A stretch of 64,000 nucleotides of DNA. It comes from Aurantiochytrium sp. KH105. Lineage: Eukaryota > Sar > Bigyra > Thraustochytrida > Thraustochytriidae. A model generated the notes under the pieces. The model saw only the letters and a program-made list of their open reading frames with translations, made no database searches and was not told the DNA's origin. Made by a program: the position numbers and the translations under genes. The stretch is taken from assembly GCA_003116975.1 (NCBI GenBank), contig BGKB01000059.1, positions 124,001 through 188,000 on the forward strand. The letters are read 5' to 3'. Below, one piece after another: positions 1 to 64,000 of this stretch; the stretch's first letter is position 1; every line of letters starts with the position of its first letter.

Positions 1-1153
1 GGACGGGGCGGCGCGGGCGCAGGCAGGCAGGCGGGCGGGGCGGGGGCAAGGAGGGACCGCTCGCGAGCGCGAGCTCCTGGCTCGTCTCGTCGGTAGCGCT
101 CATGACGTTTTCGAGGCCCGGGCCCGCGCCATCCCTCCTCGCATTTATTTGCGCCGACCCGCGGCGCCCCCCGCGAGCGCGGCGCAGGCGTGCGGAGGGC
201 GGCGCGCGGCGGGGCGCGGCGAGCGGGCGAACGTACCGGTGGGTCTCGGCGGTCGGTCTCGCGCGGCGTGCGGCGGCGGCTGCTGCGGCTGCGAGGCGTT
301 GCGTTGGTGCTTTGATTTTTGGCCTCTGCCCGCCCCGCGCTCAATTCAATGTCTAGAGCCGCCGCTCCAAGTGCACAATGCGCGCCGCGCAAGTGCGCAG
401 CCCCGGCCGCAAGTGCGCTTTCGCCCCCGCGCAAGTCCGCATACCGGCCCGCGCTAGGCGCAAGTGAGGGAAACGGCCCTGCAAGTGCGCTCAGGCCGCC
501 GCGAAGTGCGGAATCGACGCTCGCAAGTGCGGAATCGGTCGGCCTTAGACGCGGCGACCTCCACTGGCCCGCAGCGCGCTCTGTCGAGCTCAGTGGAGTT
601 TCTTTGAGATTTGAGGGCTTCTTTCCGAGGAGATCGAGGTGTGCGAAAAAATGCCTCTTGTAAGTATGTCAGTCGTGACGATAATTATATGGGCTAAAAG
701 GGACAGTGGAGTCAGTCGGAGCTGCGGGATAATAATGTGAGCGTTTCACATGTTACCGTTTGACCGCCATCTTCGGCCCGACCTCGTTGATGACATAGGC
801 CCCTAATACCTTACCATGCAATGTAATGTAGTGCACGCAAGGAAAGTGATCAAACACTCTGCAAGGAAGACGAGCAGGGAGCATGACAACGTACGAACAG
901 GAAAAAAAAACAAAAAAAAAACACCACCACATTGGCAGATGCCACAAACAACGGAAAAAGATGTAAGATTTTAATAGATTCTTTTGCTGGCTAACGCAGG
1001 CATGGTCTTGGTTCTGCGAGAAAATCACTGTCAATGCAAAGCAAGGCAAGAATCGCGTGCGTGCGTGCGTGCGTGCGTCATATTGTCGAGACCAATAGAG
1101 AAAAGAGACAATTGCGGTCTTGAGGAAAGAATGGGTGATGCTGGCTGGCAAAC
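1..1153. other. Intergenic region left of the aminotransferase, no gene supported
   Basis: Bases 1-640 are very GC-rich and hold the GCAAGTGCG-like motif array listed separately. From about 640 the composition becomes more AT-rich, with A-runs near 901-930 and a short (GTGC)n run at about 1059-1078. The right part is presumably the 3' untranslated region of the minus-strand aminotransferase that ends at 1154. No frame here shows family resemblance. Confidence 0.6.
367..532 (+). promoter_or_regulatory. Array of eight GCAAGTGCG-like motifs at about 21 bp spacing
   Basis: Eight copies of a GCAAGTGCG-like 10-mer start at 367, 389, 409, 431, 460, 481, 502 and 523. The core AAGT is invariant and most copies read GCAAGTGCGC or GCAAGTGCGG. 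Spacings are 22, 20, 22, 29, 21, 21 and 21 bp, close to two helical turns, and the intervening bases are mostly unrelated. It could be an array of transcription-factor sites or a decayed 21-bp minisatellite. The target gene is unknown; an ATG lies at 651 on this strand. Confidence 0.5.
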
Positions 1154-2652
1154 TCACTGGAGCTTGGCCTGGTAGGCCCGGATGGCATTGGCGAGGCGCT
1201 CGATGCCAACGCGAATGTCCTCCGCATCATAATAAGAGAAGGAAAGGCGAAGGTAGTTCTTCATGCTGTCACCAAAGCTGGCGCCCGGAAGGAAGCAGAC
1301 CTTGTGGTTCTCCGTGGCCTCCACGAGAAGGTCAGCCGCAAGCTGGCCCTCGGGGAGCTTGACGAGAACAAAGTAGCCACCCTGGGGCTTCTCAAAAGTC
1401 GTGCCCTCCGGAAGGAACTCCTCGAGAGCCTTCTCGAGGGTCGAGTAGCGAGTGTAGAGCGTCTCGCGGGTCTTGTCGAGGTGCTTGTCCTGGAGCCCGA
1501 GGTCAATAGCGCGCTGCACAATGCCAAAGATGACCGGGTTGAGGCCACCGCTCGAATCGAGCTGGCCGCAGGCAGTGATCTGCGCAAGGATCTCCTTGCT
1601 GCCCTGAAGCCAGCCGGCGCGAAGAGCTGGGGCCAGAATCTTGCTGAACGAGCCCATGCAGAGCACCTTGTCGTGCTTGGCAAAGGTCATCATCGGGGGA
1701 GGAGGGGTAATGTGCGGGAAGGTAAGAAGCTGGTAGACCTCGTCGCAGAGGAGGATGAAGTCGTACTTGGCCGCAAGGGCGGCAAGCTTCTCGCGGCGCT
1801 CCGCGCTCAGGGTGCGGCCGGTCGGGTTGTGCGCCGTAGGCACCACGTACATCAGCTTGGGCACGGGGCCGGCCTCAAGGGCCTGCTCCAGCTTGTACAC
1901 GTCGAGGCCCTCCTCGTCCATGGGGATCTGGCGGCAGTTGAGCTTGAAGTCCTTGAAGATAGACTTGGCCAAAAAGTACGTGGGCTCCTCGGCAAAGACG
2001 AGGTCGCCGGCCTGGAGAAAGAGAGAGCAGACGAGCGCCAGCGTGCCGGTGACGCCGTTCGTCAGCATGATCTTCTCCTTGTCGACCTCGTACTGGTAGC
2101 GCTCCGTGAGGAACTTGACCAGAGAGTCGCGGCACTTCTCAAAGCCGTAAAGGTGGCCGTACTGAAGGTAAAGCGGGTCGGTCTCGGCCAGCTTGGCGTT
2201 GGCCGCCTCGCGAATGTAGTCGAGGGGAAGCATCGACGGCGCGGGCTGGCCCACCTTGAAGTTCACCTGGGTGTCCACCGTAGGGACGTCATACTGTGCA
2301 CGCCAACGACCAAAGTTGAAACGTCCTCATATTCGCCATCGGAAAGTCCGCGCGGAGGTTGATTCGTCGGCGTTAGTTTCCCTATTCCCGACCATGCCAA
2401 CCAAGCGTGATTTCTTGACACATGACACCCATGCCCATCCGAAAGAAGACAAACAAACTTGCGCTCCGCGCGTGAACAAGACCATAGTAACCTCAAAGGC
2501 AGGCGAAAGTGAGCTGGGTTTCCCGCGTGGCCACATGCCTGCGTGTCTGCGTGCCTCCGAAGGTCTCGTATCCTCCTCTTCGTCCAGCTCATCCCCCTCC
2601 TCTATTCCGTGCCGCGCGATCCGAAGCGACGTACCTGTCCGTAGTCGCCCAT
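1154..2652 (-). CDS. PLP-dependent class I/II aminotransferase (2-aminoadipate aminotransferase-like), two exons
   Basis: Fold-type I aminotransferase of about 385 residues. Exon 2 (2293-1154) carries nearly all of the enzyme: the segment TAHNPTGRT, the aspartate motif LLCDEVYQLL, the cofactor lysine in GSFSKIL (about Lys224) and a C-terminal LRLSFSYYD segment whose arginine should bind the substrate carboxylate. The frame has no ATG near its 5' end in exon 2; it begins only with GTG at 2278. A six-codon first exon, MGDYGQ, lies at 2652-2635 and ends CAG|GTACGT. The intron (2634-2294) ends GCACAG|TAT, and the join is in frame. The family includes 2-aminoadipate, kynurenine and alanine-type enzymes, so the substrate is inferred only. 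The segment VGQPAPSMLPL near the start is typical of this group. Confidence 0.85.
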
Positions 2653-2654
2653 CT

Positions 2655-2710
2655 TGACTGCTCTCGCTGCTGCTGCTCCTGCTGCTGCTGCTGCTGCTGC
2701 TGCTCCTGTC
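2655..2710 (-). repeat. CTG/CAG trinucleotide repeat in the aminotransferase leader
   Basis: An interrupted (CTG)n run on the plus strand, so CAG/GCA in the transcript of the minus-strand aminotransferase. It lies immediately upstream of the start codon at 2652 and so is probably in the 5' untranslated region. Confidence 0.7.
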
Positions 2711-3950
2711 TCGTCTCGATCCGAGTCTGCCTTGCGCGTCCTCGTCGCGCTCCAGGTCGCCCAGACGGTGAATCTCCGCGCAGACGTGTGGCTGCGAGGC
2801 CGCCCGGACGCGGCGCGCCGCGCAGGTTGGGCCTCTTTTTAGGCCGCGCGGCCGCGGTGTCCCAGGATATCCTCCCCCGCCGCGGCGGCTCTCCCGCAAT
2901 GCGAGGATATTCGCTGCTTCCGCGCGAGGAATTTTTTATTTTATTTGGCGCGGCGCGCGGCGCCTCGAGTTGCCGCGCCGCGCGGGCGGGCGGAGGACGT
3001 CTTCAGGATGGCTTCATCGCGGCCAGGGGGGACGCGGGTGCGTTCGGAGAACGGGAGGGGCGGTGGAGCTTGATTCTCGGCGCGTGGTGAAGATGCAGTA
3101 GATCAATCATCCGCGAGGTGAAGTTGCCAATCGCTGGGGGTCGGTCGGTCGGTCGGCCGGTCGGCCGGTCGGTCGATGGTGTCAGTGTGGTGGCCAAAGG
3201 CCTCGCACGGTGTCATTGACAGACCAGCCAATGGTGTGTCTCGCGGCTGGCTGCGGCCGGTGAGGAAAGCCTTCACGCTTGTGGGATCAATTTGCCCGGT
3301 ACGGTCGAGTTGCGGTGGCGATTGGGTCTAGTAGGCAACTATGCGCGAGTGCGTATACATAGGCCACGAGATCAAGACGAGCGAAAAGATGAACTGATAT
3401 TCTCTCTCCTTTCCTATCATCGTCTTCTGGCTGGCGAGTGGCCTGCTGCTGCTGGCAGGCGAGACCATTCGAACTCGTCCGCGTGCAACTTGAAGCAACA
3501 CAGTGAGAACGGCACTGGGTAGTATCCAGCCTACTACGCACGCACACACCACCCTTGTGGCCAGCCAGGTGATCAGCGATCCGTTAAGAATTGTCAACTC
3601 AGTGACTGACTGACTCCCCAGTCTCAGTGACTGGGTCTCCCACGGTGCGGACACTGTAAACTAAATGGACCATCTGCTGCTGGCTGCGCTCTCAGCGGAA
3701 AAAGCGGCTCTCTTGGTGCATGGGTTCGTAGGCGTACGACTTGCGACAAACAAGTGAGAGCGCCGCGTTTGGACGCAGGCAAGCGTCGACGCCGAACTGA
3801 CGGCGTCGAGGCACGAAGCACCGTGCGGCCTGCGTGCCTGCGTGCTGGCGTGCTCGCTCGCTCGCCGCAGAGCCAAGTACAGAGCCGTAGGCTAAAGCTC
3901 CAAAGGCACTTGGCCTCTGGCGCATCTGCGCCGTCTTGTGCCAAACGAAA
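2711..3950. other. Divergent intergenic region between the aminotransferase and the MBL/cNBD gene
   Basis: GC-rich near 2800-3000 with long GCGC-type runs, then a tetranucleotide tract (GGTC)n with CCGG variants at about 3139-3175, then mixed sequence. It must hold the promoters of both flanking genes. No gene or RNA is recognisable. Confidence 0.5.
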
Positions 3951-6900
3951 ATGGGAAGTGCAGCCACGACGATGAAGAAGCATGACAAATCAAAGGCAAG
4001 CGCCACACCCGTCGCAGGGCAAGGAGAGCAAGCGCAAGAGACAACGAGCCCTTCGGATCCTGTGAATGAAATTCCAAACTACGGATCTCAAGCAAAACTC
4101 AACATTTACGGAAGCGGCTCGACGCGGCGAAGTCTGAACGACTCAATGCGTCGCTCGTCCTCCATCCGAGAAAAGAGAGTCTCGATTCAAGAGTCGCCTA
4201 GCAATGGCCTCTTGGCAGCTGTCGCGACACTACACGAAGTTACGGGTGAGGACGAATCCTTGGTGTTCTCCACAAATTCATCGCAAAAACTCGACTCGCC
4301 AGATGTTTCAAAGTCGAACACGTACTCGGAGGACCTTGGGGATCACGAGGAGGAGAAGGAAGACGATGAAGCCGAGGAAAAGGCTACAAAACGTAGACCC
4401 TTCAAACTGAGCCACATGGGCACCGCTGTGAGTGTAGAGCTCGAAGAAATGCCACAAAGAGGCCGCGCCTCCTCGCTAACCATGAGCGGCAAGATTCTCG
4501 CCAAGCGTTCGGCATCATCTGTTTTCCAGGCGTGCGATACCTCGGTTGACGATTTTGCCAAGAAATATCTTGTTTCGCTGCCGCGCGGTGGCCACTGGTG
4601 CAAACTTGGCGACGTTGTGCTCCAGTTCGGTTGCCCCCCTGAAACGATCAAAGACTCCATGCAACTGGGTTTGGCTGTCCCGCAATACTTCGTGGTGCTT
4701 GGCAAGCTATTCTCGCGAACAAAGGGCCTCAACTTCGCAGAGCTCGAGTTTCCGGCATATTTTAATTTTTTTATCCGAAAGCAGCGGACCGTGGTCATCA
4801 CCACCGAGGCGATCGAGCAGCGCGTCCGCGCGCTCTTCCAAGAAACACTACTTGGACCCAAAGAAGCAAAACTAAAACCCGAGGATGACTTTCTGCCCGG
4901 TACCACGCCGGACTGTTTTCCGAACTTTAGAGCTGAGGGAGAATGGCTCGATGCAGCGCGGAAAACCCTCAAAATCGATGACCTCCTCGAGTTCAAGCAA
5001 TTTTCAGAAGCCAACATGGACAATTCGGGCTACTTTAGGACTCTGCGCGCCAGCTTGGACAACAATAAGGTCTCTATCGAGTTCGACCGAGTTGATAAAG
5101 TCTTTCGAGTTCATGCTCCCGATGTTGTGGAAACACCTGGTTTCTTTTCCCTTTTTGGCGAAGAGATCGTGCGGTCTATTGAGGACGACAGCCGCACCGA
5201 AGAAGAGCGGACGCACGTTGACGTACCTTCGCTCATTGGCCTCCCACTGCTTGGAGTGACGATGCTTGGCACCTCGCATGGATTCGATCCGCGTGGGGAG
5301 ACGACAGGATTCGTTGTCTGGGGAAATCGACGCGGCACAATGGTCGATCCCCCTCCGTATGCAATCGAATGTCTCATGCGCCTTGGTATCTCCACGCGCG
5401 CAATCGACTCGATCGTTCTGACGCACTGCCACAGCGATCATGATGCTGGGACGTTTCGCCGCCTTCTCTTTGACCAGCATATCACCATCTATACCACCAC
5501 CACCATTTTCAACTCCTTCATACGCAAGTACTCGGCTATTACGGGCCTCTCGCAGGAATTTCTGCGCAGTTTGCTCGTTTTACGCAATGTGTGCATTGAC
5601 GAAGAAGTCTACATTCACGGCGTCAAGTGGAAATTCTTCTATTCGCTCCACACCATCCCGTGCATAGGCTTCGCCGTCACCTTGGACGGAAAAACAATCG
5701 CATACAGTGCCGACACCCACAATGACCCTCACCTCTTTGAGCGCATGTATGAGGACAAGGTCATTGGACAAGGCCGTCTTCAGTCCCTGCAAAGCTTTCC
5801 CTGGGATGCCGACCTTATCTTGCATGAGGCTGGCGTGCCGCCGATTCACACACCCATGAAGCGGCTGGTCGAGCTTCCCGATTCAGTAAAAGCGAACCTC
5901 TATGTGGTCCACGTTGCCAACAAAGACGTTCCAGCCAACAATGGCCTACGAACCCTCAGCGTCGGAGAAACTGTGGCGCTCGATGTTGAACCGAGCCCTA
6001 TGGAGAACGCGATCGAAATCCTTGACGTACTTTCGTCAATCGACATCTTTCATGAGGCTTGCCAGAAATTTCGAGACTCGGTCTCCATTCTGCAATATTT
6101 CAACTTTGAAAAATTCGAGGCAGGAGAACGCATTGTCAGGACTGGGGATCCTGGCGACAAATGTTTCGTTCTTATTCGTGGAGCTGCTCGGGTCTCTTGG
6201 ACAGCTAATGGCGTGTCCGATTCCAAGCTCTTCAACGTCGGTGACTACTTCGGGGAGACATCCCTTGTCACAGGTGCGCCACGGAACGCCAACGTCGACG
6301 CCGTCACATCGGTCTGGGCAGCCACGATATCTCTTACGCACTTTAACGCGTTGGTACGCGGGACCTCGATTCGGGAAGATCTCATCTCCCTCTCTGAGAC
6401 GCGAAAGACGAACAGCTGGCAGCTAGTATCCAATCACTCCATCCTGGGGAAGCTATCCTCTACTGCAAAGACTCAACTCGAGGTGATCATGGTGGAGCGC
6501 CACTTCGTTGCAGGCGAAATGGCGTGGGAGACTGGAGATCACGCTGATTTTGTCATGCTTGTGCAGAGCGGTCTCTTTCACCTGAAATGTGATGCAATGG
6601 CCCTCCGTCGAGATTTAGCCCTCAGCGTCATGGTCGATCCGGATTCTGGGACCTTGCGCATCATGGGTTGCAAGGTTTACCGAAGCCCCAGCAGCGCAGC
6701 GCGTGATCCCGCGATCCCACTTGTTGGCGACAAACAAATTAATGGCACTACCACAGGTATTTCGAGTTCGGAAATGTTAGATGATACCGCCGCTGACTTG
6801 GAGCAATCAGTCGAATCGGCAGAAGCTTATTCTCCAGGATCCTCTGTTAGAAAGCAGTCTCTAAGCGTGAAATTAGGGGTTACAGACAGTCAGAGATCAA

Positions 6901-7157
6901 GACGCGGGAGTCTCGGGGTCAGGCGCAATGGCGAAACTGATATCGACATACAAGCGAACACGACAGAAGATCTTTGCGGACCAGGAGCGCTTATTGGAGA
7001 CTTTGATGCTGTGTTTGCAAAAGAAACCGTCGCATCCACGTGCTTCTGCGTAGAAGCTGGCACTGCGCTTCTCATACCGGCCAAGAAATGGAAACAGTTC
7101 TGTGGAAGGTATCCTGGTGGCCTGCTGTTCTTCATGGAGAAGCATATTACAAGATAA
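3951..7157 (+). CDS. Metallo-beta-lactamase-fold protein with cyclic-nucleotide-binding domains
   Basis: A 1068-residue intronless protein. The frame opens a few codons earlier with TTG, but the first ATG is at 3951. Residues 1-180 are Ser/charge-rich and probably disordered. The start MGSAAT fits an N-myristoylation signal (Gly2, Thr6). At about residues 430-660 is a metallo-beta-lactamase fold with the metal motif THCHSDHDAG (about 490) and the downstream segment AYSADTHNDP, as in RNase Z and phosphodiesterase-type members. A cyclic-nucleotide-binding domain follows at about 713-800 (GDPGDKCFVLIRG, then GDYFGETSLV). A second, more divergent one at about 830-1060 is interrupted by a Ser-rich insert. 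A role as a cyclic-nucleotide-regulated hydrolase, perhaps a phosphodiesterase, is an inference. If myristoylation occurs, the protein would be membrane-attached. Confidence 0.85.
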   Translation: MGSAATTMKKHDKSKASATPVAGQGEQAQETTSPSDPVNEIPNYGSQAKLNIYGSGSTRRSLNDSMRRSSSIREKRVSIQESPSNGLLAAVATLHEVTGEDESLVFSTNSSQKLDSPDVSKSNTYSEDLGDHEEEKEDDEAEEKATKRRPFKLSHMGTAVSVELEEMPQRGRASSLTMSGKILAKRSASSVFQACDTSVDDFAKKYLVSLPRGGHWCKLGDVVLQFGCPPETIKDSMQLGLAVPQYFVVLGKLFSRTKGLNFAELEFPAYFNFFIRKQRTVVITTEAIEQRVRALFQETLLGPKEAKLKPEDDFLPGTTPDCFPNFRAEGEWLDAARKTLKIDDLLEFKQFSEANMDNSGYFRTLRASLDNNKVSIEFDRVDKVFRVHAPDVVETPGFFSLFGEEIVRSIEDDSRTEEERTHVDVPSLIGLPLLGVTMLGTSHGFDPRGETTGFVVWGNRRGTMVDPPPYAIECLMRLGISTRAIDSIVLTHCHSDHDAGTFRRLLFDQHITIYTTTTIFNSFIRKYSAITGLSQEFLRSLLVLRNVCIDEEVYIHGVKWKFFYSLHTIPCIGFAVTLDGKTIAYSADTHNDPHLFERMYEDKVIGQGRLQSLQSFPWDADLILHEAGVPPIHTPMKRLVELPDSVKANLYVVHVANKDVPANNGLRTLSVGETVALDVEPSPMENAIEILDVLSSIDIFHEACQKFRDSVSILQYFNFEKFEAGERIVRTGDPGDKCFVLIRGAARVSWTANGVSDSKLFNVGDYFGETSLVTGAPRNANVDAVTSVWAATISLTHFNALVRGTSIREDLISLSETRKTNSWQLVSNHSILGKLSSTAKTQLEVIMVERHFVAGEMAWETGDHADFVMLVQSGLFHLKCDAMALRRDLALSVMVDPDSGTLRIMGCKVYRSPSSAARDPAIPLVGDKQINGTTTGISSSEMLDDTAADLEQSVESAEAYSPGSSVRKQSLSVKLGVTDSQRSRRGSLGVRRNGETDIDIQANTTEDLCGPGALIGDFDAVFAKETVASTCFCVEAGTALLIPAKKWKQFCGRYPGGLLFFMEKHITR

Positions 7158-7843
7158 CGATCGAGTAGAAACACAACATCATGCTTCAGGGACGTAGGTC
7201 TGTCTCCAACCTCAACTTTGCATCGCACGCTGTACAGATGAACTGTGCAAAGGGCATGATCAAGCTGGTCGATTGTCGGAGAGCATGCAACGCTTTGCAC
7301 CCCAAAACTACTCCATTTGTCAAGCCAAAGGTGTTTCAAAAATGGAGCCAAAAGCAGCGAGTTTGGGGAATGGCGGCAATGCCTCGCCCCAACTCTCATC
7401 AAAAGCAAGACCGCCTTGGTGAACAAGACGTCTTCCGGTACAGGCCGGGCCATGATCATTGGAATATTACAGCATCTCCTTGACTAAATTGTTTGACTTT
7501 TCTGGCCTTGCCTTGGTCAAAAAAAATCGATGAACAGATTTGTAAGAGTTCCCCTCACGTATGCCGTTGTTTCTGATTTTTGATCTGGTTTTTGACTAAT
7601 GCGCGCAGGAACCAAAGACTGATTAAATGCTCGAAGTTGGGCCCAAAGGTGCGTTTAGGCTATTTGAGAAAGTTTAGTTCTCTTGTCCAAGAAAGACAGC
7701 AAAATGTAGAAAATAGAACTCAAGCTCAAAGTTTGCTCTTCAACCCGACGGACAAAGAGACATGCATACGACATTCAGTGATAGCTATTCAATTTTTCAT
7801 TCCTTTTGCTTTTTACTAGAAACCTACATTCAAATGAATGTTC
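7158..7843. other. Convergent intergenic region
   Basis: Lies between the 3' ends of the MBL/cNBD gene (+) and the dynein heavy chain (-). It is more AT-rich than the genes, consistent with two facing 3' untranslated regions. Short frames here have no recognisable family. Confidence 0.6.
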
Positions 7844-10800
7844 TCAGTCGTCGAGGTTCAAAAGACATGCGCAACCCATCATCACCCATGTATTCGGATC
7901 CACGTCTGTCTTGACCGAGACAGCAAGGACGTAATTCGTTGACATACCGGTCGTGCTAAGAACGCCTTGGCGATCCGAGGTCTTGTACACCGGACAACGA
8001 TAATCGACCGGATCCGGAAGAAAATTGATCTCAGGAATGAGATGCACAGGTGGCAGCGCTGTGAACATTTGGCCCAAAAGAGATTGATCCATAAGCTCTG
8101 ACTCACGATTGAAGCGTGCCCCTTCCATCCACATGCCATATACTAAAACGCCATCCTCCGGAGACTCGACGATCTCCTCAGGCTCCTTGTTGATGATGCT
8201 GTTATTGAAAGTAAGCTCGTCCACCGCGACCTTGTACTTTCGGGCATGCGTTTGCAGCGTACCCGTCATGAAGCCCTGAGGGAAGAAGAATGCTTGTAGC
8301 GGGAACGTGACAGGCTGCCCCTCGTACAACCAGGTACGCAAGAACTCCACGCGAAAGATCATGTCCTTGACCCAGCTCATGAGCGTTTTGCGTGACGCAA
8401 ATCCTACATTGGCCCAATTCGGAGGCACCTGGTTCACCAAGAATGCGCTGTACATCTTGTCGAGATCGAGACTCATCACAACAAGGCCCTTGATGGCACG
8501 CGCAAGCTCCTTGAGGGTACTATTCATCGTCCGGATGAGCTTATTGAATTTCACCATCTCCTGCGAGAGCACCGTGTCGAGCGAGGAGATCAGACCCGAA
8601 TCCAGAACCACAAACGTGTTTGGCCCAGCAAGCTCCTTGTCGAGAAATTCGGGAACCTGACCTTCAATCTCGGCCACGAGATCGAGTACAATGTCATCCG
8701 AGCTCATTCCCCCGCCCCCACCGGACTCGCGGGGCTGCAGACCCAACATGGTCGTAATCATGTTGGTGCTCTCCGCCTTCTGAAATGTAATCTCCGCGTT
8801 CTTGTGCATTCCAAAGACCTCTGGGTTGTCGACCATAGGAAGCTGCTTCAGGTAGACATTCACCTCGCCAAAACTGCATTCTGGAGGGGCATAATACAAA
8901 CCAGACTTGGAAAACTTGTACTCGTCCACAAGAATGCCCGGATTGCAAAACTTTTGCAGAATGCCCATCAAGCACCTCCGATCCCAATCGTCGGTGACGC
9001 GACCACCGTAGTTAATCTGACCAGTGACATAAAGAAGAGCGTCCCATGGAACCGTAGCCTGCTCGTCTAGGAAGCGTCGAAGTGTCTCGCGCGAGGTTTC
9101 AAGATCGGAGTCGTTGAATTCATAGCGAATGTTCCACCCCAGCGGACCAAACTTGCGCCGCTCCTGCACCAGCGCATGGAAGAACGAGAACCCAACGAGA
9201 AGTTTCTTCCATGGCTGCGGTTTGAGACAGCCTTCCCAGATCGACTCGCTAACAATATTGTTGTCAAAGCTGCGAATCAGATTGGCGCGAAGACCCTTCG
9301 GTGGCTCGTTGGTGAGCTTGACGCCATTTTGCAGCACCGTCACAGGAAAGTATGTCGCCGGAAAGGAGGTAAGGTAGAGACGAAAGTCTTCGTGAATCAC
9401 GTCCTGGTTCTCTTCCAGACCAAGCACAATCTTTTCGAGCGTTGGCATCCACGATTTCGCAAGGTGGCAATTTTGCAAAAGCACCCAGTCGCCATTCTTG
9501 ACAGAGTTCTCGATCAAGCGCTCCGCGTGCGGTCCTTGACCCTGGCCTAGAGAAATGACATGCAGACGCTCGCCGTAGCCTTTCTCCTTTGCGAATTTGA
9601 GAAGCATTGCCGTCGGATCGGCACCCTGAGAGAGAACGAAAATGAGCGGTGTGAAGCGGTTCGTTCCCACGTAAACGTCTTCCATTTGAACAGGCGGGAA
9701 CTCCACAAAGCAGCGGCCGAGGCTCTTCTCTACAAAACTATTCATTGCAACCAGCAAGGATTCCTCCTTGACGACCTTGACGAGCATGAGCTTCTGGAAT
9801 GAATTGATCTGCGACTCAAAGTCACCGGGCATATTTTCAAAGTAAGGGCCATCCGACTCGAACCAAGGCCGCCACGTGTCAAAGTCTTCCGCGATAGCGG
9901 TCGCGAGACCCGCGAATGGTCTGTAGGTTTCCTGCGTGGGGTCCTCGGAATCTTCACCTTCTTCTTCGTCGTCGCCATTGTCCTCTTCCGCGTTGCCTTC
10001 GGCACCGTCCGAGCTCTTGCGCACAACAAGCTTGAGGTCGCGGTCCATCGCACAAATGTTGTCCCACTGCGCGTCATTCAACAACTCTGCGTCGACAGCT
10101 TCCGCAGGAGGCCCCGGCATATCCGTGCGATCCACGACGCCGGCCCCACGAAGCATGAGCATGAACTCGGGCCGTGAAATACTTACGGCCTCGAGCAGGA
10201 TCTGGAAGCAGATGAGACTCGCAAAGAGCGACTTGTGTGTCTCAAAGAGACCGCGCGCGACCTGCGTGAAAATGTACTCCGTCTGCGCTTTAAGCAGATG
10301 CGCGATGCGCCGCTCAAATTCACTTTTGTCGTCCATACCATCATCCGCGGGTTGTGGCAACGTCAAACTCGTGAGGAAGAGCGCTTTGACGAAACTGAGC
10401 GAGTACTGGTACATTGGATCAATCTGAGTGAGGTCCGCGATAACAAAGTAGATGATCGCGCCTCGCGTGGCCACGGGGCGATACGAGGCACGTGCCTCCT
10501 CAATGCTCACCTGCGTCTTTTTCGACTCCTCGACTCGCTCGTGAATGATTGCTGAGGTCGTCTTGGAGTCGGCAAGAGTGTTAATGAGAACCTCGTCATC
10601 AAGAATGTTGCCTGTCGACTCGGAAAGTAGCTGAAGAATCTTGGCTTCAAGATCCTTCAGCTGCTTTGCGTCTGCAGCCATGGTTGTCACAAGCTTATTT
10701 TTCTTCTCCTCCACGTCAGGGCGCTCCGACTTGACGACATCGCCTAGAAGCTGGTCCGTCAACCCGATAAAGGTCACCGTGAAGTTGATGAGGGTAACCT

Positions 10801-13800
10801 TGATGCAAATCTCCGGCAGATAATGAGGATTCGGCATCTTGGTTGTCATGTAGAACTTGAAGTTGTCGTCGTAGTCGATGTCAGAGTCACCGAGGTGGAT
10901 AAGCTTCCGTCCACCCTGAAAGAAGACCGCCTTTTGCAACACCGGCTCGAGTGAGGGGTCGATGTGCTCGTCGAGATCCTCAATCAGGACCGGGCGACCA
11001 ACGCGGATGCCGTTCTCTAGCGACCGCAAGAGATTCGGGTTCGACATTTTGATCACCTCGAGGTTATTGACGGACTCGGTGTTCTTAATCCAGCGATTGG
11101 CCTGACCCTGTGGGTCAATCATGAGTGGCCAGCGCTTGCCGCGAAAGACCAGCAAGGCGCTGTCTGCGGATACTGCATCGGACGGCAGACCGTCAATCTG
11201 CCACGCTCGCAGCTGCACAGGGTTGCCGATCGTGTTTTGCAACGAGGCGCCCTCGGTGCAGGGGATGTTCAGTTCCCGGCACCGGGAAAGCCATTGATCT
11301 ACGAGACGCTTGCGGAAGGGTCCTGTGAATGCGCCATAGTACGAAATGCAGCCAGCCGAAATCATCACGTCGCCGGTGAGGAGTTCCATGTCCTGCGCAA
11401 TGTTGACGAGCGTTTGCTTCCAGCGCACGCCTTCGGATTCGAGACCCGATGTGAGCTTTTCCGCGCGCACGAGGCGGTCCTTGGTAAGCTGGCTCTGATC
11501 CTCGAGCTCTTTCTTGGCGGCAAGTGACTCATCGAGCTGTTGCTGGAGCGCCGCTACCTTGTCGCGAACGGCTTGCAACTCGGCCTGCTTTTCGGCGAGA
11601 AGAGCGTTGGCCTGGTCCATCTGCGCATTCATCTCCTTGAGCTTGGCCATTTTGGGCGCCACCTCTTTTGCCACCTCGGAATAGATGTCCATTGCGTGTA
11701 CAAACATGCACAGGGAGGTAGCTGCAATCGACACCTTGCGCACGTTTTCGACTTGCATGATCTCCATTCCCACGTATTTTTTGATCTTCTTGAGTGCCGC
11801 AGCGGGAATGTTGTCCTTGTCGTACTCTTTGAGATTCTTCATGAAGTTGGCATCATTGAGAAGCTTCTTGGAATTGTCCCAGTCCGGTTTCGAGCCAAAG
11901 AGAATGCAGATTGCCTCCATGACTGTCTGCACGGCGGGAGGCGGCTTGGCAAAGGACTTAATTTCGGTAATGTCCTTCTTATCAAGGGAGTCGAGTGATT
12001 TGAGCGCGTCATTTAGTGCTGGCATGGCCACATCCAAATCGGCTTGGGCATCGGCTTGCACAGCGCCCACTTCCGCAGCCTGCGCCTTAACGACAGCCTC
12101 GTCCTTTGCGACGCGTTCCTCCACCACGGCAGCTTCTGCCTTATCCTTGTTGACCTGCTCGATCAGCTTCTCTGTTTCGGCAGCCTTGACAACCAGGACG
12201 GGCTGCAGCTTGACCAGCTCGGCCTGGAGATCGTCGACAATCTGGTTCGTCTCGTTGAGCTTCTGCACACCCACCTCCATGCGCTTCTCCACCACCTTAA
12301 GTTCCTGACGTTTCTCCGCAAGCATGCTGCGGTAGAGATCGATCAGATCGAGGTAAGACTTGGGTGTCGTGTACACGCGCCTTCGCAGTTTGTCAAAGAA
12401 CTCCTCCGAGATTTCGATGACACTCGTATGGATCTCGCCGCAAATACTGACGAGAGACTCGCGCACCTCGGGCGTAACATCGAGCTCTGCAAGAAATCGC
12501 TGGGCCACAGACTGAAGCGCAGACTGCGGCCACTCCATGTACCAGTCAATGGTCGTACAATTGATGAGAGAAGGAAAGTTACGGCAGCGAATGCGCAGCG
12601 AGTCACCTACCGGCGACATGCATAGTACAATGTGCAAGAGATCCCGTACGCGCGCGATAAACTGAAGCCGGCAGTTCTCGCGTGTCTCCGGGATGCCCAT
12701 CTCCTTGACCACGGGAATCATATCGTTGAGAATGCGATCCATCTCGTCTTGCGGGAAAAGATTCGGAATCTCACCACTGTTGAGGATGTTGTTGATGTCC
12801 TCCAGAAAAGCCTCTTCCACAATTTGCGTGTCGGTAAAGAGAAAGACCGTGTTAAGACCCTTGACTCCTGTTTTAATCATGAGCTCCTTGATGTCCTCAT
12901 GGAACTCACCGAGCCCGTAGCCTCGCACGAGCTCGATCTGGAAGCACTCAAAGTCGCTCATAAAACTCGCGAGCCGCGTACAGCTCTGTTTGCCGCTACC
13001 ACCGACGCCGATCAAGAGTGCGTTACCGCGTGGCTGCCGAATGATGCGCGCGATGCGAGAGATATGCTCGATAGCGTCGCCAAAGAACACCAGGTTCATT
13101 TGCGTTGGATTCGACATGTTGTACTCGTCGAGATTGTCTTCAAGTACTTGCTCGACTTTGGCCTGATCTTTGGCCACCTCGTACATGCGCTCGTCGAAAG
13201 CAAGACCGGGCCGCAGAAAGTCGCAAAACATGATTGGCCAGTCGCTCTCAAAGACCTTTTCGTGGGTCATACTTAGCTTGAGCTGACGGTTCACCAGCTC
13301 GATCAGCAAGTTCGTAAACCATCGCTTGTCCTCGATATTGATCAAACGGTCATGGAAGACGCGCATGGACTCGTGCATAAAGAGAAGTGCAAAGGTGTCC
13401 GGCTCGGCGCACTTTTTTGCCGGCGTCATGAGGATTCCTTGAAAGACCTTGGACACATCTCGCAAATTGAAGGTGTAGTGCGATTTCGCTGGCGTTGGCA
13501 AGAGCTCGAGACTGATGCGCTCAAAGATCTCAACGACGGAGGCGACGATGGGAGCCACGAGATCACGACAGGCGTCATTGGGGAAGGCTTGCGCAAAGCC
13601 ACCGAGAATTGCCTTGAAAATGTGCTGCATTGTCTTGCTCGAGGCAGGGCGCATGCAAAGGATGTTGAAGTGTCGCTTGAAGCGCGGCGTGACGGGGTTG
13701 CGTCCACCACCCGGAGGCGCCGCTGCCACCATGATCATGGTGTCCTCAATGTCCTTCCAAAAGAGCTTGTCGCGGTCGTAAAAGCCCTTCATGTCGAGAA

Positions 13801-16800
13801 ATTGACGAAGCAGCTCCACAGGGGGCTGCGCGCCGTATTCCTCTACAAGCGGCATGTTGACGTCATCGACAAAGATGACGACACGACGTCCCGCGGGTGC
13901 GCCAAGCAGCGTCTTGCGTTTCTTCTCGAGCTTGCCTTCGATTGTGTTTTGCGTGACAAATGAGCTGGTCTGCGCCGAGAAACTCATAAAGATGGGGACG
14001 ACGGCAAGTCCCTCTGGATCATCCTCGGGCAGCGGAGACGCGCGAGAAAGTGTATCTGCCACCACTGAGGTCTTGCCCGTACCTGTGACACCGGTGAGGA
14101 AAACAGGGCGGTCTCGTTTCATGAGCTGACGAATCACGTACGAGTAGCGTGTTGTATCAACGCTGGGCACGAGGAGCTGAAAGTATGGAACCGAGGCATC
14201 AAAGGTGAAGCTCGGAATAATCTCCTCGAAGCTTTTCCATTGGCCGCCCGGGTCGCCTTCAATGTCGACAAAGTAGTCATAGACGACGCCGCCGGGCGGA
14301 ATTTGCACCTTACGGTCGGAGCCATCAAAATTCGCTCGAATCATTTCGTTGAAGCCGTCCCATCCCTCGAAGCTGATCGTTCCTCCGACAGCCCACACGA
14401 GACTGAAAAGGAAGAGTTTGTCGACAAGCTTTTTCGCATCGGCTTCTTTGAGATTGGCCGAAGCATCCTTGGCGAAGAGCTTGACCCCCATTTCGGGCCG
14501 CAGCAGAGACTCAAAGAGCTTGCACAGAGCAGTGACCAGGTCTCCATTGAGCGTAAGGACGGGTTCCTTGCAGTTTCGACGCATGTAACGCAGCGCGTCG
14601 TCCACGAAAAGGTCAAAGTCCTCAAAGAGATGCTCTTTGACATAGGCCGGCGTTCCTTCAGGCAAGGCGTCCGAGGCAAGCCAGCTGATCACCAGTGGTC
14701 GCCAGCCAAGGTCTTCGGGAGCCATGTACATGACACCCAGGCGCGATACGGTCGCGGGAGATGCCACGGCAAGATCCATGACTTCGAAAAGGCACTTCAT
14801 CTGAACCTTGAGCTTGATGCGCTCACCGTTCGCCAGACAGAGCGTCATGTTGTCGTCTAGAACGGTGTTCATGTTCTCAATCCAAAGTGCGTCGATCGGG
14901 CCATCGAAAACGGTCCAGCGTTTGACATTGTCAGACCCGTCGCAGTCATTGACCGCCTTGCGCATGATCGTCGACGCCAGCCCGTCGTGCCACTCTTGCG
15001 TTAGTTCATTGAACTCACCGTAAAGCTCACCCATCGTGATGCACTTGGGATTGAGCACGGTGGCTTCAGCATACTGATACCTCTCGTCATCTACGCCTCG
15101 ATCGCGCATATTCTTCATTGCAGCCTGAAGCACCTTCCAGCACGTGGTCTTGCCGCCTCCGGTGGGTCCGACAATTGTAGCTCCAAAGCGTACGTTGAAG
15201 ACGTCGAATTGCTGAATGATCTTGGTGATGAAGCTGGGAACAGGCTGCAAGTTCATGTTGGAGATTTCCTGCTCAATAGCCTCCTGGAAAAGCCCATAGT
15301 CATGCGTGGGGACAACGACACCGGGGAACAAATCCGAGACAATAGCATAGAACAGCGGAAGATCTTCGGAAAGACATTTGGGCACGTTCGAGTCGCGCAG
15401 CGCACGAATGAGGGTGACGTCTTCACTGACCTCGGGATTGCCGCGCTTGAGACCTCCTGCCATGACCAGCACTGACTTCACGGCACGAAGGCCGTAATCG
15501 TAGTGAGGCTGCTGCGAAAGCTGCTGCGAACTGAGATGGAAGAGTTTAATCATTTTGCGAGAAAGGGTCTTGGCATCGCCGAACCCTTCAGCAAAGAGCA
15601 TAATCTCGGCAATCAGAGCATAATCTGGAACCATCATCGAGACTGGCCGGAAGCAGACCTTGAGGTTGTCAGGCAGCTCCGTGCGGCCGGCATAACCAGG
15701 GTTCATGGTAACAATTACGTGATGATCTTTGAGTAAGATGTCGACGCCCATAAACATGATGCGGGCTTTGCCTTCAAGACGACCCTGGCGCAAGAGTAGA
15801 AGCTGCTGTGCCACCACGGAAAGCACCTCGATATCAATGCGGTTAAATTCATCAAGGCAGGTCCACGCGCCGGTCTGGGCGAGTCCGCGAAAGAGTTTGC
15901 CCATCATCTTGTAATCAATCTGATCCGAGCAGTTAAAGACAATGCACTGGACACCCAGCGCCTTTGCAAGATCCTTCGAGGACTCTGTCTTGCCTGTCCC
16001 GGCAGGTCCAGCAGGCGCAGCGCCGAGCTTGAGCCCGTATGATCCTGTAATGGTCATCCAGCATCGATCCGTCAGCGGTGTAATCACCAGACGGGTCGTG
16101 CATCCCTGGTACTCGTAGCCAAAGTTAATGACAGCGTCAGAGTGCCGCACACGGCAATCGTCAACATCAGCATCCCAATAGTAGCGCAGCTGCATCTGCC
16201 AGGTGAAGTTTCCGACGTCGGAAATGCGCTCTCGCTTGAGCGTCTCCACGATGTCACGAGCATGGACGTCGGTGGTGACGAGTGCAACAATGACGCGACG
16301 TTGACGCTTGGTCAAATCTCCGCGGATGAGCTCAATGAGCGCCTGAAGCTCATCGAGATTTACCTGATACCAATCTGCCATCGCGTGCTCCGAGTCTTCG
16401 CTGCGCAGTGCGCTTTCCGTGCCCTGTACCCATGTCATTTGCGCTGCCGTGGCGACAATCTGACCAGGGTGTTCGAGAACCCAATGGCGACGTTCCTTGG
16501 TGGGGTAGTCGAGCAGACCAACCTTCATGAGCTTTTGCAAGGAGATACGCATATGGTGTTCCACGGACGAAAGCCAGTCCTCGACATTACCACGAGCTTT
16601 TAGATTCTTTCCGAGTTCAATACGCTCGCCTTCGGGCGAGAGCATTGCCTCAATGTCGATACTGTTGGCTTTGGAACCAAAGTCAAGTCCCACCAAAGCG
16701 TCAAAGCACTTGCGCAGATGGGGCTGCACGGCCTGAGGGTCCTTCGTCTGCGCGAGAATTTCCAGCAGCTCATCATTTGCAAGAAAGTAGAAGCGCGGAA

Positions 16801-19800
16801 AGGCCGCGCGCTTGGTTTCGAGGTAGTCCTCGAGACTCTTTTGAATCTTGTCAAGCGTCTCGTTGCAATTTTTGAATTTGTCACAAAGACCCGCCAGTGT
16901 GCACGCTTTCAGCGAATTCGGGTCGTCCGAGGTTCGCTTCATGTGAGCTTTCCAAAAGGTGTCCACCGCAAAGAATTTTTTGGACTCAACTGGGAGCTGG
17001 CGCTGGATATCCGGCGCCGAAAAAATTGTCTCAAGGTACATCCACCCACGTTGGCAGACAAGCCACTCGTCAAGGGTTTCCTGAAAGGTGACGAGCTTTT
17101 TGCGCCACGACTCGACAACATCCTTGATACCGGCAACGTAACGGGAACCCATGATGGTGCTAATGGTAACGAGGGAATCGTCAAGATTTGTCACGATCTC
17201 CTCGACGCTGCCGAGAATGTAAACGTCCTTTTGTTCCTTGTAGTTCTTGAGCTCGAGCTCTGAGGTACGCCACACATCCTCGATTTTGGTCAACATGGCC
17301 TCGAGCACCATTTCCTGCGCGGCAGCCACGGCGATGCCTTGGATTTCTTCCTCGAACTGACCAATTTGATTCTCCATGAGCTTGCCAAGCGTGAAGCCTT
17401 CGACGTTCTTGATCTCGTATCCGACGAGGTCGTGAATCTTCTTCCAGTGTCGCTCCTGCAGAGAGTCAGAACAAAGGGCCACAATGACGGGGAGGGTGAT
17501 CTGCACGTGATTGACCGCGTCCTTGAGGCTTGGACCCGAGGTCGAGTTGGGAAGCCCTCGAATAGCCTTGAAGGCGACCTTGTTGTGCACCTTGACCTGC
17601 TTGTCCATCTCTTCAGCGTCGAGGTCTTTGAATTCGGTGTTCATCCATTGCTGCAAGAGCGTGGACCACGACTTGATGCCAGTCCAAAGATCGTACTTGA
17701 CCTTTAGGTCTTGGACAACCTCGTCGAGAACCTCGAATTCGGACACCTCGAGGTCTAGGTAGGACTGGTTGCTCTGCAAAACTTCGATTTCTGTGCGGAT
17801 GCGTTCCAGCTTGTCGTTTTGCGTGGTCATGTACGTCACCATTTCCTCCATGTCGGCCCCGGCGTCTTCGATGCCCGGATGGTCGAGGGTTTCGCGCAAT
17901 GCTGTGATATCCTTTTGTACCTTGGGCACCTGGCTGCTAATGAGTTTGATAAATTTGGCCGTGTCTTCTTCCTTGCGAGCCTCGCATGCCTCGACGGTGG
18001 ACGTCAAGTCGTTGAGCTGATCCGTGATCATGCGCATGTGCGCGACTTCCTGCTCGGGGACAGGCCACTTGTGGCGTTCCAAAATCATCGCGAATTGTTT
18101 AATGTGACTGGAGCGGTCGCCGAGGTCCTTGAGGAGATCGGCGGCGATGGCAAGGAATTTACACTTTGTCGTGAATTCCGCCACGGTCGTCGGCTCGAAG
18201 GAGGCCTTGGCCATGTTTGTGGCAATATCCTCGAGCAGTTCCTTTGACTCGACGTTCATAATTCCAGGAATCACTTCCTTGATGGCCATGAGGCACTTGT
18301 ATGGGCTTGGCAAGAGCATCTTTTTTAAGGCACGCGAGTTGACCTGCATAATACCAATATCCGCCGAGATGGGGATGCCACCGAACTCGTTCTCCTGGAA
18401 TTTAAACTTTGCAATGAGCTCCTCAAATACGTTGAGCTCCAAAGAGCGAAACTCTTGGACCTCGTTCTGCTGCTTGCTAGCATTTTCTTCATAGGTGTCG
18501 CGGAAGGGCTCAAAGACACGCGCATATTCAAGCGCTTCGTCGACCGCTGCGCGCAAGTCGTCGAGAATGGTGCGCTTGACATTGGTGAACTCCTTTTGAT
18601 TGAGGATGATAGAGTCAAGCTCGAGATCATCCCCTCCGCCGCCGCCGTCGCCACCGCCTTCAGCGCCTGCGGCCTCGCCTTCCTTATTGGCCACTTGCGT
18701 GTATGGCGCGAGTTCTTCGTGAGTGAGAAGTCTATCGGCTGCAGTGAGGACACCAACGGCCTCATTGATGGACTCTTCAATGACTCCTTCAAAGACAGCG
18801 TAGTTGGGCTGCAAAATGAGCGGGGCGGCGTACTTGCGGCGTCGACGCAGGTCACGTGCCTCGGCTTTACGCTTTTCCCTATCTTCGGGCTCCTCATCCG
18901 GGTTTCTTTCGTCCTCCGGAGTCTCGTAGCCGTCTTCTTCGTCTTCCCCTTCTTCGAACTCTCTCTTCTCCTCCTCGGGGGTTGGAGCCTTGGGTTTCGG
19001 GCCGAAGGCAGTATCGACAGAGAAGAGAGGTACGGCTTCCTTGACGCCGCCTTTCTTTTCGATAACGATCTCCTTCTTCTTTTCCTCAGCGAGGCGTACG
19101 ATGCGCTTGGGGCGCACTTTGGGATTAACGATTTCCGAAAAGGATCGGGCCGAGGAGTACGCCATGTCGACAAGGGTCACATTCATTTGAAAGTCAATGA
19201 GACGGATGAACTTTGCAAGTTTCTTGCACTCGGTACGAAGAGCGGCGCGCTCCATAAAGGTCATCTTGTGGTCGGCGACGATTTCGTTGTGCTCAAGAAA
19301 CTCGTCGAGAACATGATCGCAGGCGTCGCGGACGATGCGGCGAATCTCGTCAGAGACCTCAATGACGGAAAGCTGGAGCTTTTCGCGGTGGGCTCGCTGT
19401 GTCTCGCGAAACTCGTCGAGGGTGTAGGTCTTGGAACGGTCCGCGCTCACGAGGCGACGCGCGCCGAGCGAGAGACACATTTGCCGAATCTGCAAGAGCG
19501 ACTCGCGCAAACGATTGTTGAGGATGAAAAGCTGCTTTTGCAGCACCTCGCTGCCGATTTTGCGTTTGGCGCCTCGTACGTTGCGCTTCCACATTGTAAA
19601 GTTTTTCCAGACGCGGAATCTCGCAAAGAAAGAGATACTCTTCATCTTCGAAAAGATGCGGAATTCGTGTTCCCAGAGGTCCATGGGGGTAAACTCAGCC
19701 TGCGAATCCGTAAAGTGCGTGACGCCCTCGCGGCTCAGGGTAAAGTAGTCTTCGGGGTCGACGTTTTTGTGGTCCACGACGCGAAGTTCGTACACGCTAT

Positions 19801-20581
19801 TAAAGGCGGCTCGTGGGCGCAGGTAAAAGAACCCTCCATTCTCGAACTCTTGGTTTTGTTTGGGCGTGAGCTTGAGCTGTGAGGCAAAACTCACCGGGTC
19901 AGAAGCATCATGATCCGCGAGGATGTCGCCTTTGGCGGGGCTGGGGGCAGTGGACTCGGCAGCTTTCTTCTGCGCTTTCTGTTGTGCAGACTTGCCAAGG
20001 ACGCCCATGGAGTTCATTGCCACTGAGGCAAGGGACGTTGGCCCGCTTGCCGCCGTAGTTTTCGCCGAGGCGGGCGTTGGTGCAGGCGCCGGGGCAGCTC
20101 GTGCGGAAGATTTTTCGTGGCGAGGACGCAAAAGGCCCTTGGCGAACTTGACAGGTTTTGAGTCCGTGCTCGGATCTGGACGCAAGATTTGCGTAGGTTT
20201 TGCGGTGAGAACAGACCCAGTGGTTCCAGTTCCTGTGACTCCAAGGGCGCCTTGTTTGGGCACAAGCTGCGACGATGACGCTTTAGGCGAAGCTCTTGCA
20301 ATTATATTGCGGCGGAGAGGGCTCGACGATTTATGTGAAGCCGCTGCTGATCCCGCGTAGAGCCGCGAGGAAAGATTGTTCTTGCGAGTAATGCCCGCCG
20401 CGAGTTCAGACTCTTTTTGCTCTTGCGTGAGGCCTGCGCCACTGGCGCTTTGGCCGGAAGCAAGGGGGTCCTCATCTTCGTGATTGTTGCTTTTGGTGGC
20501 ATTGTTCAATGTCGCAGCCATTCTCGTGGGTGAGTTACCGATGGCGGCGTCACGCGACTCATCGGAGCCTTTCCTTTCCAT
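7844..20581 (-). CDS. Axonemal inner-arm dynein heavy chain (DNAH7/DNAH3/DNAH12-like), intronless
   Basis: A single uninterrupted frame of 4245 residues starting at an ATG. Residues 1-270 are Ala/Ser/Pro-rich and unusual for the family. The linker region follows, with an acidic insert at about 540-575. P-loops are GPAGTGKTESS (AAA1, about 1524), GPTGGGKTT (AAA2, about 1805), GVTGTGKTS (AAA3, about 2162) and GVGGSGKQS (AAA4, about 2523); the AAA1 Walker B is CLDEFNRI. A coiled-coil stalk with microtubule-binding tip spans about 2760-3090, then AAA5, AAA6 and the C-terminal domain, which ends with the single-headed inner-arm signature VYKTSDRQGVLSTTG...STNYV. Motor of the ciliary inner arm, hydrolysing ATP at AAA1. 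A second acidic insert lies near residue 3520. The length fits the family (about 4000) plus the N-terminal extension. The choice of the DNAH3/7/12 subgroup is from recall of the C-terminus. Confidence 0.95.
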   Translation of the reverse strand: MERKGSDESRDAAIGNSPTRMAATLNNATKSNNHEDEDPLASGQSASGAGLTQEQKESELAAGITRKNNLSSRLYAGSAAASHKSSSPLRRNIIARASPKASSSQLVPKQGALGVTGTGTTGSVLTAKPTQILRPDPSTDSKPVKFAKGLLRPRHEKSSARAAPAPAPTPASAKTTAASGPTSLASVAMNSMGVLGKSAQQKAQKKAAESTAPSPAKGDILADHDASDPVSFASQLKLTPKQNQEFENGGFFYLRPRAAFNSVYELRVVDHKNVDPEDYFTLSREGVTHFTDSQAEFTPMDLWEHEFRIFSKMKSISFFARFRVWKNFTMWKRNVRGAKRKIGSEVLQKQLFILNNRLRESLLQIRQMCLSLGARRLVSADRSKTYTLDEFRETQRAHREKLQLSVIEVSDEIRRIVRDACDHVLDEFLEHNEIVADHKMTFMERAALRTECKKLAKFIRLIDFQMNVTLVDMAYSSARSFSEIVNPKVRPKRIVRLAEEKKKEIVIEKKGGVKEAVPLFSVDTAFGPKPKAPTPEEEKREFEEGEDEEDGYETPEDERNPDEEPEDREKRKAEARDLRRRRKYAAPLILQPNYAVFEGVIEESINEAVGVLTAADRLLTHEELAPYTQVANKEGEAAGAEGGGDGGGGGDDLELDSIILNQKEFTNVKRTILDDLRAAVDEALEYARVFEPFRDTYEENASKQQNEVQEFRSLELNVFEELIAKFKFQENEFGGIPISADIGIMQVNSRALKKMLLPSPYKCLMAIKEVIPGIMNVESKELLEDIATNMAKASFEPTTVAEFTTKCKFLAIAADLLKDLGDRSSHIKQFAMILERHKWPVPEQEVAHMRMITDQLNDLTSTVEACEARKEEDTAKFIKLISSQVPKVQKDITALRETLDHPGIEDAGADMEEMVTYMTTQNDKLERIRTEIEVLQSNQSYLDLEVSEFEVLDEVVQDLKVKYDLWTGIKSWSTLLQQWMNTEFKDLDAEEMDKQVKVHNKVAFKAIRGLPNSTSGPSLKDAVNHVQITLPVIVALCSDSLQERHWKKIHDLVGYEIKNVEGFTLGKLMENQIGQFEEEIQGIAVAAAQEMVLEAMLTKIEDVWRTSELELKNYKEQKDVYILGSVEEIVTNLDDSLVTISTIMGSRYVAGIKDVVESWRKKLVTFQETLDEWLVCQRGWMYLETIFSAPDIQRQLPVESKKFFAVDTFWKAHMKRTSDDPNSLKACTLAGLCDKFKNCNETLDKIQKSLEDYLETKRAAFPRFYFLANDELLEILAQTKDPQAVQPHLRKCFDALVGLDFGSKANSIDIEAMLSPEGERIELGKNLKARGNVEDWLSSVEHHMRISLQKLMKVGLLDYPTKERRHWVLEHPGQIVATAAQMTWVQGTESALRSEDSEHAMADWYQVNLDELQALIELIRGDLTKRQRRVIVALVTTDVHARDIVETLKRERISDVGNFTWQMQLRYYWDADVDDCRVRHSDAVINFGYEYQGCTTRLVITPLTDRCWMTITGSYGLKLGAAPAGPAGTGKTESSKDLAKALGVQCIVFNCSDQIDYKMMGKLFRGLAQTGAWTCLDEFNRIDIEVLSVVAQQLLLLRQGRLEGKARIMFMGVDILLKDHHVIVTMNPGYAGRTELPDNLKVCFRPVSMMVPDYALIAEIMLFAEGFGDAKTLSRKMIKLFHLSSQQLSQQPHYDYGLRAVKSVLVMAGGLKRGNPEVSEDVTLIRALRDSNVPKCLSEDLPLFYAIVSDLFPGVVVPTHDYGLFQEAIEQEISNMNLQPVPSFITKIIQQFDVFNVRFGATIVGPTGGGKTTCWKVLQAAMKNMRDRGVDDERYQYAEATVLNPKCITMGELYGEFNELTQEWHDGLASTIMRKAVNDCDGSDNVKRWTVFDGPIDALWIENMNTVLDDNMTLCLANGERIKLKVQMKCLFEVMDLAVASPATVSRLGVMYMAPEDLGWRPLVISWLASDALPEGTPAYVKEHLFEDFDLFVDDALRYMRRNCKEPVLTLNGDLVTALCKLFESLLRPEMGVKLFAKDASANLKEADAKKLVDKLFLFSLVWAVGGTISFEGWDGFNEMIRANFDGSDRKVQIPPGGVVYDYFVDIEGDPGGQWKSFEEIIPSFTFDASVPYFQLLVPSVDTTRYSYVIRQLMKRDRPVFLTGVTGTGKTSVVADTLSRASPLPEDDPEGLAVVPIFMSFSAQTSSFVTQNTIEGKLEKKRKTLLGAPAGRRVVIFVDDVNMPLVEEYGAQPPVELLRQFLDMKGFYDRDKLFWKDIEDTMIMVAAAPPGGGRNPVTPRFKRHFNILCMRPASSKTMQHIFKAILGGFAQAFPNDACRDLVAPIVASVVEIFERISLELLPTPAKSHYTFNLRDVSKVFQGILMTPAKKCAEPDTFALLFMHESMRVFHDRLINIEDKRWFTNLLIELVNRQLKLSMTHEKVFESDWPIMFCDFLRPGLAFDERMYEVAKDQAKVEQVLEDNLDEYNMSNPTQMNLVFFGDAIEHISRIARIIRQPRGNALLIGVGGSGKQSCTRLASFMSDFECFQIELVRGYGLGEFHEDIKELMIKTGVKGLNTVFLFTDTQIVEEAFLEDINNILNSGEIPNLFPQDEMDRILNDMIPVVKEMGIPETRENCRLQFIARVRDLLHIVLCMSPVGDSLRIRCRNFPSLINCTTIDWYMEWPQSALQSVAQRFLAELDVTPEVRESLVSICGEIHTSVIEISEEFFDKLRRRVYTTPKSYLDLIDLYRSMLAEKRQELKVVEKRMEVGVQKLNETNQIVDDLQAELVKLQPVLVVKAAETEKLIEQVNKDKAEAAVVEERVAKDEAVVKAQAAEVGAVQADAQADLDVAMPALNDALKSLDSLDKKDITEIKSFAKPPPAVQTVMEAICILFGSKPDWDNSKKLLNDANFMKNLKEYDKDNIPAAALKKIKKYVGMEIMQVENVRKVSIAATSLCMFVHAMDIYSEVAKEVAPKMAKLKEMNAQMDQANALLAEKQAELQAVRDKVAALQQQLDESLAAKKELEDQSQLTKDRLVRAEKLTSGLESEGVRWKQTLVNIAQDMELLTGDVMISAGCISYYGAFTGPFRKRLVDQWLSRCRELNIPCTEGASLQNTIGNPVQLRAWQIDGLPSDAVSADSALLVFRGKRWPLMIDPQGQANRWIKNTESVNNLEVIKMSNPNLLRSLENGIRVGRPVLIEDLDEHIDPSLEPVLQKAVFFQGGRKLIHLGDSDIDYDDNFKFYMTTKMPNPHYLPEICIKVTLINFTVTFIGLTDQLLGDVVKSERPDVEEKKNKLVTTMAADAKQLKDLEAKILQLLSESTGNILDDEVLINTLADSKTTSAIIHERVEESKKTQVSIEEARASYRPVATRGAIIYFVIADLTQIDPMYQYSLSFVKALFLTSLTLPQPADDGMDDKSEFERRIAHLLKAQTEYIFTQVARGLFETHKSLFASLICFQILLEAVSISRPEFMLMLRGAGVVDRTDMPGPPAEAVDAELLNDAQWDNICAMDRDLKLVVRKSSDGAEGNAEEDNGDDEEEGEDSEDPTQETYRPFAGLATAIAEDFDTWRPWFESDGPYFENMPGDFESQINSFQKLMLVKVVKEESLLVAMNSFVEKSLGRCFVEFPPVQMEDVYVGTNRFTPLIFVLSQGADPTAMLLKFAKEKGYGERLHVISLGQGQGPHAERLIENSVKNGDWVLLQNCHLAKSWMPTLEKIVLGLEENQDVIHEDFRLYLTSFPATYFPVTVLQNGVKLTNEPPKGLRANLIRSFDNNIVSESIWEGCLKPQPWKKLLVGFSFFHALVQERRKFGPLGWNIRYEFNDSDLETSRETLRRFLDEQATVPWDALLYVTGQINYGGRVTDDWDRRCLMGILQKFCNPGILVDEYKFSKSGLYYAPPECSFGEVNVYLKQLPMVDNPEVFGMHKNAEITFQKAESTNMITTMLGLQPRESGGGGGMSSDDIVLDLVAEIEGQVPEFLDKELAGPNTFVVLDSGLISSLDTVLSQEMVKFNKLIRTMNSTLKELARAIKGLVVMSLDLDKMYSAFLVNQVPPNWANVGFASRKTLMSWVKDMIFRVEFLRTWLYEGQPVTFPLQAFFFPQGFMTGTLQTHARKYKVAVDELTFNNSIINKEPEEIVESPEDGVLVYGMWMEGARFNRESELMDQSLLGQMFTALPPVHLIPEINFLPDPVDYRCPVYKTSDRQGVLSTTGMSTNYVLAVSVKTDVDPNTWVMMGCACLLNLDD

Positions 20582-21209
20582 GCTCCTTTGCGCCGTCTAC
20601 AGAGACGCACGCGTTGACGGATCAACGCTGACGTTCTTCTCCGTCTGGCCGACAAAAGCGAACGATGAATGAAAGAGCGAATGTATGTGTAAAGCTTGGT
20701 CTTTCTCGGAGTTGCGCGCGCGAGAGTAAAATGCAAGCGCCTTCTTCGTGCACGCGCCCCCTGCGCGTGCTTTTGAAGCTGGTCTTGGCAGGGCGGAGCA
20801 AGCTGGGGTCTGCCTGCTTGGGGCGCGACGGCCCGGCGATGGGTAGGGACTTCGTCGCGGCCTTGTGACCGCGATTCTACGCGCTACGTCACAAAGGTCA
20901 CGTGCCTAAAGTACCTTGCCGAGGCAACGCTCTCTCTGTGCGTACATACGCTGTCTCTTATTACAGCAATAAGCGCAAAACGCCGAGCCAAACAGAGCTT
21001 GAACTTGAACATAAGGAGTCTCAACGGTCATGAGGTCCCCGCGGTGTCCTCGACAACGGTACACACACTTTTTATTTTTTTTATTTTTTTTACGACCAGA
21101 CCGTTGTGACCTTCGCGCTCCAAGTCTACAGCTTTTGACTTGCACCATAAGCTTGATCACAAGTATAGGAATAAATAACAAGGAGAGCGTAGTGGCGAGG
21201 GCGAACGAT
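20582..21209. other. Intergenic region upstream of the dynein heavy chain
   Basis: Contains the promoter and leader of the minus-strand dynein gene and the 3' region of the next minus-strand gene. A T-rich run (TTTTTATTTTTT-type) lies at about 21068-21091. No further gene is seen. Confidence 0.6.
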
Positions 21210-23948
21210 TTAGTCTTTATGAGGATGCGGCAGGTCCGGCAAAGGTAGTGGTTCCGGTTTGGATGACAGGGTGCTCAGACAAGCGTCAATCTTGGCAGAC
21301 ATGGCCGCTCGTTCCGGGGCGACAGCTTTGACAACCCAACTCGGAATGGAGCCATTCGGGTCTATCATTTGAACATTGCTCATCAGACTCGCGTTGGGCT
21401 CAGTCGGATGGGGCTCGAGCTTGATGCCCGCAGAGAAAACCTTTGCCCGCACGTACTTGTCCGAAGGTGGACTTAGAGCATCTGGAGCTGACACCATGAT
21501 CACCTTGACGGTGCCGTCTTTGTCGATCTGGCGAAAGGTAATAAGGACCGAATCTCGGGCCGTAACGACCATGGGAAAGGGCGACTTGTACTCTACATGT
21601 TGGACGTCGCAAATATCGATGGGAGCGTCGTCAAAGGCCTTGCGCAAATACGCTAAATCAAGTTCGCGAAGCGGCGTGCTGCGCTTGTAGAGATCGTCGT
21701 AGTCATCCCGGTGCGCAGGATCCGACATGTATGCCGCAGCCACAAGTGGGGGCGCGCGAATTGTGCCAACGCCCTTTGTGTGCGTGAGGCCGCGCTCGGT
21801 CTTGAGGTAGCACTGCACACCGTTGTAATTCTTTAGAAATGTCCACCCATCCCCTTCACCGACGCTGATCGCCTTTTCAAAGGCAGCATTGGCGCTTTGA
21901 AGAATTTTTGTAAACTCTGCCATTTCTTGCGCGGTCGCCTTGGGTGGACCTGAGAGCTCGGCTTCTGCAGCGGCGAGGGCCTCTGGCGTGCGGCCACGAC
22001 CCTGACCAACGCCAAGAAATTTGCGCGTCTCAGCAACTTTGAAGACTTGCCTTCGCAACGACTCGTCCATGAGCGCCTGCATAAAAGCATTCAGCTCGTG
22101 GACACGCGCTTGCAGGAAATCCTCATCAAGACTGGAGAACCAGGTTTTTCCCGGCAGCTGCGGGAGGACACCATGGCCAAACATGCGACGAAGTTCGTGA
22201 CGCAAGGTATCAAACTGACTGAAGCGACGCCACACGTACCAGGCCAAACCCTCATGCTCGACGCGAACACGGTACTGGGCGTATAGGTCGTCGACGACTC
22301 GACTTCCGACGACGGAAACCTTCAAGGTATGACCTTCCTTGTCGCGCACCTTGCGCTTACCTTGCGGCGCATTGTCTGCGCCAAGACCGGTGCCTGGTCG
22401 CGGTTTCTGCCGGTCGTACCCCACGGCATCGGCGTACCACGATGCAAAAGCTAGCATGGCGGCAAAGCCAGCGCAAAAGAGGGTACATGGGTGTGTTTCG
22501 CCCAGCATTGTAGCAGAGGCAAGCGCGGCAAGCGCAGCGCCCGCCCCGAGAGAAAGGACATTTTCAGAAGCAGTGACTAGAGAACTCATCGACTGCGGTA
22601 CAATTGCCGTGATTGAGGAAGCTTCGTCTGACGTGGACTGGGTCGGAAAACCCGCGTGGGTCCGAGCAATGACGACTGCCATGATGACGGTAGTGGCGGC
22701 GCCAGCCCTGAGAAATCGCATTTCGAGGTTGGGCGTCTCGCGAGCGCGAAAAAAGTGGAACACTATTGTGCAGGCAGCGACTGCGAGTACCACAGCAGCC
22801 CAGCGCGCGCGTGCGTCGTACAGCGCAAGATCGCGCCCTGTCTTGGTTGTGGCGAGAACACGCGCAACGACGTACACGAACAAGGCTGGGCCCGCGAGCA
22901 AGGGGGCTGGTGATGGCAGGGTTGACGGCGAGTCTTCTCGAGGATCTTGCTCTTGGTCAAAGGCAAAAAATTGGCAAGTGAGAACTGCAATTGCCAGCAC
23001 GGATGCCACCCAAAGCTCTGTGCTTTGCGCCGTAGGCTCTGCGAGTGATTTCGCCGTGATATTTGTAGCGAGATCCTGGAGCTTGGCTTCTGGGCCTTGA
23101 TGGCTTTTCGCGCCGTCTGGTTTTCCATTTGCCTGAGGCATGGAAGAAGGCCTTGTATTCTTGGGAGCTGCTGCTGCTGCTGCTGCTGCTGTTGCCTTTC
23201 CTCCTGCTGCTACTGACGCGGTCGACGATGGCTCGGGCTTTATGGTTTGCGGCGGTTTTTCTTGCTGCCGTGCGGAGACGGCAGACGCCAATGGCGATGC
23301 TTGTCGATTTCTTGGTGTCGAGGCGGGCGAAGATGCAGTTGAGTCCGTCGGAGGAGAGGATGAGACATCTTCTGTGGTGTTAACCAGCACGCTGGGCGCA
23401 TGTTTCGCGCGACTGGCCTCGAGATGTTCGCGAAGCGGATCATTGCTGGCATCGACAAAGAAGCGCTTCATGAGTATGTCAGGCTTGTTGATATGCGGGG
23501 GGTACTTGTAGGTGAGATGTTGCATAAATCCTGAGCCATCGGCGTTCATCTTGCGCAAATCCTCGGTTGTACCTTTGCCGTGAGGGAGCACGGCCACGAT
23601 ACGAAGCGGGAACTCCTGCTCGGGGTCAAAGGTGCATGTATCCATGACCTCGTCGCCGCGCTTTGTACGAATGAGTTTTTCACCTGCATTGATCATGTGC
23701 GTAGTGCTGTCTTCGCCGTTTTCGCTAATGTTGCGCACCACAAAGTTCTCCTCGTGCACGTCGATGTGCTGTAGGACCTTGAGCATCATGACGATCTTGC
23801 GAATTTTCCAGCCGACTCCCATGGCTTTGAGCATAGGATCAATCGAGTCCGAGGCATCGTTGTTCACGCGCCAGATCCCACAAAAGTCTGTGGGCTGCGC
23901 AGGACCTCGCGAGGTCGCCCGCCCGCGAGTCTCAGGCGTCTGCGACAT
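21210..23948 (-). CDS. Multidomain lipid-binding protein: FABP-like, six TM segments, PX and START domains
   Basis: Start taken at the ATG at 23948 (912 residues); the frame stays open upstream to a GTG at 24188 but has no ATG there. Residues about 14-149 resemble a fatty-acid-binding (calycin) domain: DFCGIWRV, then LKAMGVGWKIRKI, as in FABP helices. Residues 150-300 are low complexity (Ser, Ala, Pro). About six hydrophobic segments lie at 306-510 (for example WAAVVLAVAACTIVFHFF). A PX domain spans about 541-643 (YRVRVEHEGLAWYVWRRFSQF, LPQLPGKTW), expected to bind phosphoinositides. A START domain spans about 673-900 (GDGWTFLKNYNGVQCYLK...; VVTARDSVLITFRQ; SWVVKAVAPER), a lipid-transfer fold. 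Role in lipid exchange or sensing at a membrane is inferred. I know of no named family with this full domain order. Confidence 0.85.
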   Translation of the reverse strand: MSQTPETRGRATSRGPAQPTDFCGIWRVNNDASDSIDPMLKAMGVGWKIRKIVMMLKVLQHIDVHEENFVVRNISENGEDSTTHMINAGEKLIRTKRGDEVMDTCTFDPEQEFPLRIVAVLPHGKGTTEDLRKMNADGSGFMQHLTYKYPPHINKPDILMKRFFVDASNDPLREHLEASRAKHAPSVLVNTTEDVSSSPPTDSTASSPASTPRNRQASPLASAVSARQQEKPPQTIKPEPSSTASVAAGGKATAAAAAAAAPKNTRPSSMPQANGKPDGAKSHQGPEAKLQDLATNITAKSLAEPTAQSTELWVASVLAIAVLTCQFFAFDQEQDPREDSPSTLPSPAPLLAGPALFVYVVARVLATTKTGRDLALYDARARWAAVVLAVAACTIVFHFFRARETPNLEMRFLRAGAATTVIMAVVIARTHAGFPTQSTSDEASSITAIVPQSMSSLVTASENVLSLGAGAALAALASATMLGETHPCTLFCAGFAAMLAFASWYADAVGYDRQKPRPGTGLGADNAPQGKRKVRDKEGHTLKVSVVGSRVVDDLYAQYRVRVEHEGLAWYVWRRFSQFDTLRHELRRMFGHGVLPQLPGKTWFSSLDEDFLQARVHELNAFMQALMDESLRRQVFKVAETRKFLGVGQGRGRTPEALAAAEAELSGPPKATAQEMAEFTKILQSANAAFEKAISVGEGDGWTFLKNYNGVQCYLKTERGLTHTKGVGTIRAPPLVAAAYMSDPAHRDDYDDLYKRSTPLRELDLAYLRKAFDDAPIDICDVQHVEYKSPFPMVVTARDSVLITFRQIDKDGTVKVIMVSAPDALSPPSDKYVRAKVFSAGIKLEPHPTEPNASLMSNVQMIDPNGSIPSWVVKAVAPERAAMSAKIDACLSTLSSKPEPLPLPDLPHPHKD

Positions 23949-25289
23949 TCCGCAAAAAAAGGTAGGTCTTCCGCTTCCCGGCACGATGGACCCCGCGTCT
24001 CGCGGACGCGCGTGCACGAGGCGGGCGCAGGGACGATGAGAGGAGTTAAGAGTGTACGCGCGCGAGACAGAGGGGGGTTGCGAGCCCCGTCTTCCGTCCG
24101 GGTACTCGCTCGCTCGCTCGCTCTCTCGCTCGCTCTCTGTTTCTGTTTGAGAGGCCGAACTCGCGCTAGGAAGATTTTTGCGCCTCACAGCGCAAGTGGC
24201 CTAACAAAGCAACGTGACTTTTTCCGCAATAATTAGGCCATTTGATTGGAACCTAAACTTATGATCGAATAGAGAGGATCTCGACGACTGTAGAGGTGAT
24301 TTGCGCTGGTGCCAAAAAGCAGCTGGTTGAGACGGATGTATTATGGCCTCGCACGTCAAGTCGTTCGCTCTCTTCATCGATCTTCTTTGGCATTGAGCGC
24401 TTCATCTCGAATTTGCGTGATTTCTCATGCGGTGTCAGAATTGAAACTACTCAACTCCACAGAGAGCGTCGCGCTTCGTTGAGTGATTACATTCCAAATC
24501 TCGCAGTCGAATCATATCATAGATTGGAGCCTGCAGAGCTTACGGATTGGATTGCGTGTTCTATTCGTTTGTGTTATAGTTGTCGACGGAGATTCCTCAG
24601 AGGTCTGAAAGAGTAGAAAGAAGAAGTTGATTTCAATAAACGTAAAAGAAATCCCGTTCCGTGGCTAGCACGAAACGGGAAGGTAGTTTGTTTGCTTCTC
24701 ACGCTGCTGCTCGGAGGAAGCTTTGGTGTAGTTCAATATTCTGGTGGGTTTCGGTTCTGCCGGCTTCTGGCATCGGGTTTGGTCGCTGCCAGGTCGATTC
24801 GGCTTAGTGGTCCCGGGGTCGTGACCCTGGTCCATTTCTGCTATATAGGTCTTTGACTGTACTAAGATTATTTTGGTTGTTCATACCGATCATGCTCGGT
24901 GTGTTGTGCACGCGCGACATAATGTTCTTGCGTCGTTTGTCGTCGGGTGTCTACCTTTCTTATAGCAGTTTCCCGCCTGGCATCAGGTCTTTGGGAATGT
25001 CCACTTCATTAATGTGGATCAACAGATAGTCGTAGAGTAAATCGAGGCTCAGGTGGGAAAGAGCGGCCATGCAAGCATGCCAAGCTGCTGAGTTAGCGTG
25101 CGTTGCTCCTTTCGCGTATGTGCGTAACTTTTCAAAAGACTGAATGATTTTTTTTTACATTTTTTTACAAGTTTTTCTTACAATTGAGGCGAGGTTGCGC
25201 GCGCTGTACTGCCGGACATCGACGAGAATTCTCGCATGTCCACTCACAAGTCTAAAAAAGAAGAGACGGTGTTGTGTGTTGTCTCTACT
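23949..25289. other. Long noncoding stretch with several inverted repeats
   Basis: Includes a (CTCG)n/(CTCT)n tract at about 24103-24140 just upstream of the lipid-binding gene, then AT-richer DNA from about 24200. Several short inverted repeats lie between 24650 and 24990 (listed separately). Poly-T runs at 25146-25168 probably belong to the 3' untranslated region of the minus-strand Lys/Ala-rich gene. No frame with an ATG and a recognisable product was found. Confidence 0.5.
24652..24680. repeat. Inverted repeat with 12-nt arms and 5-nt loop
   Basis: Arms 24652-24663 and 24669-24680 around the loop GCTAG; 11 of 12 positions pair, with a single C/A mismatch. An AATAAA lies just upstream at 24634. 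It may be a transcript-end hairpin or part of a structured RNA. Confidence 0.7.
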
Positions 25290-25445
25290 CTACTTCTTCG
25301 ACTTGGGGGCAGCCTTCTTCTTGCCGGCGGCGGCGGCCTTCTTGGGCTTGTCCTCGGCCATGGCCTTGGCGGCCTTGGCAGGCTTCATTGCGCCCTTCTT
25401 CTTGGAGCCGGCCTCCGCCGCAAACTGCTGCTTGCCATCCGCCAT
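25290..25445 (-). CDS. Small lysine/alanine-rich basic protein, histone H1 tail-like
   Basis: A 51-residue frame starting at an ATG in good context (AAAAGATGGC). The composition is dominated by Lys and Ala, with KPAKAAKAM and KPKKAAAAGKKKAAPK stretches and no hydrophobic core. This matches the C-terminal tail of linker histones and the short H1-like proteins of some protists, so a nuclear chromatin role is plausible. There is no globular winged-helix segment and I did not find an upstream exon supplying one. A ribosomal or nucleolar basic peptide is the main alternative. The frame is open further upstream, but without a convincing product. Confidence 0.55.
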   Translation of the reverse strand: MADGKQQFAAEAGSKKKGAMKPAKAAKAMAEDKPKKAAAAGKKKAAPKSKK

Positions 25446-25590
25446 CTTTTCTTGATTGATCGAAGTGTCTAGCTTGCGCTGCTTGTTGTGCTGTTGTGCT
25501 TGAGATTCTCGTCGAGTTGCAGGTTTGCTTGCGTCTCGGGTCTGCTCTGCGCTTTCATGGATACGCATCCTCGTCCAGTTGGTCCTTCTT

Positions 25591-25626
25591 CGCGAAGCTC
25601 GCGAAGCTCGCGAAGCTCGCGAAGAG
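25591..25626. repeat. Tandem 9-nt repeat (CGCGAAGCT)
   Basis: Three copies of CGCGAAGCT followed by a variant CGCGAAGAG. Each unit contains the palindrome TCGCGA across junctions. Confidence 0.8.
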
Positions 25627-28101
25627 CGAGCGCGGAGAGCGAGCCCGTCGGCGCGCCGGCGCGCCGGCTTTCGCTCGGGGCGAGGCGAGGCTAACCGGGT
25701 CCCAACGCACACCTCGCCGACGGAGAACCCGCTCTCAAATGCACGCTCCCAGGGGTCACGAGTGACGTCTTCGGAAACTAGGGTAGGGTCGCGCCGCCCG
25801 TGCTCGCGTCGCGGCGACCGGGACAGCCGCGCCGCGCGCGTCGGAGAAAGCCAGCCGCCAGCTGCGCACGCAACGGCAAGAGTCGCAGTGGCCGCTGCCG
25901 TCGGGCCGGGCCGAGCCAGGCCACTGGCAGCCTGGACGACTCGACTTGCTGATGCCAGGGCGCGGCCGCCCGCCACTCATGCCCCTGCCAGGGGCCTAGC
26001 TAGAATGGACAATCTGACCATCTGCCAGCTGGCTGATGATGCTGCTTCTGATAAAGGAAACGCTGCAGCTGCAGCTTGTTGTTGCCATTGGTGGCATGGC
26101 TGCCGGCTTTGAGAGCGGAGCTGGCGCTGCTCTGCAGCTGCTTGGCCGTGCGTGCGTGAAGCTGAGATTGTCAGCGGCGGGTGGCTGGCTGCGCGCGCCT
26201 CTGGAGCGTGCACGTTCGAGCGATACCGCAGCGAAGAAAGCGCGAGCGAGGGTGAAACGCGGTGGCTTGACGGCCAGTCGTGCGGTGCGGTAGGTGGGCA
26301 GAGTATGCTGCCGCAAGCGAGCTCTGACTGCAGGCTAGTCAGTCAGTGGTGCGCCATCGTCGAGACTGAATGGTGGCTGGTTGCTGTTGCTTGATCCATG
26401 GCCCAGGCTGCCAAGCGTCAAGACCCTGCGAGCGTGGCGCCTGCGCCAAGGCAAAGCAAGGCAAGCCGATGGGGAGAGAAGCTGCATTGACGCGGGGTGG
26501 GTCTGGATCGATCGGTCTCACCAGCATCCGCGGCATGCGCGTCTGGCTCTGGGCCATGCCTACGGAGGCTCGGAGACTCGTGCTTCCATCATTTTCACCA
26601 CTGTCACGGCCGCACCTCACCCTCACTCCCTTGCTCGTCTTGGCCGTGCCGTGTTCGCATGCGCATGACCATGTGGTCGCGCAATGGGCCGCTCGGCGAC
26701 CGCCAGGCCTTCTCATTCGGCCCCGGCCCACGGCCCATGAGCCAGGCTTGCGCCGCGGATGGCCATTCCTTCACCGGTTTCCTCGCGCTCTTCACAGGGC
26801 GGATACCTCTGCGGCACGAGACTATCTGGCTGCCTGTAGCTGCTGCTGCAGCTGCTGGTCGAGCGAGGGTCGATCGAATGACGATGATCGCGACCCGACC
26901 AACGCCTCGGCCATGACCGATCGACGTCGATGCGTTGCCTGCTGCCGCTGCTGCTGCTGCGGCTGCTGCGTGCACGTCACCATCGCCACCATCACCAGCG
27001 GCCAGATGCTACCAACTCCAAAACAAATTCACGTTTCTTGGCTGATCACTCTGCAAAACTAACACTTCCACCGCAGCCTCCCCGGTTCGTCTCGGCGCGG
27101 CCGCGACCGCTGGCCGCACTTTCGCTTCGCATGTCTGGAAGTGGCCATGGTGGACGTCTGCGCTGCCTGCGCTGCTCGTGGCGAATGGCCCTGCAGGTGG
27201 GTGGATGGACGGGCGGGACGGGACGGGACTGACTGTGAAGGAAAGGGAGGGGAAGGGAAGGTTGTCTCGCTCGCAGCGCGATGGCCGTTGACCAGGACCC
27301 CCTCCCCGAACTGGACTTGGACTGATGGTTGTCCCTTGGTTCATCATATCAACCGACCTCGACCGAGCACCTCGTCTCGAACATGGGCCGCGCCTCGCCG
27401 CGCCGCGCCAAGCCAGGCTACAGCTGCTGCTGCTTGCCTTGGTTGCTGTCCTGGTCGCTGCGCAATCTGCAGCTGCCCTGTCGGCAACGGCCACGCGGCT
27501 CATCGATCGATCGGAGCCGCTCATTTCGGCGCACACGCGCTTCTTTTTCTCTTCTGCCCTTCGCTTTCGCGCAAAACCGACGGCCGCAGACCGTCCGTCC
27601 ATCCGCGCCGCACTAAACCGGGCCGCCAGTCGCAGACGCACGCAGACGCACGCAGTCGCAGGCGCTCGCCTGGACTCCGGAGCGGCCGCGTCGCCGCGCC
27701 CTGCCTCGCCTCGCCTCGCCGGCGATTCCGGGCGCTGGCCGTGCCCTCCGGCGGCTTCGCGCCCGCCGCAAACGCGCGGTCACGGATGCCGCCGGGTCCC
27801 GCGTGGGGGGGGCACTGTGGAGACCCGGTTTCCCCGGCGAAAGGCCGAGACCAGAAAACCCACCATGGCCATTGGGATACACGCACGCCGCCGCGGTCAA
27901 CCAGCCGGTCGGGGCGCTTCTGGGCGCGAGGAGCCGCGGCTCGCGTCGCGGCGACATTTGGGAGCCGGAGGTAGCGCGAAGCAGCGCGGGGGCGGAGTCG
28001 TGTGCTGCTGCTGCGTCGCGGCTGAGAGAAAGAGTCGGGGCGAGTCACATGGATGGAGAGAGAGGGCAAGAGCTTGCCTGCAGCAGATCTCGGCCTCGGT
28101 A

Positions 28102-28141
28102 CCAGGCCAGGCCAGGCCATGCCATGCCATGCCATGCCATG
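28102..28141. repeat. Pentanucleotide repeat (CCAGG then CCATG)
   Basis: About eight tandem 5-nt units; the first three read CCAGG and the rest CCATG, so a base change spread through part of the array. Confidence 0.85.
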
Positions 28142-28600
28142 CTGTGCTGCGAGGGGGTGATGGCGGCGGCGCGACGCGGAGCGCGAGGATCGCGAACGGC
28201 CGGCTGGCTGGCTGGGCACGGAAAGTACTGACCGGTCCGAGGGGCAAAGAGCAACGGCCCCCCTCGCAGCCGTCCATTCCTTCATTGGTTCATCCGCCAT
28301 GGCGGCCACGGATATCTTACTACTTATGTATCAGCCCAGGAGAGGAGCGGTACGGAGCCGGGACAGGACATCTTGACGCTGCACTGCTGCTGCAGCTGCA
28401 GCTGCAGCTGCACTGATGATGGTGAGACGGAGACGACGACGACAATCCAACGACCAAGCGCATGTCGAGGGCGGTGCGTGGCTTGGAAGCAGAGGCGAGG
28501 CCATGCCTGCGTGCGTGCGTGCACAACAACAAAACTAACGCGAAGAGCGGGTGCAACGTTGGGTCAGGCCGCCGCGCGGCACAGGCGTGCTCGCCACCGA

Positions 28601-28632
28601 ACACATCACATCACATCGCATCGCATCGCATC
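28601..28632. repeat. Pentanucleotide repeat (CACAT then CGCAT)
   Basis: About six 5-nt units, CACAT in the left half and CGCAT in the right half, the same two-block pattern as the array at 28102. Confidence 0.8.
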
Positions 28633-28973
28633 CTCTTTTCCCTTTTCCCAGCCGTGACAAATGGACTGCGACCACTGCGAGACGTTCGTTCTTCGTGCGG
28701 CTTTCGACCAACCAGCTTTTCTCACCCCCCTGCCCGCTCCCCCCTTGTCGCCTTTTCGGTCGAAGAGCGAGCGCGCGGCGCCGAGCGAAAGCCGGAAGGG
28801 CCTAGGGGCCTCCTAGTGCCCAGCTACTGGAAAACCGGGCGCACCCGTGAGCCAGCCACCGCCACTCAATGACCGGGAGGCGAGGAGGGGCGAGGTGAGG
28901 CTGGCTGGCATAGAGGGAAAAGCAGGGAGAGCGAGCGGGCGAGCGCGCGACTATAAGCGAGTAAGCAGCGAGC

Positions 28974-28998
28974 GGCGAGACGAGACGAGACGAGACGC
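28974..28998. repeat. Pentanucleotide repeat (GAGAC)
   Basis: Four to five GAGAC units in the purine-rich leader about 200 nt upstream of the ODC start codon. Confidence 0.8.
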
Positions 28999-29088
28999 AG
29001 CCCGGCGCGGCGAGGCAGAGCAGCGAGCGAGCAAACAAACCCGCAACTCGACCGAGCGTCCCGCGAGACCTCCGCAAAAGCAGCGAGA

Positions 29089-29131
29089 CAAGCACAAGCA
29101 CAAGCACAAGCACCAGCGCAAGCACCAGCAA
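29089..29131. repeat. Hexanucleotide repeat (AGCACA/AGCACC)
   Basis: About six AGCACA or AGCACC/AGCGCA units on the plus strand, in the presumed 5' leader of the ODC transcript, ending about 70 nt before the start codon. Confidence 0.75.
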
Positions 29132-29201
29132 GAAGAAGCGCAGCCGGCAGGCTCCGCAAGGAGGCGCGAAGTACACGCTCTCGGCGGCAGCGCCGATCTC
29201 G

Positions 29202-30587
29202 ATGGAAGGGGAGCTCAACGCACGAGTCTGGGCCAGCATCAAGGAGAGAGTAGAACATGGCGAAGATGAATCGGCTTTCATGGTCGTGGACCTTGCAGAT
29301 GTGGACAGCAAGGTGAGGGCCTGGCGCGCGCTCCTCCCTCGCGTGGAGCCCTTCTATGCCGTCAAGTGCCACGATGACCCGCAGATCCTGCGCCGCCTCG
29401 TCAAGCTCGGCGTCGGATTCGACTGCGCCTCCAAGGGCGAGATCGACCTCGTTCTCGATGCCGGCGCCAGCCCCGAGGACATCATCTTCGCCCACCCCTG
29501 CAAGGCGCAATCGCACCTCCTGCACGCCGCCCAGGTCGGCGCCGAGATGATGACCTTTGACAACGACGACGAGCTCTTCAAGATCAAGCGCCACTTCCCC
29601 GGCGCCAAGATTCTGCTCCGTCTTCTTCCCGACGACTCGAGCGCCGTCTGCCAGCTCGGCGTCAAGTTCGGCGCCGACATCAAGGCCGTGCGCGGCCTCA
29701 TGCAGACCTGCCTCGACCTCGACCTCAACCTCGTTGGCGTCAGCTACCACGTCGGCAGTGGATGCCAGGACATCGCTGCCTTCTCCGAGGCCGTTCATCT
29801 CGCGCGCCGCGCCTTCGACATTGCTGAGGAGCTCGGCATCCAGCTCAGCATCCTCGACATTGGTGGCGGCTTCCCCGGCGAGTCCGTGCGCCACTGGAAG
29901 GCCGCCGCGGCCGCGCGTGAGGCCGCCGAGTTCAACGGCGTCGACGACGAAAGCCTCGAGGCAAAGGGCGACGCCCGCCTTTTCCCGGCGCTTGCCCGCC
30001 AGCTCGGCCCCACGCTCGACCAGCTCTTCCCCGCTGAGTCCGGCGTGCGCATCATCGCCGAGCCCGGCCGCTACATGGTGCACTCCTCCTGCACCTTGGT
30101 CGCCAACGTGCTCGCCCGCCGCCGCACCGTTGTGCGCAACACCGAGGTCTTTCGTTACTACATCAACGAGGGCGTCTACGGTAGTTTCAACAACATCATC
30201 TACGACCACGCCACCGTGCAGGGCTTTCCCCTTCGCGTGCGTGGCCGCCGCCAGGTAGAGCGCGAGGCACTTCGTCGCAGCGGATCGGGCGAGGACCCGC
30301 TCGCTCCGGGCGCCGCCGAGTCGGACTTTAGCGACGACGATGAAGCTGCTGCCGGTTCTTCCTCCGAGAACGCCGTTGCCTTTGTTGGCGAGGTCGATGG
30401 CGAGCAGCTCTGCGAGGGCAGCGTCTGGGGTCCCACCTGCGACGGTCTCGACTGCGTTCTCAAGGATTCTTACCTGCCGCGCCTCGAGGTTGGCGACTGG
30501 ATGTACTTTCCGGACATGGGCGCCTACACCGTCGCCGCTGCCGCCAAGTTCAACGGCTTCGAGATCGCCACCAAGGTCTATATCTGA
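29202..30587 (+). CDS. ODC1: Ornithine decarboxylase (group IV PLP decarboxylase), intronless
   Basis: A 461-residue alanine-racemase-fold decarboxylase that makes putrescine from ornithine, the first step of polyamine synthesis in the cytosol. The PLP lysine lies in PFYAVKCHDDP (Lys55). The family motifs DCASKGEIDLVL, GVSYHVGSGCQD, ILDIGGGFPGE (phosphate-binding glycines) and IIAEPGRYMV follow in order. The catalytic cysteine sits in WGPTCDGLDCV (about Cys413). A C-terminal segment (GDWMYFPDMGAYTVAAAAKFNGF) completes the dimer-interface site. An acidic, Ser/Gly-rich insert (about residues 355-395) is not typical of the family. The start is the first ATG, in good context. No antizyme gene is visible nearby. 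Arginine decarboxylase of the ODC fold is the main alternative, but the FNGF ending and length favour ODC. Confidence 0.92.
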   Translation: MEGELNARVWASIKERVEHGEDESAFMVVDLADVDSKVRAWRALLPRVEPFYAVKCHDDPQILRRLVKLGVGFDCASKGEIDLVLDAGASPEDIIFAHPCKAQSHLLHAAQVGAEMMTFDNDDELFKIKRHFPGAKILLRLLPDDSSAVCQLGVKFGADIKAVRGLMQTCLDLDLNLVGVSYHVGSGCQDIAAFSEAVHLARRAFDIAEELGIQLSILDIGGGFPGESVRHWKAAAAAREAAEFNGVDDESLEAKGDARLFPALARQLGPTLDQLFPAESGVRIIAEPGRYMVHSSCTLVANVLARRRTVVRNTEVFRYYINEGVYGSFNNIIYDHATVQGFPLRVRGRRQVEREALRRSGSGEDPLAPGAAESDFSDDDEAAAGSSSENAVAFVGEVDGEQLCEGSVWGPTCDGLDCVLKDSYLPRLEVGDWMYFPDMGAYTVAAAAKFNGFEIATKVYI

Positions 30588-31679
30588 AAAGAAGAAGAGA
30601 CGCGCATGCGCGCTTTGACAAAACGATGACGATTGCACCTCGTCACCGCGTCAGTCAGTCAAAAGCCCGCTTTCTCTACCTCTTCTTTTTTCTCTCACAA
30701 CCCCGTTCTTTTCTCTTTGCACCACCACCCCACACTAGCAAGCTCTCTTTACTTTCACAAGAAGAAAGAGCCCCGGTGGAGCTAGTTTTAGCTAGGAGCT
30801 AGCAAACGACGCGCCCGGACGCGAGCTCGTTGTTCTGATTACGTGACTATGTATACCTCTTAGAAAATAAAATGCTTTCCAAGTTCTCATCCACAAGTCG
30901 ATTGGTGTCGTACTCACAATGTGGTATCCTTGGTTCCGAGGCGGCCGATCCTTTTGGACGGATTTTAACACAATCTCGCCTCTGTCGCGAGTTATATACA
31001 CGTATGTCCCTGGCAGCCTTTGAACCACTCTGGCTCATATTCTTTCTATCCACTTCACTTGCAAACGAAAGCGAAGGTCTCGCGACTGTCCCGAGTTGCA
31101 CAACGTCCTGACATTGGGACTGCGGATTTCTCCCCCACTTACACTTAGGTTGCCTCACTTGCAAACAAAGACTTTTTGGCAATCAGAATTTTATGGCCAA
31201 CAAAATAATCTTGATCCGAAATACATCTCCTCAAGGCCCGCCAGCCAGACCTTACATGACCTCGTCGTGTAAGATAAAGCACCATTCTCCTCTCTCTCTC
31301 TCACTCTTTTTTTTTTCCTTTCTTTTTGTGATTACCGTCGTTGGACAAAGTTATGAAAATCTTGCAACAGGTTCGAGTACACTAGGCCTACGGAAAGTGA
31401 GCATTGTGGGATGAGGGAACTGACACTTGGCTAATCATCCATCCAACCAACCAACTAGCAAGTAGACAATGGAATGAGTCACTGTGACGTGTTGGGGATC
31501 ACTTAAATCTACACCGCGACGCAGCAAACGCTCGAACGCGTTGGCAAAAGGAGGGTTTGCTCGTGCGTGTTCGCTCACTGCAGGTCCGAATCTTCTTCGG
31601 AAGAGAGTGTGCGGCTTCCCCGTCCTTGTACTTGAAGCTAGTTAACTAGCAAGGCTAGGGTAGCTTAGCTCAGCTTCGC
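30588..31679. other. Convergent intergenic region between ODC and ARL3
   Basis: Low coding potential and more AT-rich than the genes. It contains CTAG-rich palindromic sequence near 30781-30804 and a perfect 14-nt palindrome GCTAGTTAACTAGC at 31637-31650, just downstream of the ARL3 stop codon on its strand. No gene is recognised. Confidence 0.5.
31637..31650. repeat. Perfect 14-nt palindrome
   Basis: GCTAGTTAACTAGC reads identically on both strands and lies about 30 nt beyond the stop codon of ARL3, in its presumed 3' untranslated region. Confidence 0.75.
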
Positions 31680-32240
31680 TTACTTGCCCTCGTGGGCGGC
31701 GCCGTCCTCCTTGTCATTGAGCTGCTCCACGAGCCACTCGAGACCGTCCGAGAGACCCTCGCCAGACTTGGCCGAGCACGCCTGGATCTGAAAAGCGCGG
31801 TCGTCGTTAATCTGAAGAAGGTCCGCCACCTCGGACGCCGAAATAGCGCTGAGAAGGTCCTGCTTGTTGGCAAAGACAAGCACCGGGGTGCCAGCGAGCT
31901 TGTCCTCCTTGAGCAGGGAGGCAAGCTCTTCCTGGGCCTCGTCAATGCGGCTGCGATCTGCCGAGTCCACAACGTACACGAGCGCGTCAGTGTTATCGTA
32001 GTAGTTGCGCCAGTACGGACGAATGGTCTTCTGGCCACCAATATCCCAAACGTTGAGCTTGAAGCCGGCGCTCTGAATAGACTTGATGTTAAAACCCTGC
32101 GTCGGCATGATGTTGTCAATATCCTCAGCGGACAGCTTCTTCAGGATAGTCGTCTTGCCGGCATTGTCCAGACCCAGCACCAAAAGACGCGCCTCGTCAT
32201 CCGACTTCTTAAGCTTGCGCAGCAAGTTCAGGAGACCCAT
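31680..32240 (-). CDS. ARL3: ADP-ribosylation-factor-like GTPase ARL3
   Basis: A 186-residue small GTPase. It begins [20 protein letters not shown], the ARL3-type amphipathic N-terminus. The P-loop is GLDNAGKT (residues 23-30), switch I has PTQGFNIKS, switch II has [17 protein letters not shown] with catalytic Gln70, and the base-recognition motifs are NKQD and CSAKSGEG. The similarity to animal ARL3 runs through the whole chain except a C-terminal extension ([10 protein letters not shown]). In ciliated cells ARL3-GTP releases lipidated cargo from UNC119 and PDE6D carriers inside the cilium. This fits the dynein genes in the window. The start is the first ATG and no intron is needed. Confidence 0.93.
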
Positions 32241-33196
32241 GGTTTCGTTTGTTCGGTGGACGCTCTTGGCGTTCTAGTTCTTGGCTTCTTTCTTCGGCGT
32301 CGTTGTCGTCGTTGTCGTTTGCAAACAAGCACGCACGCAAGCAAGAGTCGTCGAAGTTAGCTCTCCACTCTTTTTTGACTCCGCACGAACGCCGCCTCTT
32401 GATTGATGCCAGTCTCTCTTTTCTCAGCGTGGGCGGCCAGGCAGAACTTACCAAGCTGGTTGCCGCGCGCTTCGAAGGCCCGTGCTTCGTGCTCCTGTCG
32501 TCGGCGACGCTGCTTCTTTCGCTCCAAACGACAAGATGTAAGCGATGAGAGACCTTTGAAGTTTGCCGACCTTCTGCCGCGCAGTGTCTTGCCGCGCAAC
32601 GAGAGCTCTTCTCCAAAGCCCGGAGCACGCCAATTGGCTTGAGGCTCGAGCCCATCGTAACCGTCTCTTTAGAGTTTTCACTAAGTAAACTCTTACTAGC
32701 CCAACGGATACCTATGCAAGTCAAGGCGAGAGGCGAGCTTTGGCACGTTGAGCTGGCTGGCTGGCTGTCTGCCTGGCTCGTAGTAGTGCTTATTTGCCAT
32801 ACTGCGCTGTTATTTGCCGTTGTGCAATCAATGTTCAGCCGGCCTCTGCCTTGTAAAGGCATTGGCTTTAAAGAACGAAACCGTCCACACTGGGGACTTT
32901 AAGGCGTTCACCATGTGAGTGCGGCAGCAAGCGGCAATGCTTGAGAGCGTCTGAAAGAAGTGGGCTTGGTGTGTAAGGGCGGCGCGTGTGTAATATGATG
33001 AATAAGAGACGGAGAGAGACAAAGAGAGACTCAGATGAAACAAGGAACAAAGCTAGCTGTCCGCCTGGCATGGATGACATGAAGACTAGCGCGCCGCGCG
33101 CCGCGCCGCCCTTGGGTGCCGCAATTGGCATCGAGATCGCAAAGGGTCGAACCGGGCAGCTCGGTGGCTTCGCATAATGGGCTTTGGTCGCGGGCA
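32241..33196. other. Divergent intergenic region between ARL3 and the LEH-like gene
   Basis: Promoter region for both flanking genes. It contains a (GTCGTT)n-like stretch at about 32298-32320 and short GAGA-rich DNA at 33010-33030. No coding or RNA feature is recognised. Confidence 0.5.
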
Positions 33197-33979
33197 ATGA
33201 TCGCGCGACCTGTTCGGGAAAGGCTTGTGCTATGGGGCGCCGGGGCTGCCTGCGGAGCGGCCCTGCACGCTCTGGGCTGTGCAGCCTATGCCGCCTGGAC
33301 ATCTCAAGCCTCTTCTTCTTCTGATTCTGCTTCTTCTTCTACTTCCTCGCATGCTACGGACGAGCCTGAAATGCGCTGGAGCGATATTGACGCCGATCTC
33401 ACGCTCTCTGGCGGTAGCACCAAGATCGCTTGCCCTGTCGAAGTGGTCAAAGCTTTTTTATTGGCTCAGAGTTGTCGAGATCTCGACGCAATCTGCGACT
33501 TGGTGGCAGAAGACATCATTTACATCAATGAGCCACACCCACCTGAATATACAATTCGTGGCAAGACCATGTTTCGAGAGGCTTTTGCTGCTTCAGCGTG
33601 TATGCGATGCATCAAATCAGACTTGACAACGCTCAAATTTGCGCGCAATGGCTCACTTGTCTTCGTTGAGCGCATCGATAACTTTCTCATCAATGGCACC
33701 TGGCTAAGAATACCCATTTGTGGATACTTCAAGGTAAGAAAAGTTAGCCTCGCACCGTGGAGCCCTTCCTTGGCATTTAATATTCACCAGCTTCTGACTG
33801 ACAAATGCTCAATGCTCTTCTCTGTCCAGGTTTGCCAAGGCAAGATTGAGTTTTGGAAGGACTATTGGGACTATTGCCGCTACAAGGAGTTTGTTCGCAA
33901 CACTTTTGGCAAGGGGGCAAGCATGCGAGCTGCTCTTGCCCAGGACCAAATCGTCACACCTTCCGCCTCGGCCTCATGA
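33197..33979 (+). CDS. Limonene-1,2-epoxide-hydrolase/SnoaL-like protein with N-terminal membrane segment, two exons
   Basis: Start at the ATG at 33197; the frame upstream opens only with GTG. Residues about 9-32 form a hydrophobic segment (signal anchor), followed by a Ser-rich linker, then an NTF2-like fold. The LEH catalytic pattern Arg-x-Asp is seen in VERIDNFLING and the second Asp in FWKDYWDY. The intron is 33734-33829 (AAG|GTAAGA...TGTCCAG|GTT). It is 96 nt with no in-frame stop, so unspliced RNA reads through; splicing joins GYFK to VCQGKIEFWKDYWD, exactly as the family motif runs. The spliced protein is 228 residues. The substrate is unknown; epoxide hydration is possible because the triad residues are present. 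Confidence 0.8.
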   Translation: MIARPVRERLVLWGAGAACGAALHALGCAAYAAWTSQASSSSDSASSSTSSHATDEPEMRWSDIDADLTLSGGSTKIACPVEVVKAFLLAQSCRDLDAICDLVAEDIIYINEPHPPEYTIRGKTMFREAFAASACMRCIKSDLTTLKFARNGSLVFVERIDNFLINGTWLRIPICGYFKVRKVSLAPWSPSLAFNIHQLLTDKCSMLFSVQVCQGKIEFWKDYWDYCRYKEFVRNTFGKGASMRAALAQDQIVTPSASAS

Positions 33980-34560
33980 CGCGAACATGCTTTCCACATC
34001 TCTGATCCCCTTTCTCAAATTTTTCCTGAAAGAATATGTCCGTCAGTGGCATCGTTCGATTTGGCGCACGCGACTCGTGTTCGCCTGGGCAACGTCGTGA
34101 AGTCGATCAACTTTCCTCCTTTTTTACGTGCTGCTTTTCCACAGATATGCAGGCAGAACCAAAACACCTCTCGCCGCCAACCTTCAACCGAAAATCATGA
34201 ACGGCATTCATTTCCGCTGTATACACCAAAAGCAACGAGCTCCTTCAACTTCAAGTTGGGTTGGGACGGATGCTGGATGGCAACCCGGTCCAAAAAAAAA
34301 AAAAAACACCGCGAAAAAATTGCGCGAAAACCAAGGCTCTGCTGCGCCAGTCTTGTTTCTCTCGCAGCGCTCGGGTCCACGATCAACGTGCGCGGGATCG
34401 CAATTGTCTCAGAAGCGCGCCTTGCCTAGCCGACTACCCGGCGACCGGTCTCCTCCCGGCGGTCCTCTGCGCGGCGTAGCTCGTTGCGTGCGAATCGGAA
34501 AAGAGGCGCCGAGCGAGGCAGAGCAAGTGGTCGCGAAGGGCACAAGCTCATTCCAGAAGC
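33980..34560. other. Intergenic region, nothing recognised
   Basis: Between two plus-strand genes. It contains an A-run at about 34292-34306. No frame shows a family. Confidence 0.5.
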
Positions 34561-34830
34561 ATGAGCGGGCTCTCGCGGCTGGCAGACGTCGGCCAGCGCA
34601 CGGTGGTTGCGGGGCTTATTGGTGCCACCCTTTTCCTTGGATACTCGACTTTCAACCAGAGCGTGACGCTGGTCGAGCGCAGACAAAAGCTTAATGCCAG
34701 GCTTCGCGAGCTGGAGGAACAGGGTGTAGTCCCAGAGGGCACCTCTGACGGCAAGGTCAAGGGCCTCAAGCTCGACATGAAGACCATGGAAGTCAGCTTC
34801 AACGACGAGGTTCTCGACTCCAAAAAATAA
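34561..34830 (+). CDS. Small single-pass membrane protein, unrecognised
   Basis: An 89-residue frame starting at an ATG. Residues about 13-31 (RTVVAGLIGATLFLGYSTF) form one membrane span, followed by a charged, probably helical stretch (VERRQKLNARLRELEEQ) and a hydrophilic tail. The size and layout (short N-terminus, one span, coiled tail) recall small mitochondrial inner-membrane assembly factors such as COX14-type proteins, but I do not see a diagnostic motif. A direct-repeat region lies downstream of its stop codon. No intron is required. Confidence 0.6.
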   Translation: MSGLSRLADVGQRTVVAGLIGATLFLGYSTFNQSVTLVERRQKLNARLRELEEQGVVPEGTSDGKVKGLKLDMKTMEVSFNDEVLDSKK

Positions 34831-35338
34831 GACTTGCTTCGCGTGAGTAAAACAACCAACTTGATCTTTCTTTCCTTTCCTGTTGAAACTCCTTTTTCAT
34901 CTTTCGGCTGTCGATGGACTACATCAAGTCTCTTCGTTACTTGTCCTGACTTCTCTTTCTTTCTGCGCAAGCAAGAGCACGACGGACAGCCCGTAGATCT
35001 TGTGCTTGATAAACAATGTGTTTAGCTTTGTTGTATCGTGAGCGAGGCAGCGGCTATACCGGCCGTTCTCGTTCATATCAACGAACTAAACAAGATTGGC
35101 ACGTCCTTTCATTCGTGCACGACGTTTAGCCAGTAGATCTTGTGCCTGACAAACGATGGCCTTTTGCCTTGTTTTATCGTGTGCGGGGCAGCGGCTGCAC
35201 CGGCCGTTCTTGTTCTAGACAAAATAGCACGTCCTTTCACTCGCTCTCCTCTTTCCTCTTTTTTATTTTTTCATAAAGGGCAGGTCAGATCTAGCGTGCT
35301 TGCCAATATGATTGTCTCTCTTTAACATGTAATGGAAC
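34831..35338. other. Convergent intergenic region with a direct duplication
   Basis: Between the small membrane protein gene and the 3' end of UTP18. Mostly occupied by an imperfect tandem duplication, listed separately. Confidence 0.6.
34993..35245. repeat. Imperfect direct duplication, 140-bp period
   Basis: The copies start at 34993 and 35133 with GTAGATCTTGTGC. Each then runs through a TGATAAACAATG-like or TGACAAACGATG-like segment, a GGCAGCGGCT...ACCGGCCGTTCT segment and a GCACGTCCTTTCA segment. The second copy is shorter in its last third. Confidence 0.8.
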
Positions 35339-37930
35339 CTAAGCGGCGGTCTTGTAGTGGTTGAGACGGTACAAGAGGCAGCGACCGCGATCGTTGCCGA
35401 GGGCAAGCATACCCGATCCAGGGCTAAAAGAAACTGCACTAGCATAATGCAGCGGAGTTTTCGATGTCGGCCAGTTCTGCACAACGCTGAGCGTGTTCGT
35501 GTTAAACAGGCGCACGGCATCCTGCTTGCGACGCGACATCAGCGCAAGCAGTTGCCCATCGCCATTAAAGGTCACCTGGTCCACTGCGGTGGTGAGCGAC
35601 ATGATGGCCTTGGTGGGCTCCGGAGCCTTGCTCGCGTCTGCGCGGCTCAATGCGTCCATCTCATAAAGGTTCACAACACCGTTCGAAGAGCCAACAGCCA
35701 GCCGATCGTTCGCATTCGTCACGGCCAAGGAGCGCGTCCACGTGCTACCCTGATCCTGGAAGCGAAAAAGGATGCGCCGAGTCCGCATGTCCCAGCAATA
35801 CACGCGACCATGATCGCCGCCAGAGTACAGGTAGCGCCCATCCTGCGAAAAAGCAGCACAAGACGCGTTTTCGTTCATCTTGACATTTGCAACCCACTGC
35901 TTGGACTCCTGCGAGACGAGGATAACGTTGCCGTCATATCCCATAAAGGCCAGGAGAGAACCGTCCGGCGCCACGGCCATACTCTCCAAACTGCGCTCCG
36001 CTCTGCCTAGAATGTTCGGAACCTTGCCTACGGACCCGGACTCGAGGTCGAGCCAGTAAAAGAACCTGCGTCGGCCGACGCAAATGAGCTGCTCGTGATT
36101 ACGACCCGTAAACTGCGCGTTAAAGATGGGCATATCGCGAAGGTAAACAGACTCTACGCGGGCATTCACCTTGCCGTCGACCTTGAAAATGCGCACTGCC
36201 TTGTCGTATCCCGCGGTGGCCAAAAGCTGCCCCTGTTTGTGCCACGCCACGCTCTGCACTACGGCTTTTGATGGCGCGTGCTGGTTCGCGTCGTTCAGCC
36301 GGGACACGTACAAACGACCCGGAGGGAGCCGTCGGAACTCGTTTGCTCTCCGCGTGAGGGGCTCGCTGCTTCGGAGGAGAGCCATCTCTTCATCCTCGGA
36401 ATCTGCATCATCCGCATCACCCTCTGCGTCGTCCCCAGCATCCTTTCTGCGCGCACGTTTGCGTGAAGGCAACTCCGCCCATTCTGCGTCGCGGTTCATT
36501 TTCCGAAATTGCTCTCGAAGTCGCTTCGAGTATTCTTTACCGTCCACCACGCCTTCGTCGCGATCTTCGCGCAGCTTGCGCGCCTTGCTCGACTTGCGAA
36601 GATCAACCTGGACCGCGAGATCGTCGTCGTCTTCCCACGCTGCCGCGGCGGCCTTCTTCGTTTGATTCTTCTTCTTCTTCGTCAATCCAGAGTCTTCTTC
36701 GTCGTCGTCAGCAGTGCCCTTGTCCTCGACAAAAATGTCCGCGTCGCGCAGCTCTCGCGCTTTGGCGCCGCTGTTGACAGCCTCCAGCTCCTTTCGGGTC
36801 TTTGAGCTTTTAAGGTTGCCGAAGAGGGCCATTTCCAGCGCCTGTTCTTCCTCGTCACTCTCTCCGTCGTCGTCGTCGTCATCGTCTTCGTCTTCTTCTT
36901 CTTCTTCTTCTTCCTCCTCTTCCTCCTCCTCTTCGTCATCATCATCCTCTTCTTCCGCATCCTCGTTCGCGTTCGAGCGTGCGCCGTTGCGCGCAATCAT
37001 TTGCGAAATGAGGTCGCCTTCTTCTTCTTCTTCTTCTTCTTCTTCTTCCTCATCCTCCTCCTCCTCCTCCTCCTCTTCTTGTTCTTCTTCTTCGCCACTC
37101 TCAATCACGTCATCGGAGTCCGAAGATTTCTCTGCACGCTCTTTCGTCACAATCAGCTCCTCCTCCTGGACATCTTCCTCGCTGTCATCATCGTCCTTGG
37201 CGGATGGAGGGGCAAATCGCGAGCCCCTCCTCGTGGTGCGCGGCGTAGCGAGAATTGTCTCTGCCGTACGATGGGAAGCTTCAGCGTCCTCTTCGTCATC
37301 GTCCTCGTTGTCATCATCTTCATCCTCTTCCTCCACTTCCTCGTCCTCGTCGTCATCGCCGTCTTCGACTTGGGCATCGACGTCAACTTTGTCGTCATCG
37401 CTATCCTCCTCCTCAAGATCATTAGTGTCCACCTTTGATTGCAGAGTGCTCGTTTCGGCAGTGAGTTCTTTGCCCTTTTCTTCAACTGACGCATCCGAAA
37501 GGTCTTCGTCCGAATGACTATCATCACCACTCTCAACATGGTCTACCTTGACAAAGTCGTCCGTTTCCGCAGTTTTAGCCGGCGTCGACGGAGCTTTAGC
37601 GGGCGTCGCCGCAGCTTTGCGGAGTTCGAGATCGCCCATCGTCTTTCTCCGACGCTGTGCGCGCGTAAGGAGCGGCGAAAAATGGTTGACAATTTCAACA
37701 GAGCTATCGTCCGAATCATCACCCTCGTCCGCAGTTCCAGACAGCTGCTTCTTGGCAGCGCGAGAAACCTTTGGTTTGACAGCAGTAGCAGCTCCGCGCT
37801 TGGGCAACTGGCGCGACTTCGGCTGCTTTACCGCTGTTGCTGCCCTCGTTGCAGCTCGGGTCTTGGACTTTGATGGTGTCGCCACATCGCCCGGGGACTT
37901 GGCCCCTGCTCCCGTTCTCGTGCGAGGCAT
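35339..37930 (-). CDS. UTP18: U3 small nucleolar RNA-associated protein 18 (UTP18), WD40 protein with acidic N-terminus
   Basis: An 863-residue protein of the small-subunit processome (t-UTP/UTP-B context) that acts in early 18S rRNA processing in the nucleolus. The C-terminal 340 residues are a WD40 propeller whose repeats follow UTP18 order: VQSVAWHKQGQLLATAGYDKAVRIFKVDGK, then YLRDMPIFNAQF, SMAVAPDGSLLAFMGYDG, CAAFSQDGRYLYSGGDHGRVYCWDMRT, AVGSSNGVVNLY and finally FSPGSGMLALGNDRGRCLLYRLNHY, which matches the UTP18 ending. Residues 1-80 are Lys/Ala/Arg-rich. Residues about 80-400 are extremely acidic with long Glu/Asp runs, longer than in yeast or animals. The start is the first ATG and the gene is intronless. 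Confidence 0.9.
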   Translation of the reverse strand: MPRTRTGAGAKSPGDVATPSKSKTRAATRAATAVKQPKSRQLPKRGAATAVKPKVSRAAKKQLSGTADEGDDSDDSSVEIVNHFSPLLTRAQRRRKTMGDLELRKAAATPAKAPSTPAKTAETDDFVKVDHVESGDDSHSDEDLSDASVEEKGKELTAETSTLQSKVDTNDLEEEDSDDDKVDVDAQVEDGDDDEDEEVEEEDEDDDNEDDDEEDAEASHRTAETILATPRTTRRGSRFAPPSAKDDDDSEEDVQEEELIVTKERAEKSSDSDDVIESGEEEEQEEEEEEEEDEEEEEEEEEEEGDLISQMIARNGARSNANEDAEEEDDDDEEEEEEEEEEEEEEDEDDDDDDDGESDEEEQALEMALFGNLKSSKTRKELEAVNSGAKARELRDADIFVEDKGTADDDEEDSGLTKKKKNQTKKAAAAAWEDDDDLAVQVDLRKSSKARKLREDRDEGVVDGKEYSKRLREQFRKMNRDAEWAELPSRKRARRKDAGDDAEGDADDADSEDEEMALLRSSEPLTRRANEFRRLPPGRLYVSRLNDANQHAPSKAVVQSVAWHKQGQLLATAGYDKAVRIFKVDGKVNARVESVYLRDMPIFNAQFTGRNHEQLICVGRRRFFYWLDLESGSVGKVPNILGRAERSLESMAVAPDGSLLAFMGYDGNVILVSQESKQWVANVKMNENASCAAFSQDGRYLYSGGDHGRVYCWDMRTRRILFRFQDQGSTWTRSLAVTNANDRLAVGSSNGVVNLYEMDALSRADASKAPEPTKAIMSLTTAVDQVTFNGDGQLLALMSRRKQDAVRLFNTNTLSVVQNWPTSKTPLHYASAVSFSPGSGMLALGNDRGRCLLYRLNHYKTAA
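36880..37090 (-). repeat. Glu/Asp-encoding trinucleotide repeats within UTP18
   Basis: Near-continuous TTC/TCC/TCG triplets on the plus strand, GAA/GAG/GAC on the coding strand. They encode acidic runs interrupted by one short mixed segment (about 36955-37015). Confidence 0.8.
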
Positions 37931-38479
37931 GACGACACGCTAATCTACTCTATTCAATCCCACGAGTTGTCAACGAATGCGTCGACGATCAGGCTCAAAA
38001 AAAAAGAGTACGTAGAAACCTCGAACCAGAGGTTGAGTCGCCAAGGCTTGGCAGACGTCAAGACCGCGCCAGTTGACTCTCGATCAAAGATCAAGCCTTT
38101 CTCGGACTAATCCCGCAACCAGTCGAGCGGATTGTTTGCGTCCGCCCGCGCTCGCTCGCTCGCGCGCTCGCTCGATGATGTCGCTCGTCGCCTCCTCTCC
38201 GCGCGCGCGCGCGATAAGAGTCTTGTTTGCAGTCGGGGTCCTGTCGCCCAGAACTACTGGCCCTGCGCAAAGAACACTCGAGCGAAACGGAACGAATGTA
38301 GAACACGCAGATAGGTCTTTTACCGTACTTCGAAAGGTCGTTTAGCTCTTTTCCGTCGACCCGGTGCCTCTATCTTACTAGTTCGCTTGAGCGTAAACCG
38401 GCAAAAGCGTCGCGCCGCGCAGTAGCGCAGTGCGTACGGGTCGCACGGAGCACAGCGAGGGCGCTCGCGCGTGAGTAGG
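37931..38479. other. Divergent promoter region between UTP18 and p24, with CG-rich alternating tract
   Basis: Contains (GCTC)n/(GCTCGC)n at about 38148-38176 and an alternating CGCGCGCGCGCG tract at 38201-38213. No gene is seen. Confidence 0.55.
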
Positions 38480-38993
38480 ATGGGCGCTCCCACGCGTGCA
38501 TCAGTTCTTGCTTTGCTTGTGGCTTTGGTGGCTGCAACGCTCTTTCCCGCGTGCGAGGGACGCACCTTCGTGACGATCAAGGCAGACGAGGAGGTCTGTT
38601 TCTTTGAGGACCTCGCGACTGGAGAGCAGATGCGCGGATCGTACCAGGTCATCGATGGAGGGTACCTCGATATTGACGTAGCAGTTATCTACTCTAGGAC
38701 ACAGAAAAAGATTGTCGAGCACTTTCGTCAGGAAGAGGGCAATTTCGAGTTTGACGCCGCCGAGGCTGGACGCTACAAAGTGTGTTTTGGAAATAAGCTC
38801 TCAACGAGTGCCGCCAAAAAAGTACAGTTTTCGATCCATGCCGGTCGCGTTGACGAGCTCCTGGAGAATGAGGCCACCGAGGGTCTCGCAGACAAGGTAA
38901 GCTTTTATTTTTTCTATGAACCAGTTCACGACCCCGGGTCAAGAATCGAAAACTCACCAATCCCTTTGCGATATTATGCCCAATCCTTTTTTT

Positions 38994-39031
<38 letters not shown>

Positions 39032-39285
39032 GCTTACATATATATTTATAGTCTTCGGTGGATCGTGTTCATCAGCTTGTGCTCAGCCTTGGTCGCCGGG
39101 TTAGCGACCTCAAGGAGCAGGAGGAGTACCTACGACGGCGAAGCGAGCGCCACCAGCGCACCACAGAAAGTACGAGCTCCAGAGTTCTTCTTTCTTCCTT
39201 ATGCGAAGCTTTCATTCTCGTTGCCGTCAATCTCTGGCAGATTTACTATTTGCGGAGGTTCTTTGAAGTCAAGCGCATTCTCTAG
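38480..39285 (+). CDS. p24/EMP24 family cargo receptor (GOLD domain), two exons
   Basis: Start at the ATG at 38480. Exon 1 (38480-38896) ends AAG|GTAAGC; exon 2 (39052-39285) begins after TTTATAG. The join is in phase and gives 216 residues. A signal peptide (residues 1-25, LALLVALVAATLFPACEG) is followed by a GOLD domain with the two cysteines (CFFEDL and YKVCFGN), then a coiled-coil (RVHQLVLSLGRRVSDLKEQEEYL). One membrane span (LCEAFILVAVNLWQIYYL) leads to the cytosolic tail RRFFEVKRIL. The FF pair is the COPII export signal and KRxx at the end is a COPI retrieval signal. It cycles between ER and Golgi, sorting secretory cargo. The tail resembles the delta/beta p24 groups; subgroup not resolved. 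Confidence 0.9.
38993..39034 (+). repeat. (CT)n tract in the p24 intron
   Basis: A polypyrimidine stretch of CT dinucleotides with a few T insertions, followed by a TATATATTTATAG acceptor. It probably serves as an extended polypyrimidine tract. Confidence 0.8.
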
Positions 39286-39962
39286 CTCGTTCGCGTCGTG
39301 CGTTCTGTCACAATGATTCAATACAATTTTTTTTTCCTGGCTCCGCGCTCACTGTCACGACGTGCATAGCTGAACGCTCGTGAGACATTGGGATTACCGA
39401 TTGGCTTCTCTTTTTGTTCGAAGGACACTTGGTTGTTGACAAGGTATAAACGACTCACATGAGGCGACCAGCAACAGACCAGCGACTGGTGGCGAGTTCT
39501 TCTTTTTGTTTACAAGCAAAGATGATAGCCTGGCTTGCGTTACCATGGTGGACAAAAGTCATGAGCGCCCTTGACCAGCGTCCTTGATTCCACGCGCTTG
39601 CCATCAGGTCCAGGAAAGAATGAAGAATGAAAAAGAAAAAAGAAAAGAAAAAGAAAGTCGGAGCGAGGGAGTGTGAGTGAGAGAGCAAACTTGAAGCGTC
39701 GAGCGCCTCTTTCTCACCTCACCATCGCGAAGACCCCGCGGCCGAGGAGCGCGCTGCGAGGAGTTGGCGCGCGGAGGGGCGCGGGCCTGCCAGAGCTTTG
39801 CGCGACTGGGCTGCGGCGGGCTGCCGCGCGGGCACGCGCGCGACGAGGAACCTCCCTCGGCCGGTGTCGAATTGAGCCTCGCCGCCGAGACCCCGAGGGA
39901 GTGCACACGCGCGCGTGCGCGCGCGCGCGCAGCGAAGGGGCGTCGCGCGGCAGTCCGTGAAG
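39286..39962. other. Intergenic region upstream of the ubiquitin-like gene
   Basis: A/G-rich at 39617-39690, then GC-rich, ending in an alternating CG/TG tract at about 39907-39932 some 30 nt upstream of the next start codon. No gene is recognised. Confidence 0.55.
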
Positions 39963-41160
39963 ATGTCGGCTCTCGAGAATGAGGACGACCTCATGGACCT
40001 CGAGTCGTCCTTTATCGCACTCACGATTCGCTCGCTGTCGGGCATCGAGATGCCCTTTCCGCAAATCAGCCTCTTTGTTGGCGTCGATGAGCTCAAGCAA
40101 ATCATCGCCAACGAGAACAGCGACTTCCCCGTATCATCTCAACGGCTCATTAAGGTAAGTCGGCCTTGCACAGTCTCTAGGGATTTGTCCTTTCTCTTTC
40201 TCTTTCCTCGCTTAATTTCGACACGTTTGGCGTGCATCCCACTGACACCATTTGCGCTTGTGTAATACTTGCTTGCTTAACAACAACAGGGTGTCACCGT
40301 TTTTGAGGACTCAAAATCACTCGGAGACGTACGTTTTTCTGGAACAAAAGGAGAAAAATCAATTTAAAGATCATGCGTTTGCCACTCCCATTCACGTGTT
40401 TTGGTAAAATCGCGCGCACAAAACAGACAGAGTCTCACTGACGTCGTGTTGCTCACCCATGTATGCCTCACAGTACAATCTTAAGAGCGGCGATACAGTA
40501 TATGTGGTAAAGAAACTTGACGCTATCGACGACGATGGCGATGGCGACGACGGCCTTGGCCCCATTGTTCGCGTCACGAACAGTGTCGATTCGAATCAGA
40601 TTACGGTGGTCGTACCTAACGGTGCGCGCGGAGGCTCGCGTTTGCTCATCAACCCTCCTGGGCGCGAGCAAATGTCTGTTCTTGTCCCCGCGGGTCTGCG
40701 AAGCGGCGATCGCTTCCAGGTCCGTCTGCCTCCTCTCAACAATGCAAACCGCAATGACCGGATCCGGATTGGCGGGAACAATGCTGGCGGGAACAATGAT
40801 GGTCAAATCATGCAGGTCACTTGCCCAGGTACGTGTATGGGCCCTGTTTTCTCTTAGAAGCTTGCTGACACTCTCGATCCACTCGCACGTGGATTACCAT
40901 GTATTTTCTTTTGCGCAGCAAACGCCCGGGGCGGGCAGTCCATTCTCGTACGTTTTTAAAGTAGCCTCTCTTTTGGCCTGTTTGCATGATGAGGCGTGAA
41001 AGAAGTCAGAGATCAGAGTCCGCTGACGTGAATTTCTTTCCACCTCTCTATTTGTTTTGCGTAGATCGAGGTCCCAGGTCGCGGCAGGATGCGCGTCGAG
41101 GTGCCACGGGGCGTACGACCCGGCCAGACCTTTCGATTCCGTGTTCCTCCCAGCACATGA
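39963..41160 (+). CDS. Ubiquitin-like domain protein with C-terminal beta-rich PxG repeats, five exons
   Basis: The exons are 39963-40154, 40290-40328, 40474-40828, 40919-40947 and 41065-41160, with donors GTAAGT, GTACGT, GTACGT and GTACGT and with CAG or TAG acceptors. All joins keep phase and give 236 residues. Residues 25-95 form a ubiquitin-like fold (IALTIRSLSGIEM, then VGVDELKQIIAN, RLIKGVTVFEDSKSLGDYNL, KSGDTVYVVKKL). An acidic linker follows. Then comes a repeated beta motif of the form V-x-V-P-x-G-x-R-x-G-x-x-F-x-V, seen in VVVPNGARGGSRL, VLVPAGLRSGDRFQVRLPP, CPANARGGQSIL and VEVPRGVRPGQTFRFRVPP. No C-terminal GG, so it is probably not conjugated. The function is unknown; it may be an adaptor. 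Exons 2 and 4 are only 39 and 29 nt. Confidence 0.82.
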
Positions 41161-41888
41161 TGATCATATAGCTAGTTGGTGTCTCCCCAAGCCAAGCCTG
41201 CGTTACCCACATCCATACTACGTCATTCCCCGTCGCTTTCAATAGTCTATTCTTCACTTTTCTTCGACGCTAGATACCACACGATCAAGTGACAAATGTT
41301 TTTGATCATGCGACTGATTGCGTAGAGCTGTCTTTTGGCCTTTTGTAAGACTCCGTCATTGCCATCAGAGGACAGCGCGCTATCTCGCAACGATCTCGCA
41401 TTCTGACTGGTACTTCTTGTCTCATCTTGGCAAGCTTATCATTCTCAATCTCCAAGTTGTTTCGTTCTTTTGTCTTTTCCTTGTTTCTTTCTGCTCATCA
41501 AATGTCGAGTCGTCTTGTCCAGTCTTTATTTTGCCATTTGTTGGATAGATGAATCAAACAGGTGAAGGTTGACAGCAAGAGATTCGACCAGCTTACTTCC
41601 TCCAACGCAAAGGCTGCGGCCATCATACATCACAGACTGCGAGCCTCCAGAAAATACAGACTCGCCAAATTCCTCGTGCCAGTCTTTTAAAACTTCAAAA
41701 TGTATTTCGCTTCGTTTGTTCTACTCATTTTTCGCACAAGGTTGTCTCACGTCGAGACGTCTTGTTGAGTCTTGGACATGCAAACCACCATGGAAAACTA
41801 CTGAATTCTTGCGAAAATCAAGGCCTACGGCAGACAGGCTCACGGCATCCTTTTGCGTCGACTTCGTCCGAGACTATACTTCCTTCGC
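41161..41888. other. Convergent intergenic region
   Basis: 3' flanks of the ubiquitin-like gene (+) and the Cys-rich gene (-). AT-richer sequence, no feature recognised. Confidence 0.55.
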
Positions 41889-42981
41889 CTAGTAACGTTC
41901 GACGTCGTTGACAGGCTTGGCCTCAACAACCGGGATCGTCGTTTGTTGCTGGTGCTGGTGCTGCACGTGGCCCCCGGTGGCGCCTGTGCCACGGTTCATC
42001 TCGACCGTTGCAGGCGCGTGCGATCCTGCGTTGGGACCTTGGCCCTGCTTTTCTCTAAATTCCATCTCAGATTTCATTTGCGCGGCCATGCAGCCAAACG
42101 TGACCATGTACACGATCTTGGCAATGAGGTCCACAATTTGTGCTGCTTCGCGGCTGTGATTTTCAACAATTTCCAATTTATTTTGTTTTGTGTGTGGGGA
42201 GGGGGGAGGGGAGGCGTGTAGTATAAATTGCGGTACAAGACGTCAAAACGGCACCAATGCGTCCGTCCATCGATTTTACAAACAAAAGCGCAAAGTACAC
42301 GCGTCAGTCAAATAGTTCGTAATTGGCCACTCTTTTCCCACCTTCCTCGGTGAGTTGCGCCGCCGCATGCAAGACAGGCTTGCCCTTTAGCCTTTTCCCT
42401 TCTCCCTCTACAAAGAATCAACAAAAATCTAACGTACAGCTCCTCAATGCAAATGGAGAGAAGATTTAGCACACAGCTCAGAATTTGCATAAAGTTGTTG
42501 AAGCGAATGATGCGGTTGTCGCACGGATCAGAAACAATCGAGTACTGATCCATGATCATGAAGCGCGTCGCAGAGATGGAGCACGAAAGACAGCAGCACA
42601 CCTCCATGCAGAGGCAGAACTCGGGGCAGTTTTCTTCCCCCATGTTGCCAGGCGAGATGCAGCAAAACTGCAAGTATCCCTGACAGCACCTGTAGTTGTT
42701 CATATTGTATCCAAGTGCGCGTGTGCGAAGCTGGTACGCCGCGCAGACGGGGCAAAAGGCACCATAGCAGCACCAGAGCGTTTCCTCCGTGGGTGCGTCC
42801 TTCATGAGCACCTTCCAACGATTTGCATGTTGAATACGGGGATCATCCTCAACGGGATCATCCGGGAAGCTGCGTTGTCAGAGCGTAAAGTATGCAAGGT
42901 CAATTTCGACGCAAACGCGATACGCAGCGTTGAGCCATGAAAACCCGAGACAAGTACGTACGAATGAAACGGTGCCAGCAT
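41889..42981 (-). CDS. Cys-rich PLAC8-like membrane protein, three exons
   Basis: The exons on the minus strand are 42981-42962 (20 nt, MLAPFH plus two bases), 42869-42438 and 42153-41889. The donors are both GTACGT and the acceptors GCAG|C and CACAG|C. Phases match and give 238 residues. Exon 2 encodes the family core: ANRWKVLMKDAPTEETLWCC, CPVCAAYQLRTRALGYNM, CPEFCLCMEVCCCLSCSIS and TRFMIMDQYSIVSDPCDNRI. The exon 2-3 junction rebuilds SICIEELREAAQIVDLIAKI. Cysteine-rich, with hydrophobic segments, it resembles a PLAC8-type family also found in plants, where members act in metal resistance or cell-size control. Function here is unknown. The tail is hydrophilic and Gln/His-rich (HVQHQHQQQ). 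Confidence 0.82.
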
Positions 42982-43409
42982 GTTAGCTCACATTTGTCTG
43001 TTTCAACATCTCCGACCCACCCACCCGTCCGCGACCCTGCTCACGCGATGCGCAAGCTCTGGACGTCGCGGTGACCGCTGCGCGCCCCATCACACCCAGA
43101 GGCTCCTCGTCGCCCAGCACAACGCGTCCTCGCGCGCAGCTACGTCCCGCGAGGGAGCCAGCCTTGGTCGAAGTTCTCGTCGCGGTCACTCTCACCATCC
43201 CTCCAACCCTCCATCCATCGACAACCCCTCGTGCACGTACCAGAAGCAGCAGGCGAAGCAGTCCACCATCCTTGCGCTCGCGCTCCGGGCGCGGACCTCC
43301 TCGCCTTCTCCCTCCGCGCGTGCGCGCTCTCTCGCCCTCGCTGTCGCTCGCGGCGGCAATCCGGCTCTGGCTCTGGCTCTGGATCTCCAGCCTACTATGC
43401 ACGAGCTCG

Positions 43410-43710
<301 letters not shown>

Positions 43711-43900
43711 GTTTTTCTCCCCTTTCTTTTTACTGTTAGCGGTTGCCCGCCTCCGTGCGAGGAGCACGCGCTGCACAGTCGCTGCACTAGTCGCGACTAG
43801 TGCACGCCGCGGAGGGAGAGAGGATAGATCGAAGGCAGGCGAGCAGAGCGCGATTGAGGAAGCGAGGAGCCGCGCGCGCGAGGCCCCGGGGAAGGAGACC

Positions 43901-44500
43901 ATGGCCGCGCAGCTGCTGCCGCTCGAGCTGATCGACCGTAGCGTGGGCAAGAAGATATGGGTCATCATGAAGGTGCGTGCGCGTCGCAACAGCTGCCTCG
44001 AAGCCCGGTCGGCCGGCCGTTTGTTTGGGTCTCGACGACGCCGCAGCAACTTGCCGCAGCTTGGCTTGGTATGGCGCGCTGCGACGAGCGCGTCCATCCG
44101 CGTCGTCGAGCGTGTCTGGCTGGCTAGTTTACTGACGGAGACGGGGTGACTCTCGTTTTGACTTTCTTGTTCATTTCGCTTCTGCACGCGGGCTTGCTCG
44201 CTCATTTGGACGCGATCACAGGGTGACAAAGAGCTTGTTGGCACTCTCAAGGGCATCGATGAATTCGTCAACATGGTATTGGAAGACGTCACCGAATAGT
44301 ACGTTTTCGATTGCGCTGCCATGAAAGGATTGTATACAAGCGCGCGATAAACTAACCATGGCCGTGCCTCTGTACACAGCGAGGTCACCTCTGCAGGCAA
44401 GACCAAGAAACAATTGAAGCAGATTCTGCTCAACGGAAATAATGTAGCGCTCCTCGTCCACGGGCGGACGCCAGAAGACAACGAATCGGAAGCAGCATAG
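43901..44500 (+). CDS. LSM5: U6 snRNA-associated Sm-like protein LSm5, three exons
   Basis: The exons are 43901-43972, 44222-44298 and 44380-44500. The donors are AAG|GTGCGT and TA|GTACGT and the acceptors ACACAG|G and ACACAG|C, with a CTAAC branch-like site before exon 3. Phases match and give 89 residues, close to the usual 91. Sm1 motif: [21 protein letters not shown], then [26 protein letters not shown], which is the LSm5-type sequence. Sm2: [16 protein letters not shown]. It is part of the LSm2-8 ring that binds the U6 snRNA 3' end and of the LSm1-7 mRNA decay ring. The stop codon lies 90 nt from the convergent TRM6 stop. Confidence 0.93.
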
Positions 44501-44590
44501 TCTAGTAGAATGAATATTTGATTCCAACACGTGTCCAAGAAAAAGAAAACAGATCCTAGCTTGCTTGCCGAAAACATACAAAATGTAACG

Positions 44591-46744
44591 CTACTCAGAG
44601 GATGATGTGGCTGCCGACACCTCTGCGGGCACTGAGGTCTGCGTCGCGCGTCGAGCGGCATCCTTGGCAGCGCGAGGGTCCCGCTCTGACTTGACTGCCT
44701 CCTTGTATGCGGCTAACTTGTTAACCTTGACATGCACGAGTTGGCCTTCCTCAGCATCCGGGTCAACCTTGTGACCTGAAAGAAGGAAGCCGCTGCGACC
44801 GCTCATGCTCATGAGCGGGTGCGTCCGGCTCGGCAAGACTTGCTGCTCACGGCAAAAGGTTTCTTGAATGGCCATGCCCACAGCCACCTTGTTGTTGGCC
44901 TGTTCACGAAGCTGCACGAGCGGGTCGACTGCCTCACTAAAGACAACAAAAGGCGCGCCAGGCTTGAGAAATTTCAACAGCCCGAAAAAGCTTCGCTTGA
45001 TGTCGTATTTGCTGGCAAGAATGAGGCTCGTGGCCTGGGCATTCTTGAGCTCCGAGTACACTTCAACATTTTCGCGCGCATCAGCTTCTTTCGTAGGTAG
45101 CTTGTTTCGGGTGCCACGAATCGTAAAACCAATGGCACGAAGATTTTTTTCAAGGTCGGCACGCTGGGCGCTTACCGTAGCGTCGTCAGCGTTTGAGTCA
45201 TCGAGAGCCGCAAGCCGCTGCTCCAATTTTTCCTTATGTTCGTAGAGTCGTTCGAGCTTGGTCTGCAACGTGGTCAAAGGCTCCTCGCCTGAAAAGTCTT
45301 GCAGAACCTCGGACAAATTCACCTCGCGAAGCGTGGCAATCTCCGTCGGAGACGGGTTAAAAAAGTGCAGCATACGCAAGTCACTCCAGCCGGTATCAAA
45401 GTGACCGCAATACAAACGGCCATGACCCGCCAACCTCTCGAGAATGGCGCCTGTCAGCAAACCTTCGGTGGACTCGACCAAAAGCGGACGCGAGCCTGCC
45501 TGAACATTCGCCATGGCCAGAATTTGCGGAAGCACGTCCCGCGCACGGAAATTGGCAAACTTCATGCCAGTCTCCGCAATCGAGCTCCACAGCGTTGCTG
45601 CAATGGTGATGGCATTAGTTGGCAAGACACGCATCTTTCGCGAATGTTTGAGCATCTTCTCGCGACGAAACTTTTCCTGCGAATATTCTGTCTTTTCACC
45701 AAAGTTTTCGTTGGCCTTTTGCAGCTGATCCACAATTTCTTGCTCCGTCATTGTTGCGCGCATGAGGCCCATCTCTTCCGCAGAAGGCTGTTTTCGGCCC
45801 GCGATATCAATCAGGTGCTCATTGGTGCGCATTTTCGCGTTTGAGGTGGATGCTTCTTCGTCTGCAGGTTTTGTCCGGGTCATACCCAAGTCGTCCTCCA
45901 CTTCGTTCAGAGCTTCCAAAAGCTGTGTACGACGCAAGGTCAACTCGTCCATTGAAGCGTCAGGGAGCAGGCCAACCGTGTTGGCGCATCTTACGGGCCG
46001 GTACAGGGCCCACTTGGGGTGTGGGTCTGTTTCGGCGTCTGCGCTCGTGCCTGTGTCCTCGCCTTGCTTCTTTTGCTTCTTTTGTTGTGGCCCACCCTTG
46101 TCCTTGTACACCTTGCCCATGATCGTAAACTTCTTTTCCTTTTCTGCAACGAAGCGGGGCATGAAGATAGACTTTGCAAAAGCTTGCAGACGAGCTTCTG
46201 GCTCCAAAGGCTTGAGGTCGAAGCTTTCCCCGATCCGCAGACCAATGAGCCCTTCCGTCATGATTGTGCACTGATTAACTGGCATACGTCTGCGTCATCA
46301 TCCCTTTGCCACGTTAGTAAATTATTGTTCGACATTGCAAGTGTCATTTGTAACAACAAGGCCAACATCAGTGTCTGTCAAAATCGTGTGCGCAACGTAC
46401 CCGTTTTCTACGGCCTGGACCAGCTCATGGGACCCGGCCTCGTTCGCGACCACGAACCATTCTCGCGCTTCAACAGTGCCTGGCGATTGTTTGCGAAATG
46501 CCCACTTTTGCCGGCGGGCTTCTCCAGCAGACATCATTTCTGTCTTTTCCTCATCGAGCGTCGCCTCCGACTTCTCCTCCCGAGCTGCGGAGCTCGCGAG
46601 GGCCTCCTCCTCCACCTCCTTCTTGCCCTCTGCCACGGGTGGAGGCGGCGCCGCCTCTGTGACCATGGCCGCCTCGCTTGTTTCTTGAGGCATCTTTTGC
46701 TCTGTCTCTCCGTCCACAAGGGCCGGCGTTGACGCCGAAGACAT
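44591..46744 (-). CDS. TRM6: tRNA (adenine-58-N1)-methyltransferase non-catalytic subunit TRM6, two exons
   Basis: Exon 1 (46744-46401) ends AACGG|GTACGT; exon 2 starts at 46289 after GACGCAG, with a TACTAAC branch-like site upstream. The join is in phase (NG|RMPVNQCTIM) and gives about 680 residues. The N-terminus is acidic and Ala/Glu-rich. The core has the TRM6 signature: PSAEEMGLMR, IVDQLQKANENFGEKTEYSQEKF, VLPTNAITIAATLW and MANVQAGSRPLLVESTEGLLTGAILERL, followed by the degenerate Rossmann-like region ending SGRSGFLLSGHKV. TRM6 pairs with catalytic TRM61 to methylate A58 of tRNAs, including initiator tRNA. A charged insert at about 420-470 makes it longer than yeast Gcd10. TRM61 is not in this window. 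Confidence 0.9.
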
Positions 46745-47020
46745 CCGCCCCTTCCTCGCACGCTTGTCTGGCCTCGGCCTCGAGTCGCTTCACCAGCAAG
46801 GCGGGATTGGGCTGGCGGCGTCGTGGTCCTCAAGCATGCTGCCATGCATGCGTGGCTGGGTCTCGCTCGCAAAGCTGCTTTGCCATGTTTACCCCTCTCC
46901 TCCGAGAGATGATAAGCTGAAAAATGGAAAACACTCAAAAGATTAGTAAGGACAGGTGAGGACCAAAGCTTGAGCAGCGGCCGCTTGCGCCGAGGGTGCG
47001 AAGCACATGGACCGCGAGGG

Positions 47021-48994
47021 ATGGGCTCTCTGGCGTGGCAAGTAGATGCCCTGCTGAGCGAGTTTGCCCGACAAGAGTCGCTCGCTTGGACTGACTTTTG
47101 CGCGTGCTGGCGCGAGGTCGACTTTGCGCAGGTTCACCACCTTGCAGAAGCCTGCGCGGCGAGCAACAGAACTCGACTCCAAACGCAGTTTACAGCGCGC
47201 GCTATCGCACGAGCCCTCTTTAGCACTTTCTTGCGCGCCTTGCAAGTCCCAGCGCCGCTCGAAAAACGCGTGGGAGCCCTCTTTGGTCTCATTCTCGCAG
47301 CCTCAACCCAGACGGTTGACCCGCCAGAGCCAATTGCGCTTGCGCCGCACGCGCTTCGAGCATGCGTCAGAGCCGCGCTTGAGGCACGCGGTTGTGGCAA
47401 CGTTGATGCCTGCGTTGCTTTGCGAGCTCTCACAGATGGCGATCTTGCTGTTTTCGAAGTCAGTCTCGCATCCGAGGAAGAAACCCGACTCTTGCGACGC
47501 TGTCAAGGACAAGAAACGCCCTCATCGGAAGACGTTGATGTGCGTGCGTCACTAACGAGCCCCCAATCTTTTGTTGAGGCCTGTCTTGAGACAGGACCTG
47601 TGGATCTCGCGAACGATCTCCGCATGCAGACGCTTCGCTCCGAGCGCCCGGATCTCTTTTGTCTCCTGTACAACCGCGACGAGCGTACTCGGACTTTTCT
47701 TGCACGATGGTATGCGTCTTCCAACGATGCCCCAGACCCGCTTGCCAAGAGAGACCACATCGAGACTGTGGCGTCCACACATTCATTTCGGGAGGCGCCA
47801 ATCAACGTTCAGGAGAACTCAAATGCTTCGCCAAGCCTGGGCTCGGCGACCACACGGCTACGCATAAGCAAAGATGTTGAATTTATCGGCTGGACTCGTC
47901 TACATCTTGCTGAAGCTGCTCGGGCCCATGCACGACGAGCTACTGCTGGTCGTCGCCATCGCACAACAGGTCCTGTTGTTAGCGCCACGAGACCTCAGAG
48001 TGGCACCAGTTCAGATGACATTGACGCCAAGCTCACGTCTGCCGCAGCTCTTGCTTTTGACAATTTAAGCGAGAGCGAAAGCAGCAGCAGCAGCAGCAGC
48101 AGCGACGAAGATGATGATGATAATGAGACAAACACCAAAGGCCTCGCCCAGTTCCTACAATTGCTCCGCGCGCCCGAACCCTTGGCGAGCGCGGGCGCCA
48201 CCGGGGCCGCTGGTGGAGCCGGGCCACGAGCGGACACACGGGCTCCGAAGCGACAGAGGGCCCGCAAAACGCCGTCGGCCTCGGCGGCGGCCCGTCAACC
48301 TGCTCCTGCTGCTCCAGCGGCGGCGGCGGCGCCATTAGCTGTGGACGACATTGACGCGTTCCTCGCGGATCTCCGCGTGGGCGCCGGGGTCCTTCTGGAA
48401 GACGCGGGTCTGCAGAGCCTGACCACCACCTCAACTCAGCGGGCAGCACCGCGGCCGCGCCAGCAGAGGCGGCAAAAGGCCGATCGCGCAACGAAAGCGA
48501 CACGGAAGTCTTCGTCAACTTCGACCTCTACAGCGAAAAAGCGGTCTCGAAAACCTGCGACCGCCTCTTCTTCTTCGTCGTCGTCGTTGTCGTCATTGTC
48601 GTCGCGTTCGGTAAGCAGGCACGCCTCGCGGACACAACCAGCAGTCAAACAAAGGCTACCCTCGCAACAACAACAACAAGGACGAGCCAAGAAGCAAAGA
48701 GCATCCCCCAACACTTTATCTGCCTCAAGGAAATCCAAAAAGTCCACTTCCCCACGTTCGGAACCCTCTCTTGCTCCTGTCTCTGCCACCGCTGCTGCTG
48801 ACTCAGCTTCTGCTTCAACGATAGCTTCAGAGCGCCAGGAAGACGCGCAACGTCGCGCCCTCGGTCGCGCCAAGAAAAAGAAAAAAAAGGAAAAGCAAAG
48901 ATCTGCGACAGGCACGAGCGAGGATTTTGGAATCCTCGACGTTGACGCCTTTTTGGCAGGTCTCCAGCAGAAAAACGATGGCCACGGAGGATGA
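47021..48994 (+). CDS. SNAPC1/SNAP43-like snRNA-activating complex subunit
   Basis: A 657-residue intronless protein; start at the ATG at 47021 (MGSLAWQ), since the frame upstream opens only with TTG. The N-terminal 160 residues match the SNAP43 pattern: DALLSEFARQESLAWTDFCACWREVDFAQVHHL, then FTARAIARALFSTFL and KRVGALFGLILAASTQ. Residues 1-250 are otherwise helical. From about 340 the protein is low complexity: a Ser run, an Asp run, then Ala/Pro/Arg/Lys-rich. The motif D-I/V-DAFLA-x-L occurs twice, as DDIDAFLADLRVG (about 445) and LDVDAFLAGLQQK near the C-terminus. SNAPc binds the proximal element of snRNA promoters for Pol II and Pol III. Assignment rests on the N-terminal pattern only. 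The stop codon overlaps the next gene by 17 nt. Confidence 0.6.
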   Translation: MGSLAWQVDALLSEFARQESLAWTDFCACWREVDFAQVHHLAEACAASNRTRLQTQFTARAIARALFSTFLRALQVPAPLEKRVGALFGLILAASTQTVDPPEPIALAPHALRACVRAALEARGCGNVDACVALRALTDGDLAVFEVSLASEEETRLLRRCQGQETPSSEDVDVRASLTSPQSFVEACLETGPVDLANDLRMQTLRSERPDLFCLLYNRDERTRTFLARWYASSNDAPDPLAKRDHIETVASTHSFREAPINVQENSNASPSLGSATTRLRISKDVEFIGWTRLHLAEAARAHARRATAGRRHRTTGPVVSATRPQSGTSSDDIDAKLTSAAALAFDNLSESESSSSSSSSDEDDDDNETNTKGLAQFLQLLRAPEPLASAGATGAAGGAGPRADTRAPKRQRARKTPSASAAARQPAPAAPAAAAAPLAVDDIDAFLADLRVGAGVLLEDAGLQSLTTTSTQRAAPRPRQQRRQKADRATKATRKSSSTSTSTAKKRSRKPATASSSSSSSLSSLSSRSVSRHASRTQPAVKQRLPSQQQQQGRAKKQRASPNTLSASRKSKKSTSPRSEPSLAPVSATAAADSASASTIASERQEDAQRRALGRAKKKKKKEKQRSATGTSEDFGILDVDAFLAGLQQKNDGHGG

Positions 48995-49619
48995 AATCGC
49001 AATTGTTGCGCAGAGAATCTGCGATGCCGGAATACGCGTGGTTGCTTTTGACATGGATCAGACAGCGGTCGGTGCGCACTCGCGCGGACGTCTACGTCGC
49101 GGAGCGCCGCTTGCTGAATTCCTAAGCAAAACTAAGGCCGACTTCACAGCTCTCGTACCCGAGCTACTCGAACGCGGTCTGGGTGTAGCAATTGCCACGC
49201 ACTCTGACGCGAGTCAATTCCGATATAATAATGTCATTCGGCCCAGCACTCACATTCTTGGTCTCGAGCTAGCCCAGACTGTGATCCGCCATGCCTTCTC
49301 TGCTGAAATCGCCGAAGCGTTCAAGATCATCGCTTATAATCCTCGCGCACACGATGAAGGTACCGAAGATGCTTTCTTGATCAAACGCTACCACATGCGC
49401 GTGCTGCAGGAGCACTATTCTGTTGCTGCACAAGAGATTTTGTTCTTCGATGACGCACGCGTCGTCGTCGACGACTGCAACGAAACATGCGGCGTTCGAG
49501 CCTTTGCGGTGGACCCTTTACGCGGCTTTGAGCTTGCCGACGCGCAGCGTGCCCTCGACGTTATAGAAGCAAAGCTCCTCGAGCCCTCCACGTCTCCCGA
49601 TGAAGCCATCGACCCGTGA
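48978..49619 (+). CDS. HAD-superfamily phosphatase-like protein
   Basis: A 213-residue protein from the ATG at 48978; the only earlier start in this frame is a TTG inside the upstream gene. HAD motif I is VVAFDMDQTAVG (Asp25, Asp27), motif II IATHSD, a lysine-containing segment AFLIKRYHMRV, and motif IV EILFFDDARVVVDDC. These are the residues needed for an aspartyl-phosphate phosphatase with Mg2+. The lack of a large cap insert suggests a protein or large-substrate phosphatase. The substrate is unknown. Its first 17 nt lie within the end of the SNAPC1-like frame, in another phase, so its promoter or leader must sit inside that gene, or the two share one transcript. Confidence 0.8.
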   Translation: MATEDEIAIVAQRICDAGIRVVAFDMDQTAVGAHSRGRLRRGAPLAEFLSKTKADFTALVPELLERGLGVAIATHSDASQFRYNNVIRPSTHILGLELAQTVIRHAFSAEIAEAFKIIAYNPRAHDEGTEDAFLIKRYHMRVLQEHYSVAAQEILFFDDARVVVDDCNETCGVRAFAVDPLRGFELADAQRALDVIEAKLLEPSTSPDEAIDP

Positions 49620-50077
49620 TGGTGCGGATGACGCTGCTGAAGTGGGAAAAAAAAAGGTAACGGGTAGACCTAGTGTTATCGCTAGGAACGGGTTATAAGC
49701 CCAACAGACACCTCTTCTAAATAAAATCATTGGAAAAATTAGCCAGACATAGCAACTTCTGGTAGGCACACCTAGCATTCAGCTTCAACACAAACTGGAG
49801 TGTGTTGCGGTGAAGCGACCAACGGTCTTTTTCATTTTCTTATCCACGCCTCCCGAGCTTGTGTTGCGGTATACACGGTCAAGTAGCGCGGCAGCTTATT
49901 TCAGGTCCAGCACGCAGTGCGATATTGTAACGTGGCCCCAAATCACCTTCTCCCTCTCTTTCCCCCCTCCTCCACCAACTCCCCTTCCGCCGACTCCCCT
50001 CCTCTTATATCCCTCAGCCCCAGGGGCATGGGCCCTCCCCTGTCTCAACGGAACAACCTGAAAATCCAGCCACCTCG
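49620..50077. other. Intergenic region upstream of the first SulP gene
   Basis: Contains a strong pyrimidine-rich tract at about 49948-50020 (CCCTCCTCCACC-type), probably leader or promoter of the SulP gene. Nothing else is recognised. Confidence 0.55.
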
Positions 50078-53000
50078 ATGACCAGCCACTGGTCGCCACT
50101 GTGCACTGCAGCGTGTGTCCATTGGCAAAACAGTCTCAGGCCACGTGAATGGGCCCCAGAACCAAAATCAACTAGTGGGCCCGACAGGAAAACGAGCATG
50201 GGCTGCATGCACCAGAGGCTCGCGCCTGCCGCGCAATGGCTGCAGGAAGTGGGGCAAGACTTTGGCCGGCCAGGACTTTCAACCCTAGTGCTCTCCGGGA
50301 TCATCAATGGCCTCCTCATGTTCGTCTTTTGCTGTGTCTTCGCCATCCTTGTATTCCAGGACAAGCGCGATGATAGTACCGTCCTCAAAGACTTTCTGCC
50401 CGTCGGCGTGTCCATGCACATCTTCTCCGTCATGATGGGAAGCATCTTTTACGCTTGCTTCACGAGCTGTAAGGCTTCCATCGCGGGCCCCGACATCAAT
50501 CCAGCGCTCTTCTTTGCCCTCATCGTCGAGTCCATCCAGCTCGGCGCCGACTCGCAAAACCCTACGCCTATAGAGGCAATCCTACCAACCTCGCTGCTGG
50601 CCATCTGCATCGGGACCATCGTCATCGGCGTCACCTTTCTCACGCTCGGACACTTCAAGCTCACGCGTATCGTGCAGTACCTGCCAGCCTCGCTCCTCAA
50701 TGGTTTCCTCGCCTGTATTGGTTACAAGGTCATGAAGGCCGCGCTGACCACCACGTGCGGCGATATCTACTACAAGAAGCCTGGCAAATTCATCTTTTGG
50801 AAACTCATCCTGCCGGCGCTACCCGTAGGCTTTGGCTTGTACTTGGCCAAGGCATATCACATTGGCCAGCCCGGTGTAACATTCCCCGTCATCTTGCTCG
50901 TGCCGCTGGGCCTCTTTTACGCTGCGCTTGTCATCTCTGGAACCTCGCTCGAGCAAGCTCGAGACCAGTGTCTCGACGTCGAGTCGAGCGCCTCTTGCGC
51001 AGGCGGGTGGTTCTACCCTGAGTTTGGTAGGGGCGAGTTCGGCGCCGTGTACAGTACGCTGGATCTTGCACACGTCGACGTGGGCGCCTTACTGTACTCT
51101 TTTAGCGACCTTCCGGCCATGCTGCTCATCGTTGTCATTGACTACTTGCTCAAGCTTGCGGGCACGAAAAAGGCCGTAGGTTTCGATTTTCCCTTTGACA
51201 ACGAGATGAAGACGGCCGGTATGGCGTGTCTGGCTAGCGCTGTCGGAGGCTTTAGTCCGCCGGCGTATTCGCAGACCAAGTTCACGGTGCTGAACATTGG
51301 CATCACTCACAATCCAGAGAGCCGCGTACCCGGTATCGTGACGGGTCTGTTCAACGCGGTACTGTACTTTTGGGGGTTCCCGCTGATCAACTATCTTCCT
51401 CGCTTCTTCCTCGGCGGTTTGCTCATCTACGCTGGTCTTGGCTTCGTGGTGGACAATCTGATCAAGAGCTGGAATCGCGTCTCGCGCGAGGAGTTTATGG
51501 CGATCTGGACGATTGTGATCGTGAATGCGGCAACAAGTCTGCTGGTTGCTGTGGTGGTGGGCATTATCTTGTCAGCCATCATCTTTGCAATCGCGTACGG
51601 GCGCATCAGTGTTGTCAAAGCATTTATACCTGGAGAGGCTTACGAATCACATGTCGTTCGAAACATTCTGGATTCGGACAAGATTGCTCATGTCGCTCAG
51701 CGATATGCCATTGTGCAAATGCAAAACTACATTTTCTTTGGATCAGCAGGCCAGATTTTAGACTTTGTCAAGGTCATCTTTCGCGCTGAGCAGTCGAAAA
51801 GACATGTTTTGCGTCTGCAGTACCTCATCTTTGACTGGACGCATGTGTACGGTATTGACTACAGCGGCCTTGGCGTCTTTCTTGATATCATCAACATGGT
51901 CAAGAGAAAGAACGTCAACATTGTGTTTACTGGCGTCGATGCGCCCATTTTGAATTCAATGATTCGCGAGAATCTTGTGCAGCACGTTGCAGGTATCTAC
52001 AGCTCACTTGATCAGGGTGCCGAGTGGATCGAAGAGCAGCTGCTTGAGTGGGCACATCTTGTTCGCTCGCGATGGCTCGAGTTTCGTCCTGTTATTAAAA
52101 TGCACGAACGAGCGAAAAATAAAGCCATCTATGATGTATTTGGCCAAATCGTGAACAAGCACGACTATGGCCGAATCATTGGAGATGCCACGACACGTCG
52201 GGTACTGAGCAAAGATGAAGTTCTCTGTGAAATCGATGATGTCGCAACCGACATGTACATTGTGCAGCAGGGTAAACTCGCATCATATAAACGCGATGGC
52301 GCTGGCAAGCTCGTTCGTGTCGGCTCGTACGCTAGGGGCGCGTATATCAACGAGATGGCAATCTTCTCCTCGGCCAAGCTTCAACATCGAGTTGTCGCTG
52401 AGGGACCATCTGGTACCATTGTGCTGCAGCTCAGTGCTGATACCTGCCGAAGACTAGAAGCGGAGCGCCCGGACGTCCTTGCTGAGCTGCAACGAACGAT
52501 TCTCAGGTACTATCGTCAACATGGAATCAAAGCTGAGCGCAAAGATCAGATTCACAATGCGAGGCAGAACCTCAAGCAACTAATGGCTTTTCACGCTAAA
52601 GTTCTGCACACACAGGGTGCAGCGGGCTTGAATGTTTTACCGAGAGGACTGCAGTCGGAAGATTCAGAGGAAGACATTGACGCGTCAAACGAAAATGGCG
52701 AGGCCTTCATGGGAAACGATGGCTCAATCGAGAGCAACGGGAGCATCCCAACCTTGAATGGTCCCCAGGGTAGATCAGGCGAGTCTCAGCGAGGAGACGA
52801 ACAGCGCAAGTCTGGGCGCAACAGTGATTGGAATGCAATCACGAAGCAAGCAAATCCACGCAAAGTTTCACCTTACCTCGAATCACCGGGCGATGACGCG
52901 CTGGTCCTTTCCAGCAACAACAGCTTGGAAGCCTCCTTCAGGGCCGTGTCTGGAGCGACATCGCGGACGACAATCACAGGCCCTGTCCCGGACGAGGTGT

Positions 53001-55885
53001 CCCGGCATATGGAAGCACTCACCACGGGCGTTGCTCTTGTGCACGCTGCACTCAAATTGACGGGTGAGCAAACATCAACCCCTCTACGAAACGTTCTTCG
53101 ACACTGGACGGAAGATCGAACTCTCAGCGATATGGGGCATTCACGCGAGACGCAATATCTGTTCGGCTCCAATACAGTCGCTCAGCTCGCGAACACCAGC
53201 GACGCAGCGCCGATACGAACCTTCAATCAGTCGCTGCAACTTTCCTCTACGGGGATGCTGTGTCTGAGCCCTGAGCGCATCAAGGCCAGCATGGACTGTT
53301 TTCGCGCGCACGATACGCGAGGCGCGCAAAGGCTCGACACTAAACAAGTCCTTGACGCACTCCAAAAACTTGGCCATCACATCAACGAGAGAGACTTGGC
53401 AATACTTCTCGCCCTCGATGCACATGGAGACTTATACGTCGCAGACGAAAGCAATTATGGTCTCCTCAAGTCGCGCACGTCAATCCTCACGCTTTTGCGC
53501 GACCACAGTGCGCACACTTCGACACGGCATGTTGACAGCGCAGAGATCAAACGAGAATCACAGATCGAGCTCATGAGTACCATGTTACGCTCAACGGCGT
53601 TTTTCCCTGTTCTAGAGAGCTCCAATGAGGGATTCACAAGTGCGACCGCGGAACGCTCCGAGATCCTCATTTTTCGCCGCGAAGAAGCCCTTTGCATGGA
53701 AGGGAACCCGGTCAACAGCATGTTTATCATCCTCGACGGAGTTCTGTCCGTCACACAAGGCGACACGACACGAACGGTTCACGTGTCGCACTCCCCATTT
53801 GTGATTGGGGCCGACACCATACTGCATCCTGGCACCATTCCGCAGCACGCAATCTCGGCAACAGTCGTCTCACAGCGAAGCATCGCAATTGAGATTTTGC
53901 GATCCACGCTGCTAGATCTCGTCCCTGGCACGGATCCGACTTTGCGCACCGAACAGAAGAAAGCTGTGCGTCTTGCTGAAATTCAACGTGAAACCGCGCG
54001 CAAGGCGAAATCCTCTTCGGGATCAGTTCGCCGCATCGAATCTGTTCTCGCGCAGCAGCAGAAGGCAACATTTGGTGAGCGCTACCGCGCTTTGGCTAGC
54101 GTTGATCTTTTCAAACCTGTCGCTGAGCTCGACCCTTCGCTTCTCTCGCGCCTTGCATCGGGGTCCGAGGTCATCGTTTTCCATGAGGGTCAGTCCATCT
54201 ATCTTCGAGGTGCAACAGCCAATGCAATTTTTGTTGTCATATCGGGTGCGGCTCGCATTGAGCAACCGTCTCAAACAGAAGAAAACCCTAGAACGCTGGC
54301 TGAACTCTCAGTCTCCAACGGGAAAACGGAAAGAGCCTTTGTGCTCGGTCAAGCAGAGTTTTCCAATGGCACGGCTAGCTACGAAGATGATGCAATCTGT
54401 GCGTCGGAAACCATGGTCGCGCTCAAGCTGTCACGTGGCTCGCTGCGGAATTCGTTTGAGGAAACGCATCCAATCTGGGAAGTCTTTCAAGATAACGCTG
54501 AACGCGGCAACAACCGAGCTTCGAGAGCGCGAATGGCGGCAAAACTGGGAAATATCCGGCAAAAGACACTGCGGATGATTCGATCTCCTTCGACGCGAAG
54601 ACCTTCTGACGATTCAACACACCAGGGTTCTGGCAAGTTTGCAAGTGCAAAGGAATCCAAGAGCAAACGCAAGGGTAATGAGAACGAGCTTCGTCGCATC
54701 ATGTCTTCGCCTAATGTGGCTGGAGCAATTTCCCCGCAAAGTCCACTCTCACCTCAACAAAAAGAACAAGATGACGCGCAATCTGCGAGCATCAATCAAG
54801 GTGCCCGTGGCAACCTTGATCTCAGCAACAACAATAGCAACAATGACAAGGATAAGGACAATGACATTGACATTGATAATGACAATGACCATGACAACAG
54901 TAGCAATGACACCAGCAATGATGATAACAACAACAGCAAGAACGAAGGCAACGTCGAGCAAACGATGCCTATGACGCAGCATGTCCATCGAGGCACTGAG
55001 GTAGAGCTTTTTCAGTTCCTAAACCTCGTCACGCGACTGAGCCTCTATCCGCTATCGTCAGGTCAAGTGTCAGCCCTTTCTAAGCTCTTCAAAATGTATG
55101 CGAGCTCTCTACTTTCTAGAAGCAAAAGGAGCAGTCCCGGCGACACGGACATTCTCGACATTGACGCCGGTCAAGACGGAAATGAAAAACACGGAGGAGC
55201 AATCTGCGTCATCACCAGAAAAAAACTTCGCAAACTTTTTGAAGACGCGGAGCTGCAGGTCCTCTGCCACAACATTGATGTAGTCCTACAAGAATGGGCT
55301 TCTGAAGACGCTGATGTTCCAGCTCTTACTTTGCAAAGTTTCGTCTCGGTGATAGCACTCGATGTGCAGAACGAACAAACTTTACTCGAGGTTGAGTCGG
55401 TCTACAAGACCATTCTGGGCTTTCACGACCAGCGAGACGGAGCTGTCGCCGCCTTTGTCGATTCGTGGACGCCGGAGACAGGCCATGGTATGTCTATCTC
55501 AGAGAAGTGGGAGCTTGTCACGAATACATTTGATCTGGGCATTACTTCACGAGATATCCAAGAATGCTGGAAGCGTTTCATCGATGCCGAGATATCCTTT
55601 GAAGCAGCGGAAGAAATGGTCTTCGAGGCGGATCTCGGTGGCGCGGGCTACATTACCTTTCAAGAATTTGTCGACGCCGTCGAATTCGTCCATCCCATCG
55701 AGCTGACATCTTCTATGGCTGACATTGTCATGCTCCAGAGGCAAATTAAACAGGCAAACTCTCCAACCGCGAGTCTTACTCGAATGTTCAGGGGCTCAAA
55801 CCGACGCGGCAGTGTGTCCCGGGCTCTCCTTGCCACCGCAGGACCCCTCTATAAGAGAACCAATAGTTCCCTCGATCATAAGTAA
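50078..55885 (+). CDS. Giant SulP-family transporter with STAS, three cyclic-nucleotide-binding and EF-hand-like regions (copy A)
   Basis: A 1935-residue intronless protein starting at an ATG; internal Met at 41 and 44 are alternative starts. A SulP membrane domain spans about 70-505 (LVLSGIINGLLMFVFCC, AGPDINPALFFALIVES, VGGFSPPAYSQTKF). A STAS domain follows at about 545-665 (YAIVQMQNYIFFGSAGQI, FDWTHVYGIDYSGLGVFLDI). cNBD1 is at about 707-820 (DMYIVQQGKL, SYARGAYINEMAIF). An EF-hand-like region at about 1060-1115 precedes cNBD2 (about 1190-1280, NSMFIILDGVLSV) and cNBD3 (about 1340-1460, IYLRGATANAIFVVISGAARI). An Asn/Asp-rich linker and a C-terminal EF-hand-like pair (EADLGGAGYITFQEF) complete it. 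The membrane part resembles the fungal Vsb1-type SulP group; the substrate is not established. Regulation by cyclic nucleotides and Ca2+ is inferred. Confidence 0.85.
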   Translation: MTSHWSPLCTAACVHWQNSLRPREWAPEPKSTSGPDRKTSMGCMHQRLAPAAQWLQEVGQDFGRPGLSTLVLSGIINGLLMFVFCCVFAILVFQDKRDDSTVLKDFLPVGVSMHIFSVMMGSIFYACFTSCKASIAGPDINPALFFALIVESIQLGADSQNPTPIEAILPTSLLAICIGTIVIGVTFLTLGHFKLTRIVQYLPASLLNGFLACIGYKVMKAALTTTCGDIYYKKPGKFIFWKLILPALPVGFGLYLAKAYHIGQPGVTFPVILLVPLGLFYAALVISGTSLEQARDQCLDVESSASCAGGWFYPEFGRGEFGAVYSTLDLAHVDVGALLYSFSDLPAMLLIVVIDYLLKLAGTKKAVGFDFPFDNEMKTAGMACLASAVGGFSPPAYSQTKFTVLNIGITHNPESRVPGIVTGLFNAVLYFWGFPLINYLPRFFLGGLLIYAGLGFVVDNLIKSWNRVSREEFMAIWTIVIVNAATSLLVAVVVGIILSAIIFAIAYGRISVVKAFIPGEAYESHVVRNILDSDKIAHVAQRYAIVQMQNYIFFGSAGQILDFVKVIFRAEQSKRHVLRLQYLIFDWTHVYGIDYSGLGVFLDIINMVKRKNVNIVFTGVDAPILNSMIRENLVQHVAGIYSSLDQGAEWIEEQLLEWAHLVRSRWLEFRPVIKMHERAKNKAIYDVFGQIVNKHDYGRIIGDATTRRVLSKDEVLCEIDDVATDMYIVQQGKLASYKRDGAGKLVRVGSYARGAYINEMAIFSSAKLQHRVVAEGPSGTIVLQLSADTCRRLEAERPDVLAELQRTILRYYRQHGIKAERKDQIHNARQNLKQLMAFHAKVLHTQGAAGLNVLPRGLQSEDSEEDIDASNENGEAFMGNDGSIESNGSIPTLNGPQGRSGESQRGDEQRKSGRNSDWNAITKQANPRKVSPYLESPGDDALVLSSNNSLEASFRAVSGATSRTTITGPVPDEVSRHMEALTTGVALVHAALKLTGEQTSTPLRNVLRHWTEDRTLSDMGHSRETQYLFGSNTVAQLANTSDAAPIRTFNQSLQLSSTGMLCLSPERIKASMDCFRAHDTRGAQRLDTKQVLDALQKLGHHINERDLAILLALDAHGDLYVADESNYGLLKSRTSILTLLRDHSAHTSTRHVDSAEIKRESQIELMSTMLRSTAFFPVLESSNEGFTSATAERSEILIFRREEALCMEGNPVNSMFIILDGVLSVTQGDTTRTVHVSHSPFVIGADTILHPGTIPQHAISATVVSQRSIAIEILRSTLLDLVPGTDPTLRTEQKKAVRLAEIQRETARKAKSSSGSVRRIESVLAQQQKATFGERYRALASVDLFKPVAELDPSLLSRLASGSEVIVFHEGQSIYLRGATANAIFVVISGAARIEQPSQTEENPRTLAELSVSNGKTERAFVLGQAEFSNGTASYEDDAICASETMVALKLSRGSLRNSFEETHPIWEVFQDNAERGNNRASRARMAAKLGNIRQKTLRMIRSPSTRRPSDDSTHQGSGKFASAKESKSKRKGNENELRRIMSSPNVAGAISPQSPLSPQQKEQDDAQSASINQGARGNLDLSNNNSNNDKDKDNDIDIDNDNDHDNSSNDTSNDDNNNSKNEGNVEQTMPMTQHVHRGTEVELFQFLNLVTRLSLYPLSSGQVSALSKLFKMYASSLLSRSKRSSPGDTDILDIDAGQDGNEKHGGAICVITRKKLRKLFEDAELQVLCHNIDVVLQEWASEDADVPALTLQSFVSVIALDVQNEQTLLEVESVYKTILGFHDQRDGAVAAFVDSWTPETGHGMSISEKWELVTNTFDLGITSRDIQECWKRFIDAEISFEAAEEMVFEADLGGAGYITFQEFVDAVEFVHPIELTSSMADIVMLQRQIKQANSPTASLTRMFRGSNRRGSVSRALLATAGPLYKRTNSSLDHK
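50288..51588 (+). repeat. Near-identical SulP membrane-domain segment, copy A
   Basis: 1301 bp aligned without gaps to 56560-57860 (offset 6272) with about seven substitutions counted by eye, roughly 99.5 percent identity. Similarity drops abruptly at both ends although the reading frame continues. Confidence 0.9.
54815..54952 (+). repeat. AAC/GAC/AAT triplet-rich tract encoding an Asn/Asp linker
   Basis: Repeated AAYGAC, AAYAAY and GACATTGAC units encode a mostly Asn/Asp/Ser/Lys stretch of about 45 residues in SulP copy A. Copy B lacks an equivalent run. Confidence 0.8.
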
Positions 55886-56451
55886 GAAGCCTAGACAAAC
55901 AATTTTAAGCGCATGATCGTTCAAACACGACCATGCCTGCCTACTGTCCGTTGCCCTGGCCTGTACATAATAGGCATACTGCAGCTTGCAGACCCTAGCT
56001 TTACGCTACGGCAAAATACTTCTATCCGCGATATAACATGGCACCACTAGCGCGCAACAGCGCTGACGCGGCCGAAGCTCGAGTTGGTCTCTCTTTCTAC
56101 ACGAGTGCGGCACGGTGCGGTGCCCCAAGCCTGTAACCTTAGATGCGTGGTGCCACAGTGGCGCACAGTGGCAGCCTGCTGAAGCTACTACTAGTCCTAC
56201 CAGAAATAGCGTAACCGTCATAAAACAAAAGTGCATACATGTACGTTAGCCGTCTCCCACTCAGCCACTGTCGAAATTTAGCTCACCACTTGACGGAGGC
56301 GTCTGTCTACGCAGCCTCATTGCCAGTGCGCCGCGTGTCTGTCTGTCGGCTAGGCCATGACTCACAGAGGCAACGTGGTTATTAGGAAAAGCAAAGCCGT
56401 GCGAAAGCAAAAGGCTTGGCTCTCGGGCCAGCGAGGAGAGGAACGACGAGG
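55886..56451. other. Spacer between the two SulP genes
   Basis: Holds the 3' flank of copy A and the leader of copy B. It is not similar to the region upstream of copy A by eye. A GGCACGGTGCGGTGCC-like imperfect palindrome lies at about 56107-56123. No gene is recognised. Confidence 0.55.
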
Positions 56452-59400
56452 ATGGCACAAGCCTCGACACCATGGCCCTCGCGCGCGGGTAGCATAGCAA
56501 AGTCCTTGCGCAGGGCACTAAAAGGATCAGACCTGCATGGATCAGGACTGCTAACCTTGGTGCTCTCCGGGATCATCAATGGCCTCCTCATGTTCGTCTT
56601 TTGCTGTGTCTTCGCCATCCTTGTATTCCAGGACAAGCGCGATGATAGTACCGTCCTCAAAGACTTTCTGCCCGTCGGCGTGTCCATGCACATCTTCTCC
56701 GTCATGATGGGAAGCATCTTTTACGCTTGCTTCACGAGCTGTAAGGCTTCCATCGCGGGCCCCGACATCAATCCAGCGCTCTTCTTTGCCCTCATCGTCG
56801 AGTCCATCCAGCTCGGCGCCGACTCGCAAAACCCTACGCCTATAGAGGCAATCCTACCAACCTCGCTGCTGGCCATCTGCATCGGGACCATCCTCATCGG
56901 CGTCACCTTTCTCACGCTCGGACACTTCAAGCTCACGCGTATCGTGCAGTACCTGCCAGCCTCGCTCCTCAATGGTTTCCTCGCCTGCATTGGTTACAAG
57001 GTCATGAAGGCCGCCCTGACCACCACGTGCGGCGATATCTACTACAAGAAGCCTGGCAAATTCATCTTTTGGAAACTCATGCTGCCGGCGCTACCCGTAG
57101 GCTTTGGCTTGTACTTGGCCAAGGCATATCACATTGGCCAGCCCGGTGTAACATTCCCCGTCATCTTGCTCGTGCCGCTGGGCCTCTTTTACGCTGCGCT
57201 TGTCATCTCTGGAACCTCGCTCGAGCAAGCTCGAGACCAGTGTCTCGACGTCGAGTCGAGCGCCTCTTGCGCAGGCGGGTGGTTCTACCCTGAGTTTGGT
57301 AGGGGCGAGTTCGGCGCCGTGTACAGTACGCTGGATCTTGCACACGTCGACGTGGGCGCCTTACTGTACTCTTTTAGCGACCTTCCGGCCATGCTGCTCA
57401 TCGTTGTCATTGACTACTTGCTCAAGCTTGCGGGCACGAAAAAGGCCGTAGGTTTTGACTTTCCCTTTGACAACGAGATGAAGACGGCCGGTATGGCGTG
57501 TCTGGCTAGCGCTGTCGGAGGCTTTAGTCCGCCGGCGTATTCGCAGACCAAGTTCACGGTGCTGAACATTGGCATCACTCACAATCCAGAGAGCCGCGTA
57601 CCCGGTATCGTGACGGGTCTGTTCAACGCGGTACTGTACTTTTGGGGGTTCCCGCTGATCAACTATCTTCCTCGCTTCTTCCTCGGCGGTTTGCTCATCT
57701 ACGCTGGTCTTGGCTTCGTGGTGGACAATCTGATCAAGAGCTGGAATCGCGTCTCGCGCGAGGAGTTTATGGCGATCTGGACGATTGTGATCGTGAATGC
57801 GGCAACAAGTCTGCTGGTTGCTGTGGTGGTGGGCATTATCCTGTCAGCCATCATCTTTGCCCTTACGTACGGGCGGATCGGGGTGGTCAAGGCATATTTT
57901 CATGGATGCGACTACGAGTCCAAGGTTGTCCGAAGCGTAAAGGACGCCTCCAAGCTGACTCATCTGAGCAAAAGGTACGCGATCGTGCAAATGCAAAACT
58001 ACATTTTCTTTGGCTCGGCAGGACAAATTCTCGACTTTACGAAATCTCTGCTCGCGGAACAGGCTCAAGTGTCGCGTATGGGACGAGTGCGCTACCTCAT
58101 CTTTGACTGGACGCATGTGTACGGTATTGACTACAGCGGCCTTGGCGTCTTTCTTGATATTGCAAATGTCTTGAAAAAGCACGAGGTCATGTTTGTTTTC
58201 ACGGGCGTCAAGGAAAACATCATTCGCAGCATGTTGCGAGAAGGCATCCTCCAGCACGGCGCAGCAGTTCTTGATCATCTCGATCTTGGCGTTGAGTGGA
58301 TCGAAGAGCAGCTGCTTGAATGGGCACACCTTGTCCGCTCGCGATGGCTCGAATTTCGTCCTGTTGTCAAGCTCCATGACCTTGCAAGGAATAAAGCCAA
58401 GCACGATGCTCTGGAAGAGATTCTTAAAGACACCGGATTTGGAAACGAGCTCTGGCGTTTCGTGAAACGGGTCGTCATTGCCAAGGGCGAGACGCTGTGC
58501 GAGCCCGGCAAACCTGCGGAATCGCTCTACATTGTGCAGCAAGGAAAATTCTCCTCTGTTTTTGCAGACGCGAATGGCAATGTGCGCAAAATTCGATCGT
58601 ATGCTCGAGGTGCGTACATTAACGAGATGGCGGTCTTCACGACAGCCCTGCAACAGCACAAAATTATCGCAGATACAGAAAATTGTGCGGTTATTGTCAT
58701 GACGCAGTACGAGATTTCGCGCCTTCGCGCCTCGCGACCTAACATCTTCATGGCTCTACAGCAGACGATTCTGCGCCACTACTGGCAGAGTAATCTCAAA
58801 CTTGAGCGAGAAATCTCGGACTTTGAGCAGTTTGCACCGCTCCCGGGGGATCTGAGGCAGCAGAACTCATTCGACGCCGAAGCGAGCGCATCTGTCAAGT
58901 CTCGCTCTGGGAAATTGGCGAAACGGGCATCCATGCTGAGTCGCGGATCATCTTTTGTTTCTCATCTCTTTATGATAGGCGGGCTTTCAGCATCAGCGGC
59001 GGCGCATGATAGGGGCTCTTTGATCGGATCATCGACACATATTCCGAGCGCCGCAAACATGATGGCGAGTTTTCGAGGCTCGCAAAAAAAGGCAATGCAA
59101 GCCTATAACGGATCGGAAGCAAGCTCAGTCCATGTTGAGGAAGCCGGGCTTGCCTTTCTGCATGCGGCCATCAATCTCATCCAAAAGGACTCCGAGCGCT
59201 GGCTTATTCAAGACGAGCTCCTTGGTGCTGGACTCACCAATAAAGTTTCAACAGGGACGACCCTAAACGTCCTCTTTGAAGGATTTTCTTCCGAAATCGA
59301 GCTTCTTCACGGCAGGGCAGGCATCGTCCGGCTTCAAGCATATACCGACGAAGTGCATAATGTAGAAGCCGTAGAACGCCCTGCGCGCATTTGCGAGGAC

Positions 59401-62070
59401 GAGGAAGACCTCTGCGCAGAAAGCACGAGCCTGGGGCCAGAGAAAAGTACCCGCGCCGAATCTGTCGATGAAACAAGCTCAAACGCGACATCCATCAAGA
59501 CATGGGAGGAAGCGGTTTGTTGCAAGCTCAGCAAAAAGGTCGAAGCGGAGTGTCGCGCCGTATTCCAGACTTATGCGAGCCAAAACGAAGACGGGAAAGT
59601 TCTTGCCACGCAGGTCATTCAGATGCTGCAAGACACAGGGCACTATCTCAGCCAGAAAGAAGCAGCTCTTCTCATGCATGGTCGGACTTGGTCGGCCTCT
59701 TCTGGGGACACGAGTTCCATTGCGGAGAATCCGCAAATGGAGTTTATGTCTCTCCTGCGAGGCGTTGAGAAGGAAGACCTTACTCGGCACATTGACACTG
59801 CAAAAATATCTCGTACCAAGCAGCTCGAGTTCGTCAAGCTCTTTCTTTCGAATACTGCCGTTTTCGCGGATCTCGAACTCTCGATTCCGGGAATCATCTC
59901 TGCAGTGGCCGAACGTTCCGAGCTGCTCGTCTTTCATCAGGGCGAGTGCGTCTGCGCCGAATCTGCCCCCGTAAATAGCATGCTCATTGTTGTCGACGGT
60001 ATGATTACCGTACGCAAGGGCACGACAAAGCGAACGATGCACGCCTCACAAAGCCCCATTCTCTTTGGCGAGGATCTAGTCTTCCTTCCTGTCAAGGAGG
60101 TCGGTACATTTTCTTCCTCTGCAGAAATTGCGTCGACTCACGCAGTGGTCATCGAGGTCTTTCGCCACGTTTTGCAGCGCGCAGTCCCGCAAGAACACTC
60201 CAAGTCGAGGCAATTACAAAATCGCGCGATTCGGCTAAAGATAGAACAAGAATCACGGTATCAACTGCCTTCCGTACGTAAAGTCCTGCCCGTCATTCGT
60301 CAGCAGCAGCGAGCTCCCTTTGGGGCAAGGTATCGTGCTCTCGCTTCCGTCGACCTCTTCAAGGAGAGTGTTCAAGCGGACCCGTACCTCATCTCGCGTG
60401 TCGCTGCTGAAACGGAGCTCATCACCTTCGATCAGGACGAGTTTGTCTTTCGACAAGGCGATGTTGGTGACTTCTTGCTGGTTGTAGTAGCTGGAGACAT
60501 CAAGGTAAGAATCCGACACGAGAACGGCGTATCACATACACACACCATTCATTTCAATGAGTCTAAAGGCGGGTATGTTCTCGGCGAGCTAGCATTTTAC
60601 ACGCGCAGACATGAACGTACCGCAGATGCCATTGTTCACTCGGAGACGCTCATGGCGCTTAAAATCTCGCGATCCTCGCTTCAGTCCATCTTTGAGTCAT
60701 CGCACAGTATATGGGCTCTCATCCGTGATCGAGCTCACAAGTTCAATCACATCAAGGAGGAACTTCCTTCCGTGGGCGTCAGTGCCAGGCTCAAACAGAT
60801 TGGGGCTCAGACCTATCGTCGGCTAATCAACAACAACTCCACCAACATCAACTCATCCGCAAAGTCACCCGCCGAAATGGGCGACAATGCAGCACCTCCG
60901 GGAAGCTCGGTCTCAAACGCTAATAATGAGCAAAGTGATACTGGCAACTCGAGCATCTTTCGGGCCATTAGCGCTGAATCTGAAAAACGGAATCGAGACA
61001 TGCAAAGGACCTCGTCTCAGAGTAGCCAAGGGACGGTCTCGGAGGCAGACTTTCTCAACATCGTGTCCATGCTCACGTTCTATCCGCTGTCTCTCAAGCA
61101 CGTGGCCATCATTCGCAAGGTCTTTGAGCTTTACGCAACAGCTCCATTGCACCGGCACAGACACATTTACGGCAAGGGATCTCTTGCAAGTGCAGAGGAC
61201 TTGTATCCTGAGGGCTGCATAACACTCTCCAATCTTTCCTCAATGATTGAAGATGCCGGACTTGTACTTCACGAGAAAGTGCTTGCTCATGTCATGGACG
61301 AGTGGAAAATTACTGATGCAACTGGATACCTTGAGCCCGCCATCTCTTTCACAAGCTTACTGTCTATCATTGCTGCTGCTGTGAAAAGACAACGATTGCT
61401 TCTCGAGGTCGAGACAATCTTCAAAATTATCTTAGCAAACGATGAGGTCATGGGCCCCAAACTTAAAAAGGGACTGCAAAGTGTGGAAAGTCGCGCGGTT
61501 CCGACGGATCAAAAGTGGAGGCGACTTGCCGCAAAGAAAATCGGAATCACCCCGGAGATTCTCCGCGGTGCATGGCTCGAGTTTCTTGATGTTGATCTTA
61601 GCCCTGAGGCTGCCGAGGAGATGATATTTGAAGCGGACGAGTCAGAAAACGGGTTTGTCTCCTTTGGAGACTGGCTTGATTCCATTCACAGCGTCTATCA
61701 GATCGAGGTCGAGGGCACAGACAACTTCACGGTGTTCGAGACAAAGATGATGGGACTCGACCGTACAATCAGTACAGATCTTCGTCGCGACGACTCCGTC
61801 TCCTTTTCAACCTCATTTCAGAATGCAGTACCAATATCACGTTCCGAATATCTCAAGGCGAGCGGAAGCGACAGCTTCTCAAGTTCCGCTTTGGCTACTT
61901 TCGGCAAGCGCATTGCGAGTCTTGGGCCAGGTATTTTGAACGATACTAAAAACATCGTTACTTCGGCACGTCGGAGCTCCAGGACCCGTGTAACTCCCGA
62001 GCCCGCCAGACCCGAAGGCATGGCCAATCGACGCGTATCCTCGGCACCTTTTACATCACCCAATCTATAG
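56452..62070 (+). CDS. Giant SulP-family transporter with STAS, three cyclic-nucleotide-binding and EF-hand-like regions (copy B)
   Basis: An 1872-residue intronless paralogue of the upstream gene. Start at the ATG at 56452 (MAQAST); the frame upstream opens only with TTG. The membrane domain (about 36-470) is nearly identical in DNA to copy A. The STAS region is similar but diverged except for short identical islands. cNBD1 lies at about 676-790 (SLYIVQQGKFSSV), cNBD2 at about 1150-1240 (NSMLIVVDGMITV) and cNBD3 at about 1293-1412 (FVFRQGDVGDFLLVVVAGDI). The last keeps a more canonical GDxGD-type turn than copy A. A C-terminal EF-hand-like segment (EADESENGFVSFGDW, about 1722) follows. The N-terminus and all regulatory parts differ strongly from copy A, so the copies probably carry the same ion or solute under different control. 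Confidence 0.85.
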   Translation: MAQASTPWPSRAGSIAKSLRRALKGSDLHGSGLLTLVLSGIINGLLMFVFCCVFAILVFQDKRDDSTVLKDFLPVGVSMHIFSVMMGSIFYACFTSCKASIAGPDINPALFFALIVESIQLGADSQNPTPIEAILPTSLLAICIGTILIGVTFLTLGHFKLTRIVQYLPASLLNGFLACIGYKVMKAALTTTCGDIYYKKPGKFIFWKLMLPALPVGFGLYLAKAYHIGQPGVTFPVILLVPLGLFYAALVISGTSLEQARDQCLDVESSASCAGGWFYPEFGRGEFGAVYSTLDLAHVDVGALLYSFSDLPAMLLIVVIDYLLKLAGTKKAVGFDFPFDNEMKTAGMACLASAVGGFSPPAYSQTKFTVLNIGITHNPESRVPGIVTGLFNAVLYFWGFPLINYLPRFFLGGLLIYAGLGFVVDNLIKSWNRVSREEFMAIWTIVIVNAATSLLVAVVVGIILSAIIFALTYGRIGVVKAYFHGCDYESKVVRSVKDASKLTHLSKRYAIVQMQNYIFFGSAGQILDFTKSLLAEQAQVSRMGRVRYLIFDWTHVYGIDYSGLGVFLDIANVLKKHEVMFVFTGVKENIIRSMLREGILQHGAAVLDHLDLGVEWIEEQLLEWAHLVRSRWLEFRPVVKLHDLARNKAKHDALEEILKDTGFGNELWRFVKRVVIAKGETLCEPGKPAESLYIVQQGKFSSVFADANGNVRKIRSYARGAYINEMAVFTTALQQHKIIADTENCAVIVMTQYEISRLRASRPNIFMALQQTILRHYWQSNLKLEREISDFEQFAPLPGDLRQQNSFDAEASASVKSRSGKLAKRASMLSRGSSFVSHLFMIGGLSASAAAHDRGSLIGSSTHIPSAANMMASFRGSQKKAMQAYNGSEASSVHVEEAGLAFLHAAINLIQKDSERWLIQDELLGAGLTNKVSTGTTLNVLFEGFSSEIELLHGRAGIVRLQAYTDEVHNVEAVERPARICEDEEDLCAESTSLGPEKSTRAESVDETSSNATSIKTWEEAVCCKLSKKVEAECRAVFQTYASQNEDGKVLATQVIQMLQDTGHYLSQKEAALLMHGRTWSASSGDTSSIAENPQMEFMSLLRGVEKEDLTRHIDTAKISRTKQLEFVKLFLSNTAVFADLELSIPGIISAVAERSELLVFHQGECVCAESAPVNSMLIVVDGMITVRKGTTKRTMHASQSPILFGEDLVFLPVKEVGTFSSSAEIASTHAVVIEVFRHVLQRAVPQEHSKSRQLQNRAIRLKIEQESRYQLPSVRKVLPVIRQQQRAPFGARYRALASVDLFKESVQADPYLISRVAAETELITFDQDEFVFRQGDVGDFLLVVVAGDIKVRIRHENGVSHTHTIHFNESKGGYVLGELAFYTRRHERTADAIVHSETLMALKISRSSLQSIFESSHSIWALIRDRAHKFNHIKEELPSVGVSARLKQIGAQTYRRLINNNSTNINSSAKSPAEMGDNAAPPGSSVSNANNEQSDTGNSSIFRAISAESEKRNRDMQRTSSQSSQGTVSEADFLNIVSMLTFYPLSLKHVAIIRKVFELYATAPLHRHRHIYGKGSLASAEDLYPEGCITLSNLSSMIEDAGLVLHEKVLAHVMDEWKITDATGYLEPAISFTSLLSIIAAAVKRQRLLLEVETIFKIILANDEVMGPKLKKGLQSVESRAVPTDQKWRRLAAKKIGITPEILRGAWLEFLDVDLSPEAAEEMIFEADESENGFVSFGDWLDSIHSVYQIEVEGTDNFTVFETKMMGLDRTISTDLRRDDSVSFSTSFQNAVPISRSEYLKASGSDSFSSSALATFGKRIASLGPGILNDTKNIVTSARRSSRTRVTPEPARPEGMANRRVSSAPFTSPNL
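56560..57860 (+). repeat. Near-identical SulP membrane-domain segment, copy B
   Basis: The partner of 50288-51588. Substitutions include two conservative residue changes (Val to Leu and Ile to Met); the others are silent. Confidence 0.9.
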
Positions 62071-62813
62071 GCCTAGATCGCTTCCGAAATAAAGACGACA
62101 CGATCTTTCTTCGTACTGTTAAAATTGAAAAAATACAACTTCTTCTTTTGTCTTTGCCTCCTCGTGTGCGAGGGAAAATGTGAAAAAAAATTGCCAAGCT
62201 GACATTTCGTCCTAGCCTATCCAGCGTTCTGCGTGCGTACTAGTGAGTCAGACGCCCGCTTGTCAACGAACCAACTTTAACCTGCCACTCACTCTACGTG
62301 GAGTAAAATTCGCAAAAACTCACAAACCCGGCGAGTTGAAGCTCGCAAATTTGCCATCAGGTGTCCCAAGTAACTCGCAAACTCGGCGACTTGAAGCTCG
62401 CGAGCGTGCAAATCTCGCAGGTGTCCCAAGTGGCCTAAGTTTGCCCCAAAAGAGCTGTTGGGTCACTTTGCGCCATAAGCCCGAGGCTCGTCTGGACAGG
62501 TTTAGGTTGGTCGACGCGCGCCATCCCTTGCGAAGCCCGACTCGCGCGAAACGCCGCGCCGCGTACGCTACGCGTCGCAGTCCTGCGAGAGGCTCGCCCG
62601 CGAGCTCTACTTGCCTCCCCTGAGACGGTCGCAGGCGAAACAAGGCGCAGTTGGGCCGGGGCTGATCGAGCGCGCGAGCAAGCGGCAGTCTCCGCGGGGC
62701 GGCCGGCCGTCGAGACCGAGAAGCAAGCCTTGCAGAGCTGCGAGCGACCGCGCGCGCGCGTATAGAGCACTTGCTCGCCCGCTCGCTTGCTTGCTTTGCG
62801 GACGAAGTCTAAG
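62071..62813. other. Intergenic region between SulP copy B and the LC8-type gene
   Basis: Contains an imperfect 55-58 bp tandem duplication (62319-62431) and GC-rich DNA with an alternating CG tract (about 62751-62760) near the next start codon. No further gene is seen. Confidence 0.6.
62319..62431. repeat. Imperfect tandem duplication, unit about 55 bp
   Basis: Copies are 62319-62371 and 62374-62431. Both run CTCRCAAACYCGGCGASTTGAAGCTCGC through to CAGGTGTCCCAAGT; the second has a 5-nt longer middle. Confidence 0.85.
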
Positions 62814-63113
62814 ATGGCGCCGACAGCGAGCTCAGCCCCTGTGACGTGTGACGTAAAGGCCTGCCATATGGCGCCGGAGACGCGGGACAAGGCCCTTGGG
62901 TTTATTGCCGATGCAGTCGCCCAGGGCAAGGTCGAGAAAGATGTTGCAACACAGATCAAGCGAAACATGGATGCACAAGACGCGGCGGGAACCTGGCACT
63001 GCATTGTAGGCCAGGATTTTGGAGCCTCTCTTTGCTTTGAGAACAAACATCTCCTTTTCGTCAAGGCTGACGAGAAACACATTCTCCTTTTCCGATCTTT
63101 TGACCAATTGTAA
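62814..63113 (+). CDS. LC8-type dynein light chain
   Basis: A 99-residue protein from the ATG at 62814; the frame upstream opens only with TTG. It shows the LC8 fold in order: helix ETRDKALGFIADAV, helix VEKDVATQIKRNMD, the invariant TWHCIVGQDFG strand, then ENKHLLFVKADEKHILLFRS. LC8-family chains dimerise and hold together intermediate chains in cytoplasmic and axonemal dyneins and many other partners. The strand after WHCIVG (FGASLCFENKH) is diverged from canonical DYNLL1, so this may be an axonemal LC8 variant. A dynein heavy chain gene is about 42 kb away on the same contig. Confidence 0.88.
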   Translation: MAPTASSAPVTCDVKACHMAPETRDKALGFIADAVAQGKVEKDVATQIKRNMDAQDAAGTWHCIVGQDFGASLCFENKHLLFVKADEKHILLFRSFDQL

Positions 63114-63408
63114 AGTCAGTTTCACGAACACATCCAAATAATTTCAAACGTAGGTAGTTCCTCTTTCTCTTAATTCCATTCATTGTGCGATTTGCTCCGA
63201 GACGAGATCCAAATCAACAGCAATCAACATTCAACGCTTTTTGAGCTTTCTATCTATCTGTACGCTACTTCACATGTAAGAGGACACGAAAGGAGAGAAG
63301 AGCGACTTGGCTACATGACACTCGCAACGCAAGGACCGACGGCCACAGCCAACAAAGACGAAGGTGTTTCTCTTTCTTGTAACTTTCCCGATGCAGGACT
63401 CGCTTCAA

Positions 63409-64000
63409 TCATGGCCTCGGGGGACGGGGGGCGGAGACAGCTGCAGCAGAAGAAGAAGAATGAGAGGAAGTCGGCATGAGGACACGATCATGCAAAACTG
63501 TCGCTGTTGTCGAAAGGTCCATAAGCTTGTCAAGAGAGCCGTCGAGCTCAACAGGGTCACCACGTTCATTGTACAGGGGCGGTGGCGGCGGCGGCCAGGG
63601 GAGGATGGGAAAGTGGTGCGCAAACTCAACCATTTGCAGCACGGTGTCAACATGCGGATTTCCTCCGCAGAGATTCGTTGTGCATTGGCTCACGATTGCC
63701 TTGTAGAGCCTTTGTGGGGCTGCCATCTGACACTCCAACTGATCCATACTGCGCGTGGAAAGATGGAGACCGGTCGTGCCGTGTAGCTGCAGGCGCATGA
63801 TTTCATCCACTGGAGTCCACCACAGCAGCGCAATGGCACGCGTGGTTTGCGCGTCTTTCGTAAGCGCCAGCAAAAACAGTCCCCGTGCATTCAACACGAA
63901 TCTAGCACGCAGGTGTTTTGTCTCACCGAAATCTTCTAGTGACATGGCCTTTCCTGCACGATGAAGCATAACGGGCTTGACGTCCCTAAAAACGAGACCA
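63409..64000 (-). CDS. Unrecognised protein, 5' part beyond the window
   Basis: An open minus-strand frame ending at 63409. It is open from the right edge, so the gene or exon extends past 64000; an ATG at 63969 could be internal, and a TTTTTAG at about 63985 could be an intron end. Readable parts include FRDVKPVMLHRAGKAMSLEDFG, ARFVLNARGLFLLALTKD, IALLWWTPVDEIMRL, a proline run PWPPPPPP and a Ser-rich tail. I do not recognise the family. The even amino-acid use in the first 130 residues supports real coding. Confidence 0.5.
   Translation of the reverse strand, partial: GLVFRDVKPVMLHRAGKAMSLEDFGETKHLRARFVLNARGLFLLALTKDAQTTRAIALLWWTPVDEIMRLQLHGTTGLHLSTRSMDQLECQMAAPQRLYKAIVSQCTTNLCGGNPHVDTVLQMVEFAHHFPILPWPPPPPPLYNERGDPVELDGSLDKLMDLSTTATVLHDRVLMPTSSHSSSSAAAVSAPRPPRP

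Follow-up and report, generated by a model that had tools for sequence, protein, structure and literature searches.

Tandem SulP-STAS genes of Aurantiochytrium combine a membrane domain homogenised by gene conversion with diverged cyclic-nucleotide-binding-type and calmodulin-like tails

A published analogue of the layout described here is Vsb1, the vacuolar cationic amino acid transporter of yeast, which consists of a SulP domain, a STAS domain, a helical junction and an essential C-terminal RmlC-like domain. Complementation is lost when the RmlC-like domain is removed, and a role in dimerisation or oligomerisation has been proposed for this jelly roll (PMC13160679). According to that paper, an RmlC-like domain in a transporter had previously been reported only for the cyanobacterial LtnT; LtnT of Synechococcus elongatus is likened to the proteins studied here through that description. 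In Aspergillus, a cyclic-nucleotide-binding domain (cNBD) is named in a figure legend for transporters including sulfate-transporter/STAS proteins (PMC5541321). Moreover, bacterial proteins annotated as 'SulP family inorganic anion transporter' show the order SulP-STAS-cNBD that is also seen in the proteins below. To our knowledge, direct cyclic-nucleotide binding has not been shown to regulate any SulP/SLC26 transporter, and a search of the open-licence literature found no such case.

Here we describe two adjacent genes, A and B, lying head-to-tail on the forward strand in Aurantiochytrium sp. KH105, within a 64,000-nucleotide stretch of DNA that was analysed as a whole (the window; contig C59). 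The neighbouring genes encode a dynein heavy chain, SNAPC1, Gcd10 and a PX-START protein and fit a eukaryotic nucleus; the dynein heavy chain frame is intron-free and 4245 codons long (7844-20581, reverse strand). The source assembly comprises 76 Mb in 367 contigs, and matches to A fall on contig pairs. A second A/B pair is found on contig C88, with protein identities of 96.7% (A) and 97.5% (B), and the paired contigs therefore look like two haplotypes. Statements on conservation below rest on these two haplotypes and on paralogues, all of one genome. The C88 allele of A carries an in-frame TAA upstream of Met41; this indicates that the first ATG of the A frame is not the start, and Met41 is the likely one. 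Met41 and Met44 of A are common to both haplotypes. Counted from the likely starts (Table 1), the predicted proteins have approximately 1895 (A) and 1872 (B) residues; an earlier note, made from the letters of the window, put each above 1850.

Table 1. Features of the A and B genes. Positions are those of the window; residues are those of the respective frame.
Feature	Position	Strand	Remarks
Gene A frame	50078..55885	+	1935 codons; likely start Met41 at 50198
A SulP membrane domain, conversion tract	50288..51586	+	residues 71-503; PF00916 over 109-476
A STAS	51692..52012	+	residues 539-645; Pfam E 4.8e-11
A cNBD1	52199..52456	+	residues 708-793; 49.0 bits; cassette Asn-Glu, Leu at the canonical Arg place
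A EF-like helix-loop, degenerate loop	53291..53395	+	residues 1072-1106; EF-hand_7 19.4 bits, cut-off 30
A cNBD2	53672..53920	+	27.1 bits; cassette without Glu and without Arg
A cNBD3	54176..54451	+	21.9 bits; cassette Glu replaced by Gln, without Arg
A calmodulin-like tail	54980..55696	+	last loop at 55631-55666 (DLGGAGYITFQE), without ligands 3 and 5
Gene B frame	56416..62070	+	1884 codons; likely start Met13 at 56452
B membrane domain, conversion tract	56560..57858	+	matches A residues 71-503
B STAS	57976..58248	+	residues 521-611; Pfam E 1.7e-10
B cNBD1	58471..58725	+	residues 686-770; 51.1 bits; cassette Asn-Glu, Gln at the canonical Arg place
B cNBD2	59929..60183	+	20.6 bits; Glu present, cassette region without Arg
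B cNBD3	60424..60699	+	residues about 1337-1428; 40.4 bits; Glu and Arg (GELAFYTRRHERTAD), unique among the six
B calmodulin-like tail	61030..61710	+	last loop 61636-61671 (DESENGFVSFGD)

Both proteins run from a SulP membrane domain through STAS and three cNBD-type domains to a calmodulin-like tail. Pfam detects Sulfate_transp, STAS and three cNMP_binding stretches in each, with Sulfate_transp and STAS scores of 58.9 and 42.8 bits in A and 61.5 and 41.1 bits in B (cut-offs 23.2 and 22.6), which places both in SulP/SLC26 by sequence. Scored as single domains against the Pfam cNMP_binding cut-off of 27.5 bits, cNBD1 of A and cNBD1 and cNBD3 of B lie above it, and cNBD2 of A (E 4.3e-6), cNBD3 of A (E 1.8e-4) and cNBD2 of B (E 4.5e-4) lie below. 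The cNBD2 and cNBD3 profiles match one another (hhalign 95.7%); cNBD2 alone matches a bacterial cNBD profile weakly (16.7%, E 0.0015; reversed control 2.0%, E 0.025). A degenerate EF-like element follows cNBD1 and precedes cNBD2; it scores below the Pfam cut-off in A and has no Pfam match in B. Its match to a paralogue, C, is weak (hhalign 6.7%, E 0.0015) and its kinship is therefore unproved. After cNBD3, A and B share a helical tail. The reading of each protein as a SulP/STAS transporter joined to three cNBD-type domains and calcium-type helices, as first proposed, is borne out by the Pfam stretches and by the match of the tail profile to calmodulin described below. The accompanying count for the window, at least eight cNBDs, is reached when the degenerate second cNBD of a metallo-beta-lactamase-fold protein (3936-7157) is included. 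The first cNBD of that protein is canonical (GETSLVTGAPRNAN); the protein shows a weak resemblance, below cut-off, to the anti-Pycsar nuclease Apyc1 and may be a cyclic-nucleotide-regulated hydrolase or phosphodiesterase.

We compared A and B with bacterial relatives. An alignment of A, B and C used as query confirmed no relatives in bacterial or archaeal genomes or viral contigs; these were found with the bacterial alignment, which gave at least 589 pattern matches and 428 confirmed stretches. The set used below (n = 86) consists of the best 80 of these 428 and six of eight plasmid records. The plasmid records were matched by the core of A in tblastn; in seven of the eight the match took in the cNBD and spanned at least 80% of the query (90-97% of the core). 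Within the last 300 residues of the best 80 of 428 genome loci, Pfam finds cNMP_binding in 80/80 and STAS in 79/80, and no EF-hand family at E up to 0.001; all six plasmid proteins carry cNMP_binding. The frames of these 80 loci span 670-1007 codons, against the far longer frames of A and B (Table 1). Moreover, a single cNBD stretch is present in 10/10 bacterial proteins with stretches shown (six plasmid and four long frames), whereas A and B have three. A tree of the SulP-STAS columns (54 rows: 44 bacterial, A to E of this genome, and five of its classical SulPs as outgroup) puts all cNBD-type rows on one side of the outgroup with an SH-aLRT of 100 and unites A to E in one clade (96). The tree is the product of a quick search and has some long branches, and the placement of A to E among the bacteria is insecure. 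L108, a weak SulP match whose longest frame was the wrong one, was left out of the trees. Judged by the cNBD after STAS and by SulP-STAS kinship with the bacterial members, A and B belong to the SulP-STAS-cNBD clade.

The combination had been thought undescribed, which stands in part. SulP-STAS-cNBD proteins are common in bacteria and the SulP-STAS-jelly-roll form is published in Vsb1 and LtnT, but the form with three cNBDs and a calmodulin-like tail was not found in the open-licence literature. Vsb1 differs from A and B in having one jelly roll, and section 8 of the paper mentions no EF-hand in it (PMC13160679). A and B are a large, elaborate form of known, widespread SulP-STAS-cNBD transporters, rather than a new kind.

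Two of the plasmid loci have neighbours worth recording. On an Acaryochloris plasmid (L017:2944-7022) two related SulPs are adjacent, one with and one without a cNBD by Pfam; the second nests inside the cNBD-type rows of the tree, so that its cNBD was probably lost, and the duo is a possible natural pair in which to test the role of the cNBD. On an Ensifer plasmid (L022:2878-8043) a SulP-STAS-cNBD gene lies near a metallo-beta-lactamase-fold hydrolase and a protein with an adenylate/guanylate cyclase domain, a neighbourhood suggestive of a cyclic-nucleotide circuit.

Within the genome, paralogue C (contigs C31/C14; frames of 1684/1733 codons) resembles A and B in its SulP-STAS-cNBD1 order and has the same calmodulin-like tail (hhalign 98.2%). 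It differs from them in large STAS insertions, and no cNBD2-cNBD3 was found in it, so that either the A/B line gained this pair by insertion or C lost it. Paralogues D (C77/C57) and E (C48/C242) are SulP-STAS-cNBD proteins of one clade with A to C. Unlike A and B, they have frames of 1137 and 1014 codons and one terminal cNBD (two stretches in D), and no EF-hand family was detected in them at E 0.1. A further close copy of the cNBD2-cNBD3 pair was not seen among the best candidates scored in the same genome, which gave four weak cNBD matches (E 8e-6 to 2.5e-4), and cNBD3 of B had no match on plasmids. With both haplotypes taken together, the genome holds 154 or more cNMP_binding matches, a count from scoring 150 of the 279 candidates, and some of the frames concerned exceed 2000 codons and have two or three cNBDs (e.g. 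on C104 and C59).

A canonical cassette with both Glu and Arg is present in one of the six cNBDs of the pair, cNBD3 of B (A 0/3, B 1/3). In cNBD1 the Gly, Glu and Arg columns are occupied by Asn, Glu and then Leu, Gln or Val in A, B and C, respectively. At the same columns the bacterial relatives (best 80 of 428 plus six plasmid) have Gly in 86/86, Glu in 80/86 and Arg in 53/86, the Glu and Arg pair that cNBD1 of A and B lacks being kept in 52/86. An Arg three residues past the canonical column in cNBD1 of A is replaced by Lys in B and by Thr in C, and is therefore no conserved substitute. Loss of the canonical Arg would leave room for another ligand or a non-canonical binding mode, and 33 of the 86 bacterial relatives (best 80 of 428 plus six plasmid) are likewise without it. 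In cNBD3 of B (GELAFYTRRHERTAD) the Glu and RTAD align with GE..RTAN of PKG I, and the loop before the Arg is one residue longer than in the bacterial reference row from Shinella. A Thr after the cassette Arg is a sign of cGMP binding. The two haplotypes agree in the cassette status of all six cNBDs. The C88 allele of B shows two exchanges: in cNBD1 the Leu that immediately precedes the Arg column is replaced by Pro, and in cNBD2 the Leu ahead of the Gly is replaced by Ile.

The calmodulin-like tail was identified by profile. When five rows (A and B from both haplotypes and paralogue C, amounting to three sequences) were combined in a profile, calmodulin was matched with a best E of 1e-10. The match extends over both lobes (calmodulin residues 23-92 and 99-148). 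Single tail sequences give Pfam EF-hand E values of 0.014-0.32, below the cut-off, and 0.087 against troponin C. These sub-cut-off scores had raised the suspicion of a chance resemblance, which was rejected on the profile match. The last EF loop reads DLGGAGYITFQE in A, DESENGFVSFGD in B and DLSANGGVSYED in C, and that of A has no side-chain ligands at positions 3 and 5. Going by the ligand residues, it is plausible that this loop is calcium-competent in B and C and impaired in A. The remaining EF loops of the tails are degenerate as read from the alignments, and within A and B only the last loop of B seems complete.

These residues bear on the idea that cyclic nucleotides and calcium gate both proteins directly, with all of their domains taking part. 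Three cNBD-type domains and a calmodulin-like tail in each protein would suit such gating, as would the cyclases and phosphodiesterases (PDEs) encoded in the genome (37 and 25 domain matches, both haplotypes together). However, five of the six cNBDs are without the Glu and Arg pair, with no cassette Arg at all in cNBD2 and cNBD3 of A and cNBD2 of B, and among the EF loops read that of B alone seems complete. We therefore regard gating through all domains as very unlikely. The gating proposed by the earlier note, which would have fallen had the cNBDs and EF loops lacked their ligand residues, divides between the two proteins. Ligand residues are wanting in A (no cassette in three, EF ligands 3 and 5 lost) and present in cNBD3 and the last loop of B; gating is therefore possible in B and not indicated in A.

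Comparison of the two haplotypes indicates that the degenerate domains are nevertheless maintained. Over the whole gene the allelic dN/dS comes to 0.15 in A and 0.10 in B. By domain (A, B), and with small non-synonymous counts of 1-5 per cNBD or tail, it is 0.080 and 0.041 in cNBD1, 0.072 and 0.046 in cNBD2, 0.085 and 0.078 in cNBD3 and 0.080 and 0.117 in the tail. The EF-like element gives 0.30 and 0.15, the first linker 0.34 and 0.25, and the second linker 0.60 and 0.11, the second linker of B (0.107) being no less constrained than its tail (0.117). The cNBDs and tails of A and B, degenerate ones included, are kept under purifying selection. Thus the degenerate cNBDs probably have a structural role or bind a different ligand. 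In another reading the tails are ligand-free scaffolds that hold dimers and partners together, activity being set by expression or phosphorylation. The degeneracy of five cNBDs out of six fits it, as does the oligomerisation role proposed for the Vsb1 jelly roll (PMC13160679), but cNBD3 and the last EF loop of B retain their ligand residues in both haplotypes, which a pure scaffold would not need, and we consider it a rather unlikely alternative.

The available signatures do not class A and B as classical sulfate permeases. Against TIGR00815, A and B score 59.3 and 60.3 bits, with a cut-off of 380.45. In TM1, A, B and C carry Phe at the classical Gln column and again at the classical Tyr column, and the TM8 Glu of classical SulPs is Leu in A and B. 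These residues are weak criteria, since only three of the five classical SulPs of this genome have the TM1 Gln and two of five the TM8 Glu. Vsb1 has Asp-223 in the classical Gln column, and its TM1 pair, Asp-223 and Tyr-227, is likewise replaced by two Phe in A, B and C, the positions being mapped indirectly through the classical Gln/Tyr column (PMC13160679). Sulfate transport, considered as a function, is unsupported given the TIGR00815 score and the absent TM1 Gln; neither sulfate nor amino-acid specificity is supported for A and B. The two Phe, together with the very large regulatory tails, might instead indicate that A or B is a sensor (transceptor) built on a SulP fold and not a transporter. 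Yet the membrane domain shows constraint when alleles are compared and homogenisation when A is compared with B, and bacterial members of the clade also vary at the TM1 column, a qualitative comparison that includes three wrong-frame rows. We give this possibility little credence.

The likeness of the two genes changes along their length. The tail domains of A and B are approximately 30-40% identical and the membrane part is almost identical. In the membrane domain (residues 59-515) dS between A and B is 0.055 on C59 and 0.105 on C88, against allelic values of 0.068 (A) and 0.122 (B), so that the C59 value is below both and the C88 value between them. By contrast, dS in STAS is 1.76 on C59 and 1.54 on C88, and most of the remainder is saturated. 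Site patterns across A and B on both contigs agree with this. Codons 86-490 hold no paralogue-specific site in 1215, and 14 sites at which A equals B within a haplotype but differs between haplotypes; STAS has 124 paralogue-specific sites in 393 and three of the haplotype type, and cNBD1 has 202 paralogue-specific sites in 420. The zone of zero paralogue-specific sites (residues 71-503) coincides with the membrane domain. Within it, 11 of the 14 haplotype-type sites fall at 384-473, and differences private to B on C88 dominate 184-346. This uneven distribution suggests that there was probably more than one conversion event, at least one of them younger than the split of the haplotypes. Consensus polishing could alter single sites, yet would hardly bring approximately 30% divergence down to none. 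Taken together, these patterns show that recurrent gene conversion has homogenised the membrane domains of the two genes. The ends of the tract may simply mark where divergence had gone too far for conversion to work; a common pore may also be favoured by selection. We claim no priority for the conversion pattern in transporters as such. The main novelty is that a homogenised pore is joined to diverged regulators, one of them ligand-competent by its residues and the other not.

The reading we favour, and hold to be reasonably probable, is that A and B are tandem SulP/SLC26-type dimers whose activity is set by their tails, with cNBD3 of B as the sensor, cNBD1 as a structural element and the pore homogenised by conversion. 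Both proteins would probably be dimers, and their cytosolic tails would set transport activity. The cNBD1, tied to STAS by a helical junction and without the Arg for the cyclic phosphate in A, B and C, is most likely a structural or dimerising module, by analogy with what has been proposed for the jelly roll of Vsb1. Of all the sites, cNBD3 of B alone would be expected to bind a cyclic nucleotide, which may be cGMP given the Thr that follows its Arg, and the calmodulin-like tail of B would be at most a one-site calcium sensor, acting through its last EF-hand. A, with the same pore and no canonical sensor, would be insensitive or would depend on B for any response. Recurrent gene conversion would hold the two membrane domains alike while the tails differ. 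This suggests one pore with two different regulators, possibly in a heterodimer. That A and B form an obligate heterodimer with one type of pore, in which B is ligand-competent through cNBD3 and the last EF-hand, A is ligand-blind, and the pore and dimer interface are kept in step by conversion that stays within the membrane domain, we judge unlikely; if true, it would parallel, among transporters, the heteromeric cyclic-nucleotide-gated channels.

A cNBD is present in each of the 86 bacterial relatives (best 80 of 428 plus six plasmid), yet no direct response to a cyclic nucleotide is known in SulP/SLC26. On the favoured reading of tail-regulated dimers, cNBD3 of B offers a specific domain in which such a response may be tested, with A as a natural loss-of-site control on a near-identical pore. 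Moreover, the conversion pattern represents a natural separation of the transport core from its regulation.
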